DNA from: Porphyra umbilicalis | Lineage: Eukaryota > Rhodophyta > Bangiophyceae > Bangiales > Bangiaceae | Assembly: GCA_002049455.2 (NCBI GenBank) | Contig: KV918785.1 | Span: 1-64,000 of the forward strand | Direction: 5' to 3' | Length of the DNA: 64,000 nucleotides | In this document: positions 1-64,000 of the stretch, piece by piece | Position numbering within the stretch: position 1 is the first letter of the stretch | How the letters are laid out: each line of letters opens with the position of its first letter | Notes under the pieces: generated by a model | What the model was told of the DNA's origin: nothing | Seen by the model: the letters and a program-made list of their open reading frames with translations, nothing else | The model's database searches: none | Position numbers and translations under genes: made by a program

Positions 1-3000
1 GGCGCCCACCCCGTTGGACGGGGAGACGCTGACGCCTGTCCGCTGCCCGATGTTCGCGCCGCCTTCCCGCCCGAACGCAGTGCACAACCCCCCCCCCCCC
101 CCCCCCCCCCCCCCTCTGTTCAAACAGGAGTGGCAACGACCCGCGCCGGTCCCACGAGGTGCCAGGACCGGGCGACCAGAGGCGCTGCGCGGTCGGCCCG
201 GCGGCGCCTCTGATGCGGACGTGTAGCGCTCGGCAGGCGCCGGCGGTGGGCGGTACACGCGAGAGGTAAGAGAATACAGTGGAGTGCAAGCGTGCTGCGC
301 CACCACCCGTGGCTGCGGGGCGCTTCCATTGGGCAACCCGGCAGCGCCTTGGGGGAAAGCAGCGGGTTTCCGCCCTGGGGTTTGTGGTGCCGGGACGTGC
401 CAGGCGTGTGACGACGGTGTGGCTGCACCGGCACACGCGAGTGACAGCAGACGCTCGCAAGAGGCGCGCCCCGTGTGTGCACCAGCCGTGCGGACCGCCG
501 TGGTGGCAGGGTGGGGGCGGCGGCCGACGAGCGGCCGCACCGTCTGTCGGCACAGGCGGTCACGGTGTGAGAGGCCGGGGAGGAGGGGAAGGGGGGAGTG
601 ACGCGGTCGCGCAATGGCCGCCCATCCCGGCCGAGCGCGCGGCGGCGGCCGCCTCAAAACGAGACGTGGGCGCGTTTGGGGCGCCGCCGACGCCGCTCAC
701 GCCCTTGCGGCACCCCCCGCCGCCGCGTGACGGGCCGGATCCACCCCACACCGGGACGCTCCGTTTGCGTCGCGAGCGCGCGCAGAGCCCGCGTGGCGCA
801 CCGAGAAGGAAACATCGACCACCGGCGGGGCCCTCCACGGCGTTCCGGTAATGGCGGCGCGCGGCGTCGGATCGTCGAGGCGGCGGCGGTGGCGGCGGCG
901 GCGACGGGGGCCAAGGGCGGGCGCGGAGGGTGCTGAGGGCACGCGGGGCGGACACACCGTCAATGATGGGGAGTTGGAAGCAAAGGATACCCAAGACAGG
1001 GGGGGTCTTGGCCACAGACGCTGACGGCGACGGGGCGGTCGAGGGCGACGCAGGTGCGTCCCCAGTCGTCGTGGCGCCACCCTCCTGGCCATCGGATCCG
1101 TGCCTGAGACGTGGGTTGCCCTCGGTGGATCGTGGGGCTAGGAACCCATTTCCATGGAACCTGTTCAAACACAATAATCGAGGGCCATCGAGCGTCGAAA
1201 CCCTGGATTCGACCACTCGATGGTGAGACCCCCCAGGAAATGATGACGACGACCGGTGTCGATGCGGGCTCGGTACCGCATCGAAGTCCCGTCGAAAGGT
1301 GGGTTCCATATGAGCCGATTCGTGCGAGACGATCAAATGTGGTCCCCGGCCAGACGCGCTGCGCCTCCGTAGCAGCACGCTCGCCAATGCACAACCGCAG
1401 GGCAGGAGCAGCTAAAATAGACTTACAGCGCCATCCACCCGAGCACAAGCACCCTTTGCTGGCAGTCACGAGGCGCCGCTGGCGGTTGGTACGCCGAGAT
1501 CGGGACACCCCTCCCCCTCCCGCCCAACGCTGCTGAGGCGACGGGAGAGGACGTCGACGAGCCTCCACCGCACATCCTCTGTTGGCTTCAGAGAGCGACA
1601 GAGCGCCGCACCGCACGCTGGGGCAGCGCGTCTTGCAAGGCCGGGCGAATTATTGGCGGCGGGGGGTTCCCTTGCCCCTTTCCGCCCTCCATTGACTCAC
1701 ACGTGCGCAGGTGGTGCAAGAGCGGAGGTGCGGCGCCCCCAATTGGTGGCCATCGATGAGTCCCGGGCTGTGCATTGGATATCTTCTTTAGTATCGAAAG
1801 GCAGCTTCCACCGTCAATCGTCGGGCGTCGCTGAAGGAGTGTGTGTCAGCGAAGCGAAGGCCCCGTGCCATATAAAGCAGGAGACAGCACCTTGCCCGGT
1901 CGTCCAAGCAAGCAACAGGTGGCGCTGGTCAACCTAGATGGGGGCCACCCAGTGGTCGGTAGACCGAGTCTATCACATCCACGCTGAGAGTCTTGCAGCC
2001 ACAAGCGATTCTCTGGCTTCCGCGACGGGATCGGGGAGAGGGCACTCAGATTCAAGTGGCCCAAGGGGCACCCAGACAGCCAGTTGGAGCGCTCCACCGC
2101 ATCACTTCACCCCCACATTGGCGATGCGAATCTGACCGCTCAACAGGGCGCAAGGTGACCGCTAGGGCGGGGGTTGTACAACACAGCGGGCACAGTAGCT
2201 GAGTGAGTTGATCCGGCAGAGGACCGTGCACGACGGTGACGTGCCACGGATCTGTGGACCATTGACGATTCTGGCCTGACACCATGCGGCGCTCGCCTAT
2301 CATGACACGAGCTTGGCCCCACCACGGGACAGCGATCCAGCCGGGCGGCGCATACGTAGAGCCGTGAGCAGGGAGGGAGCGTTACTCGTCCCACCGTGGA
2401 ATGCCTGTCTCAGGCTTTCGGTCGCCTCTTGGCACCCACGTGGTAGTCCACCCAGAATGCCAAAGCTATGACTATATTTATGCATTACTGTATCACAGGT
2501 GCGCTGGTAGGCTCTGTCGCTCCTCTTGGGGCCACTCGAGGCCAACAGACACGCGCGCCAGAGTCTATCGGCTGAGAGAACGTAAATGCACTGGGTTGCT
2601 TGTTTGTCATCGACGTGGATCCACCCACCTGATCGATGCGCTTGGCTACTCGTCGGGGACCTCAATGCAGCGTCCAGAGTGGATTCGTGCACGATTCGAC
2701 CATGCCATGCAAGCAACAACGGCGTAGGTCAATGATCCATAGGGAGGGCGATCTGTGTCCGGAGGACCACCGTTGAATTCATCCCACGCCGTAGGATAGT
2801 CTTGCAAATCACGGCGAGGACCGTGGTTGAGCAGAATGTAGGACACAAGTAGTCAGTTTGAACACGTTCCCGGAGAGGTAATTTTGGCTAAAATCTATTT
2901 TTATAAATTGTTCAGGAACCTGGAAGAAATCGAGAGACTTGCCGTTGAGTCGCTGCTCTCCCCAGAAGAAGACCTGACTATTAATACTCACCACTCATGA

Positions 3001-3068
3001 TCGCAAGCCGGGGATACACGCGCCAAAAAGAGTTGCGAGCTGATCGATTCACCCTCCCACCCCGCATG
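1..3068. other. gene-free left edge
   Basis: Very GC-rich up to about 900, then close to balanced. Open frames exist on both strands, but none has a recognisable motif, a convincing start context or a consistent composition. A minus-strand frame at 2300-2719 has ordinary composition and could be a remnant of an unknown gene. No gene is called. Confidence 0.5.
88..114. repeat. poly-C tract, 27 nt
   Basis: An uninterrupted run of 27 C. Similar C or G runs recur through the GC-rich flanks of the window and are where reading frames break in the genes further right. Confidence 0.95.
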
Positions 3069-3291
3069 GTATGTGAAGTGCAGCGGTGTGAGGAAGGGCG
3101 GCATGGGTGCGCTCTCTTCCCTTCGAGAAGCCGCTCGTTGTTGGAGTAAGGGCGTGCCCGGGCAGCAGATGTCGGACCGCATGGTATGGGAAGTGTAGCG
3201 GTGTGAGGAAGGGTGGCATGGGTGCGCTTTCTTCCCTTCAAGAAGCCGCTCGTTGCTGCAGTAAGGGCGTGCCCGGGCAGCAGATATCGGA
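3069..3291. repeat. tandem duplication of a 115-bp unit
   Basis: Two head-to-tail copies (about 3069-3183 and 3184-3291) are nearly identical; both contain a block beginning GTGTGAGGAAGGG and end in CGGGCAGCAGAT. They lie 3' of SNU13. No function is evident. Confidence 0.9.
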
Positions 3292-3702
3292 ATTGTTTCT
3301 CGCAACGCTGTGAATGCCCGACAGCGTTTCACAGCCAGCTCCTAGCGGCGAGACGCCCTGCGCCTGCACTCACCGCTTGACTGGGTCGCCCGGCCGCCGT
3401 TGGTGGTGCCGTTTGCAACTGCCACGCCGGCCGTCACCCGCCGTCATTCTCGCCCCCTGTGCGCAATGTCGACACCGCCAATGCACGGTGCGAAGAACGT
3501 ACCAGGAATCGCCCCTGTCGTCGTGACAAAAACACAAGCAATTCTGCTACATTGCGATCATCAACATTCGTTTCCTCTGATCACACGCACGCGCACACGC
3601 CACCCGCCGCAGTCTTTCAGTCTACGTAGCACGGCGGCAGACGCTTCGCTTGGCCTCCCGCCAACCGCTACCCCCACGCCACTCCCAGCCCGTCACGTCG
3701 CT

Positions 3703-4445
3703 CTAGATGAGCAGGCGGTCGATCTGGTCGCGCAGCTTCTGTACCGGCACGGTTAGCGGGCTGCCTTCGTTGGCCAACACGGAACACGCGATGACCGCGC
3801 GCGTGACCCCGCACGCCCGCCCGAGGGCGGTCTTGGAGCCGACAAACACATACGGGACGTTCTTGTCCTCGCACAACAGGGGGAGGTGGAGCAGGATTTC
3901 GAGCGGCTCCGTGTCCGCGGCAAGGACGATGAAGGCGGCCTGTCCCCGGTTGAGCGCCTTGGTCGCCTCGTTCGCTCCTTTCTTCATAATCTTGTAGTTG
4001 GCTGCCTGCTGCACGAGGTCCAGGATGGCCACAGAGAGCTGAGCATCGGCCAGTGGGAAGGCCTTGGCGTTGACGGCGGCGGCATCGGCCTGCGGAAGCA
4101 GAGAGGGGCCGAGGGCATGGTCCGCGGCGAATAAAAGGGGTAGGAAATAAGGCGGAGCAGACGGAGAAAGAGCAGCACAAGAGAACAAAACAGTGAGCAG
4201 CAGCAAGCAGAAGAGAGCAGTGCCAACAACACCTGCGCGGAAACCAGACGAGCCAAGCGCCAGCACGTGTGCGTCAGTGAACGACTCAACAGGAATACGC
4301 ACACAAACAGTAAGCACAACAACACCAATGTAAAAACAACAGCGCTGCTCAACAGGGCGCAGCCGGTACCGAGCGCCACGACAGGCCACGCCCTCTGCAT
4401 ACGACTCACAAACACAGTAGGGGGATCAAGACGACAGCATACCAT
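3703..4445 (-). CDS. SNU13: SNU13 / NHP2L1 (15.5K), U4/U6.U5 snRNP and box C/D snoRNP protein
   Basis: Kink-turn RNA-binding protein of the L7Ae/L30e family that nucleates the U4/U6.U5 tri-snRNP and box C/D snoRNPs in the nucleus and nucleolus. The main exon (4089-3703) encodes 128 residues and contains the family signatures [38 protein letters not shown] and LGRACG, very close to animal and fungal SNU13 (about 126-128 residues). The exon has no usable ATG at its 5' end. Upstream, an ATG in a good context (4445-4443) is followed at once by a GTATGC splice donor, and CTTCCGCAG precedes GCCGATGCC at 4089. Splicing out 4442-4090 (353 nt) gives Met-Ala-Asp-Ala and a protein of 129 residues, so the first coding exon would be the start codon alone. 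Identification is secure; the exon structure is inferred from splice consensus. Stop is TAG. Confidence 0.95.
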
Positions 4446-4655
4446 GGTGACGGAACAAGGGAAAAAAGTGTTCGCGTTTGTCTTGCGGGCTGGTGCAGAG
4501 GGAAGAAGGGGTCGCAAGCGGGCAGGGAGCACACGACGACAGAGGCGGAACGAATCGACTGCGTCACCCCGCAGGATGACGTGACAGCTGTGGACGGCCC
4601 CTGCTTGGGATGGTCAAAACAGGCGACGAGCCCAGTTCCGCTTGACACGTGGTGT

Positions 4656-4811
4656 ATTGCTGTCTTCCCAATTTTGGCCGATGCGTCGAGTAACAGCGTG
4701 GAGCAGCCTGTAGCACCCTGTAACAGTAACAGCGTGTAGCACCCTGCAGGGGCCCCTGCTACAGGCCTGTAGCACCCTGACCACATCGGCCAAAGTTGGG
4801 AAGACAGCAAT
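4656..4811. repeat. inverted repeat with repetitive loop (hairpin or MITE-like)
   Basis: A 28-nt arm (4656-4683, starting ATTGCTGTCTTCCCA) is repeated in reverse complement at 4784-4811 with one mismatch. The 100-nt loop holds three copies of TGTAGCACCCTG and a perfect palindrome GCAGGGGCCCCTGC. It lies upstream of SNU13 and downstream of the next gene, which is also on the minus strand. It could be a small non-autonomous element or a structured RNA; no target duplication was seen. Confidence 0.8.
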
Positions 4812-4923
4812 ACAATGGCAATTAGCGGCCGCAACAAGCAAGAAACCCACCGTCGTGACGGCTGCCATCCCCACCAAAGCTGCTCTGGGTCCCTACCGCG
4901 GGACCCCCGCCGCCCCCGCCCAC

Positions 4924-6292
4924 TTAGGCCATCCGCTCCACGGGTGACAGAGGCTCTGTAAAGGCGAGCGCCGCCGCCACCGGGTCGGCCGCCGCCTTGC
5001 CGCCGACCGACGCGGGGGCCCCCGCCGCCGCTGCCGCCGCCGCCCCCCCCCCCCGCCGCCGCCTCGGCGGCAGCGGGCGCCCCCGGCGTGGGCGACGGGC
5101 GCCCCCCCACTGGCGGGGCACCCCCCCCCCCCGCGCCGCCCGCTCCGCCACCGCCCGCAGGTGCAGGCGCTCCACGTGCGCCCGGTGGCCGCCCTCAAAG
5201 CGTGCGAGCCACCGCGGGTAGGCGAGCCGCGCCGACGCCGGCACGTACTTGGCGAGGAAGCCGTTGAGCGCCGCCGCGTCGTCCATCCACGCAACGAGGA
5301 GGACGAGGCCGTCCTTGGGCAACCGCCCGCCGAGGAGGGCGTCGACCATCTTGATCGTCAGCCGCCGCTTCTCTTTGGCGTCCGCGTAGTGCCGGTGGAC
5401 GACGGGGGGGAGGAAGCGCTCCTGCGCCCCAAAGTACTCGACGAGCTTGGACGCAAAGACGACCGCGGCGGTGGCGGCCGCAACGGTGAGGGTGGCGACC
5501 GTCGGCGCGGCGGCGGCGGCCGCCGCCGCCGCCGCCGCCGTCACGGCGCCGTCGGGCGTGGCAGCGGTGGCGGTGGCCGTGGCGGCCGCGGCAACTACGC
5601 CGTTGGCGATAGCGTCACCGCCCTTGTCGGCAGCGTCTGCCGCCCCCGGCGGCGGCAACACGGGACCGCCCGGCGACGCGGCCACGGAAAGCGCCGCCAG
5701 CGGCGACGCGAGCGCCTCCCCCGCCGCCACTGGGGATGCGGCAGACGACACGGGGGACATGACCAACGGCACATGCGCGGAAAAGTCGGGCGCGGCGCCC
5801 GTTGGCGCCACCGGCGCCCCCCCCCCCCCCCCCCCCCCCTCGAGCGCCGCGTACAGCCGCCGAAACGCGTCGTGGGCGTCGGTGCGGAGCCCCTCGAGGA
5901 GCGCCCGCTGCTCGGCGAGCGCCTCTAAAAAGTAGCCCAAATCCGGCGCCGACGTGCGGGCGGCGCCCGCCCACGGGAGCAGCAGCGCCGCCTCGAGGCC
6001 CCGGTACTCGAGGTAAAAGTCGTGGAAGAGCTTCCACCAGGCGGCCACCTCCCTCACGTCGGCGGCGGTGCAGGCGGCGCCGAGGCCCGCCGCGTCGGCA
6101 AGCATCTTAAAGAGGTCCATCAGCTCCCGCCGCACGGCGTTGTGGGGGAGGGAAAAGAGGTCGGCGGCCCACTTGGCGCGGCGCCCAAAGTCGGCCGCGT
6201 AGAGGACGGGCGCGCGGAGGGCCGTCGCGTGGAACGCCGCGTGCGCAGACGCCGCGTCGGCGCCGACCCACACGCGCTCCGCCGTCAAGTCG

Positions 6293-6332
<40 letters not shown>

Positions 6333-6847
6333 CCGCCGCCCGCGTCGCCCGCGCCGCACGGCGGGGGGGGGCGCGCGGGTTTGCGGAGGAAGGAGGCGCC
6401 GCCGCCGCCGCCGCCGCCGGGGCGGCGGAGGAAGGAGCGGCCGCCCATCGCACCCGGCGACGACCACCGGGTGGTGGTCGACGGGGGGGTGGCGGCGGCC
6501 GCGTCGCCTGCCCCGCCGCCGCTACCGGCGGCGGCGGCGGCGCCGCCGCTGCGGTCGACCGGCGGCGCACCGGCGGTGCCCCCCGCGCCGTCGGTTGACG
6601 GCCGCGTGGGTGACGACGGTCGGCCCCACCCCGCTGCTACGCGGTCCGCATCCGGCGCGGCGGCGGTGGCGCCGCCGCCGCCGACGCCCGCCGCCTCGGT
6701 CGGCGCCAACGAGGCCGACCGCGTCGACCGCCCCGGGCGGCGGAGGAAGGAGCGGGCGCCGTCGCCGCCGCCGCCGCCCCCGCCGCCAGACGGCCGGCCG
6801 CGGCGGCTGAGGAAGGAGGCCCGCGGGTTGCCGGCCGGCGCGGCCAT
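4924..6847 (-). CDS. hemerythrin-like (HHE-type) helical protein with SFLRR-repeat N-terminus
   Basis: The conserved core (about 6290-5170) reads as two half-domains of a hemerythrin-like bundle. The first has LPHNAVRRELMDLFKML and later FHDFYLEYRGLEAALLLPW; the second has EYFGAQERFLPPVV. The spacing resembles HHE cation-binding proteins, which bind a di-iron centre, but several expected His/Glu are replaced, so metal binding is uncertain. The likely start is the ATG at 6847, in a frame that encodes four SFL(S/R)(R/K) motifs separated by Ala/Pro/Gly linkers. That frame changes at the 34-nt poly-G run (6294-6327). Near the C-terminus, runs of C at about 5122-5130 and 5045-5054 again change frame, and the more natural reading between them is the third frame. 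The protein ends ...SPVERMA at a TAA. The three jumps at homopolymers look like assembly run-length errors. The gene is divergent from the pfkB kinase. Gene call is good; family assignment is moderate. Confidence 0.6.
6294..6327. repeat. poly-G run of 34 nt inside a coding region
   Basis: On the minus strand it encodes a proline stretch between the SFLRR-repeat region and the hemerythrin-like core. The frames on its two sides differ by one, so its true length decides whether the gene is intact. Confidence 0.95.
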
Positions 6848-7781
6848 CGTGGCAACGTGCCGCCCGTCACCGTCGGCGGCGCGTCCGCCGCGCGGTAAAG
6901 GGGAAAGACGCTGCCGACGGTCGTTGACGGCGGGGCCGCTGGCGGCAGCGTCACGCTCGAGGGGGGAGCGCGCGCTCTTGAACCCGCACGGGCAAGCGCG
7001 GCCCGCCGTTGGATGGCAGCGGCCGATGGGCGACTGGCGCCGCTGTGGTAAGAGCGGATGTCCCGACGCGCAGGCCTGCCGCGCAACCCCTCCCCCCCCC
7101 TCAGCTCACCCGACGGGGGCAACGTGCGCGCCCTCCCCTTGGCGCCGCCGGCACACTACACCCCGTGGTCTCCCGCCATACCTCCGCCGCGCCTGCCCGA
7201 GGCTGTCGCAGCCACAGGAGAGGAGGCGGGAGGGGAAGAGCGCGGGGGGGTCTGGTCCACCTGCCTGGCAACAAACACACCAGCTCTTGGAAGGCTTGGC
7301 GGGGGTGGCGGTGGCAGCGGCAGAGGTTACGCGGTGCGCAGGAGCGTCCTCATTCACGACAATCGTCCGGCCTCCCCCGCTGTTTGCGTGTCGGCAGCGG
7401 GACGCCCTGGTCAGGCACGGCTTTTTTACCGCTCCCATGCCATGAGCGCTTTTGGTGCGTATGATACAGAGGGAGTTGATGACATCGTGGGATTAAATAC
7501 GATACGATGATAGAATCGATGAAACAAGTTTAGCTCTTTGGGGAACCATAAAGGTGGAAATCCGTGGAGATCAAGCTCAGTCTTTGACGATTCCTGTAGG
7601 TTCTTCTCCCAAGCACCGCACGCCATCGTGCGGTGCTTGCGGTCACTTGTCCGCCATGCCCATCGGCTGCCGCTGCTACACCGCTTCGCCTCCTACACAC
7701 AGTCCACCCGCCTTGGCTTGGCCCGTCCGAGTCCCCACCCTTCTTGGCCCGGCCCCTGACCCATCCCGTCGCGGCACCGCC
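6848..7781. promoter_or_regulatory. intergenic region between two divergent genes
   Basis: This 934-bp gap separates the starts of the hemerythrin-like gene (minus) and the pfkB gene (plus), so it should hold both promoters. GC drops sharply between about 7440 and 7620 compared with the flanking genes. No clear TATA box or repeated operator was identified. Confidence 0.4.
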
Positions 7782-9105
7782 ATGACGGCCCCACCAACGC
7801 CGCCGCTCTTTGTCCCGCCCGCCGCCGCCGCGCTGCCGACGCGGCGCCCCCCCCCCCCGCCCCCCCCCCCGCCCGCCACGCGCGGGCGACAATGGCGGCC
7901 CCCCCCCCCCCCCCCCCCCCCCCCGCCCCGCGCGCATCCTCGCCGTCGGCGAGGTCCTCCTCGACTGCTTCTCCGCCTCCCCCACCACCCCCTTTGACGC
8001 GCCGTCTGGGTGGGCGGTCCGCCCCGGCGGCGCGCCCGCCAACGTGGCCGCGGCGGCGGCGACGCTGGGGGAGCCCGCCGCCCTCCTCGCCGCCGTCGGC
8101 GACGATGCCGACGGGGCGGGGCTGTCCGCCACGCTCGCCGCGGCGGGCGTCGACGTGCGGGGCGTGCAGGTCGTCGGCGGCGCCACGACGCGGCGGGTGT
8201 TTGTGCGCCCCGCCGCGGGGGTGGGCGGCGGGGAGGGCGTCTTTGCGGGCCTCAACCCGGCAGGCGCGGGGGGGTACGCCGACGAGCGGCTGGTGCTCCC
8301 GCCGGCGCCGGCGCCGCCGTCGGCGGGGGGTGCGCCGCCGCCGCCGCCGTCGGCGGCGGCGGCGCCGGCGGCCACGGTGCTCGCGGGCGTGGCGTGGATG
8401 GCGACGGGGACGCTCGGCTTGGCCGCCCCCGCCACGGGCGCCGCCGTGCGCGCCGCGGCGGCGCGCGTGCGCGCCGCCGGCGGCCGCGTCCTCGTCGACG
8501 TCAACTGGCGGCCGCTCTTTTGGCGCGCCGCCGGCGCGCCCGCCGACGCGCGCGCGACGGTCGCCGCCTTTGTCGCCGCGGCGGCGGATGCGGTCAAGGT
8601 CGCCGCCGACGAGGCCGAGTGGCTCCTCGGCATCCCCGCCGCCGAGGCGGCCGCCGACCCGGCGCGCGTCTTGGCCGCCCTCCGCGCGGGGGGGGCGGGG
8701 GGGGGGGGGCGACGACGCCCCCGCCCCCCACGTGCGCCTCGTGTTGGTGACCGCCGGCGCGGCGGGGGCGGCGTACGCGTCGGCGGCGGGGGCGGTCGGC
8801 GTCGTGCCGGGCGTGGCCGCGTCGGCCGTCGACACGACGGGCGCGGGCGACGCCTTTGTCGGCGCCTTTTTGGTGGAGCTCCTCCGCGCCGCGGGCGCGG
8901 GGGGGGGGGAGACCCCCTCGACGACCCGGCCGCCATCGACGCGGCGGTGCGGTTTGCCGTCACGGCCGCCGCGCTCGTCACCGAGGGCGTCGGTGCGATG
9001 GCGGCGCAGCCGGGGCGGGCGGCCGTCGAGGCACGGATGGCGGCGGCGGCGGCGGCGGCGGCGGGGGCGGCGGCGGGCGGGGGGGGGGGGGGGAACGGCG
9101 CCTAG
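7782..9105 (+). CDS. pfkB-family carbohydrate kinase, fructokinase-like
   Basis: ATP-dependent sugar kinase of the ribokinase/pfkB fold; plant-type relatives phosphorylate fructose. Visible signatures in order: GEVLLDCF near the N-terminus, RPGGAPANVA (pfkB signature 1), AAVGDDADG, DVNWRPLFW, DAVKVAADEAEWLLG, LVLVTAGAAG and the catalytic DTTGAGDAFVGAFL (signature 2, general-base Asp). Length is about 430 residues, a little over the usual 320-380 because of Ala/Gly inserts. The core frame is entered after a long poly-C tract (7898-7924), shifts at the G runs near 8690-8710, and returns at the G run near 8899-8908. With these runs corrected the whole family pattern is continuous, so assembly errors are more likely than a pseudogene. 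The start is either the ATG at 7782 or the ATG at 7892, both in front of poly-C. Stop is TAG. Substrate cannot be fixed from sequence alone. Confidence 0.85.
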
Positions 9106-9584
9106 CTAGCGGCGGCGGCAAGCCTGGGGATGGGGGGGGAGGGGGCAGGGAGCGGCGGACGGCACCGCATTGGACGAGGGGCCACTGGCGGCGCGCGGGG
9201 GCGCCCGCGACTTGTCTGGCGGCGGCTGGACCCGCGCCGCCGACCGGCGGCGCTCGGGCCGTCTGCTCGGCGCGTCTGGCCGGCGGCGCGGACGTGGAGT
9301 GGCGGCAATGGCGCGGCGGCATTGGCCGCGGCGCGCGCGGCGGCGGCGTCCCCCGCACCCCTACCGGTGCGGGGCGCCTCGACGGGCCCAGCGGCCGCGT
9401 GGCGGCGTCAGCGGCGAGCGTGTCGCGGGTTCCGTCTCTTTGAATGCAGTCGCCCCTTTAATCTCCCGCCCTCTGCCCTCTGGCGCCCCGCCCCGCCCGA
9501 GCGCCCCCCCCCCCCGCCCCGCCCGCGCGTGCGGCGGCGGCGGCCGTCGGCGCCGCGCGCGCGCGGCGCACCCCCGCCGCCCCC

Positions 9585-10187
9585 TCACTGCATGCAGCAG
9601 CAGCCGACCGGCGGCGCCTCGTCGTCGTACCCGCCCGTCGCCGCGTGCGCGCGCGGCGCGCGGGCCACCCCCGCCACCGCCGCCGCCGCCCCGTCATGGG
9701 CCGACGCCGGCGGGGGGGGCCCCCCCCAGCGCGCGGCGCTCGACGAGCCGCCCGCAGCGTCGGCGAGCGGCACGCTCGGGCGGCCGCCGACGGGGCCGTG
9801 GCGGGTCGGGCACCCCCCCCCCCCCCCAGCCCCTCCCCACGCGCGCGCCGGCGCGGCACGGTCGCCCCCTCTGCGTCCCCGACCGACGCGCCGGCGGCCG
9901 ACGGGCGGCCGCCGCGGGCGGGGGCGCCCCCCCCCAGGCGGCGGCCGGCGGCCGCCGCCGTCGAGCCCGCCGACGGGGGCTCCTCGCCGACGGGGACCCC
10001 CCCCAGGTAGCGCACCGCCGCCGCCGGGGCGGCCGACCCCGGGCGGCACGCGAGGGACATGCGGCGGCCGCCGAGGAGCGGCGGCGGGGACGGCCCCGCG
10101 GAGCGGTAGCGGGGCTCGCGGGGCACCCGCGGCGGCGCCGCCCCCGCCGGCGCCGCGTCCGACGTGTAGGGGAAGGTGGGGGTGCAG

Positions 10188-10246
<59 letters not shown>

Positions 10247-10409
10247 ACCGCCGGCGGCGCCGCCGCCGCCGGGCGGCGGCGGCGCCTGCGGCCACATGCC
10301 GGGGGGGGGTAGGGGGGGGGGGGAACGGCGCCGCGCCGCCGTCGCCACCGCTGCCGCCCGAGGCGGAGCGGGGGGGCTTGGAGCGGCCGTTTGAGGCGCC
10401 GCCTTTCAT
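9585..10409 (-). CDS. hypothetical low-complexity protein ending in a CCMQ motif
   Basis: Not recognised. A minus-strand frame starting MKGGASNGRSKPP (ATG 10409) runs to poly-C/G runs near 10303-10323, continues in a neighbouring frame through a polyglycine stretch into FPYTSDAAPAG, PREPRYRSAGP and VRYLGGVPVGEE, and shifts once more at the C run near 9812-9826. It ends YDDEAPPVGCCCMQ and stops at 9585. The composition between the runs is far more ordinary than in competing frames. CCMQ at the end fits a CaaX-type prenylation signal. The MSLAC..VRYLGG segment has a faint resemblance to PB1 domains, too weak to assign. It is convergent with the pfkB gene. Confidence 0.4.
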
Positions 10410-10598
10410 GGCGCCGTGGGGGGGGGGGGCGTCGACGCGGGTGGGGGATTGGTGGTGGGGGCGGCGATGTCGTCGGGCGCGTGGTGGGGGGGGCGACGTC
10501 GGCGGTGGGCGATGGCAGACGGGGTCGGCGGGGGGGAGCGGCGGCGGCGGCGCCTCAAGTAGGGGTCGCGCGCGCCGCCGCCGCTGCCGCTGCGTGGG

Positions 10599-10716
10599 CG
10601 GCGGTCGCGCGGGCGGCGGTCGCGCGGGCGGCGGTCGCGTGGGCGGCGGCCGCGCGGGCGGCGGCCGCGCGGGCGGCGGCCGCGCGGGCAGCGGTCGCGC
10701 GGGCGGCGGCCGCACG
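10599..10716. repeat. 15-bp minisatellite
   Basis: About eight copies of GGCGGTCGCGCGGGC or close variants, open in several frames on both strands. Confidence 0.85.
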
Positions 10717-11376
10717 CTGCGTGGTCGGCAGCCGCGCGGTCGGCGGCCGCGCGGGCGGCGGCGGCCATGCCACCCAGACGGGGTGCCGCGCTGGCGCGCG
10801 CGGGCCGCGGCGCGCGCGCCCCTGCCGTCCGTCGCGGCAGTCATGGCGGCCGCGGGTGGCGCGTGGCGGCGGGCGGGGTGAGCCCCGCCCGGCCGGAGGG
10901 CGTCCCCTGCACGTGCCGACGCTGCCCCGGTGGGCGGCCGCCGTCGACGCTGCCCCGCGTCGACGGGGGTGGGGGCGCGGCGTCGGCAGGCCGCGTCGAC
11001 CCGCGGGGGTGGCGGGCGCCCCCCCCCCCCGTCCCGGCGTCCCGGCGTCGAGGTGGGCGGGAGGCCCCCCCTGCGTGGCCCCGCGCCCCACCAGTGGCGG
11101 GCGTTGCGGCGCCCCCGGGCGGCGGCCACGCCCCGCCGCCGCAGGGGCGCGCACGCCGGGGCGGGCCCAACGGCCCCGATCCGGCGGCGCGCGCACGCGC
11201 GCGCCCGCCGCGCGTGACCGCCGAATGCCCACCGGGCGCCCGCCCGTGACGGCATTCCGCCGGTGGGGCGGCGGCGGCGGCCGACGGCGGGGCCGCTCCG
11301 CCTGACGTGTCGCGGCGCGGGGCCGTCGTCGCGAGGCCGAGCGGCGGCCCCGTGGCGGCGGCGACGCGCAGCGACG

Positions 11377-11448
11377 GGCGGGCGGCGGGCGGCGGGCGGC
11401 GGGCGGCGGGCGGCGGGCGGCGGGCGGCGGGCGGCGGGCGGCGGGCGG
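11377..11448. repeat. 7-bp simple repeat (CGGCGGG)n
   Basis: About ten almost perfect copies of CGGCGGG. Marks the end of the very GC-rich left flank. Confidence 0.9.
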
Positions 11449-12744
11449 CAGCCTGGCGGCGCCTTGCAGCGGCAGCGGCGGCGGGGGCGGGGCCGCTGTT
11501 ACGGTTGGCGACCGCCTCCACGCCGTCCGCTGGCGGCCGCCCCCCGCCGTCCTGCTGGCTGTTTGGCCCCGCCTGATGTTGTTCGCGCTGCCCCCCGTTT
11601 GCGCAGCCGCTGGCTGACGGTTGTCGCTGTTGGGCCGCTGCCGTTGCTCAGCCGCTGCCGCCGTCCGCTTGCTGTCTCTGCCTGGCCGCTACCGCTGCGT
11701 GGCTGCGGTAGCTGCGTGGCTGCGGCCCGGGCGCGGTGGTCGCTCCCCCCCCTTTTGACGGAGAATGCCGGGGGGTGGTCGGGCGGAAAGGATGGCCTGA
11801 TGGTGAACGCGCCGCTGTTGGTGGTGCTGTGGGCACTTTTTGTTTGGCAGAGACATGTATCGATGGGTGGGGGGGGGCATGGCGAGACAGCGCAGCGCTC
11901 CTCAAGGGGCACTGGACGCATTTGGCGTTTTTTTTGCGGAATGACACCACATTCGACTGCGGACCCTCCCGTGGGGTACAGAATTCCCGCCATCAGATCG
12001 GGAGCGTTTTAACATGGTCCACGCAATTTTCCCCAGTTATGCCCGTCCAACACCTGCAGGCGCAGGTCCGTTCGACAACAATCTTGTGGCCAGCGATCGT
12101 CCAGCGTGAAATCACTGTATTGCGGAGGCAGGTTGTTCATCGTCAGATGACATAGTTGACACTCAGTTGTTCGACGACTGCGCGCTTCAGTACACCAGAA
12201 ACTCCGTGAGGAGGCTCAGATCATGGCAGCAATGCCGCATCCTACCAGAATCAAAAAGGCGCTTTGTAGTCTCCTGTATCGTCCTTTCCAAACGAGGGTG
12301 CGAAAGCCGAAAGGCGGACGCAAGAGACGCAGAAACAACCAAGAGCACCAACAGTACAGTCAGTCTCCACCCGTATCCCACCCTCCGGAAGAACAGGTGT
12401 CGTTGCCGTGTTGCACGGTCGCTTTCGAATACTCATGTAGCCCGCTACTCCGGAGCCGCACTTACTGATTCGAATGCGGAATGTTGACACTGAAGGAGTT
12501 GATCTGACGTCACGCAACACGAGTATTCGACTCCGCCATCTGACGCTCTTGTCTCAAAGCAGCAGGGAAAGAGATGGTGAGGCCCCTCCAGATGACCACT
12601 GTACAAGTCTTTAAGCACCCAGACAGTCCAGGACGTACTAGGGCTTGCTCATGGACACTCTGGACGACTTCCTGGCGGTATGAGGTCTCCATCGGGACGG
12701 ATGTGGAATCGATTGCGATCCTCTTGCAATCGTACTTCTCGATC
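11449..12744. other. transition from GC-rich flank to repeat island, no gene seen
   Basis: GC falls to near 50% from about 11.9 kb. Open frames are short and unrecognised. Confidence 0.5.
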
Positions 12745-13575
12745 TCAAGTCGACCTCAGTCCACAAGCAACGCCCAATTTACGAAACGGAGTGAGTTCCG
12801 TCCATATGCCAGTAGGCCAGCATCCGGACGGGATATGGACGGAGACTGACTGTATGGGTGAACTCATCCAATATGTGCATTGACTCCCCGTATGGATTCT
12901 CCTCTCGTTGCATGTGGAGAATTCGGAAGAAAAGGCCTCGTGCAACAGCTGCGCCCATCTTTCTGCACTCAAAAAACAAAAACCAATGCGTCCAGCGCCC
13001 CTCAAGGAGCCCTGCTTAGCTGGGGGCGGTACTGTGTCATGGACCGTTGGTCGGGCTGAAGAATAAAGACACAGGGAACGTACCAGCTGTGCAAGCAGCA
13101 CGGTGAACCTGAAATCTGCTTTATGTTTCTTTCGAACTAAAAGCACGGCCAACACCGCTTCATCGACTCCGCATCCGAACCACTTGAGGCCCGCCACATA
13201 TGAACCGCGTGTGTGTATGATTGGAAGTCGAGGACGTTCCAACCCTGCAACCTCAAGGTCCTGAGAGCTACATTGTACTCGATAGATACCAGGGGCTACA
13301 TTCTGGAACCAACCTAAAAGTATGCGGAGGTCAGAACTCTCATTGATGGCTGTGACTTTCCACATGCAACCGGCTCTAAGTTCCTCTTGAGTCATTTGAC
13401 GCTGCCAGGTGTGCCGTCGCGAGAGTCCTGGCCTGAGAGTCCGATCGTCGTCAAAAGTGCATGCAATCGTCGTTGAACTTAGCCGACATTCTGCGATCAG
13501 ATGGCTACTTTCATTAATATCATCAGACAATGCGGCGGTCGGCGAGCCGTTTGGAGCCACGATTGGGGTCACCAC
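12745..13575 (-). CDS. hypothetical open frame, possible remnant
   Basis: An uninterrupted 276-codon frame in roughly 50% GC sequence, longer than chance would readily give. Segments such as MTQEELRAGCMWKV, WFQNVAPGIYRVQC and EAVLAVLLVRKKHKADF have ordinary globular composition. The first in-frame ATG gives a protein starting at MTQEELRAG, about 60 codons in. No domain recognised; possibly part of an old transposon. Near its 3' end there is a palindromic stretch built on CCGTCCATA and TATGGACGG. Confidence 0.3.
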   Translation of the reverse strand: MVTPIVAPNGSPTAALSDDINESSHLIAECRLSSTTIACTFDDDRTLRPGLSRRHTWQRQMTQEELRAGCMWKVTAINESSDLRILLGWFQNVAPGIYRVQCSSQDLEVAGLERPRLPIIHTRGSYVAGLKWFGCGVDEAVLAVLLVRKKHKADFRFTVLLAQLVRSLCLYSSARPTVHDTVPPPAKQGSLRGAGRIGFCFLSAERWAQLLHEAFSSEFSTCNERRIHTGSQCTYWMSSPIQSVSVHIPSGCWPTGIWTELTPFRKLGVACGLRST

Positions 13576-14861
13576 GTGTCTTAGTCATGTCGGAAGTGGT
13601 CCCAAGCAACCAGATTGCATCTCGCCTGCACGCAGTCGCTTTGAATGGCCCCCTGGCCCGGAAACGTTGAAAGAGGGACGAGGGGGCAAACGCCAGGCAT
13701 GCCTTCTTCTTCCACTCGTCCGCTCTCGCCGTGTGCGCCACAGTATCATTGGCCCAGGGCTTCGGCACCGAAGCACGAGGCACGGAAAAATCCAGGTCGC
13801 CCAGTGACGCAAAGACGTGTTTAGTCGCCAATCTGGCGCCCGGGCGGCCCGCTTACGTCGCTCGATCACTGAGTCAGCCCCACAGGAGCCGCGTCAAAGC
13901 CTCGTCGGACAATATTCTGTTGTCCTGTGTGTGCATGTGTGGGAGGTGACCTGCCAGGCTACGATTTGATAGGGCGTCACCGGTGATTCACGAGGTGCCG
14001 CCTCCTCGTCCACTCATAATCCGGTCTGCTCTCGTAGCGGGGCGCCCGCATACACTGCATAAGAGATTCGACAGCCGCACGAGGCGCGGCCTGGCGGACT
14101 GCTTTATTTTGGCGCCACGGGAACGTGGTGAAGGAGCTTGGCCGTCAACGTTGTGTGTGCGTCAGAAATCAGAGGGGCACAAGCGCCCCGCCGTGGGATA
14201 TACTATTTTATCCGTCCTCACGTAACTTGCGCGCCACGCCCGCGCGCACGGCTCTCTCACTACGAGGAGCCTGCCAGCATCAAAAAGCCGCTGCCGCGGG
14301 TCCTGTCAGCACACTACACGTGCCGCTTAGCTGGCGCCTGGGCCAGCAATTGGATATCAGACCAATAGATGCCTGTTTCTGAACATTGTTGTACGCAGGT
14401 GGTGACTCCATTGACGCTGAGGGGCCCTCGATTTGGTCATCGATTTTGACCCACCTCGAGCGGGGCGGTGAGTCTGGGAGGGGACCTTGCCAGGGGGGAG
14501 GAGGGACAGCGGAGCACGTGTGGAGCGGATGGGTGGGTGGCTCGGAAGGGTTCTTCTGTGCCGAGATCCCAGCATAGGGTGCTCACCGTCGCGGGAATGT
14601 CGTGCTTACCATCACTACTCTTTCACGCTCACCCGCCACTCACCACCCACCGCTCCCTTTCCTACACCTCACCCGCCGCTCACAGGCTGCTCGTGCACCT
14701 ACTCCGGTCTGGACGTCGTCGCCGTCTACAAGGCCGGAATCTTCCATTCCTTATCTCTCTGGCGCCGTCGGTCCATCTGCCCGTGCGCCGCCTGCCTGAA
14801 TCCTTCCCGCCTCGACAGGTCGCGTGGCCCTTGGGCTCGCGCTTCCTTACGGCAGCCGGAG
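13576..14861. other. no supported gene
   Basis: Pyrimidine-rich from about 14600 to 14800, immediately upstream of the next coding region, and possibly its 5' leader or promoter. Nothing else recognised. Confidence 0.4.
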
Positions 14862-16061
14862 ATGTACGAGCGGGAAACGGCAGAGGCGACCAAGATTGAC
14901 CAGGACGCGGCCAAGGCGACGATTACCTTCATTGAGAGCAACACGACGCGCGGCAGCTCGCCGGCCATGCACGAGGCCGACGGAGCCGAGAAGGAGTACA
15001 AGCCTGTGGCCGTGAAGACGGCCACGGCGACAGGCGCGGCCGCTGTGGAGGCCGAAGGCAGAGGTGACAAGCGCACGGCCACAAAACCTCCACTTATTGC
15101 TGGCGTGGCCCCCAAGGTGACCAAGTTCGCAAGGGCGGCCGAAAACAGGCCGTCCGATGTGGCCGTCAAGACCTCCAAGCAGAGCAATCTTAGGGATAGC
15201 AGCCAGGAGGCGGGGGCTGTCTTGGCCCTCGCGACAGCCAAGGATGGAACCGATGCCGAATTCATGGAGATGGAGGCGATCTTCCACTTTAGAGCCAGCG
15301 ACTGCTACCGCGCGCTCGAGGCCGTAGATCTGCTCGGCCTGCAGCTGGCAACGCGTAAGTAGCGGGCGGCCCTGCGCGGTGCCACTCTGGAGCAATGCAC
15401 CATTGCTTTTTTGCTGGCCGATTGCTTGTTCGCGGCCGAGTTGCGGCGGTGGGCCGCCGCCAAGCTTTATTGGGATGAGTGTCGCAACTACCGCCTTGTC
15501 CAGAAGAGCATGAAGGCCTCCGGCCCGGACGGTATGGCCTATGTAAATTGAAAGGCCATCAAACACGGGTACAAGGGTCCGGGACAGGCCGTAGCGATGG
15601 CGGCTTTGGTGGCCGAAGCCGGGCCTGGCGGCGCGTCTGGCGCTCGGGCGCTGGCGGCTATGGGCAAGGACAAGACTAGGTCGACCTTGGCAGAATCACA
15701 AGATGCGGGCGCTGGCCAGGTCGTGACCGGGCCGGAGGGAGCGCCGTCGAGCAAAGGGATTGGAAAGGCCGTCGGCGCATCGGCTGGTGCACGAGTGAAA
15801 GACCCTGGGGAGGTCGTGGCCTCGACTGGCGAGGATCCGTCGACGGACAGGGGCAAGGCCGTGGCGGCCTCCGCGGCGACTGACGACGACGATGAAGCTG
15901 TCATCACCAAGGTCTTCCACGCGAGCGAGCAGTACCAGACTCCCATGGCAACGGCTGGGGGGGCGACAGGGACGACGGCGGGGGTATTGGTGGAAGTCTC
16001 GTCGGCTGCTTCTGCAGCAGCGCTCCTCGGGTATAAATACGATGGGGAGACTGTTATTTAG
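14862..16061 (+). pseudogene. unrecognised gene with two in-frame stops
   Basis: One frame with coding-like composition runs from ATG 14862 (MYERETAEATKIDQD) to TAG 16061, about 399 codons, interrupted by TAG at 15360-15362 and TGA at 15549-15551. The middle (ECRNYRLVQKSMKASGPDG, and LEQCTIAFLLADCLFAAEL before it) looks like a folded domain; the N- and C-terminal parts are Ala/Ser/Thr/Asp-rich and probably disordered. A perfect donor GTAAGT sits at 15355, just before the first stop, and TTGTCCAG at about 15494-15501 could serve as acceptor, so intron retention is an alternative to a dead gene. Against that, the sequence between the stops also reads as protein. No family recognised. Confidence 0.45.
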
Positions 16062-17074
16062 ACTACGGGGAGGAGTGGGACGAGTGAGACGGGGACGAGT
16101 GACACCCTGGGCCCCACAGTATCGGGGATGTGCCCGAGGTGCCTGGCTGCACGACCATGACATGTACCTTCTAGTGGCACTGGGTGCGTTTTGGGTCGGT
16201 GTCTGTCTTTTTCGCTTTGTATCTTTTCTGGACGGCCTTTGCCGGGCGGGGCCGTCTACACTGCCATACTTTGTTTTTTTGAGCATTAACTACGTCGGGC
16301 GTACGTCGAGCGTGCTTCTTTGCCGCATTTTCTGTTTATTACTCTTCACATACTGGATTGCGTACATGGGGCGCGGCCTCTGTACCATCTTCTGTCTTGA
16401 TGTCTCTCCGGAAATTTCTTGCTACTCTTTCGTCACGCTTCGTGTTACTTTTCTATACGCATTGGGCGTGGTACAACCACCTCACCGAAAGTGTCACAGC
16501 GCGCCGGTCCCTTTGCTGAGAATACTAAAAGGACGTAAGCAATTTTCCCATTCTGTGTGGAGATGCCCTTTTCAGCGCCATGAAGCGTCGGAGCGTATGA
16601 TAGGAAGCTACGGGCGCGCCCCCCCCTCCCGCCCTCCCCTCCTTCCGCCCCTGTACGCGTGATGGCCGCGTGGCGTTCATGTCGGTCGGTGCCATGGCTG
16701 TTCGCTGACCACCTGCGTGCGGAGACGCAGTGCACACGGCACTCAGTCAGTTTCCAGATCATGCAGTGAGTGTGATTACAGAGGGCGCCTCTCACACTGA
16801 TCCGTTGCAGGCTACAGGCATCGCCAATATTTCAGCACATTTACTGTACCTTGGCATCTGGAAACCAGTATGCCCCAGTTCTGTGCAAGCACATCACTCC
16901 ACGGGCGCAGAAAATGATGTTCCTTCTGTATAATACGCGATTGTGGTGGGATCATGTGAGTCAATTCCGCGCGAATCAAAAAGATGGCGCGGCCTTTGAT
17001 TGGACGAAAGAGGAGGCACAACGCTCTGGCCCCTGTGTGTAGAAACCGTCAACACTTAAAAACGCCTTGGCCCA
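16062..17074. other. no supported gene
   Basis: T-rich stretches follow the preceding reading frame and could be its 3' region. No element ends or coding motifs recognised. Confidence 0.4.
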
Positions 17075-17770
17075 CGCAGCGAGTCTTAAACCACGTACCT
17101 TATGGAACCGAAAAATCGTGCTTGCAGGCTGCAAGCACGTGTTTTGCACTGGTGCAAAACAGAGCAAAAACAGGCGTTTTTGACTAACATTGGTCAGGAG
17201 TCGTGTGTGTGTGTTCACGGGTGACATGTTCATCAGCACACGATCTGTGCAGTGTTCACATTGCTCTCTGCACTCTCTGAGCATGTTTCATGGGACGGCA
17301 GAAGTAGACCCCTCTCTAAGGGCTGAATAGGGCGGTTGGCCCCAGCCTGTGTCGATGTTTGCAGGAACTCTGCTTGTATTCCGCACGATTACAACGGTTC
17401 CAGACAGTAATTGTGTCATATCAGCATGGCATATCTGCCCTTTCAAGCAAGAGTTCTGCGGAGACTGCTCAGAGATCGTCCGGCTCTCTTTCGTAAGAAC
17501 ATAGCCCAGCCAAGATGAAGCCCGGGAACACGACGGCGCCACAAGCCGGTGCACAATGACTACGTGAGCATGTCGGCTATGAAGAAGAACCGGTGTTCGG
17601 CATCTTCATGCGAGAGTGGCGTCCCGATGACCTCTATCGTGTAGCACTGTGCACGCGAGAACCACTCTCACTGTCTGCGTGGGCGCTGCTTGCAGAACTG
17701 CAGCGCGATTCATGCGTTTTTTGCGCGCCATTTGCAGTTCCACAAGGTACCTGGTTTAAGACTTGCTGCG
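17075..17770. mobile_element. 696-bp inverted-repeat element, MITE-like
   Basis: Arms of 34 nt at 17075-17108 and 17737-17770 are inverted copies with 31 of 34 matches (they begin CGCAGC and contain AGTCTTAAACCA). The left end also contains two hairpins in a row, GTGCTTGCAGGCTGCAAGCAC and GTTTTGCACTGGTGCAAAAC. No coding capacity and no obvious target duplication, so the family is unknown. Confidence 0.6.
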
Positions 17771-20136
17771 CCGGCCGCTTGCGTCGTCGGGCGGTCCGAT
17801 TAGGCCCCAGATATTGAGTCGCGGTGCAACACCGTAAGTGAGTCCCCCGAGACACGAGACGGGCCAGTGGGGCGGATCATGGCCACCCCAATTTTGATTG
17901 GATGGTCTAGATTGACCGCCACGTGCTGGCCCATGCGCCGTGGCCCGCCGACGGACAACCTATGCGTAGGGACATTCCGCACAACACGCCCTCGCATGTT
18001 GTCCTGTGGATGACCACACTAGAGTAGGGTCCAATAGTAGCCCTGCGAGCCGGCTCCTGCGCACAGTGTCTCTCAAGAAGTCAGACGATTCATCGTTGTT
18101 GGTCACTGGTCATGTGGTGCGATCACATTGTGTGGCCCTCCTTTGCTAGAAAATGAGCGGTGCGGCCAACCTGACATGGCCGACACGACACATATGCTCT
18201 ATTGACTATCACTGATCGCTCCGCGCAGTGCCTAGTGACAAGCGTTGCCCGTGACGCGTCACTAGCTTCTCTTGATGCGATCCTATTTATCAACATTGGG
18301 GCACTCTCGTGTCTCTCAACCGGCCGCTCAGAACCCAGGGGAATGGGCATCAGGCGCTGTGGCCTCAACACGAGTCATGGCGCCACGTCAGGCGGGCCAA
18401 GATCGCCGGGTACTGGTGTGGGCCACGCGAATCTGTCTCTTTTCTGGCTTATCCAAGAAGACACTTCGTGGACCTGACAATTTTCCTGACTGGGGCCTGG
18501 GGACGCAGGGCCTGTGGGCCTGGGGGCACACGCCCCGCTCCCAGCCTCGTTTTGGAGGAGCGTACCACCTCTGCCCTGTGTGACACATCCGCATCTCGGA
18601 GCCTCAGCAGCAATCAGGCAGAAGCCTTTTAGAGGCCCCTTTCGTCCGACTCCCTGCGCTAACCAATCCAGGGCCGTCTTCGTCAACCTGCCCTACTCCC
18701 ACCATCACGCCGTTGCACACTGTCACCACTGCCACATTGCGGCCCGGCACCGACACCACCACGCCCATCACCTTGCTCCCGTTCCGCCGCGTGGCCACCC
18801 CACTGCTGCGCAGACGCCACCACGCCTACGATCGTGCTCCCGTGCCGCCGCCTTGGCACCGGCGTGGGGCTACAGTTCTACTACGGCCGTGCGCACGCAG
18901 CGGCCATTTCTGTATGACCAGCAGCTATTTCCACGACTTGCTCCCTGCCTCGCGGCCTGCACCTTCTGCGCTGCGACCGGCCTCAGCGCGCTGTGCGTGT
19001 GGCTGTGTTTATGGAGAGCCGCAGAACCAGCGCTAGCATCCGGCTTGTTCCGGACTCGAGCCAAGCTGGGCGCCATGGCTAGCGGCGCCCCATCGTTCCA
19101 TAAGATGCCCCCTCCGACGCCTCCACGCGTGCGCGTGGCGACGCCGCCTCCGCCGTTTCCGTCGAGCGCTGCTGCTCACAGATCTGACAGCCCACGATGT
19201 GCGGACACCGCTGCCCTTTCAGGGCCTACCGGAGGAGGTGCGAGACCTGCCGCGGCGGTGATCATTCCCGAAGCTGATGAAGCTGCCGCGGACGCCGCGC
19301 AATGGCGCTCGTGGCGACGCTCCCGCGTACACGCCTGACCCGAGGTATGGCTCGAGGGCCCCTACAATCTCCAATGCAGAGCTGCAGCGTAGCTGGAGCA
19401 GCAACTGTACGCAGCTTAAGCGGTCGCCGAAGGTAAACAGCATCATCTCTATGTGTCCTCGCTGATGTAAGAGACCTTGGGCGGTCTAGTCCCCCGCAGA
19501 GCCGGGCTGAGGCTAGGGGCGGATCCTACAAATTGACGGCGCATTTTGGGGTCGGACTGCTGAGCAGGTGCCTCCTCTCTCTAAGATCAGTCCCTTTCGG
19601 GGGAGTGGCGGAGCGGTGCTGTCCGCGGCCTCGCAGCTGAGTGCGAAGGCGCACGAAGAACGTCTCACCCGCCGCCTAAGAAGCTCGTCACGGTCTGAAA
19701 ATCTGGTGCCCTGCTCGTCTGCGGTGGTCACGTTTTGGGCGATCTTAGCGCCTGAGGCGTCCTGCCAGCAGTGAACCCACAGGTAAGTGCATATTGAAGT
19801 CCAGCTGTGCTATCAATCGGGATCAAATGGAGCACACACAGTGGCCGTCGCGGTCGTTCAAGGCCACAGGCATGCATGGACAGCGCTACGATTCACTGTT
19901 AATTGGTACGGGACTCTTCGAAATCATCGCTTTTCGTTCGAATTGTCGGGAGAGTGGGGCGCATACTAAACGTGTACAGAGACTCTTATGAGAGCAAGTT
20001 TCATGTACTGCAGGCCCAATATCCTTACTGGCATCAATGAGTCACGGTGATATATTCTGAAACCCTGTGATACTTTCTGACCCTCCTCGCGCCGAATCCG
20101 CCAAACAACACTGGCATACGACACACTTTACTTGTG
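17771..20136. other. no supported gene
   Basis: A long plus-strand frame between 18514 and 19338 is His/Pro/Ala-rich without motifs. Downstream short frames at 19277-19465 and 19568-19774 have more ordinary composition and could belong to a decayed gene preceding the pogo remnant. Confidence 0.35.
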
Positions 20137-20772
20137 ATGGAGGGCCCGGAAGCCACCTCACTGGCAGATACATTCCTTATTCAGAGTATACGTGCTGGTG
20201 AGCGTCGTAAGGACGCATTTGCGGCGGTCAGCAAGTCGACAGGCTTCACCGCGGGGGCGCTGGAGTCGGCCTACTACTCTGCTCGGGCAGGGGAGGGGGT
20301 ACACCACGGCAACAACATGCTGACCCCAGCGGAGGACCTGCCGCTGGTGTACGCGGCTGAGGCTTCTAGCCATACCAACTTCCCCCTGACTCGACCCCAG
20401 CTGTGTCTCGCGCTAGATTTGTGCGGTAAGGAGATGGGGCTGACGTGGGTGCGGCCGTGGGTCCAACGCCACCGGGAACAACTGTCCTGCCGCACCGCGA
20501 AGGCCCACGTGGATGATCGCTACTCCTCTTCGATGTTTGAGGAGGCCTTTACCTGGGCTGACCATGTCGAGGAGTACCTCAAAGACCACTGCCTCGCGCC
20601 CTCGGTCATCCTCAACTACGACTAGTGTCGCCTTGTTACGGGCCGCGACCGGCTCGCCATCCAGCGCATCCAGGTGTCTAATGGAAAGCGCCGCAACGCT
20701 GCCAGCACTCGAGGGGCCACTGTCGCCCAGACCCTGACCTTTGTGGCCGCTGACGGTGGGGTAGCAAATAAA
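20137..20772 (+). pseudogene. pogo/Tigger-like transposase, truncated, one in-frame stop
   Basis: DNA transposase of the Tc1/mariner superfamily, pogo group. From ATG 20137 the frame gives an N-terminal helix-turn-helix followed by a CENP-B/Tc5-type DNA-binding domain (TPAEDLPLVYAAEA, FPLTRPQLCLALDLCGK, WVRPWVQRHREQLSCRTAKA), then the start of the DDE domain: SVILNYD followed by TAG (20623-20625) where the family has the acidic pair NxDE. After the stop the same frame continues SNGKRRNAASTRGATVAQT and LTFVAADG, matching the usual continuation. The second Asp block and third acidic block are missing, so the copy is both stopped and 3'-truncated. Confidence 0.75.
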
Positions 20773-23657
20773 GTGAGGCGAGTGCGCAGATCGTGCGTCT
20801 CGAGCCAAAAACAGGGAACGTGTGGGCGAAGCCGGTGCGTCGTGGAGGAGGAACAGGGCAACAGAGTAGTAGGGGACGGACGATGTGGGGACGCGTCACG
20901 ACGATGTGCGCGACGTCGATGGGTCGGGTGCAGGTACAGTGCGGCAGCGCGGACCGAAAGGATTCGGACAGAGTTCCCCCCCCTCAAAAGGCACTGCGCA
21001 CAGGGGTGGACCACCTCCAGCCCCGAAAACGCTTGATGGAAGCCAACGAGGCACCGCGTGGTCCTGGCTCGCCCGCCGCACCCCCACTGAATGGCACTGT
21101 GGGTGGTGGCAAACCACTAGCCTCCCCGATTGCGCCGCGCACGAGCCGGGAGGTGACCCGAGGCCGCCGGTCACCCCCCCCCTCTCTCAAATCGTTCTGG
21201 GTGCGGTGGCGGACCGCCTGCCAACTGAAAACCGCTGTGCCGGTGGCTGCACAGGCGCCTCGCGCGAACGCCTCCGCCCCCCCCCCCCTGCGGAGGCTCT
21301 CAAACAGTGTCGGGCGGCCGGCCAGTTGAAAATATCTCTGTGGGTAAGGGACCAGGCCGCCCGCGTGATCTCGTTCAACCGCCCCCCTCCCCTCAGAGAC
21401 TCTGTACCAGTGGTTGGCGGCCCGCCACAATCTAGCGACCGCACAGTCGTGATGGTGCTACGCGAACCATCCATCATCCCAACGCAAAGTGGCCCTCAAG
21501 AGACTAGATCGGCGGTCACGAGGCGCGAGAGATCCCCATTGCACGCCTTCCTGAGCCACATATCCCATCCCGTCCCACGCGGCCCACAATGACAGCCTGC
21601 GTCGGAATCGGATCACAAGACGCCAAGCTGTATCAGCCTGGATTAATGGACGAAATCTTTCAGTCAGCTTTCAAATGCTGAGGCCGGGCCTCATCGCAAA
21701 AGAGTGCAGGTCTGCGCCATAATCTGTCAAAACTGATCAAGATCATCCCAACACACGTTGCGCGCTAAATTAGTGTATATTGCTGATCCCCGAAAGTTGT
21801 CATGGTGGACCGAGATTGACATGCTGATCGACTCTCTCCACCAAGCAGATGCACCCCTGGGACTGTTTTGGAGCTGCTCGTTTCATACATGTGCCCATGC
21901 AGGCTGGAATTCAACATCAGCTCCTCTTTTTTTTGCGCACATCTGGCAAGGAGACAGCAGAAAATCTCAAGTTGTCGCGTAGGCAGCTTGCTCCGTGCCA
22001 CGAAGAGCGGATCAATCGGCAATAAAAAGTGATTTCTGCTGGATGCATGGTCTTGGCACCAAGTCACGGCTTTCTATTGGTTTCCGTTCCCTCTTCCTGT
22101 GGTTTTAGACTAATAGAGTGTTGTTATTCTCAGTCAGTGTCTGTCTCCGTCCCCCAGGACCAAATTCAGGGATCAGCAATAAAAATACTATTTTGGATAC
22201 ACTCCACCAATGAGAGCACAGACCGCATGGGGGCCGACGCCGGACCTGCCTCATTTCGCTTCACAAATGAGGCCGGTCCAACGCCACCCCCATTTCTGCG
22301 CCTCGGAGTTGATTTCTTCCAAGATTCCATCATGACCATTCTAGGCACGTGCGTGCCATACCCTGGCCTTCAGAACGGTGGCGCGCTCGGCGACGAATCG
22401 ACACCGGGCACGCCGGCCGGCTCCATAGCCGCGATCGCGCACGGGGGCACGTACAGCCACGTCTCCGTGGCGGGAAGAACATGGGGCGGGGAAAGGGGTG
22501 CCGCCGCCGCCACAGCAGCGGCGGCGGCCCGCCGGCGTCGCACGACGCCCACAGGAGGGGCCGTCACTCCGCCGCGCAGCGCACCTGCGAACGGCGGGCA
22601 GAGCAGCCAACACGGCGCACGGGCGGGCGCGTGGGACTGATCGCCGCCCGACGGGGCGCGTCTAACCGCGCCGCCAGATGGCGTCAGCAACCGCCGACGA
22701 GCCACCGCAACAGAAGACGGCGCGCAGGTACGATCTCCCGCGGGTCATCGTGGGAGCGTCGAACCCCGGAAGTCGCTCCGCGCAGTTGCCGCGCGCAACT
22801 CGGGTGGCGGAGTCGCCGTCCGGACCCTGTGAACCTTGTGGCAGGATAGTCCACGTGACTCAATTCGCTTGTAGAGCATTGTTAACAATGAGATGCTATC
22901 CCCATATTCAAGCCACGTTGCACAACGTGTCCCATAAAGCACATGAAGTCCGACGTAGCACCACGTTTTAGACGAAGAAGCCCTTTTTTTTTCGGGCCAA
23001 GGAAATCAAACTACCTACTTGATTCTGGCTTTCGCTGACGAAGAATAGCTGTGCGGCTATCGCTTTTCTATTTCGAGTCGGAATAGCTTTTGGGATAGCC
23101 GGGGCTATCTCACGGGGGCCCCGGATTGGCCCATGTGATGCATCAGCGACCCGTTTCACAGCAAATAGTAGCACGTGGCTGCAGCGTGTGCGCCACGTCT
23201 GTAAGATTGACTGCCAGTTTCTTCTGGGCAGAGGTGGTGGGAACGTCCGCAAGAGCTGTCGTGCATGGCAATGGTCCTACAGTGACGTCCTTCTAGGCGT
23301 GGTCGTCATCAAGCGCTGCACATTTTGACCTGTTTCTTTGTCCGTCTGCCGACAAGCGTTCTCTGCGCCTTCGTTATGGTTGATACGGCTGCTCACCACA
23401 ATTGTCATCTGCCGCTGCAGTGAATCAAGTCCTGTCAGAAAATATCGTCATGATCGGTCCCAGACAAGGCCTGGTGTAAGGGAACCTGCAGGTACTTAGG
23501 CTCATGACAGCACAGCAGCCAACCGCTGACGTACATGTGGCTGTCTAAGGACGCGGACTTGGTTCTAGAATGGAATAGCCGTTAGCGATAGCCTGAGTTG
23601 TTGCCAATACTCTCAGTGTCATCGCGACCCTTCCAACGCTGACACACCCTCAGAATG
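20773..23657. other. no supported gene
   Basis: Contains GC-rich patches (20880-21590, 22400-22830) with open frames on both strands and a frame with ordinary composition around 21190-21400 that could be displaced pogo sequence. Nothing recognised. Confidence 0.35.
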
Positions 23658-24113
23658 CCTGAGATCAAGTCTATCGGTGTGCCATTTCGCCATCCAATGG
23701 CCTAGGGCATCTCTATCGGGAGGTCATTTTGCCATATCCTGTGCCATATTGCTATCTTTCGTGCCAAATGTGCGCAGGATAGCCAGAAGGATAGCTATAG
23801 CCATCCTTTGTGCCAAAGACGTGGACCAATAGAACGACGAGCAACAGCGTCTCTCGAACTCGCGAGTTCGGAATGAGTTTTGCTACCTTACCACAGGCCC
23901 TCTGTGCGCGGACTTCGAACCATACAAGGCCGTCATCTGTACTGGAAGGTGCTTTGCGAGTCATCCGACAGGTATGGGTATCCAGAAGGGGGTGAGCAGC
24001 TGGATTTGCATATATAGCACAAGAATTGACTGATAGAGATGCTCTTCGGCATAGCCAAAAAATATGGCCAGATGGCGATAGCACAATGGCCCACGGATAG
24101 ACTTGCTCTGAGG
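23658..24113. mobile_element. 456-bp inverted-repeat element, MITE-like
   Basis: Left arm 23658-23686 and right arm 24085-24113 are inverted copies with about 25 of 29 matches, sharing CAAGTCTATC and GGCCATT/TGCCATT. The interior repeats short motifs built on TGCCATAT and a near-palindrome around AAGGATAGCTATAGCC. It has no coding capacity. Confidence 0.55.
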
Positions 24114-26216
24114 ACACGAATGCAGACTGCCACCTCTGAAGCGGAGATCAGGTCCCGTGATCTAAGTAAATGTGTGCATCACTACACTTTGAGAGCACCC
24201 TGTCCTAGAGGCCAGGGAATTGAAGATCAGAATGCGTCAATCGCGTTAACAGAAAAGCCCTGTGGCCCCATTTCCTTAATAAAGAGATACGCTTCTCCTT
24301 CTTGGCGCAACGTGAAACGAATATGAGATGGTGACGAAGTGGTTGGGATTGCACTCAGAGGACAAGACAGACTTCAGGCTATGTCAGGATCCTCTCGATC
24401 CGGGGCGCTTTTCAGCACAATCGTTCTCCCAGAGGCCACACGAGCACGTGGCCTGGGGTATTCGGAGGGGCCACTTGACGATGATTTGAGCACATCCGCT
24501 GACCAGGTCGAACTGGTCCTGTCCGCGGGAGCCGTTCCCGGTCGACGGCGATCGTCGTCACCGTCGTCACTGCCACCGACGTCTTGTTACCCCCCCAGCA
24601 TTCTACCCCCCCGCCCCATACCGCTTCCCCTCCCGCTCCCTGGCATTGCCTCTATTCGTCATTGTCACCGCGTCGTCAAAGCCGAGATCGGACCCATCCA
24701 CCTGTAACTGGTCGTCCTTCTGTGTTCGTTTTCGCTGTCACCGTCGTCCTTTCCCCCGCCCCCCTCCACCCCGTGGTCTACAGATTTGCCACTGTTGCTA
24801 CGCCCGCCTGCTGGTAAGTGCCCCACTGCCCCCGTATTGACTGTTCCACATGGCGGGTACGATTGATTCTTCTCGCTGCCTACGATTCCAGCGTCGTTCT
24901 TTTTCCAGCAACAATCCGCTGACGACCACCTCTTTGTTGACCTGCTTTGTATCTCTCGTGCGTCATTTCCCGTTCTGTGTCTTCGGTGTGTGGCTGTCCC
25001 ACTTTCTCTCCAGGCCGCGACCCATGTTGTTATGACTGCGGTCGTTAGTGGAGGCGGGGGCTGCGTCAATGAGGGGGGATGGGGGGGGGCAGTGACAGCA
25101 AGGATTCATATTTGAGGGTGTTGGAAGTGGTCAAAAACCCTGAGCAGGGCAAAGTCACGATCGAACAACGCCAAATGGTCCGGTCGGGCCTTCCAGAGCC
25201 ACGACGACGAAAATTTTCTGGCAGGAAAATGCGGGCCTTGTCAATTTTTTTGAGAGAAACTCTCAACCTTAAGCTGCCAAATGTGGTGAGGGGGACTCAG
25301 CCAAAGCAGATTGCGGCCCCACCGTGTGAAGGAAGCGTGTCACGGCCAAGTCTCGGCTGTTGACTTGGGCAATGCGCCGGCTCTTGCCGGAAGCTGGTAA
25401 AGCTAGAGCTGCCAAACAGGGACGCTTCTTGCACGTCCACCAACGAAGTGACTAATCTCTTCGTCAACAAATGAGTGAGCGCATCGCGCTGCCGTTCCGA
25501 GAGCCAAAGGAAGAGGAGAGATACCTGGACGAGTGACCGCTGCTTCCACAAGGAGAGCTGGGCGATCGCCACGCCAGAGTGGCAGCCCGGGATCACGGTT
25601 TCCGGGCCTCATTCACATGGACTGTTGAGTGAGATGATGCCGTGCTCCCGAGCTGCGTGGCTGTCTGCTGTGGCAGACTGTCCTGGTGAGCCCAGATAGA
25701 CTTATCGGATGACAAAATGGCCCAGCTAACGTCAGGTCACGGCGACAAACACCTCCAACAAATACATCGTGCGCACACGATACCGGAGTCGAGCTGCTCT
25801 TCATATCCTCTTTTCTGGGGCATCGTGCAGACTGCCTCGCCACCACTGAGCCATTGTCGTGTTCGATTGGCCAATGCATTGACACGTTCCCGAAGCGTGG
25901 AACTGTCTTGTCTTAAGGCACAGATGCGATGCAGTCTCGCTGTGCGGGCGTCGATGCATCTGTCCAATCCATGAATAACGTCCAAAAATCCCGCATGAGG
26001 CTCGCGATCCCCGGCAGTTTGCACGGGTGGGCAGGACCCATTAGAAAAGCTGCCGCTCCCGATGTGGAAAGAACGTAACGGCCACTCCCATACGGCCAAG
26101 GGTGAGAGCATCTCCACCAATGCCTCAAACCGTCCAAACAGCCAAACGTGGCACCGTTTGGCCAAAGGGGGCATTGGTGGAGAAAGCGAGGTCCAAAACT
26201 AGAGTGCGACGGTGGT
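24114..26216. other. no supported gene
   Basis: Contains a pyrimidine-rich stretch (24540-24830) and short unrecognised frames (25079-25363 plus, 25737-26174 minus). Near 26107-26185 there is a small inverted repeat with the motif CATTGGTGGAGA, which recurs at 50.25 and 50.53 kb. Confidence 0.35.
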
Positions 26217-26845
26217 ATGGTGCGTGTCCCAAAAATGAGACATGCGCGTTTTCTGAAGGACTGACACATCACTGCACGGGGGCAGGTGGGGTCGGGTACG
26301 AGAAAATTCTCGACTGGCCTCCATGGAAAGAGCCTCTCCCGACGCGTTCTTGGCTGACAACTCCTTAGCACCCGCCTGTGGGCACTGTTCTGTGGACCTC
26401 TCAGATAGCCCCGATCTTGGAGCCAGTCTTTTTCAGGTTCTTGGGGTTACAGGTTTGCAACGCCAAGGCTCATGTGCTAACTGGAGCTTCAATGAGGGAT
26501 GTCCCAAATCGTGTTTTCTTCACAGGGGGCTACATGGGGGTCTTTTTCACGTTTTTATTGGGAAGGTCGTGCCCTTTTCTTCGTGCACGAACTGTCAGCA
26601 CATGCCTGCTCTAGTATCCGTTCATTTGATTGGGGCGCGTGGTCGTCACCTGTCGAAGCTGCAATGAATGACACGATACCCCGTGACACGTCAGGAGGTG
26701 CCGCCTCCGCTAACACTGTCAGGGGCCGTTTTGGAAGCACAGTGGGACCGAGTGGGTCACATTACATTATCGGACCGTTGCAGAAGGCCAGTGGGCCGAG
26801 AAAAAAATAAAAAACCGCGATGTCTCATTTTTGGGACACGCACCA
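26217..26845. mobile_element. 629-bp Tc1/mariner-type MITE
   Basis: A 26-nt terminal inverted repeat (26217-26242 and 26820-26845), starting TGGTGCGTGTCCC and containing AAAAATGAGACAT, is a perfect match between ends. Both ends are flanked by TA, the target duplication of Tc1/mariner elements. There is no transposase frame, so it is non-autonomous. Perfect repeats suggest recent movement. Confidence 0.85.
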
Positions 26846-27088
26846 TATGACGGCCCAAAAATAGCCCTCCTCACATTTTCTAATCCCTTAATGCATCTTG
26901 TGGTGGCCTCGCGGGATCGCCATTCTTTTGGAGCTTGAACGGTAGCGCCACTTCAAACAGGCCTGTTTGGAGACGCCCCGAGTCGGTTGGCCAACCCCTG
27001 GTTCCCTGATCGGACCACGAAAGCCAATGGAAAGCGTGACCCGTGGCTTGCAGACAGTTGCGAGACGATCTGGCAGTCATGGAGATTC

Positions 27089-27117
27089 TATGGCAGATCC
27101 CTGTTCTTTGGACCCCC
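27089..27117 (+). repeat. 29-nt sequence repeated inverted at 50054-50082 (left copy)
   Basis: Identical over 29 nt, as reverse complement, to 50054-50082; contains GGCAGATCCCTGTTCTTTGG. Similarity stops abruptly on both sides. The pair lies either side of the 23-kb block with the zinc-finger and E(z)-like genes. Confidence 0.85.
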
Positions 27118-27686
27118 CCCGGCAGCACGTTTGCGGGAAACGCGTTTGACCCCCCGCCGTTGTACCGTCAGGGCAGGCACGTTTTGGGATTCGGCCTCGT
27201 TTGCTGACAGCGCGTGCAGTCACGAGGCGAAAGGTCGCGACATCAGAGACCGAGCACGCGACGCCGAGAGATCAATCGCGGAGAGACCGGACATCTGTGG
27301 ACCGATGTTCTAACAGTGTGGCTCAAGGCCGCTAATCGTGCCTCGCGGGCCGCTCAGATTGGAAACGTGCTCCACTTCGTGTCGCTGCCCCCTAATCGGG
27401 CCAAAGAATCCTTAAGCGAGACCCCTGACAGAGGGCCTCAGGCGAGGTCCTCGGATTTCATCCGCTTTCCGGTCCCGAATGTGGGGCTTCTGACCCTGGA
27501 TTTTTAGAAACGTGCTCCACTTCGTGTTCCTCGCTGTGGGGTGCAAACGGTATAAGCCGGTGTGCAAAGCTTAGAAAGGTGGGCTACAAGGAGATTACAT
27601 TGTCGTGTGATTGCCGGTGCCTGGATCTGCGGGCCTGCGATTGGACCAGCAGTCACCGAGGGTCGTCAAAAAACGGAGCGGGGCAC

Positions 27687-29825
27687 ATGTGTTGGCGCCC
27701 AGGCCGTCCCGATCTGGGCTTTCTTGCGCACAGCGATGTGGTCTGTGCATGTGATTGCGGTAAGTCCCACACGTACTGTAGCCCCTGCCAAAGCGCCTCC
27801 TCCGCCGCACTCTCTCTCCTTGCGTCCTCTTCCACTGCGCTCCATTCGTGTTTCTCAACGTCTTTCTTTCGTGCAGGCCGAGGACCTGTGCTGCCGTGCG
27901 GACGGGCAAGCTGCCCAGCGCATTGTATACGCTCGTCGATCCCTGTCTGCGTGAGCCGCCACGTCGTGCACGGTGGTGTCGTGAGGAGCGCGGCGTCTCT
28001 GACTCGCCTTCTTTTTTGTGGGCTGTGTTTCGTCGGGGTTCGGCTTGGCCAGTACGTTCGAGTGTCTCGGGAAACGACGGGGCGGTGCCTTCTATGCAAC
28101 TTTGACTTGGGTGTCGACGCCAATGGGGTGCAGCGCACGGGGTCACACACGCAGCGCACGTGCGGCCTCAAATCCATGCCTTGTCGTCACGCACTTCCAG
28201 TCGGACACCCGTTTCGCAAAGACGGGGCCTGCTTCGAGGTGGACTTTTGCCACCACACGAAGTGCACCAAGTGCTCCGTCGTTGGGCACCATGTCAGCAC
28301 TCTCGTGTTGTCGCCGGATCGCTTCCAGATGGACAACAAGACGGGCAACGTGACGCGTCGGCGGACGGCGCCACCGCTTAGCAGCTCTGATTACGTTTGC
28401 CCCCTCGTCACTGACGCTGTGGTCGCTGAGTGGGTGCGTGCGCACCATGCGGCTTGCTGGGCGGACTGGCGGCAGTCGCAGGAGGCGGCTGCGGCAGCTG
28501 CCGACATCGTCGCCAACATCCATCAATCGGGGCTGCGTACGGTCGCGGCGGCCGACTTAATGGCGGGGACCGGCATCGTCGCCGCGTCAAACATCGCGGA
28601 TAACTGGCCAGTTTTTCAGGCGATGGCGATTGCGCTGGACGATCCCGACCAGACGGCCGTCGGGGCGGCGCTGGCCGCCGCTGCTTCGGCCACGACGGCA
28701 GCGGCGGGGGGTGGATTGGGGCGTGGGGTTCGACGGGGGAGGGGTGCTGCGGGCAGCGGCGGGCGCGGTCAGGCCGCTCTTGGTCACGGTGATGGCCGTG
28801 GTCGCACTCCTCGTGGTGGTGGCTCCGGGGGGGCCGCTGAATCCGGGTCGACCATCGGATCCGCTGGCCGGGGCATGGGATCTACTGCGGGCTCTGTTGG
28901 CATGGCTGCTGCAGCCGGGACTGGGACGAGCGGTGGTGTTCGTGCTGCCGAGGAGACACCCGGCAGGCGCAATGTTCGAGCGCGCTCGATGAATTCGTTA
29001 GATTTGCCCTCGGGCGTTGATCGACGGGCATCGACGACGGGGACTGGTGGAGGAGGGGGGAGGCGGGTAGGCTCGCGCGGGGCGTCTCCGCCCACGGATA
29101 ATGCGGCGCGTGCAGGTGGCCCGAGTGACCTCCCAGCCCGGTCCGCCGCGCTGATGGCGCGTGCGCACGTGACACTGATGCAGTCGAACGCCCTATGTGC
29201 CGCCGACTCCGTGTCGCGCCTGACGGCCACTGGCTCTGGGTCGACGGAGCCAGTGGCGGTAGTGGCGGCAGCGCGGGCTCGCGCGTCGGATGCCGGTGGT
29301 CCCGCAGCGGCCGTGGCTGTTGTGGCAGCCCCTCTTCACTTGACGTGGAAGACGGGGGAGCGGGAGAAGTTTTCGGCGGTTTCGGTGTTTGACTGCCCGG
29401 CCGTGAGTCGGATGACGTCGACGCAGCTGGCGTCCGCGGCGTTCAAGGGCGCCCTGAAGTCCCACGCCATCAACTCTCCCACCGTGGAGGCCAAGTTTAT
29501 CCTCGGTGCGGAGGACCACTTTCTTATCGGACTGAGCATCACGTGCGGGGGGGTGTCGCCTGCGGACGTGGCGGAGCAGCTTGTCTCGCGCCGTGTCGAC
29601 CGTTCAAACGCCAACCTCATGCTGCTCGTTGCCTCGTGGTGCCAGAAGTTCGTCACAGAGAACATGGTGGCGGCGGCGGTGCTCGGTCATGCAGGTGTGG
29701 ATGGGGGGGTAGACGGGGAGTCGGACGGTGACGCGGAGGCCCGGGACGACACGGCTGGTGCAGCCGATCCGTCCAACAGTCGTGGTCGCGGACACTGCGG
29801 GGGTGCTGTGAGCGATGATGAATAG
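27687..29825 (+). CDS. zinc-finger gene A, unknown function, two exons
   Basis: Not a known family. Exon 1 starts at ATG 27687. A consensus intron (GTAAGT at 27760 to CGTGCAG at 27876, 117 nt, with a pyrimidine tract) leads into exon 2, which ends at TAG 29825, about 673 residues in all. The N-terminal third has a Cys/His cluster: CLLCNFDLG, then His and Cys, CRHALPVGHPF, and CTKCSVVGHH, followed by DYVCP. The same arrangement is in gene B at 41.4 kb. The middle (about 28650-29300) is Gly/Ala/Arg-rich and disordered with RGG-like motifs. The C-terminal region (KTGEREKFSAVSVFDCP to GHAG) looks folded. It ends in an acidic tail. A tandem array starts about 170 bp after the stop. Role unknown; nucleic-acid binding is a guess from composition. 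Confidence 0.65.
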   Translation: MCWRPGRPDLGFLAHSDVVCACDCGKSHTYCSPCQSASSAALSLLASSSTALHSCFSTSFFRAGRGPVLPCGRASCPAHCIRSSIPVCVSRHVVHGGVVRSAASLTRLLFCGLCFVGVRLGQYVRVSRETTGRCLLCNFDLGVDANGVQRTGSHTQRTCGLKSMPCRHALPVGHPFRKDGACFEVDFCHHTKCTKCSVVGHHVSTLVLSPDRFQMDNKTGNVTRRRTAPPLSSSDYVCPLVTDAVVAEWVRAHHAACWADWRQSQEAAAAAADIVANIHQSGLRTVAAADLMAGTGIVAASNIADNWPVFQAMAIALDDPDQTAVGAALAAAASATTAAAGGGLGRGVRRGRGAAGSGGRGQAALGHGDGRGRTPRGGGSGGAAESGSTIGSAGRGMGSTAGSVGMAAAAGTGTSGGVRAAEETPGRRNVRARSMNSLDLPSGVDRRASTTGTGGGGGRRVGSRGASPPTDNAARAGGPSDLPARSAALMARAHVTLMQSNALCAADSVSRLTATGSGSTEPVAVVAAARARASDAGGPAAAVAVVAAPLHLTWKTGEREKFSAVSVFDCPAVSRMTSTQLASAAFKGALKSHAINSPTVEAKFILGAEDHFLIGLSITCGGVSPADVAEQLVSRRVDRSNANLMLLVASWCQKFVTENMVAAAVLGHAGVDGGVDGESDGDAEARDDTAGAADPSNSRGRGHCGGAVSDDE

Positions 29826-29994
29826 GGGGAGGAGAATGACTACTAGTGAGTGCATGTCTTTTATTTACATCCCTGCACTATGCATACGTAGTGCATGTAC
29901 TTTTTTGACATATGGACACGCGACGCCGCCGTCGTCCGTACGGCGCCGCAGTTGGCGGCCGTCAAACGTCGTGCATGAGGTTAGACAGGCTTCC

Positions 29995-30925
29995 CCCGCG
30001 GCGCCTGCACGGCAACACGGAGGCGCAGTTGGTGCACGTCCCGTCGTCGGCGGCGGCGTTGGGCATCACGACCGACGCGCAGGTGGTACAGATGCAGGTG
30101 GGGACGGTGCGCGTGACGGCGTTGCCGGTGCCGACGCGGAGCAGGGAGCGCGTTGCGCGCGAGGTTGGTCGTGGCGTCGCCGGAGCCGACGTGGAGCAGG
30201 GAGCGCGCCGCGCAAGCCGTTGGTCGTGGCGGCAGTTGTGTACGTCGTTGAAACGACGAGCCAGTTGGTGCACGTCCCATCGTCGGCGACGGCGTCGGGT
30301 ATCACGACCGTCGCGCAGTTGGTTCAGATGCAGGTGGGGACGTTGCGCGTGACGGCGTTGCAGGTGCCGACGCGGAGCAGGGAGCGCGTAGTGCGAGCCG
30401 CTGGTCGTGGCGTTGCCGGCGCCGACGTGGAGCAGGGAGCGCGTCGCGCAAGCCGTTGGTCGTGGCGGCAGTTGTGTACGTCATTGAAGCGACGAGCCAG
30501 TTGGTGCACGTCCAATCGTCGGCGACTACGTCGGGCGTCACGACCGTCGCGCAGGTGGTACAGTTGCAGGTGGCGACGTTGCGCGTGACGGCGTTGCAGG
30601 TGCCGACGCAGAGCAGAAAGCGCGCCGCGCAAGCAGTTGGTCGTCGCGTCGCCGGCGCCGACGCGGAGCAGGGAGCGCGTAGCGCGAGCCGCTTGTCGTG
30701 GCGTTGCCGGCGCCGACGTGGAGCAGGGAACGCGTCGCGCAAGCCGTTGGTCGTGGCCGCAGTTGTGTACGTCGTTGAAACGACGAGCCAGTTGGTGCAC
30801 GTCCCATCGTCGGCGACTGCGTCAGGCGTCACGACCGTCGCGCAGGTGGTACAGTTGCAGGTGGCGACGTTGCGCGTGACGGCGTTGCCGCTGCCGACGC
30901 GGAACAGGGAGCACGTCGCGCGGGC
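29995..30925. repeat. tandem array 1, four units of 236-291 bp
   Basis: The block CAGTTGGTGCACGTCC recurs at 30026, 30262, 30498 and 30789 (spacing 236, 236, 291). Units contain internal repeats of GACGCGGAGCAGGGAGCGCG. Three plus and three minus frames stay open over long stretches, but unit lengths are not multiples of three, so no single repeat protein is implied. Confidence 0.85.
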
Positions 30926-31507
30926 GGTCGGGCGAGGCGGGCGGGTGGGGGCTGTCGAGATGGGCGGAAGTTCGTGGCACGAAGGTGTCGCTGTCGTCGA
31001 CAAGGTGTGGCTTTCGCGGTAATGGGGTTGTGTGGATGGCCGGGCGTCCGGAGGGGGTGAGGATTGGGCCGTGACGGCCTGCAAACGACCACGGCGCCAG
31101 CGGCAGTGAACGCCACTGGCGTTCAGTCAGAGGCGTGACAGCCGGAGTTGGGCGTCGGGCCGGACCAAGTGGAACGAAATTGGCTTCGAGCAGTGCAAGG
31201 GGCGCGGTGCTTGTGTCTTGGACGGACGCGTCCGGAGGGCCCAAATTGAATGCACGATTGATCAATGTGAATGGGACAAATATCGGATTTGAGGTCGCAA
31301 ATACGCCGCTCATGTCTCATGTCACATTCTGATTGGTCTGATCTGAGAAGAAGCACCAGACGCCCCGCTGCTGTGTCAATTCCGAAGCACCTCGAGCAAG
31401 CGGGCGTGCTTCGATCTGCGTGCCATCATTGTCGGTCGTTGTCAGCCGTCAGCGGTCGCGAGTACGTGCCATTGGTCGCTGCCTCGTGGTTGTCTGGGGT
31501 CCGCACG

Positions 31508-34500
31508 ATGGATGCAGCGCGTCGTGGCTCTGACGAGGCATTCGTGGACGAGTGGCCAAACGCGGAAGGAGCCCTGTCTGATGTCGACTCGGACGCTGAA
31601 GAAGGTGAGCGCGCTGCTGCTGTCGCCGGCGATGCACGCAGCATCCATCGTGTTGCTTATCGTCTGTACGGGCGAGCAGGGCGCCGCGCGCGTCAGCGTC
31701 GCAGCGCGGAAGTTCGTATTGCTATTGCTGTGAACCGTCAAACGGTATTGAGGTGTGCGCGGTATGTGGCGGCGGCGGGCGCGGGCGCCGACGTTCGCTT
31801 GGCACCCATTGAGGCTGCGATTGATCCGTGTGGTGTGAGGTCGGACGCCTCGGTCGTTCTTCGCGATGGCGCCGTATTGCTGGTGGAGGCAAAAGGAGTG
31901 TCCCAAGGTGGCCCGAGTGGCCGTGGCGGCTCGTGTGGTGGCACTGCTGGCGGGGGAAGTCCTGCTGGGAACGATGCAGTGCTTGGAGCAGCCGTCGTGG
32001 AGCTGGATGCCAGGAAGAGCAACCCCCCCCGCAAGAGGCAGCGCACGATATTGGAGTTCATGCGAGCGTCACGAGCCTCGCCGCTTGTCCCGCGCGAAGT
32101 GAGAGCGGGTTGCCACGGCGTCCCCCAACCGTCTCGCTCGTCGCCCCCTACCCTGCCCACCGCACACGGCCTCGGCTCTGCTGCTGCCGCGCGTGAAGCT
32201 GGTGGCATTGACGCCGCTGATGCTGCTCGTGTGGCTTCCCGGTCGACAAGCGAGGCGACCACTGCCGCAACTGACGCCCCAGAGCGGGCGGTGCCAGTTG
32301 TGATATTGCCCGCGGTTGAGCGTCTCCCGACGGCGTCAGCGTATACGTCGATGCGGCGGTCGTGGCGACGGGTCGAGGGCGTTGCCTCCTTCAGGCACAC
32401 TCCTTACCTCGGAGACACCGACGACGCGCATGCTGCGGCGGCGCCCATTATGCGCAAGAACGAGTGGACGGCCCCCAACTGTAACCGTGACGGCAGTGAC
32501 GCGTCAGACGATGAGTTTACCCACCTCGGAAATCGATACCATTCGCTTGAAGAGCGGACCTTCCGGATGACGCAGCGCGCCGGCGTGTACGCAGTTGTTC
32601 AAGCGCTTGGTGACTCGCCGGCGGTGGTGCACACCTTGAGCGAGGTGCTGGGGGAGACGCTGCCTCACATGACGCACGTGGTTGAGCTCGTCCAGCGGAG
32701 GGGGGATGACCACCGCCGCGCCGCGTCAGAGCGCGAGGCGCAGGCCACCCGCCAAGGCGCTCTGGAGCAGCTGACGGGTGGCGCCAGCCTCGCGGGGGTG
32801 CTCGCTAGCGGCGCTGTACGGGAGCAGGGCGGTCGTGTGGCTGGTTCTGCGTTTCTAAGCCGCGGGAGCGGCGCTCCCGAGGCCCGAGTGCGAGGCGCAC
32901 CGGCCGCTTTTGGGGCCTCCACGTCTGCGGCTGCGGCGTCAGCGGCCGACGTCGCAGCCGCCCGCCTCCCCCTTTTGAGTCGTGTGTGGGCTCTGCGGCA
33001 AGCCGAGCTAGTTCGGCAGTCGCACACGGAGAGCGACGCGATGCGCAACGACGCCGCTGCTGTTCGGACGCTACGCACAGTCGTTCGAGCTCATGGCGGC
33101 GCAGATGCTGCCGCGCACCTGCCGTCTGTCGGCACTCTGGTCGGTGCTGGCCACGCGGCGCCAACCGGCGCTAGTGTTGCCGGACCCGCTATAGCGGTGG
33201 CGGGCGAAGTGCAGCTGCCGCAAAGGGGACATTTGAGTCGTCTCTTGTGCCGTGTCTGTCTGCGGTGTGCGTGTCGACTGCACGGCGCACGTGACGGCGA
33301 CCCGCTAGCTGTGCCGCTTCCCCCTCGCCCGGTTGGTCTTCCTCGTGGCGCCGACGGTGCAGACGCGGACGGGCTAGAGTGGTCTCCCCGCCGCGCTTGG
33401 GGCGACTCGGCAGTCGCCCCAGTTGCCCCACGCGCCGGCGCAGGCGCACGGTTCTCGGCTTACTTCGACTGGGCGGACGCGACGGGTCTGCATGTTGGTC
33501 CGAGTGTCGAGTGACGTGTTTGATCGGCCGTCGCCAACGACGCGCGGCGAACAGATGTTGGGCCAGATACAGGGTGCCGCGGCCGCCCGACGGTTTCCAC
33601 TGTTGTGGCTTACAGCGTTGCTGTTGCCCCACGCGATGGCGACGTCGCCGGGCGTTTCGCGGGTGGCACCAGGCGCGCCACTGCCGGCGGGACTGGGTCA
33701 CCCGCTTTTAGCAACGCTGTCGGCGCTTCTGTTGGCGATGGTTCGGCCGTTGTAGTTGGTACCTCCTCGGCGAAGTGCGACGCCGATGCTCCTCGGCCTC
33801 CAACCACTCATGCGGAGGATGTGGAAGTCGCACGTGTCGATGACGTCTGGCAGCGGCCGTCGTTGTCTTCTCTGTGGCGTGGGCGGTGCGCCCGAGTCCA
33901 CCACTCGGCAATCGCCCAGGCGGCAAGTGGGTGCTTTGAGTGCCGTCTCGACCCCCGCGTGCGAGCTGTTATGCGTTCCGTGCCTCGTGCTGTGGGCGGT
34001 TGGCGAGTCGACCAGGTGGGGCTGCTGCAGATGGGAGCTGACATTGTCGCTGTGCAGGACACCTGCCGCCTTGCTCAATTTGTGGCTGGCAAGACGTGTC
34101 GCCGCGTGGCTGAGTTTTTTGAGGGTCCGGGGCTCTCTCTGCTCTGCGCGTCACCGGTGGAGCAGCCGTTGCAGGACCCTGGCCTGGAAGCTGTCGGGTG
34201 TTCTGAGGCGACGGCGGGGAGTTGCGCCGGCGGGTTGGACGAGGACAGCGGGGGGTCGGCAACGGCGTCGCAGTGCTCCCCTGCCCCGCATGGCTCTCTT
34301 TGCAGCTCTCGGGCCTCCCGTCAATCGGGCACGACCAACAGCCAGGACGACCCCTGCGCGCCGGACGAAGTGCACGAGCTTGCGCCCTGCTTTCACAGCG
34401 GGGAGTGTACAGAGGAGCGGTGTCGGTGCGCGCGCACCGGGTTGGCGTGCGAGAAGACGTGTGGGTGCGCTCAGTATCGCTGAACGGCGGGCTCGCCGTC

Positions 34501-35245
34501 TTCGGCAGGCTTGGGCTCTGCACACTCAATCGGCGAGAGTGTCCTAGCGCCTGGGTCTCGGTTGTGCGGTCGTCGCATCTGGTGTGCATGTGTGCCGCCG
34601 TCGAGGTGCGACACGGATGAGTGCCCGTGTTTGGCGGTCGACAGGGAGAGCGACCCCGATGCCTGCGACACTTGCGGTGCGCATTGGCATCCAAGCACTG
34701 GGGTCGACGGTGCGCCTCACTCACCGGATGACGGCGTGCACCGTGCCGGTGCGCAGGTACTACGAGGAGCGGGGTTGCTGATTGCGGCTGACGTTGAGAG
34801 CGGGGGTGTCGCTGCCGGAGGCGTTGTAGGCCGCCGTCGCTGGCGCAACGTCCAACTCCAAGTCGGTGCCCGCGTTCGTTGCGTGCTTGGTCGCTCGGAC
34901 GCTCACGGATTCGGTGTCTTCGCTGCTGAAGGTGCGGCGCAAGGCGACTTTGTTGGTGAGTACGTCGGTGAACTCATCTCAAGTGCGGAGGCGGCAGCGC
35001 GTGGGCGCGTGTACGACGCCAAGGGGGTGAGCTTCCTGTACTCCATCACCAAGACGATGAACACAGACGCTACACGGGTGGGCAACCGGCTGAAATTCAT
35101 GAACTACCGCACGACGGAGCATGCCAACGTCGAGGCGAAGCTGTTGAGCGTGTGTGGCGAGATGAGAGTCGGGTTGTTTGCCAAGGCGCCGCTGTGTGCC
35201 GGGGAGGAGTTGTTCTTTGATTATGGATACGAGGTGCCAGGGTGA
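31508..35245 (+). pseudogene. E(z): Enhancer-of-zeste [E(z)]-like Polycomb methyltransferase homologue with three in-frame TGA
   Basis: Homologue of the catalytic PRC2 subunit that methylates histone H3 Lys27. A single frame of 1245 codons from ATG 31508 carries, in order: an acidic and Arg-rich N-terminus; a region (about residues 300-400) like the linker preceding the second SANT domain of plant E(z), with EERTFRMTQRAGVYAVVQAL; a SANT2-like block at about 832-870 (GGWRVDQVGLLQMGADI, KTCRRVAEFF); a Cys-rich pre-SET CXC region in two halves (PCFHSGECTEERCRC, CEKTCGC, then CACVPPSRCDTDECPC, DACDTCGA); and a C-terminal SET domain (GFGVFAAEG, DFVGEYVGELI, GRVYDAKGVSFLYS, RVGLFAKAPLCAGEELFFDY). 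TGA codons lie at 33512, 33521 and 34481. In the SET core the invariant Asn-His-Ser is Asn-Tyr-Arg, and the Tyr of the KYMCSF-type motif is missing, so it is probably catalytically dead. GTGAGT at the last codon and a 66-nt GT..AG span over the third TGA leave some room for extra introns. The gene is flanked on both sides by tandem arrays. Confidence 0.85.
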
Positions 35246-36149
35246 GTTGAGTGAGGTGTGCGTGTGCTGTTTCTCACGGACCTACAGGACGCGGTGCCGT
35301 CGGCCGCCGGGGAGGTGCATCAATGGGAACCTCATGCGCGCTTGGCGTTGTGCCCTGTCCTTTGTCCTTGGAAAGGCTTTCATTTCTCCGGTGCATTGAG
35401 CGCGTCGTTTGTGCCACTGGAAACGCAGCTGAACTTGTTGTGCAATGACGACCATACGACGCGCCTCTTTTTTCTGAGCCCAGCGTGAGCGCCCGAGAGT
35501 CGACGCTAATTCGAAGACGGCTCCTATTGCGTGCACAACACAGACCTTTCTTGTGTTCGTGTCACTTTCGAGAAAGACCAAGTCTGGTGGATATGTGCGC
35601 CACAGAGGGGGGCGGTGAAAGGAATATCTGTAAGTTTCCTGACAGCTGTCATCCAATGATCGCGCGCCATTGTACAGTGAGAGTAATATCTTGAACACAC
35701 GCAAGTGCAGTCGCACGACGAAGTTGCCGGTCGGAGACGCACACGCGCGGTGCTCACGTTGCGTTCGTTTGCCTGCTGGTGCCGGGCGCCGTCGTGGCGC
35801 CCGAAGTTAAAGAGCGGGCGCACGCGCAGTGCGTCGCTGTGCATTAACGGCGGCACCACACTGGCGCGGTCGGGAGAGCCATTTTAAAGCTCCGGGGGGC
35901 TGTGGCGGAGCCGCGCGGTGAGCGCGTAGCGCACCCGGCATCGCGCCACGACACGGGCGCTGTCGCCGACGCGGACGTGGTCGGCTTGATTTTCATATCA
36001 GGGGGGGGGTGGCGGAGGCGCGCGGGAAGTGCGTGGCGGATCATCTTTCGCATCTCGACCCGGCCGCCGTCGGCGACGGGGACGTGCGTCGACGGCGTCG
36101 CGGACGTGGTTGCCTCGGTTCGCATCTCGGGGGGGAGAAGGCCAAGGCG
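35246..36149. other. 3' region of the E(z)-like gene, no second gene
   Basis: A possible final exon could start after CCTACAG at 35287 and end at TGA 35399, using the GTGAGT donor at 35242. Otherwise no coding signal. From about 35880 GC rises into the satellite. Confidence 0.35.
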
Positions 36150-39100
36150 CGGTGCTCTTGCGAGTCTTGCAAGTTGCAGTGGAGCTTTTGGTGGCGGCGG
36201 CGGCGGCGGTGCGCCTGGTTGACATCTTGGCACGGCTGTTGTGTCCGTGCTCGCGGTGCTGCTGGCGGTGCTCCTGCGAGTACAAGTGCCGGCTGTCGTG
36301 GTGCACTTGCGCGTCGTGCACGTTGCAGTGGAGCTCGTGGTGGCGGAGGCGGAGGCGGTGTGCCTGGTGGACATCTTGGCGCGGCTGTTGTGGCCGTGCA
36401 CGCGGTGCTGCTGGCGGTGCTGCTGCGGGTACAAGTGCCGGCTGTCGTGGTGCTCTTGCGCGCCGTGCACGTTGCAGTGGAGCTTGTGGTGGCGGCGTCG
36501 GAGGCGGTATGCCTGGTGGACATCTTGGCGCGACTGTTGTGGCCGTGCATGCGGTGCTGCTGGCGGTGCTGCTGCGGGTGCAAGTGCTTGCTGTTGTGGT
36601 GCTCTTGCACGTCGTGCACGTTGCAGTGGAGCTGGTGGTGGCGGCGGCGAAGGCGGTGTGCCTGGTTGACATCATGGCACGGCTGTTGTGGCCGTGCTCG
36701 CGGTGCTGCTGGCGAAGCTGCTACGGGTAGAGGTTCCGGCTGTCGTGCTGCTCATGCGCGTCGTGCACGTTGCAGTGGAGTGTGTGGTGGCGGCGGCGGA
36801 GGCGGCGTGCCTGGTGAAACTTTTGGCACGGCTGTTGTGGCCGTGCTCGCGGTGCTGCTGGCGGTGCTGCTGCTGGTGCAAGTGCTGGCTCTCGTGGTGC
36901 TCATGCGCATCCTGCACGTTGCAGTGGAGCTCGTGGTGGCGGAGGCGGAGGCGGTGTGCCTGGTGGACATCTTGTCACGGCCGTTGTGGCCGTGCTCGCG
37001 GTGCTGCTGGCGGTGCTGCTTCGGGTACAAGTGCCGGCTGTCGTGGTGCTCTTGCGCGTCGTGCACGTTGCAGTGGAGCTTGTGGTGGCGGCGGCGGAGG
37101 CGGTATGCCTGGTGGACATCTTGGCACGGCTGTTGTGGCTGAGCCCGCGGTGCTGCTGGCGGTGCTGCTGCGGGTACAAGTGCCGGCTGTCGTGGTGCAC
37201 TTGCGCGTCGTGCACGTTGCAGTGGAGCTTGTGGTGGCGGCGGCGGAGGCGGTGTGCCTGGTGGACATCTTGGCGCGGCTGTTGTGGCCGTGCACGCGGT
37301 GCTGCTGGTGGTGCTGCTGCGGGTACAAGTGCCGGCTGTCGTGGTGCTCTTGCGCGTCGTGCACGTTGCAGTGGAGCTTGTGGTGGCGGCGTCGGAGGCG
37401 GTATGCCTGGTGGACATCTTGGCGCGACTGTTGTGGCCGTGCATGCGGTGCTGCTGGCGGTGCTGCTGCGGGTGCAAGTGCTTGCTGTCGTGGTGCTCTT
37501 GCACGTCGTGCACGTTGCAGTGGAGCTGGTGGTGGCGGCGGCGAAGGCGGTGTGCCTGGTTGACATCATGGCACGGCTGTTGTGGCCGTGCTCGCGGTGC
37601 TGCTGGCGAAGCTGCTACGGGTAGAGGTTCCGGCTGTCGTGGTGGTCATGCGCGTCGTGCACGTTGCAGTGGAGTGTGTGGTGGCGGCGGCGGAGGCGGC
37701 GTGCCTGGTGAAACATTTGGCACGGCTGTTGTGGCCGTGCTCGCGGTGCTGCTGGCGGTGCTGCTGCTGGTGCAAGTGCTGGCTCTCGTGGTGCTCATGC
37801 GCATCCTGCACGTTGCAGTGGAGCTCGTGGTGGCGGAGGCGGAGGCGGTGTGCCTGGTGGACATCTTGTCACGGCCGTTGTGGCCGTGCTCTCGGTGCTG
37901 CTGGCGGTGCTGCTGCGGGTACAAGTGCCGGCTGTCGTGGTGCTCTTGCGCGTCGTGCACGTTGCAGTGGAGCTTGTGGTGGCGGCGGCGGAGGCGGTAT
38001 GCCTGGTGGACATCTTGGCGCGGCTGTTGTGGCCGTGCATGCGGTGCTGCTGGCGGTGCTGCTGCTGGTGCAAGTGCTGGCTCTCGTGGTGCTCATGCGC
38101 ATCCTGCACGTTGCAGTGGAGCTTGTGGTGGCGGTGGCGGAGGCGGTGTGCCTGGTGGACATCTTGGCACGGCTGTTGTGGCTGTGCCCGCGGTGCTGCT
38201 GGCGGTGCTGCTGCGGGTACAAGTGCCGGCTGTCGTGGTGCACTTGCGCGTCGTGCACGTTGCAGTGGAGCTTGTGGTGGCGGCGGCGGAGGCGGTGTGC
38301 CTGGTGGACATCTGGTCACGGCTGTTGTGGCCGTGCTCGCGGTGCTGCTGGCGGTGCTGCTGCGGGTACAAGTGCCGGCTGTCGTGGTGCTCTTGCGCGT
38401 CGTGCACGTTGCAGTGGAGCTTGTGGTGGCGGCGTCGGAGGCGGTATGCCTGGTGGACATCTTGGCGCGGCTGTTGTGGCCGTGCATGCGGCGCTGCTGG
38501 CGGTGCTGCTGCGGGTGCAAGGTCTTGCTGTCGTGGCGCTCTTGCACGTCGTGCACGTTGCAGTGGAGCTGGTGGTGGCGGCGGCGAAGGCAGTGTGCCT
38601 GGTTGACATCTTGGCACGGCTGTTGTGGCCGTGCTCGCGGTGCTGCTGGCGAAGCTGCTACGGGTAGAGGTTCCGGCTGTCGTGCTGCTCATGCGCGTCG
38701 TGCACGTTGCAGTGGAGTGTGTGGTGGCGGCGGCGGAGGCGGCGTGCCTGGTGAAACTCATGGCACGGCTGTTGTGGCCGTGCTCGCGGTGCTGCTGGCG
38801 GTGCTGCTGCGGGAGAAAGTGCTGCCTGTCTTGCTGCGCTTGCGCGTCGTGCACGTTGCAGTGGAGCGTGTGGTGGCGGCGGCGGAGGCGGTGTGCCTGG
38901 TTGACATCTTGGCACGGCTGTTGTGGCCGTGCTCGCGGTGCTGCTGGCGATGCTGCTGCTGGTGCAGGTGCTGGCTCTCGTGGTGCTCATGCGCATCCTG
39001 CACGTTGCAGTGGAGCTTGTGGTGGCGGTGGCGGAGGCGGTGTGCCTGGTGGACATCTTGGCACGGCTGTTGTGGCTGTGCTCGCGGTGCTGCTGGCGGT

Positions 39101-39301
39101 GCTGCTGCGGGTACAAGTGCCGGCTGTCGTGGTGCACTTGCGCGTCGTGCACGTTGCAGTGGAGCTTGTGGTGGCGGCGGCGGAGGCGGTGTGCCTGGTG
39201 GACATCTTGGCACGGCTGTTGTGGCCGTGCACGCGGTGCTGCTGGCGGTGCTGCTGCGGGTGCAAGTGCTGGCTGTCGTGGTGCTCTTGCGCGCCGTGAA
39301 A
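36150..39301. repeat. 149-bp satellite, about 21 monomers with higher-order structure
   Basis: The block TGCCTGGT(G/T)GACATC recurs every 149 bp: 36361, 36510, 36659, 36808, 36957, 37106, and 36212 to 39192 is exactly 20 x 149. A variant monomer with GGCGAAGCTGCTACGGGTAG occurs at 36711, 37605 and 38648, that is 6 and 7 monomers apart, so monomers are arranged in a higher-order repeat of about 894 and 1043 bp. Because 149 is not a multiple of three, all three plus frames rotate through the same hydrophobic, Cys/Trp-rich and Gly/Ala-rich readings; none is taken as a protein. Confidence 0.95.
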
Positions 39302-39397
39302 GTGCGCGTTGGCGCGCTGCTGTGGCTGTTCGAGCACGTTGCTGTGCAGGGCTTGGTCGTTAGGGAGCTAGTAACTTTGGTATCCTGACTGGCTCAG

Positions 39398-40432
39398 ATG
39401 TACAGCGTCGATATGCGTCTTGTAGCTGTGACGGTGTTGCGGAATGGGGTGCGCAAGAGCGTCATTTATAAGAACATTGGCGTCAAGCGGTCAACTCTCA
39501 AGCGCTGGTTCAAGTACTACCGGGAGCACGGATCAGTATGAAGGGACCCTTTGCGGCAGAACCAGCACCACAACAGCTGCTGGTTTGACAGGACGCTCAT
39601 GACGGCCATGGTGCACCTGGTCCGAGAGCACCCGCGGGCTCTGTTACGGGAACACTCCGAGATGCTCAAGCTGATGCGCAACAACCCGAGCGGCGAGTTT
39701 ATTGCTCTGCGTGCATCGAAAAGTATGATCGACCGGTACTTGCACAAGTTGGGCTTCACACGCAAGCGCTCGCTTCGTCTCTTTCGTGAGTCGTCGGCCG
39801 CCGTGCGGCGCGTCCACGCCCTCGTCCGGGACAACATCCCCGAGTGCTGCATCGTGTCAGTCGACGAGACACACACAGACGGTGGCGATGTCTTCCGATT
39901 GTACGGGCGGGCTTTGGCTCGCGAGCGCGACAACGTCCACGGTCGGGACCCCCGGTCGGTTACGCGGACAAGCACGACGATGGCGGTGTCGAGTGATGGC
40001 CGCATCTTGGGCTTCCAGTCCGTGGTGGTGGGGAGAGGCGCGCTGACGTCGGCGGACTGGCGACTGTTCCTGCAACTGCTCATCTCCAAACTGGGTGTGT
40101 ATGTTCCGGGACGCCCATGGAGCCAGCAGTCGAACAACTGCGTCGTTCTGTTCGACAATGCGCCCATCCACAACGCTGGTGGGGACACGTTCCTCGGAAA
40201 CAACGGCGTCCCCTTTTTGCGTCTACCACCGTACAGTCCCGACCTGCAACCAATCGAGGGCGTCTTCAATGACTTGAAGATTGTGATCCGGAACTTGGTG
40301 CATGTGATGCCGGACTTGTTGGACGACCCGCATTTGTTGCAGGCGACAGCGGCAAGCAAGCTCTCTCGACGCCAGATCATCGGGCAGTTCGATCGGGTTC
40401 GCAAGGTCATTGAGTCGATCATCGCCGAATAA
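39398..40432 (+). mobile_element. Tc1/mariner-IS630-type DDE transposase, one in-frame TGA
   Basis: DNA transposase that cuts and joins element ends at TA sites. The frame from ATG 39398 encodes a helix-turn-helix (VIYKNIGVKRSTLKRWFKYY), a TGA at 39539-39541, a second DNA-binding segment (SKSMIDRYLHKLGFTRKRS) and a complete catalytic core: first Asp in SVDETHTD (about residue 156), second in VVLFDNAPIH (about 253), Glu in PPYSPDLQPIEGVFNDLK (about 287), with 33 residues between the second Asp and Glu. Total 344 codons, normal for the family. The only defect seen is the TGA, one C-to-T change from CGA (Arg). It starts about 100 bp after the satellite ends. Terminal inverted repeats were not found by eye. 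Confidence 0.85.
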
Positions 40433-41133
40433 ATCTCACATTGTCTTCAATCTGATTCGATCTTTTGCTATGGGGAAGAGCGTCGGACATTGAAGTGCCT
40501 CCCGCCACGACCCTTGCTCTCCACGCCCCAGACGAGCACCAGGCGTGGCCATGCTGGATGCGCCATCTGTCCGACCCAGTCGGTCGGCAACGGACGGGCA
40601 TGCAATCGGGTGGAAAGATGTCTGGCACTGAGGCACTCTGGCGAGGAGCCGGAGAGGGCGGCATGTGCGGCTGCTGGCGCATTGCCGACGTACGAGTATC
40701 GATGACGTGAAGCGCATTAGTCCGGAACACCAAGTGATGCGGGCGCACTGGGCCCGAGTCCGGTGCTGAGGGCACTTCATTGCTCCAGTCTCAGACAGCG
40801 AATTACGTTTCTGTCAAGTCTCGCTGCACTCAGTCCGCAGACGGTACTCCCGGCAGCACCCCAACGCGTTGGGATTGGTGGTCGGTGGTCATGGATGGAC
40901 ACGTTCGTGTCGAACCTACAGATCTCGACTGCATCGATCGTCCACAGAGGCGGTTCGCGTGATTGAATAAAAAAAATTGAAGAAGTAGACCACAGAATCC
41001 GTCAATCTGCTGGATCTCGCTGTCGAATTCGGGCCGGGTCAGCCGTCACCGTCGTCGACACCACCGCCGTCACCGTCGAGGATCGCCATTCCTGCTGCCG
41101 ATCGAATCGCACGTTCCCCCTGCCGTTGCCAGC
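40433..41133. other. no supported gene
   Basis: Follows the transposase stop (TAA within GAATAAATC, which could also serve as a polyadenylation signal). An A-rich tract lies at 40966-40980. Nothing else recognised. Confidence 0.4.
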
Positions 41134-41891
41134 GACTGCGCCATCCCCTCCTGCGGTGTTGAGAATCACCATTCGGAGCACGCGATCTGTGAGTTGGTGC
41201 CAAGCCCCATCCTGCACGACAAGAGACAGCTCCCCACTCATGCGCTCACCACGCGTGCTCCACTGTCTGGTGTGGTCGCTCATTCTGTCTCACAGTCTTC
41301 CGAGCGTCACGGTATGTTTGTGTGCGGGATGCCCGATTGCCAATGGTTCTGAATGTCGAGTATTGTTTGAAGTTCTGTTTTTTGTTCATCCCGTGGATTG
41401 CTGCAGCGCGGTATACCGCCTGTGTCGCTGGGTGCAGCGTGCATGACATGATGGAATGGGTGTTGACGACCATCGTTCTGCCGTTCTTCGCTGATGTCCA
41501 CGTCCCATTCTGTCACCCAGACTCCTCCAATTCAGACATGAGGACATGCGAAACCTGCTGGGGGGTGCTGCCCATCGGCCACCAGCATCATAACGCATCT
41601 ACGTGCCCGCACAACGATTTTGCTTGTCGTCATAGTCTTCCTGTCGATGATGCGTTTTATCTTCCTCTGTCTGTTCATTTCCATGGTGATCTTAACGGCG
41701 GGGGTGTGTGTAACAGGATTTGCTCAGTATGCAAGGGGGTCGGCCACGAGCCGTGCTCTCAGGTACCCCGGGCTGGTCGGTGGGACCTGCGCAATGGACA
41801 TGTGGTCGCTTCTCGCCCTCAGCGTCCGCTGGACGCCAATGACTTTGCTTGTCCCGCTCACCATTTCGTGCCTGAACTGCCTGTCTCATGA
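41134..41891 (+). CDS. zinc-finger gene B, paralogue of gene A
   Basis: The second exon (41407-41891, after an intron from GTATGT 41312 to GATTGCTGCAG 41406) has the same Cys/His pattern as gene A: CETCWGVLPIGHQ, CPHNDFACRHSLPVDDAF, CSVCKGVGHE, then GRWDLRNGHVVASRPQRPL and DFACP. Gene A has CRHALPV, CTKCSVVGH and DYVCP at matching places. The frame that joins correctly upstream contains DCAIPSCGVENHHSEHAIC, another Cys/His cluster, but no ATG was located, so the 5' end is unresolved. Much shorter than gene A: it lacks the Gly/Arg-rich middle and the C-terminal region. Stop is TGA at 41891. A tandem array starts about 270 bp downstream. Function unknown. Confidence 0.5.
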
Positions 41892-42156
41892 AGCGACGTT
41901 GCTCGTCGTACTCACGCCATACCACCCTCTTTCGTTGCTTTACTGTTCCAGCATGACATGGCGCTGGTAGTCGAGTACAGCCCTCGGCAGTTTTTCTTTC
42001 AACCACGGCTACATCCGAGTCCTTCATCACAGCGTCACCGAAACCCTTCTGTTCCACTACGGATGCTTACCCGTCCTCCAGAGCAAAGCGGCCCTCACTC
42101 CCCGGCCACCACGTCCACCTTCACGACCGCCGCAGCCACGCAGACAAAAAAACGTA

Positions 42157-43230
42157 AGTGTACGCCCCACGCAAGAGGCAACATGCACGCCGTCCCAAAC
42201 GACGAACCGCACCACCCCCGCCACCACGTCTGGCTGCACGTCCGCCACCGCCACGCCGACATGAACCACAAACTGCACGCCTCACGCAAGCGGCAACATG
42301 CACGCAGTCCCACACGTCAAACCGCACCACCCGCGCCACCGCCACGCCGACAAGAAGCACAAACTGCCCGCCCCACGCTAGCGGCAACATGCATGCCGTC
42401 CCAAACGCCGAACCGCACCACCCCCGTCACCGCCAGGCCGACAAGAAGCACAAAATGCACGCCCCACGCAAGCGGCAACATGCACGCCGTCCCACAAGTC
42501 GAACCACACCACCTTCGCCACCGCCACGCCGACAAGAAGCACAAAATGCACGCCCCCCGCAAGCGGCAACATGCACGCCGTCCCAAACGCCGAACCGCAC
42601 CACCCGCGCCACCGCCACGCCGACAAGAACCACCAGCTGCACGCCTCACGCAAGCGGCGACATGCACGCCGTCCCACACGTCGAACCGCACCACCCCCGC
42701 CACCGCCACGCCAACAAGAACCACCAGCTGCACGCCCCACGCAAGCGGCAACTTGCACGCCGTCCCACACGACAAGCCGCACCACCCCCGCCACCGCCTC
42801 CAGCTCGTCGACCGCCGCAGCTTCCGCCACCACCACGCCGACAAGGTGCACCAGCTGCACACCCCACGCAAGGTACAACTTGAGCACTATCCCACACGAC
42901 ATGCTGCACCGCCCCCGCCACCGCGTCCAGCTCCACGATCGCCTCAGCGACGCCGATAAAAAGCGCAAACTGCACGCAAAAACGAGCGGCAACTTGAACA
43001 CCGTCCCTCACTATAAACCGCACCGCCCTCGCCACCACGTCGAGCTCCACGTCCCCCGAAACCACGCCTGCAAAAAGAACCAGCTGCACGTCGCGCGCAA
43101 GCGGCAACGTGGACACCGTCCCTCACGACAAGCCGCACCGCCCTCGCCACCACGCCCGGCTCCACGTCCGCTGCCGTCACGCCACCACAAAGCATCAACG
43201 GCACGCCCCACGCAGGCCGCGACTTGGACG
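42157..43230. repeat. tandem array 3, 91-bp units
   Basis: Units carry AAGCGGCAACATGCACGCCG; successive copies at 42470 and 42561 are 91 bp apart. Later units contain insertions and diverge to the right. Since 91 is one more than a multiple of three, plus frames cycle through Thr/Ser/Pro-rich, His/Pro-rich and Arg/Pro-rich readings. Same family as the arrays at 46.5 and 48.6 kb. Confidence 0.9.
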
Positions 43231-45371
43231 CCGCCCCACTGATCAGACTGTATTTCTTTCGATACTCAGGCCACCCTCACGACGGCCACTGTCACGTCAA
43301 GAATGACCACGAACTGCACGCTGTATGCCGTCGGCATCGTGCACAACTGGCCTCGGCGAACATCGGCACCGCCACCACAATGGGAGGTGGCCTTGATGTG
43401 GCGCTTGCCTCCTGCCGACGTATCTAAATCGTCACGACAAAGAATAAAGCAGGGATTTTACACGAAAACGAGACGTCAAACGGTCATCTTAAGGATGCGC
43501 GGGACAATACGGAATGGCCCTGTCAGCACCCAGACGCAGTAGCGACATGGGAGGCTGCATGATGAATGGGGAGCGACACACGGGTAACACAACGTGAATG
43601 AAGTGAGATGGTTCGCAGTCGAACAGTCCGCGTCGCCCACGACAACAACATGTGCCGCATGCATCCCACGACGGCGTAAAAAGAAGACCATAGAGATTCT
43701 GCAGCACACGGCTAGACGAGAAAGCGAAGAGAGACATGACCCGCTGAGTACAGGCAAAGTATTGAAAAGACCCATATTCTGAGGCGTACCGCATAGCGCT
43801 TGCAAGCACACGACGTAGGCGTCCGGGAACCCGGTGAGAGCGACGGTCATGGTGACCGGGGATGTGGAGAGGGTCACGACGGTGACGAAGCGCTCGACGG
43901 TGGTGGGGACGACAGCCCGACGGTAGCGCCGTTCGCCACCCCAACCTGCGCGGACTACTAGCGGTTTGTGTCTAGACCAATCAGGAGAGCGCTTCCACGA
44001 AAGACACACTGCTGGCCACGCGCTCGTCTGCTGGAAGGCGATCTCCCTGCTCCACAGGCTACCTCCCTCAGAAAATTTGACAGAGTTTCACCAAACGACG
44101 ATTGATGCGTCGCTCTGGGAGCCAAACACGCAGACACGGCGGGCGACGGAGGCGCCCGAGCCGTGGATCAGCGTTAGGAATGTGAAAACCCTCTGAGAAG
44201 TCCTCTGACAATTCTCCGCACACGCACATATTCGACTTGGCGACAGATTGTCGTCCGGCCCGTCGACGACGAAGCTTCAAAAAGCAGACGACATGAAGCA
44301 CAGTCTGAACTGGTGAGGGGTCGTCCGCCAGTCGTCTCCTCGCTCCACTTGATGCGGCTTTCATGTCCCGCTCTTTGACGATGTCGCTCCACTGTGGAGC
44401 GAGAAAGAAAATGAGATCTGCCTCACGTCGTTCTTTGCCAGCGGTGCGCAGCTGTTCCGAAAACAGCGGACTGCGAAGCTGAGATAGGACAACCGGAATA
44501 TGGCGACAAGCACAGCCTGGCGTGCCTTTCTCGCGCGACAGCCCACACGCCATAGCAGGGGGTTTTACACTTGGCGCGCTCGGTCGTGGCGCACATCCGA
44601 TCGATCGTTGGCCGTGCAGGATGGAGGATGAAACAGTCGAACATCATTTCTTGACAGCAGTCGGATCGGCAGAGTACATATGTGAGTGGTATTTGATGGC
44701 GGTACGTGTAATGGAGCCGGAACCCCTGTAGACGGTCATGACGAACGTGCCGTACTCTCTCTCGTTCCTGCGGGGCGCTGCTGCGGCGGCCGCTCCCGAC
44801 CGGGCCTCGGACGATCGTCGTAGGGCTGAAATGCGTCGGACGCAACAACAGAGCTGCACTCGGATGCGATGCGTCCGGCGACCAAGGACGGCACCATGCC
44901 ATAGCCGTGGTACCCCGGATTGTTTCCCCGCTTCGCCCACGGCGGCTCCGCGCGTCGACTTGGACGCATTGGCTTGGCACGTCTGATGTACTGGAGACGC
45001 AGTCGCGGACTACACTGGGACGCCGGGGTACTGAGTATCATGCTTACAAAACTCGCTCCTGACGCCATCGCCTCATTGGCCAACCCCGGAGAAAGACGTT
45101 GTGTAATGCATCATTTCTGTCCTCAGAATGCAGAAAATCAAAGTAACTCCCAATTTGAGACGTAATCGTTTCGGGCCACAAAATGGGTCACAGTGTGCAA
45201 CACCGGCAGCAGCGCGGCCGCCGAGGGTCACGACTTTCTGTCGGGTGCGTTTCCAGCAATGCCTGTGGCCCTGTCTCCGTCGCACATCTCGTCGGTGGTC
45301 TTCCTTCCTGGTGTTGCAGCCGCTTGCTGCGCTGCTGCACCTTGCCCGCCCTTTCTGTGTTTTTTCACAAC
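43231..45371. other. no supported gene
   Basis: A 177-codon minus-strand frame (43476-44009) has ordinary composition but no recognised motif. The remainder shows only short frames. The segment 45200-45371 is probably the 5' region of the following zinc-finger gene. Confidence 0.35.
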
Positions 45372-46315
45372 ATGGCCGCCGCACCACCCCCCCCCCCCTA
45401 CCCCCGCGGCCTGAGCCTTCTGGCTTTTACAAGTGTGAGACGTGCAACATCCTGATGACCGGGGCGGCAAGCTGGAATGAGCACGTCCGCGGGGCGCCAC
45501 ACAAGAAGAGGGCGTTCCGCGCCGCCGCGACGCACGGGCCCGGCAACGCCAGCCACTCTACTCGTTGGACGTGCCCGACGTGCCTGGCGAGCAACGACGC
45601 CCCGACAAGCCTCATCAGTCACGTGAGTGGCGCTGGCCACGGACGCGCCGTGGCTGTTCTGAAGGACAGCGGGCCGCGCGCCGAGCTCCATGTTCTGTTG
45701 CCTCGCCTGCGTGCAGCGGTGAGAGAATTCAGGCGCGCTGGAGACGACGATGCTCGTTTGGCAGACGTGCTCCGTGAAGCTGAACACGACGCCGGCATCC
45801 TTGCGCCTGCGGCCGCCGTTCGCGATGCGGGCCGCACCGCTCATTCCCACGCTCGCGCGTTCGCGGCCGGCCACAGCGGGTCTTCTGGCGCTGGTGGGTC
45901 TGCTGGTGGAGCTGGGGCCGGGCCACCTCCTGCTGACGCCCGCCGACACAAGCGCCGACGCGACGACGACGCGTATGCATCGGGGGCAGAGAAGCTCGCG
46001 GACGCTGCTCAAGCGGGGGGGGGACGGCTGCCGACCTCGTCTGATGACTCTGGCTCGTCCGGCGCTTCTCCGCAGTCGAATGGTGTTTGCGATAACGCTT
46101 GGGCGGATGGTTATTCGGCACGCACGAGACCGGGCGGCGCGTAGGCGTCACCGACGTCTGGGGCTGGCCGCAACCCGGTGGCGGTAGTGGTCCCACCGGG
46201 CGCCTGTGTTTGGTTTGAGTGTCCGCGGTGTGGCTGCCACTACCGCTCTGGCGACGACTACGTGGCGCATGTGTGCCAGCCGTACAAGGGGGAGGGAAAG
46301 GGCCGTGCTGAGTGA
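45372..46315 (+). pseudogene. three-finger C2H2 (U1/matrin-type) protein with in-frame TAG
   Basis: Likely nuclear RNA- or DNA-binding protein. ATG 45372 (MAAAPPPP) runs into a 12-nt C run after which the coding frame is shifted by one, as in other homopolymers here. The frame then gives finger 1 (FYKCETCNILM..HVRGAPHKK, the C-x2-C-x(n)-H-x5-H pattern of U1/matrin-type fingers), finger 2 (WTCPTCLASNDAP..HVSGAGH), a helical segment (LPRLRAAVREFRRAG), a disordered Gly/Ser/Ala part with a basic KRRRDDD stretch (possible nuclear signal), and TAG at 46142-46144. The same frame continues without a break past TAG into finger 3 (FECPRCGCHYRSGDDYVAHVC) and ends at TGA 46315. This supports one protein of about 314 residues broken by a recent stop. 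A tandem array follows within about 170 bp. Confidence 0.65.
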
Positions 46316-46479
46316 GGAGGTTGTGCGCTGCTTTGCTGTGGTAAACTTGTGTTTGCTTGCCTTGAGCCGCTACGTTTTACTGCAACTATTGATCGATGTG
46401 CCACTCTTTCAACGACCATGTACGCAACCAATACATATACACCAACCCACGCAGATATCCCCACCCCGATACCAACAGC

Positions 46480-47650
46480 ACGCCCAACGCCATGCGAGCG
46501 GCATCTTGCAAGACGTCCCACATGACAAGCCGCACCACCCCCGCCACCGCCAGGCCGACGAAAAGCACCAGCTGCACACCCCACGCAAGCGCAACGAGCA
46601 CGCCGTCCAACACGACAATCCCCGCCACCCCCGCCACCGCTTCCAGCTCCACGTTGCCACAGCCACACAGACAAGAAGTACAAGCTGCACACCCCATGCG
46701 AGCGCCAACGTGCACGCCGTCGTACACGACAATCCCCACCTCCCCCGCCATCGCCAGGTCGACAAAAAGCACCAGCTGCGCACCCCACGCAAGCGGCAAC
46801 GCGCACGCCGTCCCAAATGACAAGCCGCACCACCCCAACCACCGCATCCAGCTCCACGTCGGCCACAGTCACACCGACAAGAAGCACCAGCTGCACGCCC
46901 CACGCAAGCGGCAACGTGCACGCCGTCCCGCACGACAAGCCGCACCACCCCCGCCACCGCGTCGAGCTCCACGTCGGCCAAAGCCACACCGACAAGAAGC
47001 ACCAGCTGCACACCCCACGCAGGCAGCAACGTGCACACCGTCGTACACGACAAGCCCCACCACCTTCGCCATCGCCAGGTCGACAAAAAGCACCAGCTGC
47101 ACACCCCACGCAACGGTAACGCGCACGCCGTCCCAAATGACAAGCTGCACCACCCCCGCCACGGCATCCAGCTCCACGTCGGCCAGAGCCACACCGACAA
47201 GAAGCACCAGCTGCACACCCCACGCAAGCAGCAACGTGCACGCCGTCGTACACGACAAGCCGCACCACCCCCGCCATCGCAAGGTCGACAAGAAGCACCA
47301 GCTGCACACCCCACGCCACGGCAACGAAGACGCCGTCCCACATGACAAGCCGCACCACCCCCGCCACCGCGTCCAGCTCCACGTCGGCCACAGCCACACA
47401 GCCAAGAAGCACCAGCTGCACACCCCACGCAAGCATCAATTTGCACGCCGTCGTACACGACAAGCCCCATCACCTGCGCCACCACGTCCAATTCCACGTC
47501 CGCTTCAGCCACGACGGCAAGAAGCATCAGCTGCACAACCCACGGCAAAAAGCACCAGCTGCACACCCCACGCAAGCGGCAACGTGCACGACGTCCCACA
47601 TGTCAAACCGCACCACCGCCGCCGCCACGTCCAACTCTACGTCAGGGGCT
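46480..47650. repeat. tandem array 4, alternating 91- and 114/115-bp units
   Basis: The block GACAA(G/A)AAGCACCAGCTGC recurs at 46876, 46991, 47082, 47196 and 47287, giving spacings 115, 91, 114, 91. The longer unit has an extra segment of about 24 bp (CCAGCTCCACGTCGGCCACA type). Same family as the 42-kb and 48-kb arrays. One plus frame reads Thr/Ser/Ala-rich throughout a unit but changes at each repeat. Confidence 0.9.
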
Positions 47651-48590
47651 GAGGTGGATAAAGTTGAGCTAGAGATATCCGCACAGTATACTCGGATTTA
47701 TCCACATTCCATGCCGTAGCTGCGTACTCATCATGTACTCTGTCCATGCACCCACGATTATAATGTGCCTTATTAATTCGTCGAAGGCAGGATATAATGT
47801 AATCAGAGTGGAGTTCCTTTGCCAGAGCTTATCCGAATCCCAGTATCGGTTGTGCTCTATACAAGTATTCTGGGGCAGCCCTTGGGACGGCGTAGGCGGA
47901 AAAGATGCCACTGTTGGCCACCAGATCAGAGATAGTGGCCGAAACGTCACAACTTTGAGGGCCGTGTGTCTGACACGCCCGAGCCGGATGCCCGGAGCAC
48001 GACGTGAAGGAGCTTGGGTATCAGCAGCATGTTCCTATCTTCTTCAGGTGAGGAGCAGCCATGCCCCCCTGCTTCCCGACACATACATTGCGCCGCTTTG
48101 CTGTCTCAACACCTTCTGGCGTCCCCCACTGTTGCACTCCGACGAGCACGCGTCGTGACCGGGGGAGAACTGCCCGCAGGACCAGAATCCTTTTGGTGTT
48201 CGAGGACGAGATTGCAGCCTTGGGTATACAAGCTGGGGTTATGCAGGCGCACCGAACCACTCTGACTTCCTAGGAAGTTGAGACCACCTAGAGCCATCCG
48301 TTGGCTGGCGCCACCGACTTTGTCGGCGACGTCGTCGGACAACCTCTCGTTCGCAAGTGCGCCGATCCTCATTTGTGCAGAACCGTCCTCAGACGGAATA
48401 TATTCATTCTAGGTACACAGAGTATAATCAAAATCGGGGCGAAAAAAAATCCGATTATAATGCTGATCCTTACTCAGACCGGTGCCGCCAGATCCAAATC
48501 CGGTTACATGACTTCATCAAAAACTCAAATCCGAGTGCATGTCAGCGGAAGTGGAATATATTCTGATTCCATAAAAAATGGCTGATTCAA
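47651..48590. other. spacer between arrays, no gene seen
   Basis: Unique, AT-richer sequence of near 50% GC separates two blocks of the same repeat family. Around 48380-48560 are short repeated motifs of the AAATCCGATTATAAT / CAAATCCGGTTAC type, but no element ends were identified. Confidence 0.4.
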
Positions 48591-49770
48591 AAGCCCCTGC
48601 TCTACGTCCGCCGCAGCCACGCCGGCAAGAAGCACCAGCTGCACACCCCACGCAAGCAGCAACGTGCACGCCGTCGTACACGACAAGCCCTATCACCTCC
48701 ACAACAACGTCCAACTCCACGTCGGCCTCAGCCACGACGGCAAGAAGCATCAGCTGCACAACCCACGGCAAGAAGCACCATCTGCACACCCCACGCAAGC
48801 GGCAACGTGCACGCCGTCCCACATGACACGCCGCACCACCCCCGCCACCACTTCCAGCTCCACGTCGGCCACAGTCACACCCACAAGAAGCACAAAGTGC
48901 ACGCCCCACGCAAGCGCAACGAACACGCCGTCCCACACGACAAACCGCACAACCCCCGCCACCATGTCCAGCGCCACGTCGGCCTGAGCCACGCCGACAA
49001 GAAGCACAAAGTGCACGCCCCACGCAAGCGCCAACGTGCACGCCGTCGTACACGACACGCCCCATCACCTCCGCCACCACGTCCAGCTCCACGTCCGCCA
49101 CAGTCACACCCACAAGAAGCACAAAGTGCGCGCCCCACGCAAGCGCAACGAGCACGCCGTCCCACACGACAAACCGCACCACCCCCGCCACCATGTCCAG
49201 TGCCACGTCGGCCACAGCCCTGCCGTCAAGAAGCACAAAGTGCACGCCCCACGCAAGCGGCAACGTGCACGCCGTCTCACACGACAAGCCGCACCACCCC
49301 CGCCATCACGACCAGCTCGTCGTCCGCGGCAACGTCGGCCGCCGTCACTCCGACAATAAGTACCAGCTGCACGCCGCGCGCATGCGGCAACTTGCACACC
49401 GTCCCTCTCGACAAGCCGCACCCTTCCCTCCACCACGTCCAGCTCCACGTCCGCCGCAGCCACGCCACCATTAAGAACGAATGGCACTCGGAACGCAAGC
49501 GGCAGCGTGCGAGCCGTGCCACACGACAAGCTGCACCAACCCCGACACCACGTCCAGCTCCACGTCCGCCGCCGCCACGCCGGCAAAAAGTACAAACTGC
49601 ACGCCTACGGCAAGCAGCAACTTGCATGCCGTGCCACACGGCAAGCTGCACCAACCCCGACACCACGTCCAGCTCAACGTCCGCCGCCGCCACGACGGCA
49701 AAAAGCACAAACTGCACGCCTACGGCAATCGGCAACTTGCATGCCGTCGTACACCTCCCGCGAGTTCTGC
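48591..49770. repeat. tandem array 5, same family as arrays 3 and 4
   Basis: Starts with GCCGGCAAGAAGCACCAGC and carries repeated CACGCAAGCGGCAACGTGCACG and CACCACGTCCAGCTCCACGTC-type blocks with spacing of about 90-120 bp, decaying to the right. No gene recognised directly before it. Confidence 0.85.
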
Positions 49771-50053
49771 CTCCACCTCACCACTGCCTCACCGTGGGCA
49801 AGTCGACGAGACAGGAACATGCGGCGTCGGGCCGCTTGTCAGAGGTCGCCAGAATTTCCCCACAAGATTCCGCCCCAATCGACGCCAAGTCCGTGCGTTC
49901 CGGGACATTCTCGAGAGATAGGACGAGGCTCCCGTGACCAATGTATGAATTCAACCGGTCCACAAAGCCGCGCCTGCGATTGGGCGGCTGGCCGTGTCAG
50001 GTGTTGACAGCACGTTTGAACACGTTTACTTCAGGTCCGACCTGGAAACGGAG

Positions 50054-50082
50054 GGGGGTCCAAAGAACAGGGATCTGCCATA
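50054..50082 (-). repeat. 29-nt sequence repeated inverted at 27089-27117 (right copy)
   Basis: Perfect reverse complement of 27089-27117. No matching target duplication was found outside the pair. Confidence 0.85.
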
Positions 50083-50146
50083 TGTAGTGCATCTGTGGGA
50101 ATACTAGCGTGCCACAAAAGAGGCCCACCGCCAGAGACTTCGAGGC

Positions 50147-50560
50147 GAGCCCAAGTTTGAGACGTGATCTGCTTAGTTAGGGCTCTGCCTTTGGAAAGCC
50201 AGTGACAGCGCCACACCTTGCGCACACGTGGCCGTTGGGTTGGACGGTTTGCTCCATTGGTGGAGATGCTCTGAGGTGGGGAAAAATTTGTAACGCAGTC
50301 TTACAGCTGTGGTGCGTCCGTCTTCGACGCTTTTGCACCTTGTGTTGCACTTGCAGCTTTTCAGGAAGTCTCCGACACAGCGGAGTCTCCCAAATTTGTG
50401 CAATCAGCAATAGGGAGCACCCAGGGGGGTCCAAGATTGAGACGTGACCCGTTTGGTTCTGGCTCGACGTTCGCAGAGCCAGTGACAGGGCTACGTTGTG
50501 TACTCGTGACATTTTTCTTTGGCTTTTGGTTGCATTGGTGGAGACGCTCGAAGAACCCAC
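50147..50560. repeat. diverged tandem duplication, about 270-bp spacing
   Basis: Two related blocks (about 50147-50290 and 50429-50560) share TTGAGACGTGA, GCCAGTGACAG and CATTGGTGGAGA(T/C)GCTC in the same order. The last motif also occurs near 26.1 kb, so the family is dispersed. Perhaps ends of unidentified elements. Confidence 0.65.
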
Positions 50561-50946
50561 GAGCCGGCAAAAGAAAACCTTTCGATGTGTTGCTGACATC
50601 CAAAAATTGGCTGCTTCAGAAGAAGCTGTTGCAGAGCATAATCGAAATACACGAATCTCCTAATGAAAGTTTAATCGTTTTCACGTCTTTTGGGGCTCGT
50701 CAAATGCAGGTATTCACGCGCAAGTCCACGTTGGTCAACTCAATGGCATTCTACTTCAGATAGGGCCCCATTCAACCTGGACCACAGCCAATGCGGTCGC
50801 TCACAGAAGAGACGAGATCGACGCCGATCCGTCGTCGTCCGTCCATGCCAGGACCCGGTTCGCGACGCGTTGTCCATGCCCGACCACGAGGCGTGCTCAT
50901 CGCGACTGCCACCACTTTTTGCACGTATCCAGCACATCCTGTTGTG

Positions 50947-51749
50947 ATGGAGTCTCCTGCCCACGAAGGTATGTGTAGGCGGATCCTATACCACTCTCTC
51001 ATTGTGCGGCTGGCAGACCCGATCTGCCGTACCGACACGGCGGTCTCCCTGCGCAGTCCTGTGTCTTGTTTGTCCTCTCGCCCGTCACCTGGCTTCATGT
51101 TTTCGGATGCTAACCGTTTTCTTGCAGTGCAGTGGACGCGTCGGTCTCGCAAGTGTCGTGGATGCGCGTTGACAAATCATGACGCCCGACGATGCCCCAA
51201 AATCAAGAATTCCGTGCACCCGTGCGTGTGCCAACAGACGATTTTCACGCTGCGGCGCGCGTTGTGGGCGCCTACGTGTCCGACACTACCAACTCTTCCG
51301 CTGCAGCGTCCGTGAATCCCCCTCGGGGTGTTATTGCCGACGGCGTGCTTGCCGAGGACCGGGCATCAACCTACACGCGCATCGATGCGGCGCTATCGAC
51401 GCAACGGAAGTACTCTTCTGCGCTGAACGCGGCGATGGGTCGCGTGCTGAGAAGGGTAGGCGTGTCGCGAGGCGGTGGCGCGACGACAGAGGTTCTTGAG
51501 TCCGCCAACCCGTTCTTCAAATGGAGCGGGCCGCAGCTGCGTACGGCCGCGACCAACTACACGCAGCAGATAGACCCAGTTATTCTGACACAGGTACGAG
51601 ACACACTGACGTTGTTTTTCAACAAGCGATTTTTCAACGGGGCAGGCGTGACGTCAGGCGCTCTGACCTGCGGTGAGGTCGAAGAGAATTTGGTGCAGTG
51701 TACGCGGGAGTCCAGGAGCGACGCTCTATGGCGCGTCGCCAAAGAATGA
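50947..51749 (+). CDS. CCHC zinc-knuckle protein of unknown family, frameshifted
   Basis: Exon 1 is ATG GAG TCT CCT GCC CAC GAA G (50947-50968), followed by a consensus intron GTATGT (50969) to CTTGCAG (51127). Exon 2 continues in frame with RKCRGCALTNHDARRCPK, an exact C-x2-C-x4-H-x4-C zinc knuckle of the kind found in retroelement Gag and some transposase proteins. That frame ends at TGA 51315, but from 51192 the adjacent frame is open to TGA 51749 with better composition (QEFRAPVRVPTDDFHAAARVV, LSTQRKYSSALNAAMGRVL, PFFKWSGPQLRTAATNY). A one-base indel near 51195-51215 would join them into one protein of about 210 residues. The acceptor is a tandem TGCAGTGCAG. Function unknown. Confidence 0.5.
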
Positions 51750-51767
51750 TCGGATCTGAGAAACGCT

Positions 51768-51812
51768 CACAGCAAGTCACAGCAGTTCACAGCAGCTCAC
51801 AGCACAGAATTT
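51768..51812. repeat. short CACAGCA repeats
   Basis: Five closely spaced copies of TCACAGCA or a near variant, with further copies near 51880-51910. They sit at the 3' end of a decayed IS630-type transposase and might be part of its terminal region. Confidence 0.6.
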
Positions 51813-51900
51813 AAAATTGCTGTGATCGTCCTTGCCTCCCACAGAGCCATCCAGGAGCCCTCAGCATGCAATTTTATTTCAAAGCACAGTCACAGCACGG

Positions 51901-52960
51901 TCACAGAATGCTGCAACTTGCTGTGGAACTTGCTCGGATCCGATCATTCTTTGGCGACGAGTCATACCTGTTATTCACAAAGCCAGTGCACATGTCATGT
52001 GTCACGTGGAGAAGCATGGCTGTGAGTGTCGTGGACGGCCAGGCCGAGAATTGATCGGACGTCACATTGCGTCGCAGCCAGCTTCTCCCGAAGGAAAAGA
52101 CATCATCCACCGGGTTAAAGTCTGGACTGTATGGGGGCCAGAAGCGCACCATCACCCCCGCTGCCTCCACGACTGCGACCGCGAGATTGTCGCGCACGTG
52201 GCGTTGTCGAGGATCAGCACGCAATTCGGAGCTTGCTCGTCTCAAGGGAGAGCAAGGTTGTACTCGTTCATGGAAGGCAGGAACCAGTTGATCAAAAATA
52301 GCAAAAAGTCAACGGAGGACTGTCCAGGGGGCGGCTTCGTCAGCTTCCAGTCCAGCAGCCCGCCGTGCGCCATGGCCACGATGAAACTCGTTGCGACCCC
52401 CTTGGAAGCGTCAATGTCGGTCTCTGCCCGGGCGCCACGAAACGCCCACGCCCACCTGCGGTTGGCAGCCCTTTCGCGGCGGTGCGACTCATCGAATTAC
52501 ACGCGACAATCCAACGGGATGACCCACGGGGCAGGCACCCATGCGGCCTGCGCGGCCTCTTTTCGTTGCCGAAAGTTCGTCTCGATGATCTTGCGCGTGA
52601 TGCCATTGGACGCGAGGATACGCGGCACCGACTCAGGCGACACTTGCACGTCGTCCGCCATCAGGGCCTGCGCGTCATTGACGAAGACGGTCGCCACATC
52701 GAAGAAGGCCTCCGGGTACGTCCCGACGGCGGCACAGACGGCATCGCGGATGCCCTCGTGGTTGCGCATGTTGTCCTCGTGGACTCAGCAGGTATCCATG
52801 TTGGGGTGGATGTCCCCATGAACGCGCTGGTACAACAGAAAGCGCTCTGCCGAGCGCAAAGAGATGCGCAGCTCGGCGGCCACGACAGCGACCGGATTGT
52901 GAAGCTCAACCACTTGGCAGACAAGTGCCCGCCGTATCTCGTCTGGGATCGTTATCGTGG
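51901..52960 (-). pseudogene. second Tc1/mariner-IS630-type transposase, decayed
   Basis: Read on the minus strand, the remains give an N-terminal helix-turn-helix (DEIRRALVCQVVELH, AAELRISLRSAERFLLY), a linker segment (PRILASNGITRKIIETNFRQ), the first catalytic block FDESH just after a TAA (52499-52497), a middle segment (TSFIVAMAHGGLLDWKLTKP), the second block NCVLILDNA and, after one frameshift, PPYSPDFNPVDDVFSFGRSW, where the final Glu of NPIE has become Asp. TGA codons interrupt it near 52783 and 52240. The sequence is clearly different from the 39-kb transposase, so this is another family. Confidence 0.8.
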
Positions 52961-52965
52961 AGGGT

Positions 52966-53036
52966 CAAAGGGGGGACGAGGGGTCAAAGGGGGGACAGGG
53001 GGTCAAAGGCGGGAAGGGGGGTCGAAAGGGATGGGT
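52966..53036. repeat. G-rich repeat (GGGTCAAAGGGGGGACA-type)
   Basis: Four imperfect copies of a 16-17-bp unit with runs of G that could form quadruplex structures. Confidence 0.75.
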
Positions 53037-53506
53037 GACGCAAGAGGGAACAGAGGCTGACGAAAAATGCGATGGTGACTTGCATCTGCCAAGCCAGAGG
53101 CGTGATGAAGGACTGTATCGCAGCTCGAGAAATCTCCCGTTTTCTGAAGATCTCTGTGTTTTTATGTGGGCTTCGCCGCGATCGGCATCCTTTTCTGGGA
53201 AGGACGGGTTCCGAGGCGCGAGAATCTCACGGAATCTCCCAGAGGTTGTAGAGCGCCGCGTCTGAGGTCTCAGAAGGCCGCCTCAGAGCAAGCACAGCGG
53301 TGCGCACCAACATCATAATATGGTGATTTCTTCCGGAATCGTGGCGTGATGTGAGGGGCTCCTCTATAATATGGTGCCCCCAATAATCGTTGTGCTCCAG
53401 CGGTGCTCGCACCAAAACGCGGAATGTTATGCTGACTCTTTCGCATCCATTGTGCACTTTCCGTCCAATTTTATATCATGTTTCCATCTGTCCTCTGCGC
53501 GGCACA

Positions 53507-55087
53507 ATGTGGCATTGTCGACGTCGCCGGCTCTGGGAGCCGACCACGACGTCGCATGCCCCACAAACCCCACGACCCCTACTCCCCCCTTTCCACGACG
53601 CCCTATTTGTAGTTGTCGTGGATCCCGACGCGACCGCCCAGCTTCTTTGGAGCACTTCTTCATCATCATCGTCGTTCGTGGAAGTGGTGCTGTCTACGGT
53701 GGCGGCCGCGGCGGCGGTCGGCCTTTTGTCTCGCCGTGCTCTTCGCCGCCGCAGACTCCGCAACTCGGCCCGTTGTGGTGGGTCAACACCAGGACGGCTG
53801 CCCAATTCATCTTCTCTGCGGCTGCATGCCGCCAAGGGGCTAGACCGGGACTACTTCTGTCGCGACAGCGACGGACAGCTGGCGGCCTCGCCCGCCCGAT
53901 TTGCCCAGCAGTGGCGCATATCAAGGGCTGTGTATCAGCGCATTCGAGTAGAGTTGGTAAAGAAGTCTTACTTTGACGAAACAAGGCGCGACGCGACCAG
54001 ATGCCCATAGTGCTCTACGGACCAGAAGATGTGCGCGGCCTTGATGCAGCTCGTCGATGGCGTGTCATCCAGGGCTGTCTGAAACTACCTCAAGATCGGG
54101 TCATCCACTGCTACGGAATCCCTGAAGCAGTCTTCACGCGCTGTTGTGCATCACTTCAAAGACGAGTACCTCCGTGACCCGTCCGCCGAGGAGCTGCAAA
54201 GCATTGCCAATGAGTACGAGCGTCTGGGTTTTCCCGGCTGCGTGGGCTGCTTGGACTGCGCTGGTTGGGAGTGGGACGCATGCCCAGTCGGGTGCCATGG
54301 AAACTACAAGGGTGCGAGCACGGAGCCGACGCTGCGGATGAATGCGGTGTGCGACGATTACCTGTACTGCTAGCACCTAAACTTCGGCGTGCCCGGCTCC
54401 AAGAACGACTTAAACATCCTATACTCGTCAACGCTCTTCCAGCGCATCCGTCGCGGCGAGTGGCCACAGTCTCAGCCGAAGGCAATCATCGCTGAAATGG
54501 CACTGACCTGGTTTTATTACCTGACCGACAGCATCTATCCTGATTGGCGGGTCTTCGTCAAAACGTACAAAAAAACCCTAAACAAGAAGCAGAAGACTTT
54601 TTGCAAGCACCAAGATGGCGTCAGAAAGGCCATCGAAAGGTTCTTTGGCGTTCTTTTCCGTCGCTACCGCATTCTCCGGCAGCCGTGTGCTATGTGGTTT
54701 CCAGAGGACATGGCCGTGATTAAGGAGGCATGAGTCATTATGCACAATATGACAGTGAGGGAGCGCAAGGCCACATACACGGGCACGCGCGTCGCCCGAG
54801 TGGTGGCCGATGCTGCCGAGGCCGAAGATGCAGGCATGACGACGTATTACAAGATCACGGCGCCAGAAGAGCCCATCGCTCTCGAGGAGTGGTTGCACCA
54901 AGGGGCTGGCCAGGTTAAAAACCGCAAACACTACCACGACCTTCTAGTCGCGCTGACTGAGCACTTGTACGCCCGCGCAGGTGACAACAACGCAGAAGAG
55001 AGCAGTGGAGATGAGTTTGACGAGGGGATGGAGGCGTTCGTAGCGGGCGCGAGCACTGAGAGTGAGATAGAAACTGAGGCCGAGTAG
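53507..55087 (+). pseudogene. PIF/Harbinger transposase (plant transposon protein family), four in-frame stops
   Basis: DDE nuclease of the element. One frame of about 526 codons from ATG 53507 to TAG 55087 aligns along its whole length with the plant transposon protein family: WRISRAVYQRIRVELV, EELQSIANEYERLGFPG, first Asp in GCLDCAGWEWDACP (about residue 250), second in FGVPGSKNDLNIL (301), Glu in RKAIERFFGVLFRRYRIL (377), and IMHNMTVRE. Stops in the same frame: TAG 54008, TGA 54080, TAG 54371 (where the family has Trp before His) and TGA 54731 (where Cys is expected before VIMHN). There are no frameshifts. The copy cannot make full-length transposase as read, although the element ends are well preserved. 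Confidence 0.9.
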
Positions 55088-55175
55088 CGGCACCAACATG
55101 CATGTCCACCGACTATGCAGGTCCTACGCACTCTCCCGTTGAGCATGACGCATGAAGTCGAACCAATATGACGCC

Positions 55176-55590
55176 ACTGAAGGCAACACATCATGGTGAG
55201 AATTTCCCCTTTACTGGCACACCCCCGTCCCTACCCCCCCGACTTAAAGGCATCAAAAAGGCAGGTATGGATGTCAAGTCGGCGGCCACCGCGTCGCCGC
55301 CTGCCACACACTCAAGCGCCGCGCGCCACAGAACCTTCACACAGCATCCAAACACGGTTTTTTGTCACAGACAGACCACCCACCACTAAAGGCAACACAT
55401 CATGGTGAGAAGTTCCCCTTTACTGGCACACCCCCGTCCATACCCTCCCGACTTAAAGGTATCAAAAAGGCAGGTATGGATGCCAAGTCGACGGCCACCG
55501 CGTCGCCGCCTGCCACACTCTCAAGCGCCGCGCGCCACAGAACCTTCACACAGCATCCAAACACGGTTTTTCGCCGCGGACAGACCACCC
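55176..55590. repeat. tandem duplication of a 209-bp unit inside the Harbinger element
   Basis: GGCAACACATCATGGTGAGA starts at 55182 and again at 55391. The two copies are nearly identical and lie just 3' of the transposase. Confidence 0.9.
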
Positions 55591-56293
55591 AAAGGTCAAG
55601 CAGGTCTAGGTGGAGGTCCACCGATGCCAGACAGAGTGGTGACCACAAAGAAATAGGCAGAAATTTTCACCACAACGTCAGTTCTTGCGCCACGAACACG
55701 CACTTCGGCTGCAAGGCCGCGCTCAATGTGCAATACAAGTTCGTGAAGAGAGCGGGGCAAAGTCATCAGTTCCCCCTTATACAGACCCCCCCACTCCCCA
55801 CCCCAAGAGCAGCCCAACACGCACATTTTCAGGGCTACGCGGTTGTCCACCTCCTGACTATTGTCCGGGGTGATCTCGAAATAGGATTGTTGGTGGTGCC
55901 TAGCGGGTCGCACATGCGCACTCGGGATGGACAGAGTGGTTCAAGTGCGCAGGGGGGTGGCGGTGGGACTCGTGAGTAGGGTCTGGGTGACACGCTTCGG
56001 TCAAAGAAGCAAACAACAAGCAGACAATCACCGCCCCTTTCGTCTCTATCGTACCTATCTATCTCGCTTCTACTCCTTCCCGCCCTATGTCGCGCAGTCT
56101 GGCCGTTAACCGCGGCGCTGCATTGACGTGCGCGTCACAGGGCATCTGCCGGCGCGCCGGCAGGGCCCTCGGGATGGACGAGGGTCTTGGTGGAAACGGC
56201 GGGTGGAGGGGTGCTCCCATCATCAGCAGCGAGGCCCGGTGTACCCCCAACGTCGGTTGTCGTCGCTTCGTTCGTTGCGGACGCCTTCGGCAG

Positions 56294-57382
56294 TTAATCG
56301 TGCTGCAGCTTCTCCCGTGCGGCTCGTCGTTCCGCCAATGACATCGAGACCCCCGCGTAGAGCGAATTAAACGTAACGAGGGCCAGCTTGTGCGCTTGAA
56401 CTCGTAAATTATCCTCATGGCGCCGCAGCTTGAGTTTGATATCTGGCGTGATGGCCTCCGCCAGGGAGCCCAGCTGTGCCTTGATTGCCCCGCCGTCCTC
56501 ATTCCCTTCGACCAACCCAGCCTCGGCCTTGCGCTTAAGCACCTTGTTTCGCTTTGCGGCCTTGTTTCCTCCCGGCCGCTCAACCCGAGGGCTGCTCCCA
56601 GCCGCACCAGTTGCCAGGTGGGGACCAACCCCATCCTTGTCCACTCCATCACAACCACCAGCTCCCGCTGCTTCCTTGCATCCGTCCCCTGCAGCTTCGG
56701 CGTGGGCGGCTCTCCCATCGCCTGCAAGGCCGCTCGAAGATTCTCGTTCCGCACCCCGAGGGTCCTCCCCAGCAGCTCCTACCAGCTCGATGCCACACCC
56801 CTTAGGATTTCCTGTGCCTGCTATACCAGGGTCCTGATCCGCTCCAGACTTCACGAGCAGGTTGATGTTCTTGACTAGAGCATGGTAGCAGGGAAGGTAC
56901 TCAAACGACGGACCGATCGGGTAAAAAGCCTCTCGAGCAATTGTAGTGAGATGTTTCGACCTTCCGCCTATCCCGGACCCATCGACGTGCGCATTGAAGC
57001 AGGCCAGGTAGCACCCGGCCTTCTCCGTGCCCGTCGGGTTGCCGGTCATGTTGGCCCTGTCCACAAAATCCACGGCCTGCTTGTACAAGATGCAGGAGGC
57101 CTTGATGGAGTCCCACCGCACTTTGCACGCCGGAGCAGTCCGCCCCCCCCAGCGACGCGGGTCGAGGTTGCCCCCGGACTCCGGCTTGGTGCCCGCCGCA
57201 GGTGGCGCACGCGCCGCAAAACGGCTGTGAATGCGGCGCTGCAGCGCGGCTGCTGTTTGACCGCTCCCAATTGCAGCATCTTGGAGCACGAGGGGGGCCG
57301 TCTCAGCGAGGGCGAGCAACTCAATTGGCGACCACGCCAGGCCACGCCCCAGGCCGACCACCTTCTTGACAGTTGGCTCCAT
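56294..57382 (-). CDS. Myb/SANT-like partner protein of the Harbinger element
   Basis: Second gene of PIF/Harbinger elements; the protein binds element ends and helps bring the transposase to the nucleus and DNA. Intact frame of 362 residues, ATG 57382 to TAA 56294. The N-terminal domain (residues about 14-140) has GLAWSPIELLALAETAP, TAAALQRRIHSRFAAR and CKVRWDSIKASCILYKQA, the helix pattern of Myb/SANT-like transposon proteins, then GPSFEYLPCYHALVKN. A disordered Gly/Ala/Glu-rich middle contains a basic NKAAKRNKVLKRKAE stretch (likely nuclear signal), followed by a helical C-terminus (LRVQAHKLALVTFNSLYAG). Unlike the transposase, it has no stops. Confidence 0.75.
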   Translation of the reverse strand: MEPTVKKVVGLGRGLAWSPIELLALAETAPLVLQDAAIGSGQTAAALQRRIHSRFAARAPPAAGTKPESGGNLDPRRWGGRTAPACKVRWDSIKASCILYKQAVDFVDRANMTGNPTGTEKAGCYLACFNAHVDGSGIGGRSKHLTTIAREAFYPIGPSFEYLPCYHALVKNINLLVKSGADQDPGIAGTGNPKGCGIELVGAAGEDPRGAERESSSGLAGDGRAAHAEAAGDGCKEAAGAGGCDGVDKDGVGPHLATGAAGSSPRVERPGGNKAAKRNKVLKRKAEAGLVEGNEDGGAIKAQLGSLAEAITPDIKLKLRRHEDNLRVQAHKLALVTFNSLYAGVSMSLAERRAAREKLQHD

Positions 57383-57923
57383 GGCGGACGATTACGGGTG
57401 CGCCGCACGTTGACGGGGTAGAGCGGTGGCGATCAGTGGGGCTGAGGCGGTGTCGTCGCTGCCGTTCTGGACGGGCACGGCGTCCACGAGAAGGTGATGA
57501 GTTGAAAAGCACAAAACCCATTCATGCCACTGCCATGCCCCGCCCTGGCGGCCTGCGAAGGCATGTTGGACCAACATCGTGGCACTCAAAGATGGTGTGG
57601 CAGTTGGGAGTTCAGACACTTGGCAAGCGGAGAGCGCTCGGCTCGGGATTGCGAGCGTCGTGGCACATAATCATGCAGTATATTTGGTTACATTTCAATG
57701 GCCTGACTCTTTCCGATCGGGGGTTTCCCCCATACGCTGCACCAAACGCTGGGATGGTGCAGATCTGACACCAAACCACCGGATTCTGGTGTCGGATCGA
57801 CACCATCCCAACACTTGGTGCGGATCGTGCACTATACATCTGACCGCTGGGCACCCTTCCGCACCATAATTTGGTGCTGCACTATAGTTTGGTGCAGAAT
57901 CCGCACCGCTGGGCTTGCTCTCA

Positions 57924-59977
57924 CGAAGCTCAACCGACAGCTAAGCAGCACAGAGCACGGATTTCAACGTTGATCGGAGAAACAGTGCACTTACAAAAAC
58001 ATTTAGAACGTGGATCAAGTCGTCTCATCACTCTTTTTGTCAAAACTGAAGCGCCTCAAAAAACTTTTACGGATTTCCGGACACATGCTCGCACTCTGCA
58101 ACCACACTGCAACCGCCAATTTTTGGAGGTTAGCAATAGTACGGCACCTTCCTTCAATCGACCGGCTGTTTCATATTGCTGGAGGCCGATACGACTAAAG
58201 CTTTTTCCCTGTGCCCCGACCGTAGATATGGTTTCCAATTGTAGTGAGAACGGATCAACTCCGACTTGATTTGTGAATGGCCCATCAGATCACGACAGAT
58301 CCGGTGGATCCGCGCGCTTGGCCGCATGCCCTCTCTGCGTCAGTCGCAGTTCGGGCCACCCAGTGGCCCAGTCTGAGGCCGCACAAGGATCCGGGCCTTT
58401 ATGGGTCTCGTGCGCCAGAATCGACCGAGTCGGAACGGCCAGAACCGGGTGTGCCCCAAAACGAACGGCAGGGCAGTCGCGGTCGCGGTCGAGCCCCACA
58501 CTGTGAGGTTCATGGCGCCCGGCAGGCCGGTGGTGCTGGTTTGGGTTCCGCGACTCTGCCAGCCCGGGCCCCAGTTCGCCCCTCCACAGCGGACGTTGGG
58601 CTCTGTGCGTCAGCAGCGCCCGCCAACCCCCCCTCGTGGGTGCGAGACCCGCTTGCTGGATGAAAATGCTTGGCAAGGCGGCGGGCGCGTGCGTAGCCAC
58701 TGAAACGCGGGCGGCGGAAGCAGGCCCAACCGGAGCGGCTCAACCCCATCCTCCTCGCCCAGTGGCTGGCGCACCAGAGCTTGGCCAGTGCACCGGCAGC
58801 CGGCTGCCTGGGCTGGACCACTCCTGACGAGCCGGTTGACAGGACGATCTACAATGAAATGACTGTCCACCTCACAGTTTCACATGCAGATTGATTGAAA
58901 ACATTTTATTTCCTATTCCTATTCATTATTATCCTGATACTCCCTGCAGATGTGCAGCGTCTGAGCCAATCAAGCCGCACTCTGGGTGGAAGTCACGCTG
59001 TTTCAACAATCAAGACAATTATTATTCACGACAACAAATATAAACCTCGTCTGTCCAACACGGTCTAGGCACGAACCCTTTACACACTCCTGAGTCCACC
59101 GTTGCAACCATGCCAAACCCCCCAATCAGGTGCGTGGCCGTTTCCATCAGACGAGGCCGTCGGAGGCGTTTGGGGGGGGGGGCTTGCTGCGCTGTGCTGG
59201 AACGCTGCCCGCCCTGCTGGCCCACCGCGGGGGTGCCCCCAACCCGCCCGCACCGGGGGGGGGGCGGGCTGCCCAGCCGTCCCACCGCACCAGAGGTGAC
59301 ACCGCTTCCGACCCGCACCTGCGCCCTGCCCCCCTGCCGGCGGGCGCTGCCGACCCAGGCCCCGCGCCTTCCCCGCGCACAGTGACCCCGGGTGCGCACC
59401 CGGTGTGGGCGGCCTGCGCGGCGCCGCGTGCGCCGCCGGTGACCCCATCCCAGGCCCCCCCCCTCCCCCCCCCCCTCTTTGTTCCCACCGCAAGCCGGGG
59501 TCGAGCCGTACGACTGCCGCTCTTCCCCCCCCCTCCCCCCCCCCGTGCGCTCGCTGGGAGCCCACCCTCTGCGCTCTACCGGCACGCACGCACGCGCCAC
59601 ACGTGCAGGGACGGCGTGTCGTTGCCTTGGCGCCCACCGCCGGTGCGTTTGTGGCGCCGCGCGACGTAACTGGCGTTGCGCGCGCGCGCGTCGGCGACGC
59701 TGCAGTGCGGCGCTCCCTCTGCCTTGCCTCGGCTCCCCGCCGCGGCGCGCCGCCGCCGTCTCTCCACGTCCCCGCCGCGTTCCCCCGCCCTCCACGCTTT
59801 TTTTCGGCGCGTGCAGGCGCCGCCCTCATCCCCCTTTCCCCGTGGACGCTGTCCCTCTCGTCTGCGTTCCCTGTATTGGGCTTTCCCCCCCCTGCGCCCA
59901 GTACCCCCGCGTTCCTTGCCGCTTTTTTTTTTTTTCCATTCCCCACCGGTGCGCCCCCGGCCGCGCCGCCGCCGCCC
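57924..59977. other. no supported gene; 5' region of the next gene
   Basis: The interval 58270-58870 is GC-rich and open on both strands (a minus frame 58290-58700 has plausible composition) but unrecognised. The sequence from about 59100 is GC-rich with C runs and may be the promoter and leader of the gene starting at 59978. A run of 13 T just before that start is notable in such GC-rich DNA. Confidence 0.4.
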
Positions 59978-62048
59978 ATGGCGCAGCACGTGCCGCGCGC
60001 CAACGTGGCCGCGGCGCTAACCGGCCGCCCCGCCGCGTCGCAACCATTAGCGGTGCCGACGCCGGCGGCGGGGGGCGCGCGGCCGTTTGGCTCTTCGGCG
60101 GCGGCGGCGGCCGCCACCGCCGCGGCCGCCGCGGCCATGCGCGCGGCGGGGGCGGGTCCCCCCCCCGGGTGGTGGGGGCGGTCCCCCCCCGGCCCCTCCC
60201 CCCCCCACCACAACAACAAACGGTCATTGGCGTGGACGTGCAGGTGCCGGCGGGCGTCCTCAATGACGGCGCCGCCCTGTGCACCCGCGTGCCGCTGCAG
60301 CTCGACCAGCTGACGGGCGTGCGGCCGGCGCTGCCGGTTGCGCCCGCGCCGGGCCGGGGCGGGGGCGGCGGTGGCGGCGGCGCCACCCCGTGGACCGTCT
60401 CGCTCGTGTCCATGGCGCCCGTCGTGGCGGCGCGGCCGCCGCCGCCGCCGCTCGGGGCCCCCACCCCCGCGTCGGTGGCGGCGGCGGCGGTGGCGGCGGC
60501 GGTCGCGCGCGGGGTGGGGGGGATGTTGGCGCCCGCGCCGGGCGCGACCACCTCCTCCACGACCGCCACCAGCGGCGGCGGCATGGGCGGCCGCCCGGCG
60601 CTGGCGGCGGCGGCGGCGCCCCCGTCGGCAGCGGCAGCAGCGGCGGCGGCGGCGGCGGCGGCGACAGGGGCGCCGCGCTTGTCGTTGCGCGACTTTCAAA
60701 ATTCCGCCACCTCCCTCGCCGCCTGCGGCCTCCCCGCCCACCTGTCCGAGGACGATCTCGAGTCGGTGATCGACCGCGCCAAGGGCATGTCCATCGGCAC
60801 GGGCTTACCGCCCGAGGAGGGCGCCCGCCACGTGACCGTGTGGCACAAGGTGGAGGGCCGCAAAATCGCGGGCAACGCCGCGCCCCTGCGGCGCAACCTG
60901 TACCGCTACCTCGAGCGCCACCCCGAGTGCGAGGTGTACTTGGAGCAGGACAAGCTCCTCGACGCCAATGGCGGGGTGGACCCCCTGACGGGCGAGAGCC
61001 TCACCACCTTCCACGAGGAGCACGTGCCCATTTGGCACACGCTCGACGGGCGCAAGGTGACGGGCAACGCGGCGCCGCTCAAGAAGAACCTGGCCGCCTA
61101 CCTCGCCAAACACAAACACTGTGAGGTGTATGACGGGCAGGACAAGGCGCTCAAGGCGGCGCAGCAGCAGGCGGCGGCGGCGGCGGCGGCGGCGGGCGCG
61201 GCGGGGGGGGTGGCACCGGGGGCGCTCGCCATGGGCCTCGGCATGGTGGCGGGGTTTGGCACCAACGGGGCGTCGACGCCCTCCTCGTCGGCCGTGTCGG
61301 ACCTCGGACCTGGCCACGGAGCAGCCGGGGGTGGTGCGGGCGTCGGCACCCGCGGCCTCGTCGACGTCCTCGGCGGCGGGGGCGTCGAGGAGGATGGCGT
61401 GTACGGGGCGGGCACGGTCACCAACCCCGCGTCGGTGCTGCTGCTGCCGCACGGCGGCGCGGGGGCGACGCACCCAAAAGGCGCCGCCGGCGTGGCGGGC
61501 GGCTTTGCGGCCGCCCTCGGCGGCGGCGGCGGCGTGCTCGGCGCCGACGACGAGGACGATGCGGGGGTGGTGGTGGCGGGCACCCAGTGCGGCGCCTACC
61601 CGCCCGTCCAAGTCGTGCACGTCGACGCGTTTGGGGAGCCGACGCACCACGTGCGGCTCGGTGGCGGCGGCGGCGGCGGGGCGGGGGTCGACCTCGACGG
61701 CGTCGTGTCGGGCGGGCCCGCCGGGGTGGCCACGGGCGCGGCCACTGGCGGCGCCGCGGGCGGCGGCGGCGCCACCAGCGGCGGCGGTGGCGGCAGCGGT
61801 GGCGGCAGCCAATCGAGCTTGTTGGTGTCCCCCTCGCAGCAGCCCGAGGCGACGGCGCTCGCTGCGTCTGCCGCCGCGCAGGCCGCGTCGGCGATGGAAA
61901 CGTCGCACCTCCAATCCGCCCTCGCGGGCTTCAAGGGCACGGGGGGGGGGGCGCCGGTGGCGCCAGCGCCGTGCCCCGCCTCGGCGCCTCGGCGGTGCCC
62001 ATCCCCGTGCGGACGGGCGGTCAGGGCACGTCGGCGGCGGCGGCGGCG

Positions 62049-62080
<32 letters not shown>

Positions 62081-62711
62081 GGACCTTACGTGGTACGAGC
62101 TGAGCTCCTCATGGTCCAACATGCCGGCTTGGCGCGCCTCCTCTGCCACCGACGCGCACGCGGCGGCCATGGGCATTGGCGGCGGCGGCTGCGGCGGTGC
62201 CGCCGGCAGCGTGGGCAGCTTGGCGGGCAGCTTGGCGGGCAGCTTGGCGGGCACCCCCGGCGGGTCGTGCATGGTCGGTGGCGGGGTGGGGGGCTGGGGG
62301 GTCCCCACCCCCCCCAACGGCAGCCGCGGCATCCCCATCCCCGGCCGCCTCGGCAGCGCCGGCGCAGCGGGCGCGCACCACGGGGTCGGGGTCGGGGTCG
62401 GGGGTGGGGGCCTCCTCGGCGGCCCCGGCGGCATCCTCAGCGGCAGCAGCGACGGGGGCCACCTGCGCGACGAGATGATGCTCGCGGGGCCGGGCGTCGG
62501 CTCCTTTGGCGCCACCGCCATGAGCGTGACGCTCGGCAACACGCCCGCCGAGGTGGCCATGCTCCTCGGCGGGGGGCACACCCCCGCCGCGTCGTCGATT
62601 GATTTGGACGCGGCGGGAGGGGCGGGGATGGACTTTAGCCCCTCCAACTTTCTCTCCTTGTACGCGAGCCCCTCGGAGCAGATGCTCACGTTTATGCAGC
62701 GACGCAAGTAG
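59978..62711 (+). CDS. large Ala/Gly-rich protein with two BRK-like repeats
   Basis: The start MAQHVPRANVAAAL (ATG 59978) leads to C runs at about 60160-60210, after which the frame shifts by one. The core has a segment SLRDFQNSATSLAACGLP and LSEDDLESVIDRAKGMS, then two tandem repeats 64 residues apart: VWHKVEGRKIAGNAAPLRRN..YLERHPECEVY and IWHTLDGRKVTGNAAPLKKN..YLAKHKHCEVY. The G-x-x-AP-x(4)-L-x-x-(Y/W)L-x-x-HP pattern resembles BRK domains of chromatin remodellers (Brahma, Kismet), which suggests a nuclear chromatin role; this is an inference from the pattern. Long polyalanine and polyglycine linkers surround it. A G run at about 61940-61949 again shifts frame, into the C-terminus GDLTWYELSSSWSN, SLAGSLAGSLAG and a final FSPSNFLSLYASPSEQMLTF before TAG 62711. 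About 910 residues with both runs corrected. Confidence 0.7.
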
Positions 62712-63289
62712 GGGGGTGGGGGTGCGGGGGGGGGGGGGTGGGGGTGGGGGGGGGGGGGAGCGGAGCTCGGACGTGGTGTGGCCGCGTAGGAGGGGATGGG
62801 GACCGGGGTTGCTGTGCATGTGTCAAAAGGATGATTCGGTGAACCCTGTACGGGGTGTGGCCGATGGAGGTGGGGGGCTGGGGAGGAGGAGCGACGGTGG
62901 CGATTGCCCGTGTGTTTCGTCCGTGCGCTTTTTTTTGTGCGTGGTCGCGGTGCTGCCACCTGCGGAGGTGCTTGGTGACCTTCTTCATCAGCATGTCATC
63001 TTCTCCTTTCCTGTGGGTTGTGTTGGCGCCCACGCGCGCATCGTCATTACTTTTAGCACGATGTGTTTCGTCCCCCGCTTGGTTGTGGATGTTCTTTCTT
63101 GCTGTTTGCTTGCCTTTATGTGTTGCTTTCCTGTACTGCGTAACTTTCAACTGCTTGTTTCTCTTTTCTGTTCTTCTTGTGTTCCTCCTCAGAGCACGCC
63201 GTTTGCATGGCGCCATGTATCACTAGTTGGGGTGGAAAAAGCCAGCACTACGACGGGTAAAACCAATGGTTTGCAGTAGGGTTGTTGAG
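62712..63289. other. 3' region of the BRK-like gene
   Basis: Begins with G-rich sequence (62711-62760) able to form quadruplexes, then becomes pyrimidine-rich. No second gene seen. Confidence 0.5.
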
Positions 63290-63400
63290 TGCGCCCAGGG
63301 CGCTCTTTTTGGGCGCATTTTAGGCGCTCAATGGGCGCTCAGAGAGCGCTCGGGCGCCCAGCGCCCACGGTTTCCTGGGCGCTTTGATGGGCGCTCTGAA
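63290..63400. repeat. cluster of GGGCGC motifs
   Basis: About ten copies of GGGCGCT/AGCGCCC or one-base variants within 110 bp, in both orientations and at irregular spacing of 7-20 bp. They resemble the core of E2F-type sites (one is TTTGGGCGC) but could also be a degraded simple repeat. Confidence 0.7.
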
Positions 63401-64000
63401 TAAAAATTGTCATAACATTTTAACTACGTGGTCGACCGTGTGCCCGACGACTCTGTCTGCAGCCTCTATGGGCGCGCAGCCCTGGCTGCAGGTGCCCCAG
63501 CGGTAAGGCGGGAAGGGCCCGTCAGGAGGTGGCCATGGCAGCAGCGATGGCCCTCGTCTTGGCGCCCGAGCAGCAGCAACCTTCTCAACCATCTCCCACG
63601 ACTGCAAGACATCTTTGGCAAGGATATCTACTTGGCCAAGACTGCAGACATGAAAAGGTCGGCGTGACTGTGTATGGTGTGCGTGTGTTTCTTGTCCTCA
63701 TGGCCGGACGGTCTGGTTGTCTACATCACCACCTGGAACATATTCAGCTGTTCTCTTGCTTGTCCTTGGGAGCTGCCACTGTGGGCGGCACGCAGGCACA
63801 TTGGGGCTTGCGGATGACCGTCAACAGTCCTTCTTTCACATGCATAGAGAAATTCACAGATAGTCGCTAGTTTCCACGAAACATAGTCAAAACGTAAGAA
63901 CATGAGAGGGCTACCTATTCATTAGCGAAGCTTCTAGTAGGGATCCATTCGCGTTCTCAACGCTCAGGCAGCCACGTTGCATGAAATTGATGGCCCTGGT
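63401..64000. other. right edge, no supported gene
   Basis: Short unrecognised frames only (longest 63529-63870 plus). AATAAAAATTG at about 63400 could be a polyadenylation signal for a transcript reading in from the left. Confidence 0.4.

Follow-up and report, generated by a model that had tools for sequence, protein, structure and literature searches.

An E(z)-type Polycomb methyltransferase gene inside a decayed 23-kb Tc1/mariner-type transposon of the red alga Porphyra umbilicalis

The E(z)-type gene and the element around it

The window analysed here (64,000 nucleotides of contig KV918785.1 of P. umbilicalis) holds an E(z)-type methyltransferase gene on the plus strand at 31508..35245, which runs in a single frame from an ATG at 31508 to a stop codon ending at 35245. 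This copy is broken by three in-frame TGA codons, and the same gene in a sibling copy (C187) is open through all three positions without an intron. Pfam matches over cut-off were obtained for the SET domain (PF00856, 3e-14) and the second half of the CXC domain (PF18264, 5.5e-5), so that an E(z)-type SET preceded by CXC is present. EZH2 was the top phmmer hit of the stretch 34484-35245 (4.3e-32), and EZH2 and EZH1 chains head the lists of solved relatives of the element protein. The identification of the gene in the preliminary description, made from one reading frame, is therefore sound.

The domain order proposed there (SANT2-like block, CXC, SET) fared less evenly. Alignment of C187 to EZH2 places six stretches colinearly, i.e., the PYxGD region (-2.1 bits), a CRxC...C.LH zinc site (0.7), a KTCRxVxEF SANT2-like block (4.2), the first (0.6) and second (19.3) CXC halves and SET (100.2). 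The order is kept, and by alignment score the second CXC half and SET alone reach significance; none of the four stretches before them, the first CXC half included, does so by itself. Those four are supported by their order and by the conservation of the block between families. Transferred to the window, the alignment puts a putative MCSS-like zinc site (CRVC...C.LH) at 33173..33286 and a putative SANT2-like segment (KTCRRVAEF) at 34055..34165; the CXC domain, weak in its first half, is at 34364..34690 and the SET domain at 34907..35227, all on the plus strand. In this SET domain the catalytic His is replaced by Tyr. The N-terminal part of the element E(z) has no Pfam match.

Repeat arrays on both sides of the gene, a downstream DDE transposase and same-strand zinc-finger genes had also been described, and all were recovered. 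Upstream lie ORF A (27687..29825, plus strand), a zinc-knuckle-like protein of 712 aa with a stop near its end (719 aa in siblings C5 and C187) for which a Pfam search returned nothing over cut-off, and an internal tandem array at 30026..30921 with units of about 55/236/291 bp. Downstream, 21 copies of a 149-bp unit fill 36151..39298, and the SET-transposase gap, which spans this array, varies among copies of the window family. The transposase follows on the same strand at 39398..40432, its DDE_3-bearing ORF (39542-40432) 4.3 kb from E(z), with one stop in the N-terminal part; siblings encode 344 aa, with DDE_3 (PF13358, 9.6e-10) and HTH_23 (PF13384, 5.8e-7) matches. By sequence it is of the IS630/Tc1/mariner (ITm) type, as a DDE_3-type transposase with an N-terminal helix-turn-helix. 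Its catalytic residues in sibling C5 are D156, D253 and E287, with 33 residues from the second D to E; ITm spacing classes include DD34E and DD34D. Beyond it on the plus strand are an ORF at 41193..41891 that shares a zinc-knuckle-like segment with ORF A and a C2H2 (zf-met) ORF at 45128..46144 (395 aa in siblings C5, C482 and C313), whose dN/dS is not clearly below 1. Tandem arrays occupy 42100..43237 (units of about 91/115 bp) and, by the right end, 46543..49748.

All these features lie within 27089..50082, a plus-strand element of 22,994 bp with the TA target-site duplication at each end counted in, bounded by a perfect 30-bp pair of terminal inverted repeats (TIRs; left, 27089..27118, plus strand; right, 50053..50082, minus strand). 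Of 10 siblings fetched, 7 are homologous from the left TIR (27089) onward (the C2 alignment begins one base earlier), and the window together with these seven has six different left flanks. A 302-base query made of the two window flanks joined over one TA matched uninterrupted at at least 41 places (94-96% identity, 300-302 bases), with further matches at one place with 90% and one with 74% identity (45 rows from the best 40 of 289 candidates scored). These places are unbroken copies of a dispersed repeat, so the window element is a DNA transposon that jumped into a TA of that repeat. TIRs and a TA target-site duplication are also ITm features; here they were established for the window's own family alone. 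The window had no Rfam match, and phage records and viral contigs gave no relative.

Element E(z) genes across the genome

The further copies whose search had been suggested do exist: 115 SET rows merged to 91 places, and removal of three host-like ones (C76, C352 and C261:33860) left 88 element-type SET places, copies or fragments. A transposase related to the window's lies within 25 kb of at least 66 of the 88 (7.1 expected). The other 22 have none within that distance among scored candidates, and 11 of them are less than 10 kb from a contig end; these transposase numbers are minima, since the scoring covered 132 of 365 candidates. Conversely, a SET lies within 25 kb of 14/14 scored transposases at least 80% identical to the window's, 41/65 at 60-80%, 8/15 at 49-60% and 0/37 below 49%. 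The two genes are not always transmitted together, as suggested by a group of six loci (C50, C179, C21, C115, C138 and C41) whose SET shares about 70% identity with the window's and whose transposase shares about 60%.

The canonical host E(z) (C76) and the VEFS box of host Su(z)12 (C6) are on contigs separate from the window, where scored candidates include no element SET and no transposase. Matched pieces of the window SET and host E(z) share 40-49% identity, and in a SET tree with two long-branched outgroup rows only, the element SETs stand apart from host E(z) and EZH2 (97/98). Elsewhere in the host genome, contig C665 bears phycobilisome genes, and solved chains matched by the plastid allophycocyanins are in part from red algae. 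The preliminary description had named a contrary case, a single canonical E(z) expressed as a spliced mRNA without the stops; the canonical gene at C76 and the intronless open frame of C187 rule this out. It had also left two origins side by side, capture by a mobile element and a Polycomb paralogue decaying in heterochromatin. The TIRs, the joined-flank matches, the left end shared by siblings and the genome-wide co-occurrence of E(z) and transposase show the former to be right. That the window copy carries stops and sits amid arrays would suit a nonmobile host paralogue decaying in repeat-rich chromatin, and this copy is indeed decayed. The TA insertion into a dispersed repeat, the 88 places, the association with transposases and the separate host E(z) nevertheless leave this explanation a negligible probability, and for the window family the joined-flank match refutes it.

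Several families keep open E(z) frames of 1,200-1,420 aa; a query with the N-terminal part of E(z) (best 59 of 173 candidates scored) matched several further families with frames up to 1,420 aa. SET letters were read for 68 of the 88 places, 20 being left out. The catalytic Asn of the NHS motif is present in 66 of these 68 copies and the His in 63, and the third residue is Arg or Lys in 28. A family of catalytically dead decoys, which the window copy without its catalytic His might suggest, is discarded on this count. After 926 of 1,128 SET pairs were dropped for saturation or for a dS beyond the bins, and 10 more for a dS under 0.001, the median dN/dS was 0.163 for 75 pairs with dS 0.8-1.5, and 0.73, near neutral, for 46 near-identical pairs. 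The element SET is thus under purifying selection between diverged copies.

These data bear on whether E(z) rides along on the transposons as passive cargo, bringing them no benefit. Near-neutral dN/dS in recent copies and stops in many copies would be expected of such cargo, but dN/dS of about 0.16-0.2 among diverged copies, the long open frames and the retention of E(z) in families with differing gene orders make it quite improbable.

Su(z)12-like neighbours and the other PRC2 subunits

VEFS boxes over cut-off were found at 26 places, and at 24 of them an element SET lies no more than 25 kb away, against 1.4 expected; some transposon families therefore seem to carry two PRC2 subunits. The VEFS E-values are 1.2e-11 in L093 and 4e-10 in L094. 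Zn_SUZ12 reached 21.4 bits in L093, under the cut-off of 28, and was not detected in the 251-aa ORF of L094. The E(z)-VEFS gap is 347-354 bp at six loci (C57, C86, C117, C23, C113 and C33) and 1807-1808 bp at four others (C71, C261, C317 and C154), and in five of the former (C57, C86, C23, C113 and C33) E(z) and a transposase are about 8.4-8.6 kb apart. At C57, a Pfam scan of 10 ORFs for the genes from VEFS to transposase gave the VEFS box alone over cut-off. Among the candidates scored with the N-terminal E(z) query, C71/C261 is the only VEFS group matched; the groups C57/C86, C346/C174, C184/C219 and C59b/C31 gave no match. No VEFS box was detected in the window family: among ORFs of its window copy and of nine partial siblings, the best profile E-value was 2.8 and the best BLASTP E-value 3.7.

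Some related families thus seem to carry Su(z)12 beside E(z), the unit being suggested by the repeated spacing. For this Su(z)12 part, one could instead think of clustered host genes that segmental duplication has spread, with incidental transposases, given that the E(z)-VEFS families are known from coordinates and a few loci. The recurrent E(z)-VEFS gaps and the transposase at about 8.4-8.6 kb render this improbable.

No expansion of EED was seen among 22 rows obtained with Arabidopsis FIE as the query. Of these, C527 and C20 stand out with 38-44% identity (best 1.2e-36 and 7.5e-36), and the other 18 rows are WD40 matches that reach 1.4e-8 at best; as the best 150 of 380 WD40 candidates were scored, divergent WD40 genes could be missed. 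A full private PRC2 that includes EED is not supported by these matches.

Relation to known systems and possible roles

HarbingerS elements are defined by a Harbinger-type transposase, in place of which the window element has a DDE_3/HTH_23 transposase and a TA target site. DNA transposons with a SET gene are known already, since HarbingerS and MuDR transposons of the oomycete Phytophthora have a SET histone methyltransferase gene aboard (Kojima & Jurka 2014, as cited in the available part of PMC12730594). The elements described here differ in their red algal host, the DDE_3/TA combination, the E(z)-type CXC-SET architecture and, in some families, the Su(z)12-like neighbours. According to the portion of the same source at hand, fungal DNA transposons encode TET/JBP dioxygenases that were proposed to lift host silencing; there too, several lineages share one epigenetic enzyme, transferred between lineages, but enzyme, mark and hosts are different (PMC12730594). 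SETMAR/Metnase also combines a SET methyltransferase with a mariner-type transposase, as a single host fusion gene (available text of PMC8704517), whereas separate ORFs 4.3 kb apart in multicopy elements are found here.

Links between transposons and PRC2 have been described from the opposite side. Silencers in mariner elements, including Mos1, co-opt host PRC2, probably for self-repression; expression of these ITm transposons is likewise tied to PRC2, but through DNA sites, and the accessible part of that report describes no PRC2 gene in them (PMC4777549). ALP1 and ALP2 are domesticated transposases that join host PRC2 (PMC4671723 and PMC7282668, in the parts available), whereas here PRC2-type genes reside inside transposons. 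These genes resemble canonical PRC2 E(z) in their CXC and SET domains and catalytic residues, and differ in the separate grouping and low identity noted above. In the literature searched, mostly without subscription papers, none of the top-listed entries describes a transposon that carries E(z) or Su(z)12.

The reading we favor, and consider rather probable, is that the window holds a decayed 23-kb IS630/Tc1/mariner-type cut-and-paste transposon, that an E(z) gene was captured in its ancestry, and that its working relatives mark elements through a hybrid PRC2. In working copies, the element E(z) would be an active H3K27 methyltransferase and would assemble with EED and p55 of the host and with a Su(z)12 from either host or element. 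The resulting complex would act on element chromatin, marking and damping element copies and so gaining host tolerance. Consistent with this are the PRC2-dependent silencers of mariner elements (PMC4777549) and the expression of TEs that follows E(z) knockout in Cyanidioschyzon (PMC13353863). More tentatively, and at somewhat less than even probability, large Tc1/mariner-type families may bring along both E(z) and Su(z)12 as a portable pair; docked onto host EED, this pair would write, or else block, H3K27 methylation at the elements that carry it.

Knockout of E(z) in the red alga Cyanidioschyzon leads to TE expression (PMC13353863, citing Hisanaga 2023, in the part available), and PRC2 repression of transposons may date to early eukaryotes. 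By analogy with the fungal dioxygenases, the element E(z), alone or together with Su(z)12, might compete with host PRC2 for EED, p55 or targets, or make a weaker mark, so that silencing is lifted. Such competition would account for much of the same evidence. It is in line with PRC2 silencing of TEs in a red alga (PMC13353863) and with the view, in the available text of PMC12730594, that transposon-encoded epigenetic enzymes counter silencing; the presence of E(z) and Su(z)12 but of no expanded EED would also fit the sequestering of a host subunit. An active site is dispensable in a decoy, and yet SET and its catalytic residues are conserved, so we regard competition as rather unlikely.

To conclude, transposons that own PRC2-type genes make the question of arms race versus self-restraint directly testable. 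The E(z) and Su(z)12 counts of some algal genomes may consist mostly of transposon genes, which would distort comparisons of Polycomb evolution. If the novel reading is true, Polycomb machinery would be a weapon or a shield of the very elements that it normally silences.

Structure and insertion of the transposon

The E(z)-type gene (31508-35245) lies in a DNA transposon of 22,994 bp (27089-50082). Among ten sibling copies fetched from other contigs of the host genome, at most 20 kb each, the shared sequence starts at 27089 in seven (C5, C482, C313, C187, C286, C92, and C2, the C2 alignment one base earlier) and further in, within the fetched stretch, in C59, C113, and C177. The left flanks of the window copy, C187, C286, C92, and C2 each differ; C5, C482, and C313 have one flank in common and therefore may be duplicates of a single insertion. 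The first 30 bases of the element recur inverted at 50053-50082, and no other match to this end was found in the window with up to three mismatches. A 302-base query made of 150 bases from each flank, with a single TA between them, matched at least 41 places at 94-96% over 300-302 bases, with one further match at 90% and one at 74%. This places the insertion at a TA within a dispersed repeat and bears out capture by a mobile element, one of the two alternatives suggested earlier. Insertion at TA is the habit of IS630/Tc1/mariner elements. Paired ends of this type also occur on other contigs (e.g., C5:112911-132354, C187:68597-91889, and C113:11531-37831).

The invaded repeat (26939-27088 plus 50083-50232), with at least 41 close copies, occurs at C183, C92, C607, and C45 as two copies in opposite orientation about 1 kb or less apart, as if it were part of a further repeat element. 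Window-family copies at C59, C2, and C177 are apparently broken by further insertions; the SET-transposase gap reaches 18.5 kb in C59, and the end-to-end size is 28 kb in C177 and 32 kb in C2.

The arrays, transposase, and zinc-finger ORFs reported around the E(z) gene in the preliminary description are all present. A zinc-knuckle-like ORF (ORF A), an array, E(z), a 149-bp array, and the transposase are followed by a second zinc-knuckle-like ORF, arrays, a C2H2 ORF, and further arrays. Minisatellite-like arrays occupy 36151-39298, 42100-43237, and 46543-49748, and the stretch with the 149-bp array varies in length among copies. G+C is about 75-86% at 5000-12000 and 59000-63000, either side of the repeat island. 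The transposase (344 aa in siblings) carries HTH_23 and DDE_3, with 33 residues from the second D to the E. Within the window family, its dN/dS is 0.4-0.6 in more diverged pairs and exceeds 1 in 3 of 21 pairs, that of ORF A is mostly 0.65-0.8, and that of the C2H2 ORF, which may be without selection, ranges from 0.46 to 1.37.

Element and host PRC2 genes

The best solved relative of the window E(z)-type protein is EZH2 (4.3e-32). The E(z) domain order described previously stands for SET and the second CXC half, which pass Pfam cut-offs. Six stretches of the sibling C187 protein align with EZH2 in preserved order, but only these two are significant (100.2 and 19.3 bits, respectively), the four upstream stretches scoring -2.1 to 4.2 bits. 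The window copy is decayed, since three TGA codons interrupt its frame and Tyr replaces the catalytic His.

Phycobilisome genes on contig C665 mark the host as a red alga. Read by eye, C76:53900-56250 carries a canonical host E(z) whose MCSS-like, CXC, and SET segments share one frame, and C6:429693 the presumed host Su(z)12 VEFS box; neither contig has an element SET place or a scored transposase (132 of 365 candidates scored). The window gene is thus not a single canonical copy: a SET-CXC search of the 83.8-Mb genome returned 115 rows at 91 places, of which 88 are element SET places after removal of three host-like ones (C76, C352, and C261:33860). Host E(z) and EZH2 form a group of their own (97/98) outside the 68 element rows of a SET tree. 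Because these two long-branched rows are the only outgroup, the tree would not settle the donor of the captured gene.

A genome search with an approximate Arabidopsis FIE sequence found EED/ESC-like loci at C527:8898-9863 and C20:216890-218268 (38-44% identity), the latter with an element E(z) some 20 kb away, and no EED expansion. In a WD40 search with 150 of 380 candidates scored, a multicopy family with regular WD40 repeats (open frames of about 1,300-1,800 aa; C4, C11, C22, C45, C69, C78, C91, C101, C104, C193, C246, C343, and others) was not seen to track E(z) places.

Genome-wide linkage and selection

A scored transposase lies within 25 kb of at least 66 of the 88 element SET places, against 7.1 expected under uniform placement. 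With the best 132 of 365 candidates scored, 22 places have none within that distance, and 11 of these are less than 10 kb from a contig end (C154, C210, C278, and C412 left out of this count). Among the same 132 candidates, an element SET lies no more than 25 kb from 14/14 transposases at least 80% identical to that of the window, 41/65 at 60-80%, 8/15 at 49-60%, and 0/37 below 49%. E(z) association thus tracks transposase lineage, and over 66 pairs the identity of SET to its window counterpart correlates with that of the transposase (Spearman 0.70). One group (C50, C179, C21, C115, C138, and C41) is out of line, its SET (69-72%) being closer to the window family than its transposase (60-61%), which suggests that E(z) may have passed from one transposon lineage to another.

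Su(z)12 is similarly linked: of 26 places over the VEFS cut-off, 24 have an element SET no more than 25 kb away, against 1.4 expected, and only C6 and C478 do not. The Su(z)12-like gene at C478:12126-12476 is distinct from the presumed host gene on C6. E(z)-VEFS spacing is 347-354 bp at C57, C86, C117, C23, C113, and C33 and 1807-1808 bp at C71, C261, C317, and C154. The SET tree has 18 VEFS-linked rows in two separate blocks, C71 plus C317 (100/99) and 16 members of an 18-row clade (100/99); the tally of two label changes is against window-family and host rows only, with 39 unlabelled rows uncounted. One gain with loss and two gains are both possible histories. Profile and BLASTP searches over ORFs of the window element and nine partly covered siblings found no VEFS gene.

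A 761-aa N-terminal query from C187 (best 59 of 173 candidates scored) matched open frames of up to 1,420 aa in the window family, in the C50/C21 group, and in several further families; among VEFS-bearing families it matched C71 and C261 (1,225-aa frames). Among those 59, none came from the C57, C346, C184, and C59b groups, where SET frames span 357-1,138 aa in the members looked up (C57, C86, C117, C23, C346, C79, C174, C266, C184, C219, C273, C59b, C31, C387, C466, and C449).

Catalytic residues are conserved among element genes, and 48 of the 68 SET copies read (of 88 places) are stop-free over more than 220 aa. SET is under purifying selection, with median dN/dS of 0.163 at dS 0.8-1.5 (75 pairs), 0.202 at dS 0.4-0.8 (26 pairs), and 0.73 in 46 near-identical pairs. 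This pattern would fit a gene that selection maintains as the lineages move, with decay of individual copies.

Novelty and predicted role

SET methyltransferase genes in transposons are already known from the Phytophthora HarbingerS and MuDR elements cited in PMC12730594, a feature shared with the window element. Searches of the open-licence literature, a scope that leaves out most subscription papers, listed no transposon described as carrying E(z) or Su(z)12.

Transposable elements are H3K27me3 targets in Cyanidioschyzon (PMC8788455), where E(z) knockout leads to their expression according to PMC13353863. Competition of the element E(z) with host PRC2, the main rival explanation, would parallel the proposal for transposon-borne TET/JBP enzymes in PMC12730594. 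Two points favor self-directed marking: the active site is retained, and silencers in mariner elements are reported to co-opt PRC2, probably for self-repression (PMC4777549). An active element E(z) would assemble with EED and p55 of the host and with Su(z)12 from either the host or an element, and the resulting complex would modify element chromatin.
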